A stretch of DNA of 33,988 bases, from IMG/VR virus record IMGVR_UViG_3300046167_000405, positions 1 through 33,988 of that record. The stretch is one strand, 5' to 3'. The notes below the pieces were generated by a model that saw only the letters and a program-made list of their open reading frames with translations, was not told where the DNA came from and did no database searches. The translations under genes were made by a program, and so were the position numbers. This DNA comes from a virus. Shown here one piece after another: positions 1 through 33,988 of this stretch (position 1 is its first letter; the number at the start of each line of letters is the position of its first letter).

Positions 1-28
1 TTTACATATTTATAAAAAACTATTGTTT

Positions 29-36
29 CATTTTTG
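29..36 (+). promoter_or_regulatory. T-rich CATTTTTG element before portal start
   Basis: CATTTTTG followed by CA and then the GTG start is kept in both copies of the portal leader (also 30620-30627), although neighbouring bases differ. It resembles the Bacteroidota -7 element TAnnTTTG with C in place of T. No matching TTTG is seen about 21 nt upstream, so promoter activity is uncertain. Confidence 0.3.
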
Positions 37-41
37 CAATA

Positions 42-1262
42 GTGAATTTATTTGGGTTTGAAATCAAAAGAATCAATCCAGTTCTATCTGCAAAAAAAGG
101 TTTCTTAAATGCAAACTTTGGTGGAATGATTGGAAGAACACCAGTCACTGAAGAAACCGCAATGGGTTTATCAGCGTATTGGGCTGGAGTAAGAAGAATT
201 ACAGAATCAGTGGCAATGTTGCCAGTTGAAGTTTTTCGCAAACAAAACGGAAGGCGTGAAATAGTTGCACATCCAACAGAATACTTGTTGAATGCTGAAG
301 CAAATTATGAATCAATTTCTTTTGACTTCACACAAATATTAATCACATCCGCAATCAATCATGGTAATGGTTTGGCAATTATTGAACGTGATCAATTTGG
401 AACACCAACATCATTGGTCAATGTAACTCGTGAACAATGCGAACCAATAAAATATGATGATGAGATTTATTGGAAAGTTCAAGTCAAAGAAGCATACAAT
501 GAAACTGAATCGTTGCTTGTCAAAGATGCTGACATGATTAATCTTCGTGGGTTTGGAGTTGATCCAGTTGTTGGACTTTCGGCAATACAAGCACACAAAC
601 AAAATCTTGGTTTATCAATTGCAGCACAAGATTATGGGGCTGATTTTTTTAACAAAGGGAGTAGGATTGACGGCTTCATCGAATATCAGGGTGTTTTAAA
701 ACCTGAAACAAAAGATGCAATTAGTCAACAATGGGCTGCAAACTATGGACCAAATGGGACACGTGGAACTGCAATACTTGATGCTGGTTCAAAATATCAT
801 CGTATTGGACTTCCTCCAGCAGATGCTGAATGGATTTCAACACGTAAATTCCAAAAGAATGAGATTGCAACAATCTTGGGAATACCATCACACATGATTA
901 ATGAGATGGAGAATTCAACTTTTTCAAACATTGAACACCAGTCAATTGAATTTGTGACTTATTCAATTGGAACTTGGATTGAAAAGATTGAACAAGAATA
1001 CAGACGAAAACTATTAAAAGATACGGAAAAACTTGACCATTATTTTAAGCACAATGTTGATCGTTTACTTCGAACTGATGTCAAAACAAAAGGTGAATAT
1101 TATCGACTGATGACTGACATTGGTGCTTATAGCATAAACGATGTACTTGAACTTGAGGATAGGAATCCAATTGAGGGTGGTGATGAACGTTATGTCCAAA
1201 TAAATAGAATACCTATTCAGGACATGGATAATTATTATAAAAAGGAAGATGGCGAGTTATAG
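42..1262 (+). CDS. Phage portal protein (HK97-type), copy 1
   Basis: A 406-residue protein with the architecture of HK97-family (Phage_portal) portal proteins. Residues about 38-66 carry the typical stretch with AYWAGVRRITESVAMLPVEV, and the central part contains a SNIEHQSIEFV segment typical of this family. Portal proteins form the dodecameric ring through which terminase packages DNA and to which the neck proteins attach. The start is GTG; no earlier in-frame ATG exists and both copies of the gene keep the GTG. It overlaps the protease gene by 14 nt, the usual portal-protease-capsid order. The second copy at 30633-31853 differs at only 7 of 406 residues: two near the N-terminus (I/V, T/S), two in the middle (EYQG versus EFAG) and three near the C-terminus. 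Confidence 0.95.
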   Translation: MNLFGFEIKRINPVLSAKKGFLNANFGGMIGRTPVTEETAMGLSAYWAGVRRITESVAMLPVEVFRKQNGRREIVAHPTEYLLNAEANYESISFDFTQILITSAINHGNGLAIIERDQFGTPTSLVNVTREQCEPIKYDDEIYWKVQVKEAYNETESLLVKDADMINLRGFGVDPVVGLSAIQAHKQNLGLSIAAQDYGADFFNKGSRIDGFIEYQGVLKPETKDAISQQWAANYGPNGTRGTAILDAGSKYHRIGLPPADAEWISTRKFQKNEIATILGIPSHMINEMENSTFSNIEHQSIEFVTYSIGTWIEKIEQEYRRKLLKDTEKLDHYFKHNVDRLLRTDVKTKGEYYRLMTDIGAYSINDVLELEDRNPIEGGDERYVQINRIPIQDMDNYYKKEDGEL

Positions 1263-2154
1263 TGATTATCCTGATGCGGTTTCAAACAATGCAAAACGTG
1301 GCATTGAATTAAATGAAAAGGTTGGCAATAAATGTGCAACACAAGTTGGCAAAGTTAGAGGTCAACAACTTGCAAATAAAGAACCAATCACTGAAGATAC
1401 CGTCAAAAGAATGTTTTCATATTTGTCACGTGCTGAAGTGTATTATGATCCTGACAACACTGAATCGTGTGGAACTATATCGTTTTTGTTGTGGGGTGGC
1501 AAAGCTGGATTGAGATGGTCAGAAAGTAAATTAAAAGAAATTGATAAAAATAGAAAAGTAATGAATAAAATTGAAAGACTTGCAGAGGTTCGAAATATAA
1601 ATGAAGTTGAACGAACTGCACAATTTGTTATATCAACAGAATCCATTGACAGACATGGTACATCATTCAAACTTGATGGATGGGATTTGTCAACTTATGA
1701 CCGCAATCCAATTGTTGGATACAATCACGAAGTGAGTGGTTCTAATCCTGATACTATCATTGGAACATCACGAGTGTTTAGAGATGGAGATGCGTTGATT
1801 GGTGAAGTAACATTTGAACGTGAAGGAAACAATCCTTTGGCTGACAAAGTATTTAACAAAATGCAAGATGGTATTTTAAAGATGGCAAGTGTTGGAGCAA
1901 TTCCACATGAGTATCGTTATGGCAACAAAGAAGATGAGGACAGAAACACGATTTATTTCACACGACAAGAATTGGTTGAATGGTCAATTGTGAGTGCTGG
2001 TTCAAATCGTGATGCGTTCAAACGAAGTGCTGACCAAGTTGATGAACTTAAAAAATCACTTGAGGTTGTTGAAGAAGAAATTGAAATGGGACTTGAAACA
2101 AAATCAGCTTTGCGAAATTATAACAAAGTTAAAATTGTTACAAAGTACCTATAA
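1249..2154 (+). CDS. HK97-type prohead protease with extra N-terminal domain, copy 1
   Basis: A 301-residue protein. Residues about 115-270 match the prohead protease (peptidase U35) pattern: His160 in the GYNHEVSG segment, Ser214 in MASVGAIP, and an acidic residue near 244 in QELVEWSIVSAGS, giving a likely Ser-His-acid triad. The protease cleaves the scaffold part of the capsid protein during head maturation. Residues 1-100 form a separate domain beginning SDYPDAVSNNAKRG and ending near LWGGKAGLRWSESKLK; I do not recognise its function. It is nearly invariant between the two copies. The gene overlaps portal by 14 nt and lies 37 nt before the capsid gene. The acidic C-terminal tail varies in length between copies: the other has two extra residues. 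Confidence 0.93.
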   Translation: MASYSDYPDAVSNNAKRGIELNEKVGNKCATQVGKVRGQQLANKEPITEDTVKRMFSYLSRAEVYYDPDNTESCGTISFLLWGGKAGLRWSESKLKEIDKNRKVMNKIERLAEVRNINEVERTAQFVISTESIDRHGTSFKLDGWDLSTYDRNPIVGYNHEVSGSNPDTIIGTSRVFRDGDALIGEVTFEREGNNPLADKVFNKMQDGILKMASVGAIPHEYRYGNKEDEDRNTIYFTRQELVEWSIVSAGSNRDAFKRSADQVDELKKSLEVVEEEIEMGLETKSALRNYNKVKIVTKYL

Positions 2155-2164
2155 TCAAATAATT

Positions 2165-2191
2165 GATTTTTGTAGTATTAAAATTTAGAAA
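2165..2191 (+). promoter_or_regulatory. Leader of major capsid gene
   Basis: ATTGATTTTTGTAG followed by TATTAAAATTTAGAAA precedes the capsid ATG. The copy at 32761-32787 reads GTATAAAATTTAGAAG, and nearly the same string (GTATAAAATTTAGGAA) precedes the tail tube gene at 5036-5051. GATTTTTG (2165-2172) is one base from the Bacteroidota -7 consensus. I infer a late promoter and/or strong translation leader; there is no Shine-Dalgarno sequence. Confidence 0.4.
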
Positions 2192-3400
2192 ATGAGAAAT
2201 AGTAAAGTAATAAGAGAAGAAATTGGTGAAGTGAAAACTTCCCTTGATGCTCTTGAAAATTTAGTATCTGAAGAAAATAGAGATTTTTCTGAAGATGAAA
2301 AAGTATCATTTGATACAAACATGGAAAGATTAACTGAATTAGTTGATGAACTTCCAAAAGTAGAAAAAGAAGAAGAAATAAGAATGAAAGCAGCAAATTT
2401 AGGTGGAAGTCCAGTAGTGGCAGAAACTAAAGAAGAAAAAGAAATAGTAAGAGAATTTTCTTTTGGTAAAGCGGTAAGAGCAGCATTTGGTGGAAAACTT
2501 GATGGTGTTGAATTAGAAATGGCTCAAGAAGGTCAAAAAGAAATGACTGCAATTGGTCGAAGTGCAAATGGTGTTGTTATACCATCAATGATTTTGAACA
2601 GAGCGGTTGTTACTGAAAACGGAACTTCAGGAATTGAAACTCAAAGTTTTGTTGATGCAGTTTATGCAAACACAATTCTTGATGATCTTGGTGTTACTCG
2701 TGTAACTTCAACAACTGACCAACGTATTCCAATTTTGGGTGCAGTTACAACTCAATGGGAGGGAGAAACTGATGCAAGTGCAGATGGAGGTTCTGCAATG
2801 AGCAAAAAAGACCTTGCTCCAAAAAGACTTGCAAGTTTTGTCGATTTTAGTAAACAAGCCGCTATGCAGCACAACGAATCACTTGAATCAGCATTGAGAA
2901 ACTCAATTGCTCAAGCGGTTGGAGCAAAAGTTGAATATGCTTTATTTACTGATGATTCTTCAAACGGATCTTACAACTATTTAGGTCAAGGAAAAACTCC
3001 AGTAACAAATGCAAACATTACATCATTGATGATGGCACTTGTTGAGGAAGTACAATCAAACAACCACAACAGAGGTAATTTAGGTTTTGCAATCTCAAAC
3101 GATTTGTTTACCGAAGTTTATACTGCTGCACAAGTTAGTGGTGTTAATCCATTAATCATCAATGAAGCTATAATGGGAGTTCAAGCGAAGTTCTCAAACC
3201 AAATTGCTGACATAACTAATCCAGTTGCTTACTATGGTGACTTCTCAAAAGTTCAAATTTGCCAATTCGGTGGAGTTGAGATTTTAGTTGACCCATACAC
3301 ACAAGCGGTTAGCGGAACAAACAGATTAATCCTAAACTCATACTGGGATGCTGCACTTGTACAAGATGCTGCAATCAGCGTGGGTGGCTACACTGGATAA
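2192..3400 (+). CDS. Major capsid protein (HK97 fold), copy 1
   Basis: A 402-residue protein in the position and with the layout of HK97-like major capsid proteins. Residues 1-75 are charged and helical (EEIGEVKTSLDALENLV onward), as expected of the scaffolding delta domain that the upstream protease removes. The mature part begins near residue 85-110 and carries the family-typical GTSGIETQSFVDAVYANTIL and WEGETDAS segments. The C-terminus has EILVDPYTQAVSGTNRLIL, typical of the P-domain strand. The gene has its own leader and is followed 30 nt later by a strong terminator, which suggests separate high expression. The second copy (from 32788) differs at roughly 35-40 positions, mainly in the second half. 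Confidence 0.95.
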   Translation: MRNSKVIREEIGEVKTSLDALENLVSEENRDFSEDEKVSFDTNMERLTELVDELPKVEKEEEIRMKAANLGGSPVVAETKEEKEIVREFSFGKAVRAAFGGKLDGVELEMAQEGQKEMTAIGRSANGVVIPSMILNRAVVTENGTSGIETQSFVDAVYANTILDDLGVTRVTSTTDQRIPILGAVTTQWEGETDASADGGSAMSKKDLAPKRLASFVDFSKQAAMQHNESLESALRNSIAQAVGAKVEYALFTDDSSNGSYNYLGQGKTPVTNANITSLMMALVEEVQSNNHNRGNLGFAISNDLFTEVYTAAQVSGVNPLIINEAIMGVQAKFSNQIADITNPVAYYGDFSKVQICQFGGVEILVDPYTQAVSGTNRLILNSYWDAALVQDAAISVGGYTG

Positions 3401-3428
3401 TTCATTTATAGTAATTAGTTAATATATG

Positions 3429-3462
3429 AAGAGGGTGGGTTTTGCCCATCCTCTTTTTTTTT
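3429..3462 (+). terminator. Rho-independent terminator after major capsid gene
   Basis: GAGGGTGGG, TTTT-G loop region and CCCATCCTC form a nearly perfect stem (one G-T pair) followed directly by a run of T. It lies between the capsid stop codon and the connector ATG. Confidence 0.9.
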
Positions 3463-3471
3463 AAAAAATCA

Positions 3472-4026
3472 ATGATAAGAAACAAAAAAATAACAAGCTA
3501 CACACCAGAGGTCAATTGGGCATTGACTTTGGTTGAAGCAAAAAGACATTTAAACATTTTAGATTCATCGTTTGATGACATCATAAATGATTACATAGCA
3601 TCTGCACATTTGATGTTATGGAACGAAGCTGGTTTACTTATCAAAGGTGGTGTAACTGGGTACATGACTGAATGGGATGATTTCAGAATTGATGTCAATC
3701 CTATTGATACCTTTTCAATTTACTATTATGACTCGGACAACACACGAACACTTTTGGATTCATCAAAATACATTGCAACAAATGGTTTATATTCTTATGT
3801 AGAAATGAAGGACAATTTGCCAAACTTATACGATCGTGACTTTCCAATTGAAATTGAAATAACAACTTTGGCGAATACTGATGACATGGTTAAACAAGCA
3901 TTGCGAATGATTGTATCGGATATGTTTGAGAATAGACAAAATACAATTGTAGGAAGCAATATGCACAACCTATCAAGAGGAACAAAGTTCCAAATGTCAA
4001 TGGTAAGCCAACGAACTGAAATATGA
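3472..4026 (+). CDS. Head-tail connector protein (gp6-like)
   Basis: A 184-residue protein. The N-terminal part reads LTLVEAKRHLNI then DDIINDYIASAHLMLWNEAG, the hallmark of phage gp6-like connector (Phage_connect) proteins, in which a short helical bundle docks under the portal. The C-terminal half is a beta-rich extension. I start at the ATG at 3472; an in-frame TTG at 3442 lies inside the terminator hairpin and would add a meaningless leader. It is the first of four neck genes linked by 4-nt overlaps, downstream of the capsid terminator. Confidence 0.8.
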   Translation: MIRNKKITSYTPEVNWALTLVEAKRHLNILDSSFDDIINDYIASAHLMLWNEAGLLIKGGVTGYMTEWDDFRIDVNPIDTFSIYYYDSDNTRTLLDSSKYIATNGLYSYVEMKDNLPNLYDRDFPIEIEITTLANTDDMVKQALRMIVSDMFENRQNTIVGSNMHNLSRGTKFQMSMVSQRTEI

Positions 4027-4334
4027 ACATAGGTCGTTTAGATAGAAAAATTGTGATTGAGTCACAAACGTTTTCAACCAATTCAATTGGTGAATACACT
4101 GCAAGTTGGTCAACGTTTCACACAACGTTTGCAAATGTGCAACGTGGTTTGGGTAATGAAAAAGTTGAAGCGGACCAAGTGACATCAACAAGTAAGGTCA
4201 AGTTCAAGATTCGGTTCTTTGATGGTATTGATGAATCAATGCGGATTTCATACAATTCAAAATATTATGATATTTTAGACATCCAAGAACTTGGTCGTGA
4301 AGGTCTGATGATAAGTGCAAGTAAAAAGTTATGA
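4023..4334 (+). CDS. Head closure / head-tail adaptor protein
   Basis: A 103-residue beta-rich protein with the Phage_H_T_join (SPP1 gp16/HK97-adaptor-like) pattern: N-terminal IGRLDRKIVIES, a central GEYTASW segment, and C-terminal YNSKYYDILDIQELGREG. Such proteins plug the connector and hold packaged DNA until the tail joins. It overlaps the preceding connector and the following gp10-like gene by 4 nt each (ATGA), which suggests coupled translation. Confidence 0.85.
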   Translation: MNIGRLDRKIVIESQTFSTNSIGEYTASWSTFHTTFANVQRGLGNEKVEADQVTSTSKVKFKIRFFDGIDESMRISYNSKYYDILDIQELGREGLMISASKKL

Positions 4335-4801
4335 TTAAGTTTGACATAAAGGGTTTTAATCAAGTTGCACTTGAAATCAAATCATTGTCAGATGATAAAG
4401 TAAAAAGGTCTGAATTGCTGAAAATATTAAGAAGGCAAATGAAACCAGTTCTTGAGAAGATGCGACAAAATGCACCAAATCAAAGAACAAAAGAAATTAG
4501 AGTTGGTGACACAATATATCCACCACAAGAACTTAAAAATTCACTTGCAATTAAAACATCACCTTTGAAACATATTGCACGTGTTTTGGTTGGTCCAAGA
4601 TACGGAAGGGGTGCAAAAAAGCATGATGGGTTTTATGCGTTTTGGATTGAGTATGGTGTTGGTAAACACATCAACAATCCAACTGGAAAAAAGAATTTCA
4701 TTCAAAAAACATATAATGAAATGAGTGATAAAATATATACACAAGCGAGTGCAGAACTTACAAAGTATATACAAAGAAAAGTTAAAAAATTAAATTTATG
4801 A
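4331..4801 (+). CDS. HK97 gp10-like neck/tail completion protein
   Basis: A 156-residue protein with the HK97 gp10-like layout: an N-terminal helix (GFNQVALEIKSLSDDKVKRSE), a middle part RVLVGPRYGRGAKKHDGFYAFWIEYG and a terminal helical tail. In this family the conserved middle segment ends in a (F/W)xE(Y/F)G motif, visible here as WIEYG. The protein sits at the head-tail interface. It overlaps both neighbours by 4 nt. Confidence 0.82.
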   Translation: MIKFDIKGFNQVALEIKSLSDDKVKRSELLKILRRQMKPVLEKMRQNAPNQRTKEIRVGDTIYPPQELKNSLAIKTSPLKHIARVLVGPRYGRGAKKHDGFYAFWIEYGVGKHINNPTGKKNFIQKTYNEMSDKIYTQASAELTKYIQRKVKKLNL

Positions 4802-5031
4802 GAATAGAATTGACAAAGGATTATGCAATCCATGCAAGAACACTACCTGAAGGAACACAATTGCGTGTATCTAACAAATTAGGTAAAGAATTAATTGGGT
4901 TAAAAGTAGCAAAAGCCCTTGATGGTTTTACTTTTGAAGAAGAAATTGAACACATCATTGAAGTGGCAATAGAAAATGAAGAAACTCCAAAAGTTAAAAA
5001 AGTTACAAAGAAGAAAAAATCTAATAAGTAA
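4798..5031 (+). CDS. Small lysine-tailed protein, unknown function
   Basis: A 77-residue protein I do not recognise. Residues 1-45 look like a compact alpha/beta fold (LPEGTQLRVSNKLGKELI), then an acidic stretch, then a strongly basic tail (KVKKVTKKKKSNK). It is translationally coupled to the gp10-like gene by a 4-nt overlap and comes just before the tail tube gene, so a minor role in head-tail assembly is possible but only inferred from position. Confidence 0.6.
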   Translation: MRIELTKDYAIHARTLPEGTQLRVSNKLGKELIGLKVAKALDGFTFEEEIEHIIEVAIENEETPKVKKVTKKKKSNK

Positions 5032-5059
5032 TATTGTATAAAATTTAGGAAATAAAAAA
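5029..5059 (+). promoter_or_regulatory. Leader of tail tube gene
   Basis: TAATATTG (5029-5036, one base off TAnnTTTG) is followed by GTATAAAATTTAGGAAATAAAA, sharing a 13-nt string with the leader of the second major capsid gene copy. A-rich sequence runs up to the ATG at 5060. I infer a late promoter/leader for a highly expressed structural gene. Confidence 0.4.
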
Positions 5060-5464
5060 ATGGGTATATTAAACGGAACGTTAGCAAAAATACAAGTTGC
5101 TGGTACAACCATAGCACACTTAACATCAAACTCATTGACATTTGATATGTCAACAAGGGATACAAGTACAAAAGACAGTTCAGGATGGAAATCGAGTTTA
5201 GAAGGACAGAAAAGCTTTAGCGGTTCGGCTGAAGGTTTTTTTGATGAGGATGCATCTTATGGGTATGAAGATTTATTTGATGCGTTTATAGCAAGAAATG
5301 CAGTAACAATAACTTACACAACCGATATTTCAGGCGAAACCGAATATAGCGGCTCGTGCTTTATAACATCACTTGAAAGAACTGATGGTCTTGAAGAATC
5401 AACCACATTTTCAGTGTCTTTTGAAGGAACTGGTGCAGTGACAAAAGGAACAGTTACACCATAA
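5060..5464 (+). CDS. Major tail (tube) protein
   Basis: A 134-residue, beta-rich protein resembling TP901-1/Phage_tail_2-type tube subunits: N-terminal MGILNGTLAKIQVAGTTIAH, central SSGWKSSLEGQKSFSGSAEGF, and C-terminal FSVSFEGTGAVT. Such proteins stack as hexamers around the tape measure. The length is typical of the short versions of this family. It has its own leader sharing a motif with the capsid leader and is followed by a terminator, in keeping with the high copy number needed. Confidence 0.88.
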   Translation: MGILNGTLAKIQVAGTTIAHLTSNSLTFDMSTRDTSTKDSSGWKSSLEGQKSFSGSAEGFFDEDASYGYEDLFDAFIARNAVTITYTTDISGETEYSGSCFITSLERTDGLEESTTFSVSFEGTGAVTKGTVTP

Positions 5465-5494
5465 GAAATTGATTTTTGTTATATTGTGAAAAAT

Positions 5495-5526
5495 GGGGGA
5501 TGGGGGTAACTTCATTCCCTTTTTTT
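5495..5526 (+). terminator. Rho-independent terminator after tail tube gene
   Basis: GGGGATG (5496-5502) pairs with CATTCCC (5513-5519) with one G-T pair and a 10-nt loop, followed by seven T. Read-through would allow lower expression of the downstream tail genes. Confidence 0.75.
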
Positions 5527-5533
5527 ATATTTG
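5526..5533 (+). promoter_or_regulatory. TATATTTG element before tail chaperone
   Basis: A perfect TAnnTTTG match starts within the terminator T-run and ends 4 nt before the ATG at 5538. No TTTG is present at 21 nt upstream, so this may be a weak promoter or a chance AT-rich match. Confidence 0.3.
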
Positions 5534-5537
5534 TAGC

Positions 5538-5825
5538 ATGATAAAAATTAAAAACAAAGAGTACAAATTCAAATTCGGTTTCAAAGCATTGTTGATGTAT
5601 GAAAAAGAAACTGGTTCATCAATTTCAGAAATGGGCGAAAATGTGACAATGAATATGATTGTTGAAATTGCTTATGCTGGAATGAAGGCATCAGGTGAAA
5701 AAGTCACAAAGGATTTCATTATTGATGCAATTGATGATGACATGGGTTTGATTAGTGTATTCACTGAAGCAATGCAAAATGATTTAAGTGCATTGGGTAA
5801 TTTAAAGGTTGAAGCAAAAAAGTAA
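5538..5825 (+). CDS. Tail assembly chaperone, short form (gpG-like)
   Basis: A 95-residue, mainly helical protein (NKEYKFKFGFKALLMYEKETG onward) located between the tail tube and tape measure genes, where siphoviruses encode gpG/gpGT chaperones that coat the tape measure before tube assembly. The start is the ATG at 5538; an upstream in-frame ATG at 5493 lies within the terminator. The gene ends GCA AAA AAG TAA, so the A AAA AAG slippery heptamer directly precedes the stop. A -1 shift there would produce the longer fusion with the next frame. Family assignment rests mainly on position, size and the frameshift signal. Confidence 0.8.
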   Translation: MIKIKNKEYKFKFGFKALLMYEKETGSSISEMGENVTMNMIVEIAYAGMKASGEKVTKDFIIDAIDDDMGLISVFTEAMQNDLSALGNLKVEAKK

Positions 5826-6160
5826 AATTGCCATTGACTAATTTCATAAGGGGTTTTGTGTTGGGTACGTTAAAACAAACTCCTTTGTGTTTGGAAAGTT
5901 ATTCAATGGTAGACATTTGGGATGCGTACGTTGGAAATCGTTTGAATGAAAATATAAACGCAAGATCATTGTGGGAAACTGCAAGATTGATTTCTTATGT
6001 CACGTTAAAATCACAAGGACAAAAAACAATGAAACGACCACAAGATTTGATGAAGTTTGAATGGGAAGAACAAAGCGGCAAAAAAGGAACAAAATCAAAT
6101 CCATACACAAAAGCAGAAATTGAGCAACTTAAAAAATTAAAACCAAACTGGTTCAATTAA
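5822..6160 (+). CDS. Tail assembly chaperone, -1 frameshift extension (gpT-like)
   Basis: This frame has no good start: its first ATG is at 5906, and otherwise only a TTG at 5828. It is open only from 5813 because a TGA in this frame ends at 5812, so the overlap with the upstream frame is 13 nt and contains the A AAA AAG heptamer (5816-5822). A -1 slip gives ...A K K then V K L P L T N F, a fused protein of about 207 residues. The extension has a conserved-looking helical part (WETARLISYVTLKSQG) and a basic C-terminus. It ends 1 nt before the tape measure gene. Confidence 0.82.
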   Translation, partial: VKLPLTNFIRGFVLGTLKQTPLCLESYSMVDIWDAYVGNRLNENINARSLWETARLISYVTLKSQGQKTMKRPQDLMKFEWEEQSGKKGTKSNPYTKAEIEQLKKLKPNWFN

Positions 6161-6161
6161 A

Positions 6162-8306
6162 ATGGCAAAAAAGACGATAAATTTTAGTGCAATTTTTGAC
6201 TTAAAAGCATTTAGCGATTCAAGTCAAAACTTACAAAGGGAACTGCGTAAATCAGGAAGAAAAATGCAGTCCATTGGTAAATCAATGACAATGTCATTGA
6301 CTGCACCAATTGCAATTATGGGTGGACTTGCAGTCAAAACGTTTGCCAACTTTGAGCAATCAATGGCAAAAGTTCAAGCCATTAGCGGTGCAGTTGGAAA
6401 AGATTTTCAAAACTTGACAAATCTTGCAAAGGATTTGGGTATTGCAACACGATTCAGTGCATCTGAAGTTTCAGATTTAATGTTGAATTACTCAAAACTT
6501 GGATTTAGTTCTGAAGAAATACAAAAAATCACAAGGGCAACATTAGACCTTGCACTTGCAACTGGTGAAGATTTGGCAATGTCTGCGGAAGTAGCTGGTG
6601 CAACATTGCGTGGATTTGGGTTAGATGCAAGTGAAATGACAAATGTCACTGATATAATGGCACGATCATTTTCATCATCTGCACTTGACTTGAACAAGTT
6701 CCAAGTTGCAATGAGTTCAGTTGCTCCAGTTGCACGAAATGCTGGTGTTACATTAAAGGAAACAACATCAATGCTTGGTGTACTTGCAAACAATGGTGTT
6801 GAAGCATCAACATCAGGAACTGCATTGAGAAACATCTTTTTAGAACTTGCAAAACAAGGGATGTCATTTGATGATGCAATGGCACAAATAAATAATTCAA
6901 CTAATTCCAATGCAACTGCAATGGACTTGTTTGGAAAACGTGGTGCAGCGGTTGCATCTATTTTGGCAAAAAATCAAATTGAAGTTGCTGGGTTAAATGA
7001 TAAATTAAGTGATACAAGCGTTAGTGCTAAATCAATGGCTGCAATTATGGATGCAACATTGGAAGGTGCAATGATGCGTTTGAAATCAGCAACTGAAGGA
7101 CTTGCAATTTCGTTTGGTGAAATCATGGCACCAGCGGTTGGATTTGTTGCTGAAATACTTTCAAAGATTGCAATGAGATTTGCAAATCTAAATCCATATG
7201 TAAAAACTGCAATCACTGTGTTTGCTGGATTAGTTGCGGTTCTTGGACCATTAGCATTTGCAATTGGTGGGATTAAATTAGCACTTGCAACTTTGATGGC
7301 AAATCCAATCATTTTATGGGTTGTTGGAATTAGTGCTGCACTTGCTGGACTTGTTGCGGTGTTTATGTATGTTAAAGACAATGCACAATTCTTTGCAGAT
7401 TTCTTTTATAATTTATGGGTAAACATTGCAAACAACACACTTGATGCGGTCAAAACAATAGCAAAAGGACTTGCAAAGTTTGCTGGTTTCTTTGGTATTG
7501 ATATTGGCATTGATAAATTCTTTGATAAGTTCAAACTTGAACCACGTGAAGCAACAAAGGAACTCAAGTCATTTAAAGAAACATTAAAAGGTATTAAAAA
7601 AGAAGTAACAGGTTTAACACAAGTTGGTGAAGATAGTGTTCTTGGTGTTACTCCTGAAGGTGGTGGAACAACTACTGGAACAACAAAATCAACCGCAATT
7701 GCAATACAAGCACCATCACAAAAAGGGATTGAAAATGTCACTTCACAAATTAGTGAAATGGCAAACCAAGCAATTGAGCCAATACAAATAAAAATTGAAC
7801 CATTAACAAATCAAGAATTAGGTCTTGTAACGCAAGCACAAAGAATTGGCATGAAGATGGGTGAAGCACTTTCAAGTGGTTTGCAACAATTAGCAACACA
7901 AGGTGCGGTGATGCTTGGTGAATTTTTAGGTGATGCAATGACTGGTGATTCAGATGTTCAAGAATTTGGTCAAGGTTTTATGAAAGCTATTGGTGGATTT
8001 ATGCAAACTTTTGGAGAGTCAATGATTGCAATTGGTATTGCCGAAAGTGCTATTGCAAAATCAATTGCACTTGGACCAGCAGGGGCTGGTCTTGCAATTG
8101 CTGGTGGTATTGCATTGATTGCAGCTGGAACTGCATTATCAAATATAAGTAAAAAAGGGATTGATATGAATGCTGGTGGTCCATCACCATCACCAACTGG
8201 TGGCGGAATGGGAACAATGGCATTGCAACCAATATCATTGGAAACAAAAATTTCAGGGCGTGATTTAATATTGGTTCAAAATAGAGAAAAAGGATTTACA
8301 AGATAA
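6162..8306 (+). CDS. Tape measure protein (TP901-type)
   Basis: A 714-residue protein that sets tail length and is ejected with the DNA. Residues about 50-300 match the PhageMin_Tail/TP901 core (FEQSMAKVQAISGAVGKDF, then LGIATRFSASEVSDLMLNYSK and MLGVLANNGVEASTSGTALR). A hydrophobic region follows at about 345-410 with at least two membrane-like segments (IMAPAVGFVAEIL; FAGLVAVLGPLAFAIGGIKLAL and LWVVGISAALAGLVAVFMYV). A second hydrophobic block lies near 640-665. The central part is Thr-rich (GGGTTTGTTKST) and probably flexible. At the usual ratio of tape length to tail length this suggests a fairly short tail, near 100 nm. Confidence 0.93.
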   Translation: MAKKTINFSAIFDLKAFSDSSQNLQRELRKSGRKMQSIGKSMTMSLTAPIAIMGGLAVKTFANFEQSMAKVQAISGAVGKDFQNLTNLAKDLGIATRFSASEVSDLMLNYSKLGFSSEEIQKITRATLDLALATGEDLAMSAEVAGATLRGFGLDASEMTNVTDIMARSFSSSALDLNKFQVAMSSVAPVARNAGVTLKETTSMLGVLANNGVEASTSGTALRNIFLELAKQGMSFDDAMAQINNSTNSNATAMDLFGKRGAAVASILAKNQIEVAGLNDKLSDTSVSAKSMAAIMDATLEGAMMRLKSATEGLAISFGEIMAPAVGFVAEILSKIAMRFANLNPYVKTAITVFAGLVAVLGPLAFAIGGIKLALATLMANPIILWVVGISAALAGLVAVFMYVKDNAQFFADFFYNLWVNIANNTLDAVKTIAKGLAKFAGFFGIDIGIDKFFDKFKLEPREATKELKSFKETLKGIKKEVTGLTQVGEDSVLGVTPEGGGTTTGTTKSTAIAIQAPSQKGIENVTSQISEMANQAIEPIQIKIEPLTNQELGLVTQAQRIGMKMGEALSSGLQQLATQGAVMLGEFLGDAMTGDSDVQEFGQGFMKAIGGFMQTFGESMIAIGIAESAIAKSIALGPAGAGLAIAGGIALIAAGTALSNISKKGIDMNAGGPSPSPTGGGMGTMALQPISLETKISGRDLILVQNREKGFTR

Positions 8307-8309
8307 TAA

Positions 8310-10958
8310 ATGAGTGGTGTAATATTTAGCAGTGAGTTAAGGTCAGACAATAACACACGATACAAAGTTGAATTGTTTGGTGATGATTACAACGGACTTC
8401 CAAAGGTTGAAATAATTGGTGGAACTGGAAACACATTTTACATCAATAAAGATTGGCGAGATTTTATTCAAGTTGGTCAAGATTTATTATTGTACACAAG
8501 TTCATCAACACAATCAGCAAATGTCACTGGTATTGTTTCAAACGGAATAACTACACAAATTACAACGGACCAAAGTTATTCAGCGACATACACACACATC
8601 GGTTCATCTGATATTGTTGCAAACCAATACAAACCAACATTTGCACCAAGATTGGTTGATTTAAAAACTGAATGGAAAGGTGAAGGTGATGAAATACTTG
8701 GTTCAATAAAGTCATCAAGCACATCAGTCACATATGCAAACAATGATCGTTATTTTGATAGGTTCTTTGAACAATACCAAATCACACAAGATAACAAACT
8801 AAAATTGTTGGTATATAGATACACAACGGATTGGGAATTGGATTGGGCTGGTATCATTGTAATGGACCTTGTTCAATGGTCAAACATAGATAAACCAAGA
8901 CCATATACATTCAAAGCCATTGATGGACTTGATGCACTTAAAAAATACGAGTACACACAAACAACATTATCGGTTAATAAAATACAAAGCAATATATTTG
9001 AGATTCTTGACATTCTTGGACTCAAACAATTTTGGGGTGCGTCTGATGCTTACATACGTGAATCAATTGAATATTCATCACGTGTACTTGAAGCAACCAC
9101 AACAACGAATGATTCACCAATTGATTACACATACATTCCTGACAATATGTTTATTGGTGACACAAATGAAAATCCAACACAATATTTGTCATATTATGAT
9201 GCACTGAAAGGATTAATGGATTTGTTCAGTTGTCGCATATACCATGCAAATGGTGTGTATTGGATTCAGCAAGTAAGGAATTTTGATGCAATTACAATTA
9301 AATATCGTGAGTATTTAAAAGATGGTACATATATTCATAACACATACACACATCAAAAGTCAGTTGGTAATACAGGGATTGAGAATTTAAACATATTAGC
9401 GGGTGGAACATTTGGTTATTTTGCTGGTGCTTATCGAACAAGAATTTTAGCAAAGCAACACATTGAGGGTAAGTTAACATTTGGAAGTGGTTTGTTTGTA
9501 TTTGGAACTGGTGTCACACAATCAATATCTGCAAACATAGGAACAATAAAAAGTGATGGTGTTGGTCACATAAGGGTTGGAATGCGTGTCCGTTTGGGTA
9601 ATTTAAAATTTGCAAATTATTCAACAAATATTGATTTAGAGATTTATAGTGGCAATAGATACATTAAAGGAGTAGGAAATGCACCACAACTTGAGGGTAA
9701 ATGGTATGATGATCCAAATTCAACAAATCGAAACTGGACTAAAATTGTAAAAAATACAAGTGGTGATACATATGTTTTTTTTGATACACCAGCAATAAAT
9801 TTTGAAGCGGACAACATGATTGTAAAAGTGAGTGCAACATATAATGGACCAATTGACACTGGTGTTGCATTTTATATTGATAATGTACAAGTATTGTTTC
9901 CTGAACTAACAAGCGATGATGAAAACACAATGATTTTGGAAGTTGAGAATCCGAGCGGTTTTTACACAAAGGAGGTTGAACTTGATCCTTTAATTATTGT
10001 AGATTCAGAAATTGGAACATCAACGATTGCAAAAATTCAGATTGATGAAAATTACAACAATACACAATCATTTAGTTTGGTTGAATCAACAACATGGGAT
10101 TGTGATTTTGACACATATCCATTTTTATCTTATGCTCGTGTAATGGAAGCAATGTCATTGCAAACAAAGCCAGTTGAAAAAATAATGAGTACAATTGTTG
10201 GTGATTATTATCCATATCAATCATTGGCATATAATGACAAGGTTTATGTGTTTAGTGGTTGCACACGTGATTATGGAATGGATGAAGTGAGTGGTGAATG
10301 GTTTGAACAAATATCTGCAAGAACTGGTGTTGCAATTAAAAGAATAAAAGACATCATTGATCCGGCTGATATATCAACAAACAAAGGTGAGGTGGTTGAA
10401 AACACTAATAAAATTTATAGAGGTATTGAAGAACTCACACCAATGCTTAACTCATCAGATACATATGCAGTATTCCAAAAAAACAGAGTTATTGAAGATG
10501 GCGGTGTTTTTGAGGGGGTTGATTTTATTGAAGAATTTTTTCCTGACAATCACGTTGTTCAGCAAATAAACATTCCACCATATGAAGGAAACAGAATTTA
10601 TGAAGGTGATATTTTAAGCGTTATAAATTCAAACAATAACAATGAAACAGATTATTTTGTTGTGACTGCTGATGTTCTTCCAAATGCAACATTTATTCCA
10701 GTTGTTCAAAAGGAAACAACATATCCAATAAGTCAAGGTGATATTCCAACATTTAAAAAGGGTGAGGTAACGGAATCAAACAAAGTACGTGCAGACCTAT
10801 TTCAAATGAAAGGCAATGCACTTCCACCAACATCAGAAAGTGGTGGTGGTGGTGACTATTTTAAAAATGGTGAGTTTATGTTTTATGGTAGTCATATTTA
10901 TTGGCGAGATCAAAACGGCGATTATCATTCACTGCAAGGGAACACACATCATCCATAA
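8310..10958 (+). CDS. Large tail-tip / distal tail protein
   Basis: An 882-residue protein immediately after the tape measure (3 nt gap), the position of distal-tail and tail-associated (Dit/Tal) proteins. It is beta-rich and Asn/Thr/Tyr-rich, with no membrane segment. The N-terminal third contains FAPRLVDLKTEWKGEGDEIL and a YRYTTDWELDWAGIIVMDLV stretch typical of Bacteroidota phage tail proteins of this size, followed by an alpha/beta region (YTFKAIDGLDALKKYEYTQT). A central part, about 370-560, is a probable beta-sandwich. No catalytic motif is visible. I infer it forms the tail tip or baseplate hub to which the later adhesins attach. Confidence 0.7.
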   Translation: MSGVIFSSELRSDNNTRYKVELFGDDYNGLPKVEIIGGTGNTFYINKDWRDFIQVGQDLLLYTSSSTQSANVTGIVSNGITTQITTDQSYSATYTHIGSSDIVANQYKPTFAPRLVDLKTEWKGEGDEILGSIKSSSTSVTYANNDRYFDRFFEQYQITQDNKLKLLVYRYTTDWELDWAGIIVMDLVQWSNIDKPRPYTFKAIDGLDALKKYEYTQTTLSVNKIQSNIFEILDILGLKQFWGASDAYIRESIEYSSRVLEATTTTNDSPIDYTYIPDNMFIGDTNENPTQYLSYYDALKGLMDLFSCRIYHANGVYWIQQVRNFDAITIKYREYLKDGTYIHNTYTHQKSVGNTGIENLNILAGGTFGYFAGAYRTRILAKQHIEGKLTFGSGLFVFGTGVTQSISANIGTIKSDGVGHIRVGMRVRLGNLKFANYSTNIDLEIYSGNRYIKGVGNAPQLEGKWYDDPNSTNRNWTKIVKNTSGDTYVFFDTPAINFEADNMIVKVSATYNGPIDTGVAFYIDNVQVLFPELTSDDENTMILEVENPSGFYTKEVELDPLIIVDSEIGTSTIAKIQIDENYNNTQSFSLVESTTWDCDFDTYPFLSYARVMEAMSLQTKPVEKIMSTIVGDYYPYQSLAYNDKVYVFSGCTRDYGMDEVSGEWFEQISARTGVAIKRIKDIIDPADISTNKGEVVENTNKIYRGIEELTPMLNSSDTYAVFQKNRVIEDGGVFEGVDFIEEFFPDNHVVQQINIPPYEGNRIYEGDILSVINSNNNNETDYFVVTADVLPNATFIPVVQKETTYPISQGDIPTFKKGEVTESNKVRADLFQMKGNALPPTSESGGGGDYFKNGEFMFYGSHIYWRDQNGDYHSLQGNTHHP

Positions 10959-10960
10959 TT

Positions 10961-11281
10961 ATGCCGAAAATGCCACACAAAGTTTATTCGTTTAAAGAGG
11001 ATAAACCAAAGAAAAAAAAGAACTGGTTGAAGGACCAAGCAGATTTGAAGTTTTACAACACATCACGTTGGCGAAAATTATCACTTGCTTATAAAATGCA
11101 ACATCCAGTGTGTGAGGTTGTGGATTGTCATCAATCATCATACTACACTGACCACATTACTCCAGTGTCTGATGGTGGTGATAAATGGGATGAAAATAAT
11201 TTTCAAGCATTGTGTCGTTCATGCAACGCATCGAAAACTGCTAAACAAAGTAAAAAAGTTTACACAAATAAATTTGATTAA
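10961..11281 (+). CDS. HNH endonuclease
   Basis: A 106-residue protein with an HNH fold: two zinc-binding pairs (Cys51/Cys56 and Cys85/Cys88), the DHITPVSDGG motif with Asp64-His65, Asn80, and a terminal CNASKTAK where the third histidine of the classical motif is replaced by Asn. The N-terminus is basic. The ATG at 10961 lies 2 nt after the tail-tip stop. In many HK97-like phages such an HNH protein sits next to terminase and helps packaging; here it is inserted among tail genes, so it could be the packaging helper or a free-standing homing-type nuclease. Confidence 0.85.
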   Translation: MPKMPHKVYSFKEDKPKKKKNWLKDQADLKFYNTSRWRKLSLAYKMQHPVCEVVDCHQSSYYTDHITPVSDGGDKWDENNFQALCRSCNASKTAKQSKKVYTNKFD

Positions 11282-11286
11282 TAGTA

Positions 11287-11294
11287 CAAATTTG
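11287..11294 (+). promoter_or_regulatory. CAAATTTG element before DUF3168 gene
   Basis: CAAATTTGCATTA runs directly into the ATG at 11300 and closely matches the portal leader CATTTTTGCATTA. It resembles a -7 element of Bacteroidota promoters, but no -33 TTTG at the right distance is seen. Confidence 0.25.
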
Positions 11295-11299
11295 CATTA

Positions 11300-11695
11300 A
11301 TGATTGGGGGTGCTATTTATCAATTGCTTAATGTTTCATCAATAACGAGTATCGTTGAGCAATTGAACTATGGACTTGCTGCACAAGAGAATTTGTTTCC
11401 ACGTGTTATAATTACTGAACAATCCACACCTGAAAACTTTAAGGATGGATACTCAATAATAAATCACGATGTTGAAATTAATATCTTTGCAAGTAAAGTC
11501 AAAGATGGGAATGGTGGATTTGCTGAAGCATCAAATATTGCTGACCAAATTGATTTGATTTTAAATCGTTACAAAGGTGTAAGCGGTGGCAAAACAATTC
11601 AACAAATTTATTTGTCCAATCAAGAAATTTTATTTGATAGCACTTCGCAATGTGCGAGAGTTATCATGGAATATAGTGTTAGAGAGAGTATTTAA
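11300..11695 (+). CDS. DUF3168-type tail terminator protein
   Basis: A 131-residue protein with the DUF3168 (gp17-like tail completion) layout: MIGGAIYQLLNVSSITSIV at the N-terminus, FPRVIITEQSTPE, a HDVEINIFASK strand, a helix ASNIADQIDLILNRY and a C-terminal strand ARVIMEYSVRES. Members cap the head-proximal end of the tail tube. It usually follows the gp10-like gene; here it is displaced beyond the tail-tip gene. Together with connector, closure and gp10-like proteins it completes the neck. Confidence 0.78.
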   Translation: MIGGAIYQLLNVSSITSIVEQLNYGLAAQENLFPRVIITEQSTPENFKDGYSIINHDVEINIFASKVKDGNGGFAEASNIADQIDLILNRYKGVSGGKTIQQIYLSNQEILFDSTSQCARVIMEYSVRESI

Positions 11696-11698
11696 ATA

Positions 11699-11974
11699 AT
11701 GACAATAGAAGAATTAGTTGCTTTAAAAGGCGGAAAATATGCAGACAATGGTGCGGTTGTGACTGGAACTATTGCGACAAATTATAGATTTTTAGTAGTC
11801 AATGATGATGTGGTTTTTACTGCATTAACTGATGTTTTAGACAATGACATTCTTGATGAATGGGGGTTGACTGGAAAGACATTAACCAAAGGGATGGTAA
11901 TTGCTCCAGCGAGTGAACGACCATTCAAGACTGTAAATGTTGCAAGTGGATCTGTATTATTGATCAAGCTTTAA
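11699..11974 (+). CDS. Small protein, possible virion component
   Basis: A 91-residue, beta-rich protein of unknown function (ATNYRFLVVNDDVVFTALTDV, then GLTGKTLTKGMVIAPASER). It starts 3 nt after the tail terminator and its stop overlaps the next start (TAATG). Similar small proteins occur before the adhesin genes of other Bacteroidota phages, where they are thought to be structural, but this is positional inference. Confidence 0.6.
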   Translation: MTIEELVALKGGKYADNGAVVTGTIATNYRFLVVNDDVVFTALTDVLDNDILDEWGLTGKTLTKGMVIAPASERPFKTVNVASGSVLLIKL

Positions 11975-12126
11975 TGATTGGATTTGGCGTTCAATATAGT
12001 GCAATAAAGACATTCGATTCAATTGGTCGGATTCTTTTTGAGGCATACAAATTAAGAGTGTTAGCTTACGGCGGTGTGGTTGAGAATAGGAGTTGTATAA
12101 TTAAAAGTTTAAACAGAATCAAATGA
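11974..12126 (+). CDS. 50-residue protein between tail genes
   Basis: A short frame beginning MIGFGVQYSAIKTF and ending VVENRSCIIKSLNRIK. It is linked on both sides by start-stop overlaps: TAATG with the upstream gene and ATGA with the adhesin gene, strong evidence that it is translated. The segment YGGVVENRSCIIKSLNRI resembles a short conserved motif (GG.VE...C....LN) that I recall from small proteins or protein ends in Bacteroidota tail regions; this recollection is not verified. Function unknown. Confidence 0.65.
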   Translation: MIGFGVQYSAIKTFDSIGRILFEAYKLRVLAYGGVVENRSCIIKSLNRIK

Positions 12127-14015
12127 GCATATTAGACAAAGCAAGTTTAATACAGATACCAAGTGGGTATAAAAACGGAAAGCTATACTCGGTAAAACCT
12201 ACTCCAACGTATGGAAGTGAGTTGGTAACGAATGGGGATTTTGCAACTGATAGTGACTGGACTATTGAATCTACTTGGACTATAAGTGGCGGAGCTGCTA
12301 ACGGAAACGGAGCAACTGCTTCTGGTGAAGAATTAAAACAAACATCAGTAAATACTATCGGCAAAACATATAAAGCAACTTTTGAAGTGCTAAATTATGT
12401 TAGCGGAACAGTTGGCTTTTGGCAAGGAAGCGGAATCTACGTAATCCCAAGAAGTGCAAACGGAACTTATACAGAGTATTTTACGGCTACGAGTACAGAG
12501 ATAAGATTTAGAGGCACAAATTTCAACGGCTCAATAGACAACGTATCAGTCAAAGAAGTATTAAAAGATGGCGACTTCACCTTTGCTCGTTCATCAAGTG
12601 CAACGAGGGTAAATGCAGAGGGGTTGATTGAGGTTGCAAAAGTTTTAGGTACAACTGAAGAAGTTACTAATGGAAATTTTGCTACAAATAGTGATTGGAG
12701 TGGTGCTGCAAGTATATCTGGCGGACAACTAACTAAAACAAGTGGTGGACTTGCTTATCAAAGTGGTGTAGTTACTGCAAATAAATATTACAAGGTTGTT
12801 GTTGATGTTGCAAGTTTAGACGGAGCAACCCAATTATATTTTGGCGGCAATCAATACACATTATCTGTAGGCGTTCAAACGATTGAAGCAGTTGGCGGAA
12901 CGAGCAACACTTTTGTAGGTTTTAACAATGGATATTCTTCGAGTAGTGGCTCTGTATTTAATAGCATATCAGTAATTGAATATATTGAAAACGATGTTCC
13001 TCGCTTGGATTATAGTGGTGGTGCAAGTTGTGCGAGTTTGTTGTTGGAACCGCAGAGGACAAATCTTTTGACATATTCAAACGATTTTACACAATGGACA
13101 ATACAAAGCGGTGTTACTGCAACTCACAACACTACTATGACATTAAGCCCTGACGGAACAAATAACGCAACAAAGTTTGTAGGTAACGGAACTTCAGGAG
13201 TATTAAAAAGTGCTTCAGTTACTGGAGTTGTGGCAAGGTCTGTTTATTTAAAAAGCGTAAGCGGTACAGTTAATGTAACTTTAAAAGACCCTATCTTTAC
13301 AGTTACACAAAAAAGTTTGTCGGTTACAACAGAATGGCAAAGATTTGACCTTATAGAAGATAACACACATTCAAGTACTCAAGGTCTTTGGATTGATGAT
13401 ATACCATCAAGCGGTATATATATGTGGGGAGCACAATTAGAGCAAGGCAACTATTTAACATCCTACATCCCAACAAGCGGAAGCACAGTAACTCGTACCG
13501 CCGATGTCTGCAACAATGCTGGGACTTCAGCTACGTTTAATTCAGAATCAGGGGTGTTATTTGCAGAAATAGCAGCGTTGGCGGATGATTCTAATGAAAG
13601 ATTTTTGAGCGTTTCCGATGGAACTGCTGTAAATAGAATTTCATTGTGGTATTATTCTGCTACTAATGGATTAGCGGTTGCGGTTTATTCTGGCAATGTT
13701 GCTCAATTTTTTACAACTACAATCTTATCAAATGATACAGATTATAATAAAATAGCAATTAAATATAAAGCTAACGACTTTGCACTATGGGTAAATGGTG
13801 TTGAGGTTGCAACCGATACAAGTGGACTTGCTCCAGTTGGTTTATCAGAATTAGCGTTTGATAGAGGTGATGGTGCATTAGACTTCTACGGCAAAACAAA
13901 ACAACTAATGACTTTTAACGAGGCATTAAGTGACGAGGAACTATCGGATTTGACTGGTCAGATAAACTTGAGTTTTAATAATTTAGCAACATTCTACGGA
14001 TATACAATATTATAA
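12123..14015 (+). CDS. Adhesin-like tail protein 1 (CBM/LamG-like)
   Basis: A 630-residue, Ser/Thr/Gly-rich secreted-type protein without membrane segments. It carries two N-terminal carbohydrate-binding-like modules, each starting with an NGDF/NGNFAT motif (about 37 and 182), then a linker FARSSSATRVNAEG common in phage tail fibres, the LLLEPQRTNLLTYS motif (about 306-319), a third jelly-roll module, YIPTSGSTVTRTAD, and a C-terminal concanavalin-like (LamG-type) domain ending DFYGKTKQLMTFNEALSDEE. I infer host-surface glycan binding. It overlaps the small upstream gene (ATGA) and shares its last base with the next start. The base and codon use (more GGC, AGC, AAC, TAC) looks unlike the flanking tail genes. 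Confidence 0.75.
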   Translation: MSILDKASLIQIPSGYKNGKLYSVKPTPTYGSELVTNGDFATDSDWTIESTWTISGGAANGNGATASGEELKQTSVNTIGKTYKATFEVLNYVSGTVGFWQGSGIYVIPRSANGTYTEYFTATSTEIRFRGTNFNGSIDNVSVKEVLKDGDFTFARSSSATRVNAEGLIEVAKVLGTTEEVTNGNFATNSDWSGAASISGGQLTKTSGGLAYQSGVVTANKYYKVVVDVASLDGATQLYFGGNQYTLSVGVQTIEAVGGTSNTFVGFNNGYSSSSGSVFNSISVIEYIENDVPRLDYSGGASCASLLLEPQRTNLLTYSNDFTQWTIQSGVTATHNTTMTLSPDGTNNATKFVGNGTSGVLKSASVTGVVARSVYLKSVSGTVNVTLKDPIFTVTQKSLSVTTEWQRFDLIEDNTHSSTQGLWIDDIPSSGIYMWGAQLEQGNYLTSYIPTSGSTVTRTADVCNNAGTSATFNSESGVLFAEIAALADDSNERFLSVSDGTAVNRISLWYYSATNGLAVAVYSGNVAQFFTTTILSNDTDYNKIAIKYKANDFALWVNGVEVATDTSGLAPVGLSELAFDRGDGALDFYGKTKQLMTFNEALSDEELSDLTGQINLSFNNLATFYGYTIL

Positions 14016-15751
14016 TGGCAGAACCAACAATAAATTTAGGTAACGGCAACTGGGCAGGAAAGACAGACAACCTACTTGGATACTATAAAGAGGGTGAGAG
14101 ATTTTATAAGCAAGATTTTACATTTTCAAGAACCACCACTGGAACATACACAGATTCAGACGGCTATATTCAAGAGATGCCGTATAATTTAGCATCGTAT
14201 AGCGAGGATTACACAAATTCACTACAAGGTGCATCGACAACGTTTGGCACAATTACAAGCCCAACAAGCAAACTAAATGCAAGTACTATAACAACAATTG
14301 CAAACGGAACTTATAAAGGTTGGAACGAATCATATAGCTTAATTGGTTCAACTGATTATACTTTTAGTTTTTATGTTAAATACAAAAATAAACAATGGTT
14401 ATCCTTTTACCACATAGGAAGTGCTATAACGAAATTTGATGTGCAAAATGGCATATTCGGTAGTAATTCTATTGGTATGACAAAAGAAGATGTTGGAGAT
14501 GGATGGTATAGATTGTCAGGTACAATAACCGCTTCATCAGGTACGAACTATTTTTATGTATATAATTCAGGTCAAAACGACCAAAACTCATCTATAGGAG
14601 ATGCGTTCTATTTGTTTGGCATTCAACTCGTCAAAGGCACATCCGCAAAGACATATTTTCCAACGACAACGAGGTTAAATATCCCTCGCGTTGACTACCT
14701 TAATAACTCCAATGGCTCACTAATTTTAGAACCGCAGAGAACGAATTTATTGCCATATAGCGATTTTTCAAGTGGTTTTACAACTACTAATGTAACATTA
14801 TCAAATAATCAAGGCACAAGTCCAGATGGAACAAGTAACGCAACAAAAGCACTTATGGCTTCTGGAACTGGTAGTCATCGAGTTTATGATGCTATTAGTA
14901 GCAGTCTTAATGATGACAATGTAATATCTGTATTTATTAAAGAACAAAACGACATTTCTCATATAGGTTTAGCCGCAGATACTATGAGCAATCAAGTTTG
15001 GTTTAGTGGTTTAGATGGTTCTATAATAAACGCAAATGGATTAGACGCAAAAACTGAAAGCTTTGGTAATGGTTGGCATAGAATATCAGTTTATTATGTT
15101 GCTGATGCAAACGATGCTGGAGATAATCAATTTATATATTTTTCAAATAGAGAAAATACCTCTCCAAATGTTGCTTTTGATGGTACAGAGGAAATACTAT
15201 TATATGGAATCCAAGCAGAAAAAGGAAAATATTTAACAACCCTAATAAATACTTCAGGCTCATCCGTTACGAGGAATGCGGATGGATGTGAATTAACAAA
15301 CGTTGCGGATAGAATAAACTCAAGTGAGGGTGTGTTATTTGCAGAGATATCAGCGTTGGTAAATGATGGCACAAATAGAATTTTAAGTTTATCTGAAGAT
15401 GGCAATAACAATAACAGGGTAACTATATTCTACACAAGTGGCTCTAATAGAATAAAGTTTACTGTAAGACTTAATGGTTCTAATGAGTTTGATGAAATTA
15501 TAACATTGTCAAATATTTTAGATTATAATAAAGTAGCTTTAAAATTTGCTGAAAATAATTTTGCAGTTTATATAAACGGAGTAAAAGAAGAACAGCAATT
15601 AAGTGGCTCAACATATTCAGCAAACACACTTGATAAATTAAGCTTTGACAAAGGTAATGATACTTTTGACTTCTACGGCAAATGCAAACAAATACAAGTA
15701 TACAACACAGCATTAAGTGATAGCGAATTACAAGAATTAACAACATTATGA
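14015..15751 (+). CDS. Adhesin-like tail protein 2, paralogue of protein 1
   Basis: A 578-residue protein with the same module order as its upstream neighbour: FSRTTTGTYTDSDGYIQ linker, a jelly-roll region starting YNLASYSEDYTNS, LILEPQRTNLLPYSDFS (about 241-257), a further beta-sandwich, a SGSSVTRNADG linker, and a C-terminal LamG-like domain with LSFDKGNDTFDFYGKCKQIQVY. It lacks the duplicated NGDF modules. The resemblance of linkers and last 120 residues shows gene duplication followed by divergence, giving the particle two possible binding proteins. It overlaps the next gene by 4 nt. Confidence 0.75.
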   Translation: MAEPTINLGNGNWAGKTDNLLGYYKEGERFYKQDFTFSRTTTGTYTDSDGYIQEMPYNLASYSEDYTNSLQGASTTFGTITSPTSKLNASTITTIANGTYKGWNESYSLIGSTDYTFSFYVKYKNKQWLSFYHIGSAITKFDVQNGIFGSNSIGMTKEDVGDGWYRLSGTITASSGTNYFYVYNSGQNDQNSSIGDAFYLFGIQLVKGTSAKTYFPTTTRLNIPRVDYLNNSNGSLILEPQRTNLLPYSDFSSGFTTTNVTLSNNQGTSPDGTSNATKALMASGTGSHRVYDAISSSLNDDNVISVFIKEQNDISHIGLAADTMSNQVWFSGLDGSIINANGLDAKTESFGNGWHRISVYYVADANDAGDNQFIYFSNRENTSPNVAFDGTEEILLYGIQAEKGKYLTTLINTSGSSVTRNADGCELTNVADRINSSEGVLFAEISALVNDGTNRILSLSEDGNNNNRVTIFYTSGSNRIKFTVRLNGSNEFDEIITLSNILDYNKVALKFAENNFAVYINGVKEEQQLSGSTYSANTLDKLSFDKGNDTFDFYGKCKQIQVYNTALSDSELQELTTL

Positions 15752-16122
15752 TTTTTAAAAAATACGAATTTACAGACAAGCAATGGGAAACCATTAGACC
15801 AACCTTATACAGTGAAGATGAGGAGGGGAACGAAACTTTGATACCAGAACTGAATTCCATCGTTGAGATTGGGTTCATTTGCCGAGCGTGGTCGGAGGGT
15901 GAAGAGCCAGAATGCACAGACCTATCGACTATGTATAGCGTTGATATGTTATTAAACGAAGATGTTGAAAGTTTAGAGAAATATGAGGTTTATCCAGATC
16001 CTGATAATGTAGCACATTATTTTTCTGGAGATGAATCTTTGTATCTTAAGTCTTATTGTTTAGTGCCAGAACATAGTGAAAGTCCTTTTTGCGTTGTTCC
16101 TGAAACGGATGAGGAAGAATGA
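15748..16122 (+). CDS. Acidic protein of unknown function
   Basis: A 124-residue, strongly acidic protein (ends ETDEEE) starting MIFKKYEFTDKQWETIRPTL. I do not recognise a domain. It is coupled by 4-nt overlaps to the adhesin upstream and the holin downstream. Similar small acidic proteins often follow tail-fibre genes in Bacteroidota phages, so a role in fibre assembly or attachment is possible. Confidence 0.6.
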   Translation: MIFKKYEFTDKQWETIRPTLYSEDEEGNETLIPELNSIVEIGFICRAWSEGEEPECTDLSTMYSVDMLLNEDVESLEKYEVYPDPDNVAHYFSGDESLYLKSYCLVPEHSESPFCVVPETDEEE

Positions 16123-16538
16123 AAGTTTATTTGACATCCATATTGAAAGTCATCATATTATTTTTTGCACCAATAAAACCGCTTATAATTTTAATTAGTT
16201 TAAGCACAATTATTGATACTGCATTTGGCATTTGGAAAGCCAAACAATTAAACGAAAAAATCACATCCAAAATATTTAGGAATGGACTCGTTCCAAAACT
16301 AATTTCATACATCACAACCATTATGATGGTGTATGGTTCGGATGTGTTTATTATAAATGAATTAACAATGAGTGTTGTTGATGTTGAATTTCTTGCAACT
16401 AAAATCACTGCATTAACTTTAATCAGCATTGAAGTAAAGTCAATGGATGAATCATTTATTGCAGTCAAAGGATATTCGTTTATTGATAAATTCAAACAAA
16501 TGATTTCCAAGATCAAGGATGTTAAAAAACAACTATGA
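16119..16538 (+). CDS. Holin
   Basis: A 139-residue membrane protein fitting the phage holin 4 (toxin secretion/phage lysis holin) family: hydrophobic segments at about 8-37, 58-75 and 92-105, with the family-like loop DTAFGIWKAKQLNEKITSK between the first two, and a basic C-terminal tail. Holins open the inner membrane to endolysin at the end of infection. It overlaps the amidase gene by 4 nt, the expected partner. Confidence 0.82.
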   Translation: MKVYLTSILKVIILFFAPIKPLIILISLSTIIDTAFGIWKAKQLNEKITSKIFRNGLVPKLISYITTIMMVYGSDVFIINELTMSVVDVEFLATKITALTLISIEVKSMDESFIAVKGYSFIDKFKQMISKIKDVKKQL

Positions 16539-16948
16539 GAGCAATTCATAAAATAATAATTCATTGCACTGCAACACGTGAAGGGGATGACATCAGCGTT
16601 GATACCATACGAAGATGGCATTTGAATCGTGGGTGGTCGGATGTCGGTTATCATTATGTCATCGATATAAAAGGCAACATAAATGCTGGACGACCAATCG
16701 AATTAATTGGAGCACACACTAAAGGACAAAACAAATATTCAATTGGAATTGCATATGTTGGTGGTGTGGAAGCAGATGGCAAAACACCAAAAGACACAAG
16801 AACAAAATCACAAAAGGATTCAATTATTAGACTTGTAAAAAAGTTAAAAGGTTGCTATCCGGATGTGACAATACATGGACATAATGAGTATTCAAACAAA
16901 GCGTGTCCATCATATGATGTACAAAATGAAAAGGATTTATTCGGATGA
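16535..16948 (+). CDS. N-acetylmuramoyl-L-alanine amidase (endolysin)
   Basis: A 137-residue Amidase_2 / T7 lysozyme-type enzyme that cuts the amide bond between muramic acid and the stem peptide. Likely zinc ligands are His10 in IIIHCTAT, His114 or His116 in TIHGHNEYS and Cys124 in KACPSYDV; Tyr39 and Lys122 match the catalytic positions of T7 lysozyme. The core GGVEADGKTPKDTRT and the single-domain size are typical. No signal peptide, so release needs the holin encoded just upstream. Confidence 0.92.
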   Translation: MRAIHKIIIHCTATREGDDISVDTIRRWHLNRGWSDVGYHYVIDIKGNINAGRPIELIGAHTKGQNKYSIGIAYVGGVEADGKTPKDTRTKSQKDSIIRLVKKLKGCYPDVTIHGHNEYSNKACPSYDVQNEKDLFG

Positions 16949-18047
16949 ATGGATTGACATTTTTAACAAGTATCCACAATTTGATAATGAACAACGCGTT
17001 CAATATTACAAACGTGTTGGTGATTTAACTGGCAAAGCACCAGCAAGTGTAAAAAAATACTTCTTAAATTTAAAATCCAAGATTGATGCATATTGTGAAA
17101 CGGCTGGTGTGCCAACTCACAATGTCAAACATGGTTGGGTTAAAACCAAAGATACAAGTTTATTTTTTAAGAACCCTGACTTTGAAGGTGCAGTTGATTA
17201 TGATAAAATTCGTGAACAACTAATCAATAATCTTAAAGATTATGCACCAACCTACCCACCATTAACAAGGACCAAAATTCAAGATGGTCATTTGCTGGTT
17301 GTTGATCCAGCTGATGTTCACATTGGAAAACTTTGTGAAGCATTTGAAACTGGTGAGGACTACAACACTAACATTGCAGTTCAAAGAGTTAAGGAAGGTG
17401 TTCAAGGTATCATTGACAAATCACGCGGTTATAATATAGACCAAATACTTTTTATTGGTGGGAACGATATATTGCATATTGATTCACCAAAACGAACAAC
17501 AACTTCAGGAACTCCACAAGATACGGATGGAATGTTCTATTCAAACTTTTTAAAAGCAAAACAAGTGTATGTTGATGTTCTTGAGATGTTGCTTCCATTG
17601 GCTGATATTCGTTTTTGTTTCAACCCATCAAATCATGACTATCAAAGTGGGTTCTTTTTAGCAGATGTCATTCAAACGTGGTTTAGAAATAATAAGAATA
17701 TTACCTTTGATTGCTCAATTGCACATCGAAAGTATTTTCAGTATGGTCAGAACGTTATAGGCACAACACATGGTGATGGTGCAAAGATGAATGACCTTCC
17801 ATTACTTATGGCAGTTGAAGCAAAAGAATATTGGGCGAATACAAAGCATCGTTACATTTACACGCATCACGTGCATCATAAGACAAGCAAAGATTATCAG
17901 GGTATCACAATTGAATCATTACGTTCACCAAGCGGTACGGATTCGTGGCACCATCGGAATGGATACCAGCATTCACCAAAAGCAATTGAAGGGTTTTTGC
18001 ACCACAAAGAGCATGGTCAGGTGGCAAGGTTTACACATTTATTTTAA
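16926..18047 (+). CDS. Calcineurin-like metallophosphoesterase
   Basis: A 373-residue protein with all metal-binding motifs of the superfamily: DPADVHIGK (Asp127/Asp130-His132), IGGNDILH (Asp181), NPSNHDY (Asn236-His237-Asp238), THGDG, and THHVHHK. Residues 1-60 look like a small helical, DNA-binding-like domain (QRVQYYKRVGDLTGKAPASVK). Substrate unknown; phosphodiester or nucleotide hydrolysis is expected. I chose the ATG at 16926 (22-nt overlap with the amidase); earlier in-frame ATGs at 16875 and 16917 lie deeper in the amidase gene. It ends head-on against the leftward operon, the two stop codons overlapping by about 9 nt. Confidence 0.85.
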   Translation: MKRIYSDEWIDIFNKYPQFDNEQRVQYYKRVGDLTGKAPASVKKYFLNLKSKIDAYCETAGVPTHNVKHGWVKTKDTSLFFKNPDFEGAVDYDKIREQLINNLKDYAPTYPPLTRTKIQDGHLLVVDPADVHIGKLCEAFETGEDYNTNIAVQRVKEGVQGIIDKSRGYNIDQILFIGGNDILHIDSPKRTTTSGTPQDTDGMFYSNFLKAKQVYVDVLEMLLPLADIRFCFNPSNHDYQSGFFLADVIQTWFRNNKNITFDCSIAHRKYFQYGQNVIGTTHGDGAKMNDLPLLMAVEAKEYWANTKHRYIYTHHVHHKTSKDYQGITIESLRSPSGTDSWHHRNGYQHSPKAIEGFLHHKEHGQVARFTHLF

Positions 18048-18425
18048 TATTACTTGCAAAACAATTACACCAATTGCAATGATTAATGATTGTCGTGTGC
18101 GTTTAAGTTTATGTTGTTGTCTTTGGTTGCTGGTCAACACAACATCATAACGTTCATTAAGGCTATTTAAAGCGTGTTGAGTGCGTTCAAAGTTCTTTTG
18201 TGTGCTATCTATTAACTCGATGTATTTAAGTTCCTTAAAAGCGTTTATTTTAGCTTGAGCCATAAGAGAATCTTTTTGAAGCAACTCAACATAAATATCA
18301 TCCATTTGATGCAAGGTAATAGCAACCAAAGTATCACCAGTCTTTTCATCGATTAATGCGCTTTGAGAATAAGCGAATGCGTTCAGTAGAAGGAAGGATG
18401 TGATAATTAGAAATTTCTTTTTCAT
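18039..18425 (-). CDS. Exported coiled-coil protein with C-terminal membrane segment (spanin-like candidate)
   Basis: A 128-residue protein. Residues 1-20 form a signal peptide (KKKFLIITSFLLLNAFAYSQ) with a type I cleavage site after AFA and no lipobox cysteine. Residues 40-105 are a long charged helix likely to form a coiled coil, and residues 112-126 are a membrane segment (SLIIAIGVIVLQVIL). This gives a periplasmic helix anchored at its C-terminus. Its start lies 80 nt inside the upstream gene in the +1 frame, an arrangement like Rz/Rz1. Lysis function is inferred from architecture and from the nearby transglycosylase. Confidence 0.6.
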   Translation of the reverse strand: MKKKFLIITSFLLLNAFAYSQSALIDEKTGDTLVAITLHQMDDIYVELLQKDSLMAQAKINAFKELKYIELIDSTQKNFERTQHALNSLNERYDVVLTSNQRQQHKLKRTRQSLIIAIGVIVLQVILK

Positions 18426-18594
18426 AAAATAGTTTAATTGTGTCGGATTGTTTTTCTAAACTATCCAATTGCAAATATATTGTATCGGTATTTGTTAGAA
18501 TAGGCGGTTCAATGTTTTTCATGCGTGTCAAATCGTTTATCATTAATAATGCAACAATCAATGCAAATCCAAGTGTTAGAATGTAGTATTTCAT
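18346..18594 (-). CDS. Small membrane-anchored protein overlapping the spanin-like gene
   Basis: An 82-residue protein with an N-terminal membrane segment (residues 4-19, YILTLGFALIVALLMI) and a periplasmic helical part (DTIYLQLDSLEKQSDTIKLFYEKE). The last 80 nt overlap the next gene in another frame. Membrane anchor plus helix matches the inner-membrane member of a spanin pair, but neither protein has a lipoprotein signal, so the assignment is tentative. It starts 3 nt after the preceding stop codon. Confidence 0.6.
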   Translation of the reverse strand: MKYYILTLGFALIVALLMINDLTRMKNIEPPILTNTDTIYLQLDSLEKQSDTIKLFYEKEISNYHILPSTERIRLFSKRINR

Positions 18595-18597
18595 AAT

Positions 18598-18918
18598 TTA
18601 AAAGTTCTTATCATAATTCTTTCGTTCAACTTCCAATTTAAGTAAATTAAAAGACATCATACCAATGATGTGTGAATCAGTTGGAAATTTATATTTCCAT
18701 CCTTTTGAATATCCTTTGTTTATGTAATAAAAATAAGCAGCAGCCAATTTGCCAGTGTTTTTTTTAAATATAACACAAGCAGTATGATCTGACATTGGTA
18801 TTACTTCATCAACCTGAAACGTTTCTTCGTTAAAATTACCTTCACGATTCATGCTTGAAAATTTCTTTGCTACAATTTCGGATTCTTTTTTTAGTTCTAT
18901 TGCAATTTGTTTATTCAT
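18598..18918 (-). CDS. Unknown protein in leftward operon
   Basis: A 106-residue protein I do not recognise. It looks globular alpha/beta (VDEVIPMSDHTACVIFKKNT, then AAAYFYYINKGYSKGWKYKF). It overlaps the transglycosylase stop by 4 nt and precedes the membrane-protein pair. Position suggests a link with lysis or host physiology; no motif supports a specific role. Confidence 0.65.
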   Translation of the reverse strand: MNKQIAIELKKESEIVAKKFSSMNREGNFNEETFQVDEVIPMSDHTACVIFKKNTGKLAAAYFYYINKGYSKGWKYKFPTDSHIIGMMSFNLLKLEVERKNYDKNF

Positions 18919-19301
18919 AATTGTTGTTTTACTTTATGCCAATAGGCAAGGGTTGATTGTTTTTTATGTCCATTTGGTCCACCATTCCAGACACGTGCAA
19001 TGCGTTCAGGTGTTCCATTTGGTGAGTAATATTCTTGTATTATATAAAATATTTCAATGGATTTTGTTTTACTCCATCGGTCATTTAACGTGTATTGTTT
19101 GTGTTTTAAAATACGATTCACATCTTTTATCATTATTGGTCTAATCTGCAAAACACCACAAGCATCTTCGCGTTTGTTCCATGCGTTGGGATTATTGCGT
19201 GATTCAACAAAAATAATTGCATCAACTAAATTATCCCTTGCCACACCATCAAACGATGATGTGGGTTGGAATAAATAAATAAACAATAAATGAAAAATCA
19301 C
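18915..19301 (-). CDS. Lytic transglycosylase-like muramidase
   Basis: A 128-residue protein with the SLT/transglycosylase fold: catalytic Glu33 in IIFVESRNNP, then DACGVLQIRPI, and a terminal RVWNGGPNGHKK motif, the family's conserved Asn-Gly-Gly/Tyr region. The first 12 residues are hydrophobic (IFHLLFIYLF), possibly a short signal or anchor sequence. It cleaves the glycan strand, so together with the amidase the phage can cut both bonds of murein. It overlaps neighbours by 4 nt on both sides. Confidence 0.82.
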   Translation of the reverse strand: MIFHLLFIYLFQPTSSFDGVARDNLVDAIIFVESRNNPNAWNKREDACGVLQIRPIMIKDVNRILKHKQYTLNDRWSKTKSIEIFYIIQEYYSPNGTPERIARVWNGGPNGHKKQSTLAYWHKVKQQL

Positions 19302-19546
19302 AGATTCACAATATTTTCTTCAGTTAAACTATCCATTAACTTGCCAAAGTTAGTCACCAGTTTATCATGAATTTCATTCTTGGTATCTTGTTTGTCAAGT
19401 AAATCACAAGCATCCACAACAAATGATTCAAGCGTACGTGACACACGTTTTATATCACGTTGGACCTTAACACCATTTATTTGCACATCATCCAACAATG
19501 GAATCATCTCAAGTGATAACAAATAAAGTTTTATTAATGGGTTCAT
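19298..19546 (-). CDS. Small helical protein, unknown
   Basis: An 82-residue, mainly helical protein (LLSLEMIPLLDDVQINGVKV; VSRTLESFVVDACDLLDKQD). No family recognised. It overlaps the DnaA-like gene and the transglycosylase gene by 4 nt, so it is part of the same translational chain. Confidence 0.6.
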   Translation of the reverse strand: MNPLIKLYLLSLEMIPLLDDVQINGVKVQRDIKRVSRTLESFVVDACDLLDKQDTKNEIHDKLVTNFGKLMDSLTEENIVNL

Positions 19547-19968
19547 CTTAAAAACTGGATTCGGTTTGGTACTTTAAAAACTGCACACATTTGAACATGA
19601 TCTTCAAACAATGGTTTGTCATATTCACACCAGCTTTCATATGATTTCAAAGCGTGTATGATTGTGGAGTGGTCACGAAAGCCCATAATCTTGCCAATGG
19701 TTGCAAGTTTAAGGTTTAATATATTACGCAAAAAATATATTGTTGTGTAACGTGGTCGAATGATTTCTTGTTTGCGTGTCTTTGATAATATAATGTCTTG
19801 CATATCAGTAGCACTCAAATCACCATACAATACTTTGATAATTGATTTCTTTGAGTAATACTTTGCAATCTGATATTTTATTGCATCAGGTGTTGTGTAG
19901 TCAGACAATTGTTTATTTATCTCATAAACATCAAATGCTGGTATTAAGTAAGGGTGAACGTTTTTCAT
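19543..19968 (-). CDS. DnaA domain IV-like protein
   Basis: A 141-residue protein whose C-terminal half (about 62-112) matches the DNA-binding domain IV of the initiator DnaA: KTRKQEIIRPRYTTIYFLRN, LKLATIGKIMGF and the signature RDHSTIIHALKSY, equivalent to the GRDHTTVLHA motif that reads the DnaA box. The AAA+ ATPase part is absent. Residues 1-60 are a separate helical region. I infer binding to phage or host DnaA boxes for origin recognition or for interference with host initiation. It overlaps both neighbours by 4 nt. Confidence 0.85.
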   Translation of the reverse strand: MKNVHPYLIPAFDVYEINKQLSDYTTPDAIKYQIAKYYSKKSIIKVLYGDLSATDMQDIILSKTRKQEIIRPRYTTIYFLRNILNLKLATIGKIMGFRDHSTIIHALKSYESWCEYDKPLFEDHVQMCAVFKVPNRIQFLR

Positions 19969-20357
19969 TTTGTAATAAGTGAATCTTTTGCGTAGGTTAT
20001 TTTTGGAACCGGTATTTGCTCACCATTCTCATCAATATAATTTGCACCATGTTTCATTGCTGCAAGTGCTTGTTTGGATTGCATCTCAAAGTTTTTAAGT
20101 TCTTGGTGCATCATTTGCCATTGCTCAATATGTTTGAAGTCATATCGTGTTGCACCATTCCTACGTTCAAATTTAATTCCATGCAGTTCAAAGGACTTGC
20201 CATATTTATCTGATTCTTCCAGTGCAATTGGTTCAATGTCTTTGAGTGCTTGGTCAATCTCGCGTTTAAACTGTTTAAGTTCTGCATATGCAATCAGGGG
20301 ATCGGTCATCCCCTGAATTACATTGTTTGCTATATCATTAAAATGGGAGTTGTTCAT
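19965..20357 (-). CDS. Coiled-coil protein linked to SSB-like gene
   Basis: A 130-residue protein with an N-terminal helical coiled-coil (LKQFKREIDQALKDIEPIAL), a beta hairpin (FELHGIKFERRNGATRYDF), a second helix and a short C-terminal strand. Proteins of this layout often accompany phage recombination and SSB genes, but I do not know the function. It overlaps the SSB-like gene by 20 nt and the DnaA-like gene by 4 nt. Confidence 0.65.
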   Translation of the reverse strand: MNNSHFNDIANNVIQGMTDPLIAYAELKQFKREIDQALKDIEPIALEESDKYGKSFELHGIKFERRNGATRYDFKHIEQWQMMHQELKNFEMQSKQALAAMKHGANYIDENGEQIPVPKITYAKDSLITK

Positions 20358-20931
20358 CAGTATCTTGATTTAATGATTGGTATTCTTTTGACATCACTAT
20401 CTTTTCCTTAATAAAGTCAGGAAAGGAATCAAATAATTCTTGCTTGAAATTATCGTATGTAAATTCTTGGCGTTCGTTGACTTGTTCAGGACAATCCATG
20501 CCTTTTGGAAGCATTGATACACTGGCAATATTTGCATATGTCTTGCCATTGTTAGATGTTTTGTGCGTGATTGATAAAAGACAAGGCACACCAAGTAAAT
20601 TGGTCACATCAAATGAACTTGCTTCTTTGTCAGTAAATGATTTTCCTCGCCAAGATTCCAAGAATGCACGAAGGGTTGATTTCTCATGCAAGGATAGTGT
20701 GAACTCCTTTGCAATGACACGAGGTTGCTCACCACGTTCTTCATTAAATGTCATTGTTTCGGTTGGTAGTTCCCAAGTGATTCTTACTTTGTTTCGTTCT
20801 TTGGTTTCACCATTGAATGTTTCCTCAATCGTGCCAATGTGAATCATTGAATAACATCTTGCTGGATATGAACCAGCTGGAATGATTTCAATACTTTTCT
20901 TTGTTTGGTTTGTTGTTGCTAAAATTGCCAT
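20338..20931 (-). CDS. Single-stranded DNA-binding protein (DUF669/SSB-like)
   Basis: A 197-residue protein with an OB-fold-like beta-rich core (SIEIIPAGSYPARCYSMIHI; KVRITWELPTET; GVPCLLSITHKTSNNGKTYA) like DUF669-type phage proteins. Its C-terminus, NQDTDEQLPF, imitates the acidic tip ending in PF with which bacterial SSB proteins recruit partner enzymes. I infer coating of single-stranded DNA during replication. It lies 2 nt after the HTH-like gene and overlaps the following gene. Confidence 0.72.
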   Translation of the reverse strand: MAILATTNQTKKSIEIIPAGSYPARCYSMIHIGTIEETFNGETKERNKVRITWELPTETMTFNEERGEQPRVIAKEFTLSLHEKSTLRAFLESWRGKSFTDKEASSFDVTNLLGVPCLLSITHKTSNNGKTYANIASVSMLPKGMDCPEQVNERQEFTYDNFKQELFDSFPDFIKEKIVMSKEYQSLNQDTDEQLPF

Positions 20932-20933
20932 GT

Positions 20934-21197
20934 TTATATAAAATTAATGTATTTTGTTTCGTGATAATAATCGAGCAAAGACAAATGAAATGACTTTGCA
21001 TTACTTAATGCTTGAGATAATAATTCAAGTATAGCATCATGATTGTTAAATGTAATGTTACGTTTACCCTCAAGCACACTATTAAGTGTGTGGATTGATA
21101 TGTTGTGCTTCTCTGCAATCTTTATTCGTTCAGGAATAGATGTGCAACACTTCAAAATGTCTTTAAGTTCGTTTGATATTGTGTTTTGAAATTTCAT
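20934..21197 (-). CDS. Small HTH-like regulator
   Basis: An 87-residue protein. Residues about 20-65 look like a helix-turn-helix of the Cro/phage-repressor type (PERIKIAEKHNISIHTLNSV then LEGKRNITFNNHDAILELL). Its start overlaps the stop of the previous small gene (ATGA). A regulator of this operon or of the rightward early genes is plausible; sequence support is moderate. Confidence 0.6.
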   Translation of the reverse strand: MKFQNTISNELKDILKCCTSIPERIKIAEKHNISIHTLNSVLEGKRNITFNNHDAILELLSQALSNAKSFHLSLLDYYHETKYINFI

Positions 21198-21364
21198 TGT
21201 AGTTTTTCTAAAATCGTTTGATATTCTCTAATCTTTGATTTTATTCCAATAGATGGTGAATAATGTTCTTCATCATCATTGTAATAATCAATGTACATTT
21301 TTTGCAGTTCGTCCAGTTTATTAAAAACTAATTTTCGAAGCTGTGACTTTTCATACTCGGTCAT
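21194..21364 (-). CDS. 56-residue charged protein
   Basis: A short frame starting MTEYEKSQLRKLVFNKLDEL and ending SKIREYQTILEKLQ. It overlaps the membrane-protein gene upstream by 14 nt and the HTH gene by 4 nt (ATGA), fills an otherwise empty 150-nt gap and has helical, charged composition. Function unknown; I consider it real because of the tight coupling. Confidence 0.65.
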   Translation of the reverse strand: MTEYEKSQLRKLVFNKLDELQKMYIDYYNDDEEHYSPSIGIKSKIREYQTILEKLQ

Positions 21365-21497
21365 GACTGTACAATTCTAAAAGTGAAACAATACCAATGA
21401 CAAACATAATTGTTGCGATCACTGAATAATTAAGGGCAAACAATACCAAACTAAATGGTAGGTATGTTGCGAAGTAAATTAATATATTTTTTTTCAT
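21351..21497 (-). CDS. Small membrane protein, first gene of leftward operon
   Basis: A 48-residue protein with two closely spaced membrane segments (LIYFATYLPFSLVLFALNYS and VIATIMFVIGIVSLLELY) and a short polar tail. I start at the ATG at 21497 because an in-frame upstream ATG at 21563 would place the promoter-like TACATTTG element inside the coding region. Function unknown. Confidence 0.6.
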   Translation of the reverse strand: MKKNILIYFATYLPFSLVLFALNYSVIATIMFVIGIVSLLELYSHDRV

Positions 21498-21514
21498 GTT
21501 GTTATATTGAACTG

Positions 21515-21522
21515 CAAATGTA
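21515..21522 (-). promoter_or_regulatory. Promoter -7 element of leftward operon
   Basis: On the minus strand TACATTTG, a perfect TAnnTTTG, lies 17 nt upstream of the ATG at 21497 and is followed by CAGTTCAATATAAC. A clear TTTG at 21 nt upstream is not visible. It faces away from the rightward promoter at 21558-21589, so the two form a divergent control region. Confidence 0.5.
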
Positions 21523-21557
21523 TAAAAATATTTTACAATAAAAAAAATAAATAAAAC

Positions 21558-21589
21558 TTGCATTGTATTACTTTTTTATACTATAATTG
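21558..21589 (+). promoter_or_regulatory. Probable rightward early promoter
   Basis: TTG (21558-21560), 21 nt, TATAATTG (21582-21589) resembles the Bacteroidota promoter with one mismatch in the -7 element. It precedes the gene at 21618. Confidence 0.5.
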
Positions 21590-21617
21590 CATTATAATAT
21601 TAAAAACAATAACAAAA

Positions 21618-21899
21618 ATGAACAACACAATAAAAATTACTAAAATTAGCAGATCAAATACTAATCCTAACAATGTACAAGGTGAATGCTTGTTAAATGG
21701 GTATGAGTTACATTTCAGTATACAAGATGTAGGTTGCAACCATTTTACATTAAACTGGGTAAATTTTCCTACAAATAGTGATTGGTCAAAAATAATACCA
21801 ACTTGTACAAGTGAGGGTGGTTATGAATTTTATGCTGGACAAGAAATTATTAAAGAGTTTAAAAGATTAACATTATGCAATACACAATCGAAGATTTAG
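21618..21899 (+). CDS. Small early protein, unknown
   Basis: A 93-residue protein (MNNTIKITKISRSNTNPNNV; LLNGYELHFSIQDVGCNHF; GGYEFYAGQEIIKEFKRLTL). No family recognised. The ATG at 21618 follows an A-rich leader; a longer in-frame start at 21558 would overlap the promoter. First gene of the rightward early region. Confidence 0.6.
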   Translation: MNNTIKITKISRSNTNPNNVQGECLLNGYELHFSIQDVGCNHFTLNWVNFPTNSDWSKIIPTCTSEGGYEFYAGQEIIKEFKRLTLCNTQSKI

Positions 21900-22033
21900 G
21901 ACATTTTTATTTACAATCAATAGGATTGGAAACTTATGATCATTATTCAAAGAAGCACATCGAGAATTTAGGATGGCAAGTTCTTGAATCATATGGTTCA
22001 ATCGACAAAGCAATAAACCATTTTATTAATTAG
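21875..22033 (+). CDS. 52-residue early protein
   Basis: A short frame beginning MQYTIEDLGHFYLQSIGLET and ending GSIDKAINHFIN. It overlaps the previous gene by 25 nt in another frame and ends where the noncoding segment begins. The helical content and normal codon use support translation; function unknown. Confidence 0.5.
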   Translation: MQYTIEDLGHFYLQSIGLETYDHYSKKHIENLGWQVLESYGSIDKAINHFIN

Positions 22034-22221
22034 GACGCGTTTTGAGATTTTTTCCCTTATTGCTCCCCCACAAAAATCATTTTCATTTTAAGGGGGGGGG
22101 GTCACTTGGGAAAAAAATGTGTCCTAAATCGTTAAACTATATGATTATCAGCGTTTTACGCGGACACATAGGATTTGTTTTGTTAGTCTAAAAATAAAAA
22201 TTATAAATTTGCAATCACAAT
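22034..22221. other. Noncoding segment with inverted repeat and G10 tract
   Basis: This 188-nt stretch holds no convincing gene. It contains C5 (22064-22068) and G10 (22092-22101) tracts that could pair, an 8-bp inverted repeat ATGTGTCC (22117-22124) / GGACACAT (22162-22169), a GCG-TTTTA-CGC palindrome (22151-22161) and a promoter. It directly precedes the primase-helicase genes, so origin or operator function is possible. Confidence 0.5.
22179..22211 (+). promoter_or_regulatory. Promoter of primase-helicase genes
   Basis: TTTG (22179-22182), 21 nt, TAAATTTG (22204-22211): both Bacteroidota promoter elements match fully. The ATG at 22222 follows 10 nt later, giving a very short leader. Confidence 0.7.
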
Positions 22222-22773
22222 ATGATAAAAAACACAAAGATTTCAATCTTTAAATCACTTTTTAAGTCATCGGATGTCCCCTATGATGTCCAACTTGACC
22301 AATCACTTAAAAGAATAAGAGAAGGAAAGTCAAAACACATCATTGATAAGATGATGACATTGGAAGGTGATGCACGTTCCAAACTAAAAAATCAATTACC
22401 TTGTATCATCTTTGGTGGTGTATTTACACAACGTAAAAAGTCAGGACTTAAAGAACATAGTGGTCTTATGGTATTGGATTTTGATAAGATACCAAATAAT
22501 AAGATGGATATGATGTTTGACCAGCTGAAACAAAACAAACATATTGTTTCAGTATTTATGTCACCATCACGAAATGGATATAAAGCCATTGTGTCAATAC
22601 CAAAATGTAATGCAAAAGAACATGAACAATATTTTAAGCAGTTTAACAAGGATCACTTGTATGACTATTTTGATGGTGCTACTTGCAACGTTGACAGAGT
22701 TTGTTTCGAATCATACGATCCAAATATTTACATTAATTATGAAGCTATTCAGTATGCATCCAAAACTGGTTGA
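22222..22773 (+). CDS. VirE-N/BT4734-like primase (AEP-type)
   Basis: A 183-residue domain of the BT4734/VirE N-terminal family, a primase-polymerase related to archaeo-eukaryotic primases. Visible motifs: GLMVLDFDKI with Asp86 and Asp88 as the metal-binding pair, FMSPSRNGYKAIVSIP (Ser114-Gly119), and DRVCFESYDPNIYIN. It makes primers for the helicase encoded next. Its C-terminus runs into the SF3 helicase frame with a 20-nt overlap; in many relatives the two are one polypeptide. Removing one base from the AAAA at 22761-22764 would fuse them into a protein of about 774 residues. Confidence 0.88.
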   Translation: MIKNTKISIFKSLFKSSDVPYDVQLDQSLKRIREGKSKHIIDKMMTLEGDARSKLKNQLPCIIFGGVFTQRKKSGLKEHSGLMVLDFDKIPNNKMDMMFDQLKQNKHIVSVFMSPSRNGYKAIVSIPKCNAKEHEQYFKQFNKDHLYDYFDGATCNVDRVCFESYDPNIYINYEAIQYASKTG

Positions 22774-24547
22774 TGATGGTTTTCTTATAGCTGACAAAGT
22801 TCCAACCATTCCAATCAATGATGATTTTAAAAAGATTGATTTAATAATGAAGTTTAACTGGCAAAAGGATTTCATCGAAGGTGAACGTAATAATTTTATC
22901 TTGGACATTGCCAGTGCATTTTGTGAGTATGGTGTTCAAGAAATAAATGCAGTTAACTACATTCTTAACAATGTAGTTGTTGGTGATTTCAGTGAAGATG
23001 AAACAAAGAACACAATTAAGAGTGCATATAGAATAAGACAATTTGCAATTAAATACTTTGAGGATTATAATAAAATAGATAGTATTAAAAAGGACCTTAA
23101 ATATGGCAAAGAAAAAGTAAAGGAACTGCACAACATTAATGATGATGTTTATGATCATATATCTGATGAATCAGAATATGAAGATTTTTGGTATTATGAT
23201 AAGAAACAGAACATTAAAATTGATCCTTTAAAGTATAAACTATTTTTGGAACGCAATGGATTTAAGAAGTTTTTCTTTGCTGATAGTCTTAAACCATCAT
23301 TTGTAAAAATTAAATCAAATATTGTATCTGAAACATCAACCGAAATAATAAAGGACTATGTTTTAAATTATCTACTGGACAATAATGAGATTGATGTTTA
23401 TTCATATGTAGCTACATATCAAAATCTATTCACTGATTCATTCTTGACAATACTTGAAACAATTGACCTGATGATGTTGAATGATACACAACACAAATCA
23501 TTTATTGCATTCAGGAATGGTATTTTGGAAGTTACAAAGGACAAATTACATCTTAATCAATATGTAAATGTTAATGGGTATATATGGAAGAACCAAATAA
23601 TTGATAGGGATTTTACTGAAACGGACAATCTTGATAATGATTATCAAAAATTTATTAATAACATAAGTAATGGTGAACCATTATCTATTGAATGTACAAT
23701 TGGTTATTTATTACATACCTATAAGAATAAGATTGACAACAAAGCAATTATATTAAATGATGAGGTAATTAGCGACAATCCGGAAGGTGGCACTGGAAAA
23801 GGTTTATTTGTGCAAGGTTTAAAAGAAATTAGAAGGGTTGGCATATTAGATGGAAAGTCGTTTGACGATAAGAAATCGTTTCCATATCAGACAATTAGCC
23901 AAGACACGCAAATATTGGTCTTTGATGATGTTAAAAAGAACTTTGACTTTGAATCAAAGTTTAGTTTAGTTACTGAAGGAATAACATTAGAACGCAAAGG
24001 AAAGGATGCTATTAAGTTAAACGTTGAGGAATCACCAAAGATGTTAATATCAACTAACTATGCAATTAAAGGTGAAGGTAATAGCCATGATAGACGAAGG
24101 CATGAAGTTGAGGTGGCACAATATTATAATTCTGATTTAACACCTTATGATGATTTTGGTCGAACATTGTTTGATGATTGGGATGAAAACGAGTACACGT
24201 GTTTTGACAACTACATGGTTAAGTGCATTCAATTATATTTCACACACAAACTAATTAAGCAAACCAATGCCAAGAATATCAAATTGCGTAAATTCATATC
24301 AGAAACAAGTCAAGAGTTTTACGAATGGTGCAACTATGATGGAACTGAATTGTTTAATGTTAGACTTAACAAAAGAAATATGTTTGACCAGTTTGTGAAT
24401 GATTACCAAGATTACAAAAAATGGTTAACACAAAAGAAATTCAACATTTGGGTTAAGAAGTATGCAAACTATATTGGTGCTACATACACTGAAGGTCATA
24501 CGAATGGTGATCGTTGGTTTATGGTTGAATATGATTTACCTTTTTAA
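22754..24547 (+). CDS. SF3 / D5-like replicative helicase
   Basis: A 597-residue protein. Residues about 28-100 are a primase-C-terminal-like helical region; AFRNGILEV (252-260) and the ATPase core follow: Walker A NPEGGTGKG (342-350), Walker B QILVFDDV (386-393), and sensor-type MLISTNYAI. This is the superfamily 3 layout of phage and plasmid replicative helicases. I start at the ATG at 22754; an earlier in-frame ATG at 22544 would overlap the primase gene by more than 200 nt with low-complexity sequence. It ends 3 nt before the methyltransferase gene. It may be the second half of a fused primase-helicase. Confidence 0.88.
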   Translation: MHPKLVDDGFLIADKVPTIPINDDFKKIDLIMKFNWQKDFIEGERNNFILDIASAFCEYGVQEINAVNYILNNVVVGDFSEDETKNTIKSAYRIRQFAIKYFEDYNKIDSIKKDLKYGKEKVKELHNINDDVYDHISDESEYEDFWYYDKKQNIKIDPLKYKLFLERNGFKKFFFADSLKPSFVKIKSNIVSETSTEIIKDYVLNYLLDNNEIDVYSYVATYQNLFTDSFLTILETIDLMMLNDTQHKSFIAFRNGILEVTKDKLHLNQYVNVNGYIWKNQIIDRDFTETDNLDNDYQKFINNISNGEPLSIECTIGYLLHTYKNKIDNKAIILNDEVISDNPEGGTGKGLFVQGLKEIRRVGILDGKSFDDKKSFPYQTISQDTQILVFDDVKKNFDFESKFSLVTEGITLERKGKDAIKLNVEESPKMLISTNYAIKGEGNSHDRRRHEVEVAQYYNSDLTPYDDFGRTLFDDWDENEYTCFDNYMVKCIQLYFTHKLIKQTNAKNIKLRKFISETSQEFYEWCNYDGTELFNVRLNKRNMFDQFVNDYQDYKKWLTQKKFNIWVKKYANYIGATYTEGHTNGDRWFMVEYDLPF

Positions 24548-24550
24548 ATT

Positions 24551-25123
24551 ATGAATATAACAAACGAAGATAATATGGACCTTATGGCAAGGTATGAGGA
24601 CAATCACTTTGACCTTGCTATTGTTGACCCACCATATGGTGGAAATGATGCAATTGGTTTAAAGGATAATAAAAAACAAAGTAAACAAGCTACAAAAAGA
24701 ACAAACTACAAAGTATTTGATAATGTTGCACCAAGTGTTGAGTATTTTAATGAACTAAAAAGAGTTAGTAGAAATCAAATAATTTGGGGAGTAAACTTTT
24801 ATAAAAATTATGATTTAAGTGGTGGCAGATTATGTTGGGATAAAAAAGGAACTGCATTTGGTAGGGCTGAACTTGCTTATTTATCTATGACTAAAAGTGT
24901 TAATATTTGTGAAATTGTATGGAATGGGATGCTTCAACAAGATATGAAAAACAAAGAAATAAGAATACACCCAACCCAAAAACCAGTTAAGTTGTACGAA
25001 TGGCTATTAATGAACTACGCAAAAGAAGGTGATAAAATACTTGATACACATCTTGGTAGTGGCTCAATTGCTATTGCGTGTCATAATTTAGGTTTTGATT
25101 TGACTGCTTGTGAACTTGACTAA
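24551..25123 (+). CDS. DNA methyltransferase (beta-type, N6-A/N4-C), C-terminus frameshifted
   Basis: The intact frame gives 190 residues with the DPPYGG catalytic motif (motif IV, about 26-31) early and the AdoMet-binding motif I-like LDTHLGSGSIAIACHNLGF near the C-terminus: the order of beta-class methyltransferases (N6_N4_Mtase). HPTQKPVKLYEWLL is also typical. The conserved end DKEYYDAAMKRL lies in the +1 frame: removing one base at 25120-25124 extends the protein to 25196 (214 residues). It probably modifies phage DNA against host restriction. Confidence 0.88.
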   Translation: MNITNEDNMDLMARYEDNHFDLAIVDPPYGGNDAIGLKDNKKQSKQATKRTNYKVFDNVAPSVEYFNELKRVSRNQIIWGVNFYKNYDLSGGRLCWDKKGTAFGRAELAYLSMTKSVNICEIVWNGMLQQDMKNKEIRIHPTQKPVKLYEWLLMNYAKEGDKILDTHLGSGSIAIACHNLGFDLTACELD

Positions 25124-25186
25124 GGAGTATTACGATGCAGCTATGAAAAGGTTGAATAATCATAAACTACAACAAAGTTGTTTTAA

Positions 25187-26418
25187 ATGGAGTTAAGAGA
25201 TTATCAAAAGGATATTGTGAGGCGTGGTGTTGACATCATTGCAGACCATCGTTTGCTTTATTTGCAAATGGAAGGTCAGGACTGGCAAAACACTAACATC
25301 ACTATCAATATGTGAAGAACTTGGTGCATCAAATGTTTTATTCATAACTAAAAAGAAAGCCATTAGCAGCATTCAAGATGATTATGATAAGTTTGGGTTT
25401 AGCTTTGATATAACAATAATAAACAATGAATCACTGCACAAAGTAGATGGTGACTTTGATATTTTGGTATCGTGATGAACATCATCGAAATGGTTCGTTT
25501 CCAAAGCCAAACAAATCAACTAAACTAATCAAACAACGTTGGTCCACATTGCCAATGATATTTTTATCAGGTACACCAAATGCTGAATCGTATAGTCAAG
25601 TTTATCATCAATATTGGGTCAGCATACATTCACCATTTAAACAATGGACCAATTTCTACAAATGGTCAAAAGAGTTTGTGAATGTTACCGAACGCAACTT
25701 TGGTTATGCTAATGTCAAAGACTATTCAAGTGCTGACTATAATAAAATAAAACCTTATATTGATAAACATATTATTACATACACACAATCAGAAGCTGGA
25801 TTCGAATCTAATGTCAATGAACACATCTTATGGTGTGATATAAAGGCAAAGCACACATGACATCATTAATACATTAAAGAAGGATAAAATTGTTTTGGGT
25901 AAAGCTGGAGCAATCATAGCAGATACATCAGTCAAGATGAAAAACAAGATACATCAACTTGTGCAGTGGCTCATGTATTCTTGAAGATGGTAGTGTTGTG
26001 ATACTTGACACATCCAAAGCTGAATACATACGTGATAAGTTTAAAGGGCAAAAGATTGGTTTGTTCTATAAGTTTAAAGGTGAACTGGATATTCTTAAAC
26101 AAGTGTTTGGTGATAGCTTATGCACTACATTAGATGAGTTTCAATGGTAGTGATAAGAACATAGCACTTCAGATCATATCAGGTCGTGAGGGCATATCAT
26201 TACGTGAAGCTGATGCGTTGGTGTATTATAATATTGATTTTAGTGCAATCAGTTACTTCCAGTCAAAAGATAGGATGACAACAATGGAAAGGAAGAACAA
26301 TGATGTGTATTGGGTATTTGCTCGAAAGGGTATTGAATCTAAAATATATAAGAGTGTTACTAATAAAAAGGACTATACTTTAAGAATGTTTAAAAGGGAT
26401 TATGAACTACCAAAGTAA
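25187..26418 (+). pseudogene. SNF2-type DEAD/DExH helicase, five frame breaks
   Basis: The restored reading gives about 408 residues: start MELRDYQKDIVRRGVDIIAD, motif I VRTGKTLTS, motif II DEHHRNG, motif III FLSGTPNAES, then a C-terminal lobe with QIISGREGISLREA and motif VI QSKDRMTTMER. The frame is broken near 25271-25275, 25462-25475, 25844-25858, 25957-25963 and 26139-26142. Each break is explained by one extra base, and removing five bases makes the total length divisible by three. Between breaks the sequence keeps perfect family motifs, so either the breaks are sequence errors or the gene is very recently damaged. Such helicases occur next to VRR-NUC nucleases in many phage replication modules. 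Confidence 0.8.
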
Positions 26419-26645
26419 AGTAATAAAGGAATATAAGGACAAAGGGTATATGGTGTTAAACATTATTAGATTAAGTGAGAATGGGTTTCCTGACCTTATG
26501 TGCTTAAAAGATAGTAAGGTTGTGTTTATTGAATGCAAAGACTGGTGCTGATACCTTAAAGCCATTACAACGATATAGGATTGACCAGCTGCGTGAAATG
26601 GGCTTTGAAGCTATGTGTTTGAAGGATGATAAAATAATTTATTAA
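26402..26645 (+). pseudogene. VRR-NUC nuclease, one frame break
   Basis: The restored product has about 80 residues with the VRR-NUC pattern: GFPDLMCLKDSKVVFIECK (the G-x-PD and E-x-K catalytic motif), a Gln in TLKPLQRYRI and LREMGFEAMCL at the end. One extra base near 26536-26542 breaks the frame after IECK. The start overlaps the helicase by 17 nt, a common pairing in phages. The nuclease probably acts on branched or single-strand flapped DNA. Confidence 0.78.
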
Positions 26646-26650
26646 TTTTG
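26618..26650 (+). promoter_or_regulatory. Promoter inside early region
   Basis: TTTG (26618-26621), 21 nt, TAATTTTG (26643-26650): full match to both Bacteroidota elements with the same spacing as the promoter at 22179. The ATG at 26658 follows 7 nt later. The -33 box lies within the end of the VRR-NUC gene. Confidence 0.65.
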
Positions 26651-26657
26651 TAGTGAT

Positions 26658-26953
26658 ATGACAAAAGAAGAACAACAAGAATTTTTTGATGAGTACATTA
26701 ATAAGATGCGTGATGTACTACTTAACTAAGGGTGATGACTATGCTAATGCAGATAGGTTGTCAAACTTCAAGATGGCTGGTCAAATAGCTGGTGGCAATG
26801 CACAACTTAATTGTCTTAAACCTTATAGCAACAAAGGTTGCAAGACTTGGTGTGTTACTTAATAGTAATGACAAACCAAAGAATGAATCAATCAATGATT
26901 CAATCATGGACCTTGCTAACTATGCAATGCTACTTGCAATGATTAATAAATAA
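26658..26953 (+). pseudogene. DUF1599 (nucleotide modification associated domain 1)-like protein, two frame breaks
   Basis: The restored product has about 97 residues: KGDDYANADRLSNFK, then LNLIATKVARLGVLLNS, KPKNESINDSIMDLANYAML. This matches the conserved core of DUF1599-like proteins, thought to act with nucleotide-modifying or MazG-like enzymes. Two single extra bases (26722-26726 in TTAAC and 26817-26821 in TTAAACC) break the frame. It sits beside a DNA methyltransferase, in keeping with DNA modification or nucleotide metabolism. Confidence 0.7.
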
Positions 26954-26956
26954 GAT

Positions 26957-27283
26957 ATGAAAGTAAACCAAATTGTAGATGGATTTTATGAGTACAACGA
27001 ACCATACTTTGATGTGGACTTGTTAGATGCTGATGACCTTTATGCAATCCAAGAGATTGCCACACAGAACGTTTTGCCATTGTTCTTGGGTAAGATGATA
27101 AACAAACCATCGGAAGAACTTTATTCTTCAAGATATGGTTTCCATTTACCTGATAAAAAGTTTTGTGAACTACTGATTCAATACTTTCCATTTGAGGATG
27201 CTTTTATAATTGGTGATTGTAGTGTTTATAATAAGTATGGAAAGGAATTTACAGATGATGAACATAGACACTTTCATGAATAA
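26957..27283 (+). CDS. Unknown protein, intact
   Basis: A 108-residue, acidic protein (YNEPYFDVDLLDADDLYAIQ; GKMINKPSEELYSSRYGFHL; FEDAFIIGDCSVYNKYGKEF). No family recognised. It follows the broken DUF1599 gene by 3 nt and is the first undamaged frame after the damaged stretch. Confidence 0.65.
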   Translation: MKVNQIVDGFYEYNEPYFDVDLLDADDLYAIQEIATQNVLPLFLGKMINKPSEELYSSRYGFHLPDKKFCELLIQYFPFEDAFIIGDCSVYNKYGKEFTDDEHRHFHE

Positions 27284-27392
27284 TTTGATAGGGATAGGGG
27301 GGTTTGAAATCTACAACAATATGTACTGCAAACGTTCGCGGGGCTTTTTTTACACAAAAGTTAGTTTAGGGTTTGGGAATAATGATGGATAA
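27255..27392 (+). CDS. Possible 45-residue protein
   Basis: A short frame starting MMNIDTFMNNLIGIGGFEI and ending VSLGFGNNDG, overlapping the preceding gene by 29 nt and the start of the homing nuclease by 11 nt. It contains aromatic and basic residues (YCKRSRGFFY) rather than random AT-rich sequence. It may be a remnant of a gene cut off by insertion of the endonuclease. Weak support. Confidence 0.3.
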   Translation: MMNIDTFMNNLIGIGGFEIYNNMYCKRSRGFFYTKVSLGFGNNDG

Positions 27393-28113
27393 AAATAAAT
27401 TTCATAAAAAAGTTGAAGATATGGCTCAAAGAATTGGGTCAGTAAAAAAGGCATTTGATGTTTTAAATAAAGAACATAAAAGTTTTACATCAGATGTATG
27501 TTATAGAAATTGGAAAAGTAAACATAATTTAAAAACTATTATTTCAAGTAATTGCATGATATGTGGTGTTCAAATTAAATCTACAAAAAAAAGAAAATGG
27601 TGCATTGATCATGTAGGTGGTAGAAAAAATAAAAAAATTCCAAAAAAGGATGGCATTTATATAAGCGAAAGAGATTTGTATAGTGTTTGGCATGGAATTA
27701 AATATAGATGCACAAATGAAAAAAGTACATCATTTAAAAATTATGGTGGCAGAGGAATAAAAATATGTGATTTGTGGAATAATGATTTTTATGAATTTGA
27801 AAAATGGTCTTTAGATAATGGCTATAAAAAAGGATTGCAAATAGATAGAATAAACAATAACGGTAATTATGAACCATCAAATTGTCGTTATGTAGAACCT
27901 TATATTAATGCAACAAATAGAAGGTCCTTAAAAAATACCACTGGGTTTATTGGAGTTCATAAAAATACAGAATCTAACACTTATCGTGTTTTAATTAATT
28001 TTAAAAATAAAAGGCACGATTTAGGTAATTTTAAAAATAAGATTGAAGCTGCTATTTTTAGAGATCAATATATTATAAAAAACAATTTACCACACATGAG
28101 AAATTTATTATAA
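27382..28113 (+). CDS. HNH/AP2-type homing endonuclease
   Basis: A 243-residue protein. The N-terminus is basic and helical; a zinc-like CMICG...WCIDHVGG motif follows at about 56-76. The core LYSVWHGIKYRC, YGGRGIKICDLW, LQIDRINNNGNYEPSNCRY is typical of phage HNH-type homing endonucleases; the C-terminus (FIGVHKNTESNTYRVLINFK then HDLGNFKNKIEAAI) is an AP2-like DNA-binding repeat. It lies 1 nt before the terminase small subunit, a common insertion site. The base composition is more A-rich than the neighbours, suggesting separate arrival. Confidence 0.85.
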   Translation: MMDKNKFHKKVEDMAQRIGSVKKAFDVLNKEHKSFTSDVCYRNWKSKHNLKTIISSNCMICGVQIKSTKKRKWCIDHVGGRKNKKIPKKDGIYISERDLYSVWHGIKYRCTNEKSTSFKNYGGRGIKICDLWNNDFYEFEKWSLDNGYKKGLQIDRINNNGNYEPSNCRYVEPYINATNRRSLKNTTGFIGVHKNTESNTYRVLINFKNKRHDLGNFKNKIEAAIFRDQYIIKNNLPHMRNLL

Positions 28114-28114
28114 T

Positions 28115-28591
28115 ATGGGCAAAAGAGGACCAGTACCACCACCAAAAGCAATAACAATTAAAAAGGGTTATTATCAACCATCAAGACATGATGACCCAAT
28201 TGCAGACACGAATGCTTTGCAATGGGTTCACAACGAAGTGCCATCACCACCTGAAGATTTAAATGATGTTGCAAAAAAAATGTGGACTCAACAACTAATG
28301 CAGTCACAAAAATTATATGGTTATATATCATTTATTGACCTGACTTTGTTTAAGGAGTATTGTTATGTGTATAGTGAATTGGAGTGGTTAAAAGAAAATA
28401 CAAAAGGAAGGTTTTACATTGATGACAAGGGTGCAAAAAAAATTGATCCTTTGTATATGGAACTTAATAAATTAAGAAAGGACTTTTTAAGATTGTCACA
28501 AGAGTTTGGTTTTAGTCCATCAGCAAGAACAAGAATCCAATTGCAACAAAAACCTGAAGAAGATAAAGACATATATTCTGATGGCATATAA
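28115..28591 (+). CDS. Terminase small subunit (P27-like)
   Basis: A 158-residue protein with the Terminase_4 (P27) pattern: N-terminal GKRGPVPPPKAITIKKGYYQ, the conserved VPSPPEDLNDVAKKMWTQQL, and the C-terminal FGFSPSARTRIQLQ. It recognises the packaging site and hands DNA to the large subunit. The ATG lies 1 nt after the homing nuclease stop. It overlaps the large subunit gene by 11 nt. Confidence 0.92.
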   Translation: MGKRGPVPPPKAITIKKGYYQPSRHDDPIADTNALQWVHNEVPSPPEDLNDVAKKMWTQQLMQSQKLYGYISFIDLTLFKEYCYVYSELEWLKENTKGRFYIDDKGAKKIDPLYMELNKLRKDFLRLSQEFGFSPSARTRIQLQQKPEEDKDIYSDGI

Positions 28592-30179
28592 AACTAACTT
28601 TAAAAATATTGACCTTGAGAAATACTACTTTGATGAAAGGACTGCAAACATTGTAGTACAATACATTGAAGAAAATGTGAAGCACGTCAAAGGTGACAAA
28701 GCTGGTGAGCCATTTATTTTGGAGCAATGGCAAAAGGATGATATTATAAAACCTTTATTTGGTTGGAAGCACAAAGAAACTGGATTGCGTAAATACACAA
28801 GTGCATACATTGAGATTCCAAAGAAATCAGGCAAATCATTTTTGGCTGCATCAATTGCGTGTGTTTTTATTGACATAGAACGTGAAGGGGGTTCGGAAAT
28901 TGTTGGTGTTGCTTGGGGAAGGAAACAAGCTGGACTTGTGTTTGATGCAACAAAGCAAGTAATACAAAAATCACCAAGATTAAAATCAAAGTGCAATATT
29001 TATCGAAACTCAATCACTGCACCTGATCATATTGGTGGATTAAAAACTTATCAAATATTATCAAAAGAGGCTGGTGGTGAAGATGGTATAAATCCACAAC
29101 TGGCAATCATTGATGAGTTGCACGTTCATAAAAATAATGAAGTTCTTGAAATGGTTGAAAAGTCACAAGGTGCAAGGAAACAACCTTTGTCATTTATTAT
29201 CACAACTGCTGGTTCTGACCTTTATGGTATTGGATACCAAAGACATGAACAAGCCATTGACATTGCAAAGGGATTGATTGAGGATGAATCTCAACTTGTT
29301 TGTATCTATGGAGCGGACAAAGAAGATGATCCATTTGATGAACGTACTTGGAAAAAAGCAAATCCAAACTACAATATAAGTATTGGTAAACGTGCATACG
29401 AAAAGGAAGCAAACAAAGCAATGGTGAGTGCAGCAAGTTTGAACTCATTTAAAAGATACTATCTAAATGTTTGGACACAATCAAAGGATGGATGGATTAA
29501 TGATGAGGTGTGGACCAAATCACATTGGGATTTTGATGATGAGATGTTGCGTGATTATCCTTGTTATGGTGGACTTGATTTGTCATCACGAAGTGACATC
29601 ACTGCTTTTTCATTGGTGTGGAAAATAGATGAAAAGTATTATTCTAAAAATTGGTTTTGGTTGCCTGAAGATAAAGGAACACAATCAGCGGACAAAAAAA
29701 ACATTCATTATCGTGAATGGGTTCGTGATGAATATATTGAAGAAACAAGTGGGAATGTGATTGACTATGATTTTATAATATATAAACTTGGTCAACTTAA
29801 TAAGTTATATGATATACAATCCATTGCATATGATAATTGGAACTCACATCACATTGCACCAAAGTTATATGAAGAAGGATTTGACCTGATTGAGTTTAGA
29901 CAAGGATTTAAATCTATGAATGCACCAACCAAAGAACTTCAGGCAGCGGTTGAAAGTAAAAAGTTTAATCATGGCAACAATCCGGTTTTGCGTTGGATGG
30001 TTGGCAATGCATCGGTGAAGTCTGATCCAGCTGGAAACATAAAACTTGAAAAAGACACACGTTCACCAAACAAAAAAATTGATGGATTGATTTCAAACAT
30101 CATGGCATTTGGTTTGTGGCTTGACAAACCTGATTCAAACAAGTCTTATTTAGAGGATGGCGATTTATATATTATATGA
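28581..30179 (+). CDS. Terminase large subunit
   Basis: A 532-residue packaging motor and nuclease of the Terminase_1 (HK97-like) family. Walker A is the variant PKKSGKS (80-86), Walker B LAIIDELHVH (Asp178, Glu179), coupling motif ITTAGSD (208-213). The nuclease half starts GGLDLSSRSD with Asp333, and a late Asp in NKKIDGLISNI completes the metal site. I chose the ATG at 28581; an earlier in-frame ATG at 28506 would extend it through the small subunit gene with unrelated sequence. Overlaps the next gene by 4 nt. Confidence 0.95.
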   Translation: MAYKTNFKNIDLEKYYFDERTANIVVQYIEENVKHVKGDKAGEPFILEQWQKDDIIKPLFGWKHKETGLRKYTSAYIEIPKKSGKSFLAASIACVFIDIEREGGSEIVGVAWGRKQAGLVFDATKQVIQKSPRLKSKCNIYRNSITAPDHIGGLKTYQILSKEAGGEDGINPQLAIIDELHVHKNNEVLEMVEKSQGARKQPLSFIITTAGSDLYGIGYQRHEQAIDIAKGLIEDESQLVCIYGADKEDDPFDERTWKKANPNYNISIGKRAYEKEANKAMVSAASLNSFKRYYLNVWTQSKDGWINDEVWTKSHWDFDDEMLRDYPCYGGLDLSSRSDITAFSLVWKIDEKYYSKNWFWLPEDKGTQSADKKNIHYREWVRDEYIEETSGNVIDYDFIIYKLGQLNKLYDIQSIAYDNWNSHHIAPKLYEEGFDLIEFRQGFKSMNAPTKELQAAVESKKFNHGNNPVLRWMVGNASVKSDPAGNIKLEKDTRSPNKKIDGLISNIMAFGLWLDKPDSNKSYLEDGDLYII

Positions 30180-30583
30180 AAATACCTAAAAAAATATATG
30201 ATGTTTTAAACAATAAAAGGAACTTTGATTTCTTGTTTCTTGAGATGTTAAGACATCACACCAGTGAAGATGCCTATGATGCTGCACTTGATTTGGTTCG
30301 TGAATATGCACCACATTTTAATCACTACAAAGATTTTGATTCTTATCGTGTGATATTATCAAATAAAAACAATCGTGAAATTGAAGTTCCTGAAGAAATA
30401 ATTGATGCAGTGACAAAAGGCATTGATGACTTGTTTCACAAGCATTTAAAAAAAGTCAAGATTCGAAAAATGGCATATGATCAATGTGTCAAAGAAATAA
30501 ACATTTATTTACCTGACTATAAACCACACAGAAATTATCAATCGTTTAAAGCATTGCAATCAATTAATTTTAAGAAAAAGTAG
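30176..30583 (+). CDS. Unknown protein between terminase and portal
   Basis: A 135-residue, mainly helical, charged protein (KKIYDVLNNKRNFDFLFLEM; EDAYDAALDLVREYAPHFNH) with a basic C-terminus. No family recognised. Coupled to terminase by 4 nt and followed by 49 nt of leader before portal. Position suggests a role in packaging or head assembly, not otherwise supported. Confidence 0.65.
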   Translation: MKIPKKIYDVLNNKRNFDFLFLEMLRHHTSEDAYDAALDLVREYAPHFNHYKDFDSYRVILSNKNNREIEVPEEIIDAVTKGIDDLFHKHLKKVKIRKMAYDQCVKEINIYLPDYKPHRNYQSFKALQSINFKKK

Positions 30584-30632
30584 TTAAATATTTTACATAT
30601 TTATAAAAAAGTATTATTTCATTTTTGCATTA

Positions 30633-31853
30633 GTGAATTTATTTGGGTTTGAAATCAAAAGAATCAATCCAGTTCTATCCGCAAAAAAAGGTTTCTTAAA
30701 TGCAAACTTTGGTGGAATGGTTGGAAGAACACCAGTCACTGAAGAATCCGCAATGGGTTTGTCAGCATATTGGGCTGGTGTAAGAAGAATTACAGAATCA
30801 GTGGCAATGTTGCCAGTTGAGGTTTTTCGCAAACAAAACGGAAGGCGTGAAATTGTTGCACATCCAACAGAATACTTGTTGAATGCTGAAGCAAACTATG
30901 AATCAATTTCTTTTGATTTCACACAAATATTAATCACATCGGCCATCAATCATGGTAATGGTTTGGCCATTATTGAACGTGATCAGTTTGGAACACCAAC
31001 ATCATTGGTTAATGTAACACGTGAACAATGTGAGCCAATAAAATATGACGATGAGATTTATTGGAAAGTTCAGGTCAAGGAAGCATACAATGAAACTGAA
31101 TCATTGCTTGTCAAAGATGCTGACATGATAAATCTTCGAGGGTTTGGAGTTGATCCAGTTGTTGGACTTTCGGCAATACAAGCACATAAACAAAATCTTG
31201 GTTTATCAATTGCAGCACAAGATTATGGAGCAGATTTTTTTAACAAAGGGAGTAGGATTGATGGCTTCATCGAATTCGCAGGTGTTTTAAAACCTGAAAC
31301 AAAAGATGCAATTAGTCAACAATGGGCTGCAAACTATGGACCAAATGGGACACGTGGAACTGCAATACTTGATGCTGGTTCAAAATATCATCGTATTGGA
31401 CTTCCTCCAGCAGATGCTGAATGGATTTCAACACGAAAATTCCAAAAGAATGAGATTGCAACCATTCTTGGAATACCATCTCACATGATTAATGAAATGG
31501 AAAATTCAACGTTTTCAAACATTGAACATCAGTCTATTGAATTTGTGACTTATTCAATTGGTACGTGGATTGAAAAGATTGAGCAAGAATACAGACGAAA
31601 ACTATTAAAAGATACAGAAAAACTTGACCATTATTTTAAGCACAATGTAGATAGATTATTGCGAACTGATGTCAAGACAAAAGGTGAGTATTATAGATTG
31701 ATGACTGACATTGGTGCTTATAGCATTAATGATGTACTTGAGTTAGAGGATAGAAATCCAATTGAAGGCGGTGATGAACGTTATGTGCAAATTAATAGAA
31801 TACCTATTGATGACATGAAGGAATACTATAAAAAAGAAGATGGCGAGTTATAG
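30633..31853 (+). CDS. Phage portal protein, copy 2
   Basis: A 406-residue portal, the second version of the gene at 42-1262, with 7 amino-acid differences, all conservative or in exposed-looking positions (for example EFAG for EYQG and the C-terminal PIDDMKEYYKK for PIQDMDNYYKK). GTG start kept. Here its true upstream context is visible: it follows the terminase region and a small unknown gene, the normal order in this phage group. Confidence 0.95.
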   Translation: MNLFGFEIKRINPVLSAKKGFLNANFGGMVGRTPVTEESAMGLSAYWAGVRRITESVAMLPVEVFRKQNGRREIVAHPTEYLLNAEANYESISFDFTQILITSAINHGNGLAIIERDQFGTPTSLVNVTREQCEPIKYDDEIYWKVQVKEAYNETESLLVKDADMINLRGFGVDPVVGLSAIQAHKQNLGLSIAAQDYGADFFNKGSRIDGFIEFAGVLKPETKDAISQQWAANYGPNGTRGTAILDAGSKYHRIGLPPADAEWISTRKFQKNEIATILGIPSHMINEMENSTFSNIEHQSIEFVTYSIGTWIEKIEQEYRRKLLKDTEKLDHYFKHNVDRLLRTDVKTKGEYYRLMTDIGAYSINDVLELEDRNPIEGGDERYVQINRIPIDDMKEYYKKEDGEL

Positions 31854-32751
31854 TGATTATCCTGAAGCGGTTTCAAACAATGCAAAACGTGGCATTGAGT
31901 TAAATGAAAAGGTTGGCAATAAATGTGCAACACAAGTTGGAAAAGTTAGAGGTCAACAACTTGCAAATAAGGAAGCAATCACTGAAGATACTATCAAACG
32001 CATGTTTTCATATTTGTCACGTGCTGAAGTATATTATGATCCTGACAACACTGAAGCGTGTGGAACAATATCGTTTTTGTTGTGGGGTGGCAAAGCTGGA
32101 TTGAGATGGTCAGAAAGTAAATTAAAAGAAATTGATAAAAATAGAAAAGTAATGAATAAAATTGAAAGACTTGCAGAGGTTCGAAATATTAACGAAGTTG
32201 AACGTACTGCACAATTTGTAATATCAACCGAGTCAATTGATAGACATGGAACATCATTCAAACTTGATGGATGGGATTTGTCAACTTATGACAGAAATCC
32301 AATTGTTGGATACAATCATGAAGTGAGTGGTTCTAATCCGGATACTATAATCGGAACATCACGAGTGTTTAGAGATGGTGAAGCATTGATTGGTGAAGTA
32401 ACATTTGAACGTGAAGGAAACAATCCAATTGCTGACAAAGTATTTAATAAAATGCAAGACGGCATTTTGAAGATGGCAAGTGTTGGTGCAATACCGCATG
32501 AATATCGTTATGGCAACAAAGAAGATGAAGATCGAAACACAATTTACTTTACTCGCCAAGAATTGGTTGAATGGTCAATTGTGAGTGCTGGTTCAAATCG
32601 TGATGCGTTCAAACGAAGTGCTGACCAAGTTGATGAACTTAAAAAATCACTTGAGGTTGAAGAAGAAATTGTTGAACAAGAAATGGGACTTGAAACAAAA
32701 TCAGCTTTGCGTAATTACAACAAAGTTAAAATTGTTACAAAGTACATATAA
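31840..32751 (+). CDS. HK97-type prohead protease, copy 2
   Basis: A 303-residue version of the protease at 1249-2154. The catalytic His and Ser motifs (GYNHEVSG, MASVGAIP) are unchanged. Differences include D/E at YPEAV, P/A at KEAITED, V/I at DTIKR, S/A at TEACG, and a two-residue insertion in the acidic tail (EVEEEIVEQEMG). The N-terminal extra domain is again intact. Confidence 0.93.
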   Translation: MASYSDYPEAVSNNAKRGIELNEKVGNKCATQVGKVRGQQLANKEAITEDTIKRMFSYLSRAEVYYDPDNTEACGTISFLLWGGKAGLRWSESKLKEIDKNRKVMNKIERLAEVRNINEVERTAQFVISTESIDRHGTSFKLDGWDLSTYDRNPIVGYNHEVSGSNPDTIIGTSRVFRDGEALIGEVTFEREGNNPIADKVFNKMQDGILKMASVGAIPHEYRYGNKEDEDRNTIYFTRQELVEWSIVSAGSNRDAFKRSADQVDELKKSLEVEEEIVEQEMGLETKSALRNYNKVKIVTKYI

Positions 32752-32787
32752 ACAAATAATTGATTTTTGTAGTATAAAATTTAGAAG

Positions 32788-33988
32788 ATGAGAAATAGTA
32801 AAGTAATAAGAGAAGAAATCGGTGAAGTGAAAACTTCGCTTGATGCTCTTGAAAATTTAGTTTCTGATGAAAATAGAGATTTTTCTGAAGAAGAAAAAGT
32901 GTCATTTGACACAAACATGGAAAGATTAACTGAATTAGTTGATGAACTTCCAAAAGTAGAAAAAGAAGAAGAAATACGAATGAAAGCAGCAAATTTAGGT
33001 GGCAGCCCAGTAGTGGCAGAAACCAAAGAAGAAAAAGAAATAGTTAGAGAATTTTCTTTTGGTAAAGCGGTAAGAGCAGCATTTGGTGAAAAGCTTGATG
33101 GTGTTGAATTAGAAATGGCTCAAGAAGGTCAAAAAGAAATGAACGCAATTGGTCGTAGTGCTAATGGTGTTGTTATTCCTTCAATGATTTTGAACAGAGC
33201 GGTTATAACTGAAAACGGAACTTCAGGAATCGAAACTCAAAGTTTTGTTGATGCAGTTTATGCAAACACAATTCTTGATGATCTTGGTGTTACTCGTGTA
33301 AGCACAACAACTGATCAACGTATTCCAATTTTGGGAGCAGTTACAACTCAATGGGAAGGTGAAACAGATGCAGCTGCTGATGGTGGTTCTGCAATGACTA
33401 AAAAAGACCTTGCACCACGAAGAGTTGCATCATATGTTGATTATAGCAAGCAAGCCAGTATGCAGCATAACGAATCACTTGAATCTGCATTGAGAAACTC
33501 AATTGCTCAATCTCTTGGGTCCAAAATCGAATATGCAGTTTTTACTGATGATTCTGCAAATGGTGCATATGATTATTTAGGTAACGGAAAAACTCCAGTG
33601 ACAAATGCAAACATCACAAACTTGATGATGGCATTAGTTGAGGAAGTTCAATCTAATAACCACAACAGAGGTAATTTAGGATTTGCAATCTCAAATGATT
33701 TATTCAATGAAGTTTACACAGCTGCACAAGTTAGTGGTGTAAATCCATTAATCATTGATGAGGCAATAATGGGAGTTCAAGCGAAGTTTTCAAACCAAAT
33801 TGCTGACATAACAAATCCAGCGGTTTATTATGGTGACTTTTCAAAAGTTATGATTGCACAATTTGGTGGAGTTGAGATCTTGGTTGATCCATACACACAA
33901 GCAATCAGCGGAACTAATAGATTAATCCTTAACTCATATTTCGATATGAAATTAGTTCAGGATGCCGCTATTTCAGTCGGAACATTCG
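32788..33988 (+). CDS. Major capsid protein, copy 2 (partial at window end)
   Basis: Open to the window edge after 400 complete codons; by alignment with copy 1 only two codons and the stop are missing. The delta domain is nearly unchanged, but the mature part differs at many sites: SYVDYSKQASM for SFVDFSKQAAM, SLGSKIEYAV for AVGAKVEYAL, ANGAYDYLGNGK for SNGSYNYLGQGK, VMIAQF for VQICQF, YFDMKLV for YWDAALV. This is roughly 90% protein identity by eye, compared with about 98% in portal. Confidence 0.93.
   Translation, partial: MRNSKVIREEIGEVKTSLDALENLVSDENRDFSEEEKVSFDTNMERLTELVDELPKVEKEEEIRMKAANLGGSPVVAETKEEKEIVREFSFGKAVRAAFGEKLDGVELEMAQEGQKEMNAIGRSANGVVIPSMILNRAVITENGTSGIETQSFVDAVYANTILDDLGVTRVSTTTDQRIPILGAVTTQWEGETDAAADGGSAMTKKDLAPRRVASYVDYSKQASMQHNESLESALRNSIAQSLGSKIEYAVFTDDSANGAYDYLGNGKTPVTNANITNLMMALVEEVQSNNHNRGNLGFAISNDLFNEVYTAAQVSGVNPLIIDEAIMGVQAKFSNQIADITNPAVYYGDFSKVMIAQFGGVEILVDPYTQAISGTNRLILNSYFDMKLVQDAAISVGTF

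Follow-up and report, generated by a model that had tools for sequence, protein, structure and literature searches.

Clustered +1 frame breaks in a tailed-phage metagenome record are probably left by mixed-strain assembly

Introduction

Are the four adjacent genes that appear broken between 25.1 and 26.8 kb of the IMG/VR record IMGVR_UViG_3300046167_000405 really lost by the phage, or does the record misrepresent them? The question was addressed on the whole record, a stretch of 33,988 bases that is called the window here. It carries tailed-phage genes for a portal, a prohead protease, a terminase, a primase-helicase, a DNA methyltransferase, a helicase, a VRR-NUC protein and a DUF1599-like protein. 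As the closest annotated DNA matches of the methyltransferase come from Nonlabens and Flavobacterium phages, the host is likely to belong to the marine Flavobacteriia. The methyltransferase gene (24551-25180) is also a swapped module, with flanks at least 90% identical to close relatives and the gene itself only ~75-80% identical; its best matches (82% nt, 88% aa) belong to other phage contigs.

The genes concerned, with their frame breaks, are:

22222..24547, + strand: primase-helicase (BT4734-like N, PriCT-1); one doubled-letter +1 break at ~22756; intact 774-aa relative in contig L095
24551..25180, + strand: DNA methyltransferase (N6_N4_Mtase); +1 break at ~25121, at a C/T (Asp) polymorphism
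25188..26418, + strand: SNF2/ResIII-like helicase; five +1 breaks at ~25273, 25472, 25847, 25959 and 26140; intact 407-aa relative in L095
26402..26645, + strand: VRR-NUC nuclease; one +1 break at ~26539, at an A/G (Lys) polymorphism; intact relative in L095
26658..26954, + strand: DUF1599-like gene (its Pfam DUF1599 match lies under Pfam's cut-off); two +1 breaks, at ~26727 (C/T, Asn) and ~26816 (Leu codons CTT and TTA merged); intact relative in L095

Results

Three-frame translation, together with the intact gene order of L095, revealed nine +1 steps between 25,121 and 26,816, distributed over the methyltransferase (one), helicase (five), VRR-NUC (one) and DUF1599-like (two) genes, exactly as a previous sequence-only reading had assigned them. 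Their sites, listed above, were placed with the help of relatives. A tenth +1 break was located at ~22756, at the primase-helicase junction, where the extra base was absent from 26 of 26 aligned loci, some of these being two pieces of one contig. Outside the broken stretch and this position the window is tiled by open genes, giving a density of nine breaks in 1.7 kb versus one elsewhere (open-gene tiling; 21,954 bases with at least four relatives); the region of ~9-21 kb, for which L150 was the only related contig, was judged by open frames. The earlier statement that the rest of the window is clean apart from that junction was upheld.

The same reading had described every lesion as one extra base. 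This held for the nine breaks but not for the tail of the methyltransferase gene, where a -1 change at 25177 is compensated by a +1 change at 25185. The pair is private to the window (absent from 16/16 relatives), alters the last residues of the enzyme and abolishes a TAATG stop/start overlap present in the relatives; no clean two-allele reading was found for it. Within the gene bodies of the stretch no lesions other than the +1 steps were detected. No nonsense substitutions were present either, as had been claimed, and only six private letters were counted in 1,533 columns, five of them synonymous.

For the comparison with related phages, up to 16 close and distinct IMG/VR contigs spanning the stretch (~87-94% nt identity) were gathered by protein-guided scans. 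The extra bases at all nine sites were missing from every relative aligned there, the genes of these relatives were open, and the protein pieces between the breaks were 93-100% identical to the proteins of close relatives. Because all the relatives lacked the extra bases and kept open genes, the breaks are, in these alignments, private to the window record, and intact copies of the genes are common. When viral contigs were scanned for exact 31-letter matches, no other record with the insertion at 26140 was found.

When the extra bases were compared with the variation among the 16 relatives, the window was found to contain the two letters of a polymorphic column next to each other at 10 of 10 sites, including all five breaks of the helicase. 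For instance, an Asp codon that is GAC or GAT in the relatives appears as GACT in the window, Phe (TTC or TTT) as TTTC, Asn (AAT or AAC) as AACT, and Glu-Val (GAA GTC or GAG GTC) as GAAGGTC; at 26,816, the Leu codons CTT and TTA of the relatives form one merged string. Eight of the nine pairs in the cluster are synonymous, the exception being 25,847 (Glu/Gln), for which both letters are present in relatives.

Around 23% of the columns are polymorphic, and insertions simulated into the relatives were used as the null for this column-level test, which was passed by 16% of random-base, 21% of duplicated-base and 16% of non-duplicated-base insertions. Under this null, nine of nine has a probability of 6e-8 to 7e-7. 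A stricter test that required identical flanks was passed by six of the nine sites versus 10% expected, with 25121, 25959 and 26816 passing at the column level only; site 22756 requires alleles that differ at several letters. By comparison with these relatives, the extra base represents, at each site, the other allele of a polymorphism that occurs naturally and is in most cases synonymous.

The sequence-only reading had ascribed the breaks to a stretch of poor consensus, and had taken the placement of most sites in short A, T or G runs as part of this picture. Generic sequencing error of this kind, due to low depth or an insertion-prone platform, would place extra bases at random or in short runs, and would account for nine lesions that are clustered and all +1, several of them within such runs. 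The runs, however, arise because one of the two alleles often matches the adjacent letter, and the simulated 16-21%, which already includes run-extending insertions, is far from the 10 of 10 observed. In addition, private letters (those found in no relative), counted with the break sites excluded, amounted to 3.9 per kb inside the stretch, compared to 4.8 in the left flank and 6.2-6.4 in the right. Near the ends of the record this rate was only 0.6-1.3 per kb, since many more relatives are available there and more alleles are sampled. Thus, substitution errors were not raised in the stretch relative to its adjacent flanks, in a test that an almost insertion-only error platform would escape. 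As private substitutions were no commoner inside than outside, neither a generic poor consensus nor decay fits the sequence record, and the claim of poor consensus was not borne out. Generic error is accordingly left as an improbable explanation, though the best placed of the alternatives.

When all fetched loci were compared with one another (580 kb summed by locus, so that some contigs entered repeatedly), private +1 insertions of the doubled type were also found in L096 (two), L150 (two), L093, L083 and L189, together with another doubled pair in L096 that adds two bases. L096, L093 and L150 come from sample 3300046167, L083 from 3300011253 and L189 from 3300011258. The positions of doubled alleles in these contigs are:

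L150:1950-1972
L096:3226
L096:4220
L096:7276-7290
L093:5408
L083:2701
L189:5822

Some private insertions elsewhere were not of the doubled type, one of them in a G run (L093), and some had few supporting relatives.

Two of these contigs allowed the doubled letters to be placed relative to strain switches. L150 is letter-identical to the window over 1,956-10,915, with two doubled letters at the left edge of the block and another strain beyond it. The 8.96 kb block (L150/L197; IMGVR 3300046167_000181) is bounded on both sides by at least 5% divergence, and could be explained by genuine recombination within a swarm of strains or, alternatively, by mosaic assembly. L146, which belongs to another sample, matches the window letter for letter across the left edge of the block (231-2,367), and therefore the L150 joint is the doubtful one. 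Similarly, over the 917 bases that end at its first doubled letter L096 is the same as L095, and immediately beyond this letter the two diverge. With doubled letters at strain switches in both contigs, these letters mark, as far as sequence comparison can tell, joins between the sequences of two strains.

A joint of this sort would also fall at the same place if related phages recombined out of register, leaving tandem alleles at mismatches in a live phage. Against this, L146 has continuous, un-doubled sequence across the L150 joint, and four genes would be lost together if nine joints of this kind lay within 1.7 kb. We know of no repair route that yields tandem alleles. Mis-registered recombination is thus a distant contender; if true, it would mean that real genomes acquire clusters of frame breaks where they recombine.

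Mixing of strains was also apparent at the ends of the window, in two copies of the same region:

1..3342, no strand: left copy of an imperfect terminal overlap (portal, prohead protease and next gene); 92% identical to 30592-33938
30592..33938, no strand: right copy of the overlap, from a different strain of the same genes; 92% identical to 1-3342

This overlap of 3.35 kb contains three gaps under gap-tolerant scoring, its genes are intact in both copies, and the differences fall mostly at the third codon position (12, 2 and 61 at the three positions in the portal gene). The 92% identity and the intact genes in both copies suggest that sequences of two different strains were used to close a circular or permuted genome, whose true unit length would be ~30.6 kb. 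The terminal overlap and the abrupt end of the 8.96 kb identity with L150 are independent signs of strain mixing.

Discussion

The nine breaks are, in all probability, a mixed-strain assembly artefact in which both letters were kept where co-occurring strains differ. They are not a biological feature, and in nature the phage genes are almost certainly intact. In the proposed scheme, the metagenomic contig would have been built from several co-occurring strains of a tailed phage, and the sequences of at least two of them would have been joined or averaged at 25.1-26.8 kb and at ~22.76 kb. The joining or consensus step may have represented each single-letter mismatch between strains as a pair of gaps, one insertion and one deletion; if a letter was then preferred over a gap in each column, at even support, every difference would become two adjacent letters, and so a +1 frame break. 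Such a step, itself deduced from the pattern, would leave +1 lesions only, located at natural polymorphisms and with clean sequence between them. Several short joins seem somewhat better suited than one long overlap of two near-identical strains, because different parts of the broken stretch have different nearest relatives. Among the relatives, no clean contig of either contributing strain was found across 25.1-26.8 kb.

One candidate for this step, by our own reasoning, would be a long-read polisher with a heavy substitution penalty. Another would be merging of the 454/Newbler type: in one JGI metagenome pipeline (PMC5369317), contigs shorter than 1,800 bp were assembled with Newbler and merged with minimus2, a procedure that could combine overlapping contigs of two strains into such a consensus and that is only a candidate for this record. 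A simple flow-order (454/Newbler flow-space) model of the breaks was not favoured, as the real order, TACG, did not stand out among six flow orders tried.

That the breaks are an artefact rather than decay, as the earlier reading had concluded, is consistent with the intact relatives and the lack of a substitution excess; it is the kind of artefact that has to be revised. Real gene decay, in which the phage recently lost these genes through single-base insertions, would also produce breaks private to one record. Nevertheless, it would be expected to leave mixed lesions, stops and traces of relaxed selection, whereas nine +1 events were found in four adjacent genes, with no nonsense changes and no excess of amino-acid changes, with five of the six private substitutions synonymous and with each insertion adding an alternative natural allele. 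Decay is thus very hard to sustain. Programmed +1 frameshifting or recoding through the extra bases, which could be argued from steps that are all +1 and from the conserved proteins between them, can be practically discarded, as none of the sites occurs in any relative, they share no common motif by eye and the extra letter is always an allele of the neighbouring polymorphic column.

With respect to known systems, the window resembles chimeric or strain-collapsed metagenomic contigs, in which co-occurring strains are joined and identical blocks between contigs end abruptly, but it differs from them in that the joint leaves tandem alleles and breaks reading frames. Indel errors truncate predicted proteins in long-read assemblies, as discussed in PMC13087279, and the window shares with the errors described there the single-base frame breaks in otherwise conserved genes; in contrast, its extra letters are natural alleles and not noise, and substitutions are not raised. 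A text search of the literature did not find a description of the doubled-allele mark.

These results take away what looked like an instance of gene loss or recoding. They also supply an easy way to recognise an error that recurs in databases, namely a private +1 break whose two adjacent letters both occur, as alleles, in a single column. Six contigs, drawn from three metagenomes or more, carried the mark, so a broken gene in a viral metagenome record should be checked for doubled alleles before it is called a pseudogene. The artefact is of low biological interest by itself, but a useful warning sign in viral metagenome records.

Finally, an intergenic run of ten G was observed at L093:3260, in an A+T-rich phage, and it is conserved at the matching place in the window and in ~13 relatives.

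Follow-up and report, generated by a model that had tools for sequence, protein, structure and literature searches.

Diverged copies of a head module at the two ends of a phage contig: alleles of co-occurring strains, probably joined by assembly

The stretch of DNA analysed here (the window) is a whole contig record of IMG/VR, 33,988 bp long and classed as linear, with portal, protease and capsid genes near each of its ends. The two copies of this head module are alleles of one locus that come from different genomes of co-occurring strains, since both alleles are linked to the usual neighbours of the locus in other contigs and the copies are not sisters in a phylogenetic tree. We consider it highly probable that the repeat is an assembly read-through of a unit genome of ~30.6 kb, closed with the sequence of a relative.

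According to this reconstruction, the contig would cover about 1.11 genome lengths of a cos-ended tailed phage of ~30.6 kb that is present as many co-occurring strains. Its start would lie a short way before the portal gene, in the strain A head allele, and from there it would make one full turn of the genome, passing the joined cos site and the terminase. At the fork before the portal it would not close on itself but enter the second strain's head allele, and it would end near the end of the capsid gene, where the alleles diverge again. The join appears to have been made by the assembler and not in a cell. The features that bear on this reading are collected in Table 1.

Table 1. Positions of the head-module copies, packaging genes and other features in the window
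Feature	Position	Strand	Remarks
Copy 1 head module	1-3342	+	strain A allele, left contig end; Pfam PF04860, PF04586, PF05065
Copy 1 portal	42-1262	+	
Copy 1 prohead protease	1249-2154	+	
Copy 1 major capsid	2192-3400	+	
Mosaic segment	1957-10915	+	8,960 bp without mismatch to contig 3300046167_000181 (L008/L190)
Helicase and nuclease-like region	25181-26600	+	broken by six window-only insertions; alignment to four relatives
Inferred cos site, 10-nt cohesive end CGTTCGCGGG	27333-27342	+	recurring contig ends; length and polarity inferred
HNH endonuclease	27373-28113	+	phrog_374, E 5e-46; between cos and terminase small subunit
Terminase small subunit	28115-28591	+	phrog_83, E 1.3e-17
Terminase large subunit (TerL), ATPase and nuclease domains	28563-30179	+	PF20441, PF03354; phrog_9
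Small conserved gene, 135 aa	30176-30583	+	between terL and portal
Allele fork	30503-30610	+	exact match of window and L005; then window continues into copy 2, L005 into copy 1
Copy 2 head module	30592-33988	+	second-strain allele, right contig end; 92.2% to copy 1
Copy 2 portal	30633-31853	+	
Copy 2 protease	31840-32751	+	
Copy 2 capsid	32788 to contig end	+	cut off

The repeat and the divergence of its copies

Comparison of the 33,988-bp window with itself by BLAST detected a single long repeat, 30592-33938 against 1-3342, with 92.2% identity and 248 mismatches. The copies are collinear at an offset of 30,591 bp, apart from small indels toward the end of the protease. Each of them abuts one contig end: in copy 1 the homology begins with contig base 1, and in copy 2 it stops ~50 bp short of the last base. 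An earlier note on this DNA had described a diverged head module repeated with a 30,591-bp period, and the self-comparison bears this out.

If the copies have diverged to this extent, where do their differences lie? In each copy the reading frames of portal, protease and capsid are open. Third codon positions hold 61 of the 75 differences in the portal gene (12/2/61 at codon positions 1/2/3), 44 of the 52 in the protease gene (8/0/44) and 87 of the 130 in the capsid gene (24/19/87). The NG86 estimates of dN/dS are about 0.016/0.276 for the portal, 0.014/0.276 for the protease and 0.059/0.431 for the capsid copies. All three genes are under purifying selection in both copies, with dN/dS well below 1. 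Reading frames and codon-position counts thus confirm that, as had been claimed, both copies are open and differ mainly at synonymous sites. The divergence is uneven, being higher in the C-terminal part of the capsid (dS 0.59 vs 0.22), which indicates that the head alleles are themselves mosaic.

Head alleles in related contigs

Scans of IMG/VR with the portal, the terminase and a later gene gave well over a hundred related contigs. Two portals were found in none of the 66 related loci bearing portal or capsid, as seen within their 10-kb flanks, and in none of the nine long relatives (19-30 kb) that were searched as whole records; these have one portal each, and the window has two. Linkage of the portal to the 135-aa gene upstream of it, which follows terL, was seen in 45 of the 66 loci, and linkage of the capsid to downstream genes in 44. 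In relatives terL lies upstream of both head alleles.

The copy 1 allele was recovered, wholly or almost identical, in two other contigs, where it follows terL: L004 equals copy 1 exactly over 231-2367, and L005 equals it exactly over 1-487 and 1477-3396. The first base of the window corresponds to position 30592, which lies inside the fork stretch, 19 bp ahead of the first difference between the alleles. This 19-bp distance was also considered as a clue to the identity of the assembler and was set aside as too weak. The downstream link of copy 2 comes from one contig, L191, whose first 543 bp are identical to 33417-33959 of the window, that is, to the end of copy 2, and which runs beyond the capsid stop and through the tail region. 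For its final 29 bases the window matches L028 and not L191.

The copies were sisters in 0 of 200 bootstrap trees of 45 sequences, and copy 1 grouped with L005 and L008 at 100/100. No contig was found in which the exact terminase of the window is joined to either head allele, and no other contig with a comparable end overlap. The search for a contig near-identical to 12-30.6 kb of the window, which as the full copy 2 strain would locate the strain switch, likewise gave none.

The inferred cos site

The start of about a dozen contigs, which come from different samples, falls at the equivalent of 27343/27344 to within a base or two (among them L010, L019, L020, L022, L026, L028, L036, L038, L052 and L060), and in L027 an Illumina adapter stands directly before GCTTTTTTTACAC. 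The equivalent of 27332 is the last base of two contigs, L113 and G003; the latter spans the 29,827 bp from one side of the site round to the other and has one portal. These coincident ends point to a cos site whose overhang would be 10 nt long, and probably 3′, since neither kind of contig end retains the 10 bases after library end repair. The 10 bases themselves, CGTTCGCGGG in the window, vary among relatives but in most cases begin with CGT, and variant 10-mers include CGTTCGTGGA and CGTGTGTGCA.

Under cos packaging the virion DNA would be one unit without terminal redundancy, and the overlap in the window would therefore come from replicative DNA or from assembly. The description of the genome as circularly permuted, given in the earlier note, is probably wrong for the virion, as the coincidence of contig ends speaks for a genome with cos ends; it is the contig alone that is permuted, relative to the cos site. 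Read from coincident ends across samples, the site likely marks the physical ends of the genome in an uncultured phage group.

Strain mosaicism and probable consensus errors

The mosaic segment is flanked on both sides by several-percent divergence from the same contig, 3300046167_000181. Such boundaries may reflect recent recombination or chimeric assembly across strains, and some of them may be natural, as phages recombine. Exact stretches common to strains measure 100-9000 bp. The population thus mixes strains having long exact stretches in common, and this is a setting for contig breaks and crossovers.

Seven single-base insertions occur only in the window, near 22758, 25272, 25472, 25847, 25958, 26139 and 26540. 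They put frameshifts into otherwise conserved genes, those of the primase and of helicase-like and nuclease-like proteins. The one at 22758 is based on L005, L053 and the indel lists, two of its five alignment rows being misplaced. All of these changes are insertions, and several stand outside homopolymers. Probably they are consensus errors in a thinly covered stretch and not signs of gene decay; some of the source reads were perhaps long.

Gene order around the packaging region

The HNH endonuclease gene, which comes immediately after the inferred cos site, has no counterpart in some relatives; there the alignments pass from ~27335-27377 straight to 28191-28199. Between the 135-aa gene and the portal (30584-30632), the relatives L004, L006, L020, L032 and L047 carry strain-specific inserts of about 0.07-2 kb. 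In relatives at a greater distance (L061, L068 and L071 among them), a homologue of the minus-strand gene at 18599-18918 is located between the terL region and the portal. A 48-bit match was seen at 4990-5059. The DNA methyltransferase gene at 24551-25180 is missing or replaced in several relatives, and their alignments jump from 24549 to 25181.

Origin of the repeat

The reading of the repeat as the overlap of an assembled ~30.6-kb genome closed with a relative had already been put forward in the earlier note, and it is now supported by the position of the contig ends, linkage, copy number and the tree, and by the mosaic of strains seen in the window. The repeats stand at both contig ends, their period of 30,591 bp matches the length of the unit genome, for which G003 with its 29,827 bp is the guide, and both variants occur elsewhere as single copies with standard neighbours.

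Could the join have arisen in a cell? A hybrid intracellular concatemer, likewise among the readings of the earlier note, in which coinfecting strains recombined in the conserved terminase region and successive units therefore carry different head alleles, is improbable, although several observations would suit it. The window passes through the inferred cos site without a break, which would be expected of replicative DNA, the exact stretches between strains make homologous recombination plausible, and the seven insertions suggest error-prone, possibly long, reads. If true, this would be strain recombination caught during replication. However, nothing requires it. The contig ends sit where the alleles fork or diverge, as is predicted by assembly and not by a random molecule, and the crossing of the cos site is not special, being seen in L053, L058 and L075 as well.

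That the overlap is the terminal redundancy of a circularly permuted virion chromosome packaged by the headful mechanism is very unlikely. Headful phages do have molecules longer than a unit, but the redundant ends of one molecule are identical and the copies in the window are 8% different; moreover, the ends of contigs from many samples coincide at a site next to terS, as cos packaging predicts. Headful (pac) redundancy was rejected on these two grounds.

Least credible of all is a real duplication, tandem or dispersed, that left one genome with two diverged head modules: open copies under purifying selection would agree with it, but this proposal of the earlier note was rejected on linkage, copy number and tree, as all relatives searched have one module, each allele has ordinary neighbours in other contigs, the copies are not sisters and their spacing equals the unit genome.

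Comparison with known systems

Judged by protein similarity, the phage has head and packaging genes of the HK97 type. As in HK97-type cos siphoviruses, the predicted order is HNH, TerS, TerL, portal, protease and capsid with the inferred cos site before terS, and the families of TerL, portal, S78 protease and HK97-fold capsid were all matched in the window. The difference is one of distance, the nearest named phages having less than 60% identity to the window phage in these proteins: about 40% in TerL, about 36% in the portal and about 25% in the capsid with Cellulophaga phage phi39:1. Bacterial genomes searched with terL for a host gave nothing beyond matches of 31% identity, in Serratia and Xenorhabdus, and these are uninformative.

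Concatemeric phage DNA in environmental clones resembles the window in that more than one genome unit lies in contiguous sequence. Units within one concatemer should be identical, whereas those of the window differ by 8%.

Assembly closure with a second strain, the reading preferred here, has its nearest parallel in metagenome assemblies whose contigs are broken or falsely extended at within-population variation, an issue that COBRA treats; the breaking of contigs by assemblers was tested in that study (PMC10914622). The window is similar in that its ends sit at strain forks and its length is that of the unit genome plus a remainder. It differs in that its overlap is 92% identical and not an exact k-mer overlap, and therefore end-repeat tests class the contig as linear. 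A complete genome of ~30.6 kb would thus have been filed as a linear fragment of 33,988 bp with inflated gene counts, because an end overlap from another strain escapes exact end-repeat tests. As biology the repeat would be ordinary, and its use is as a caution.
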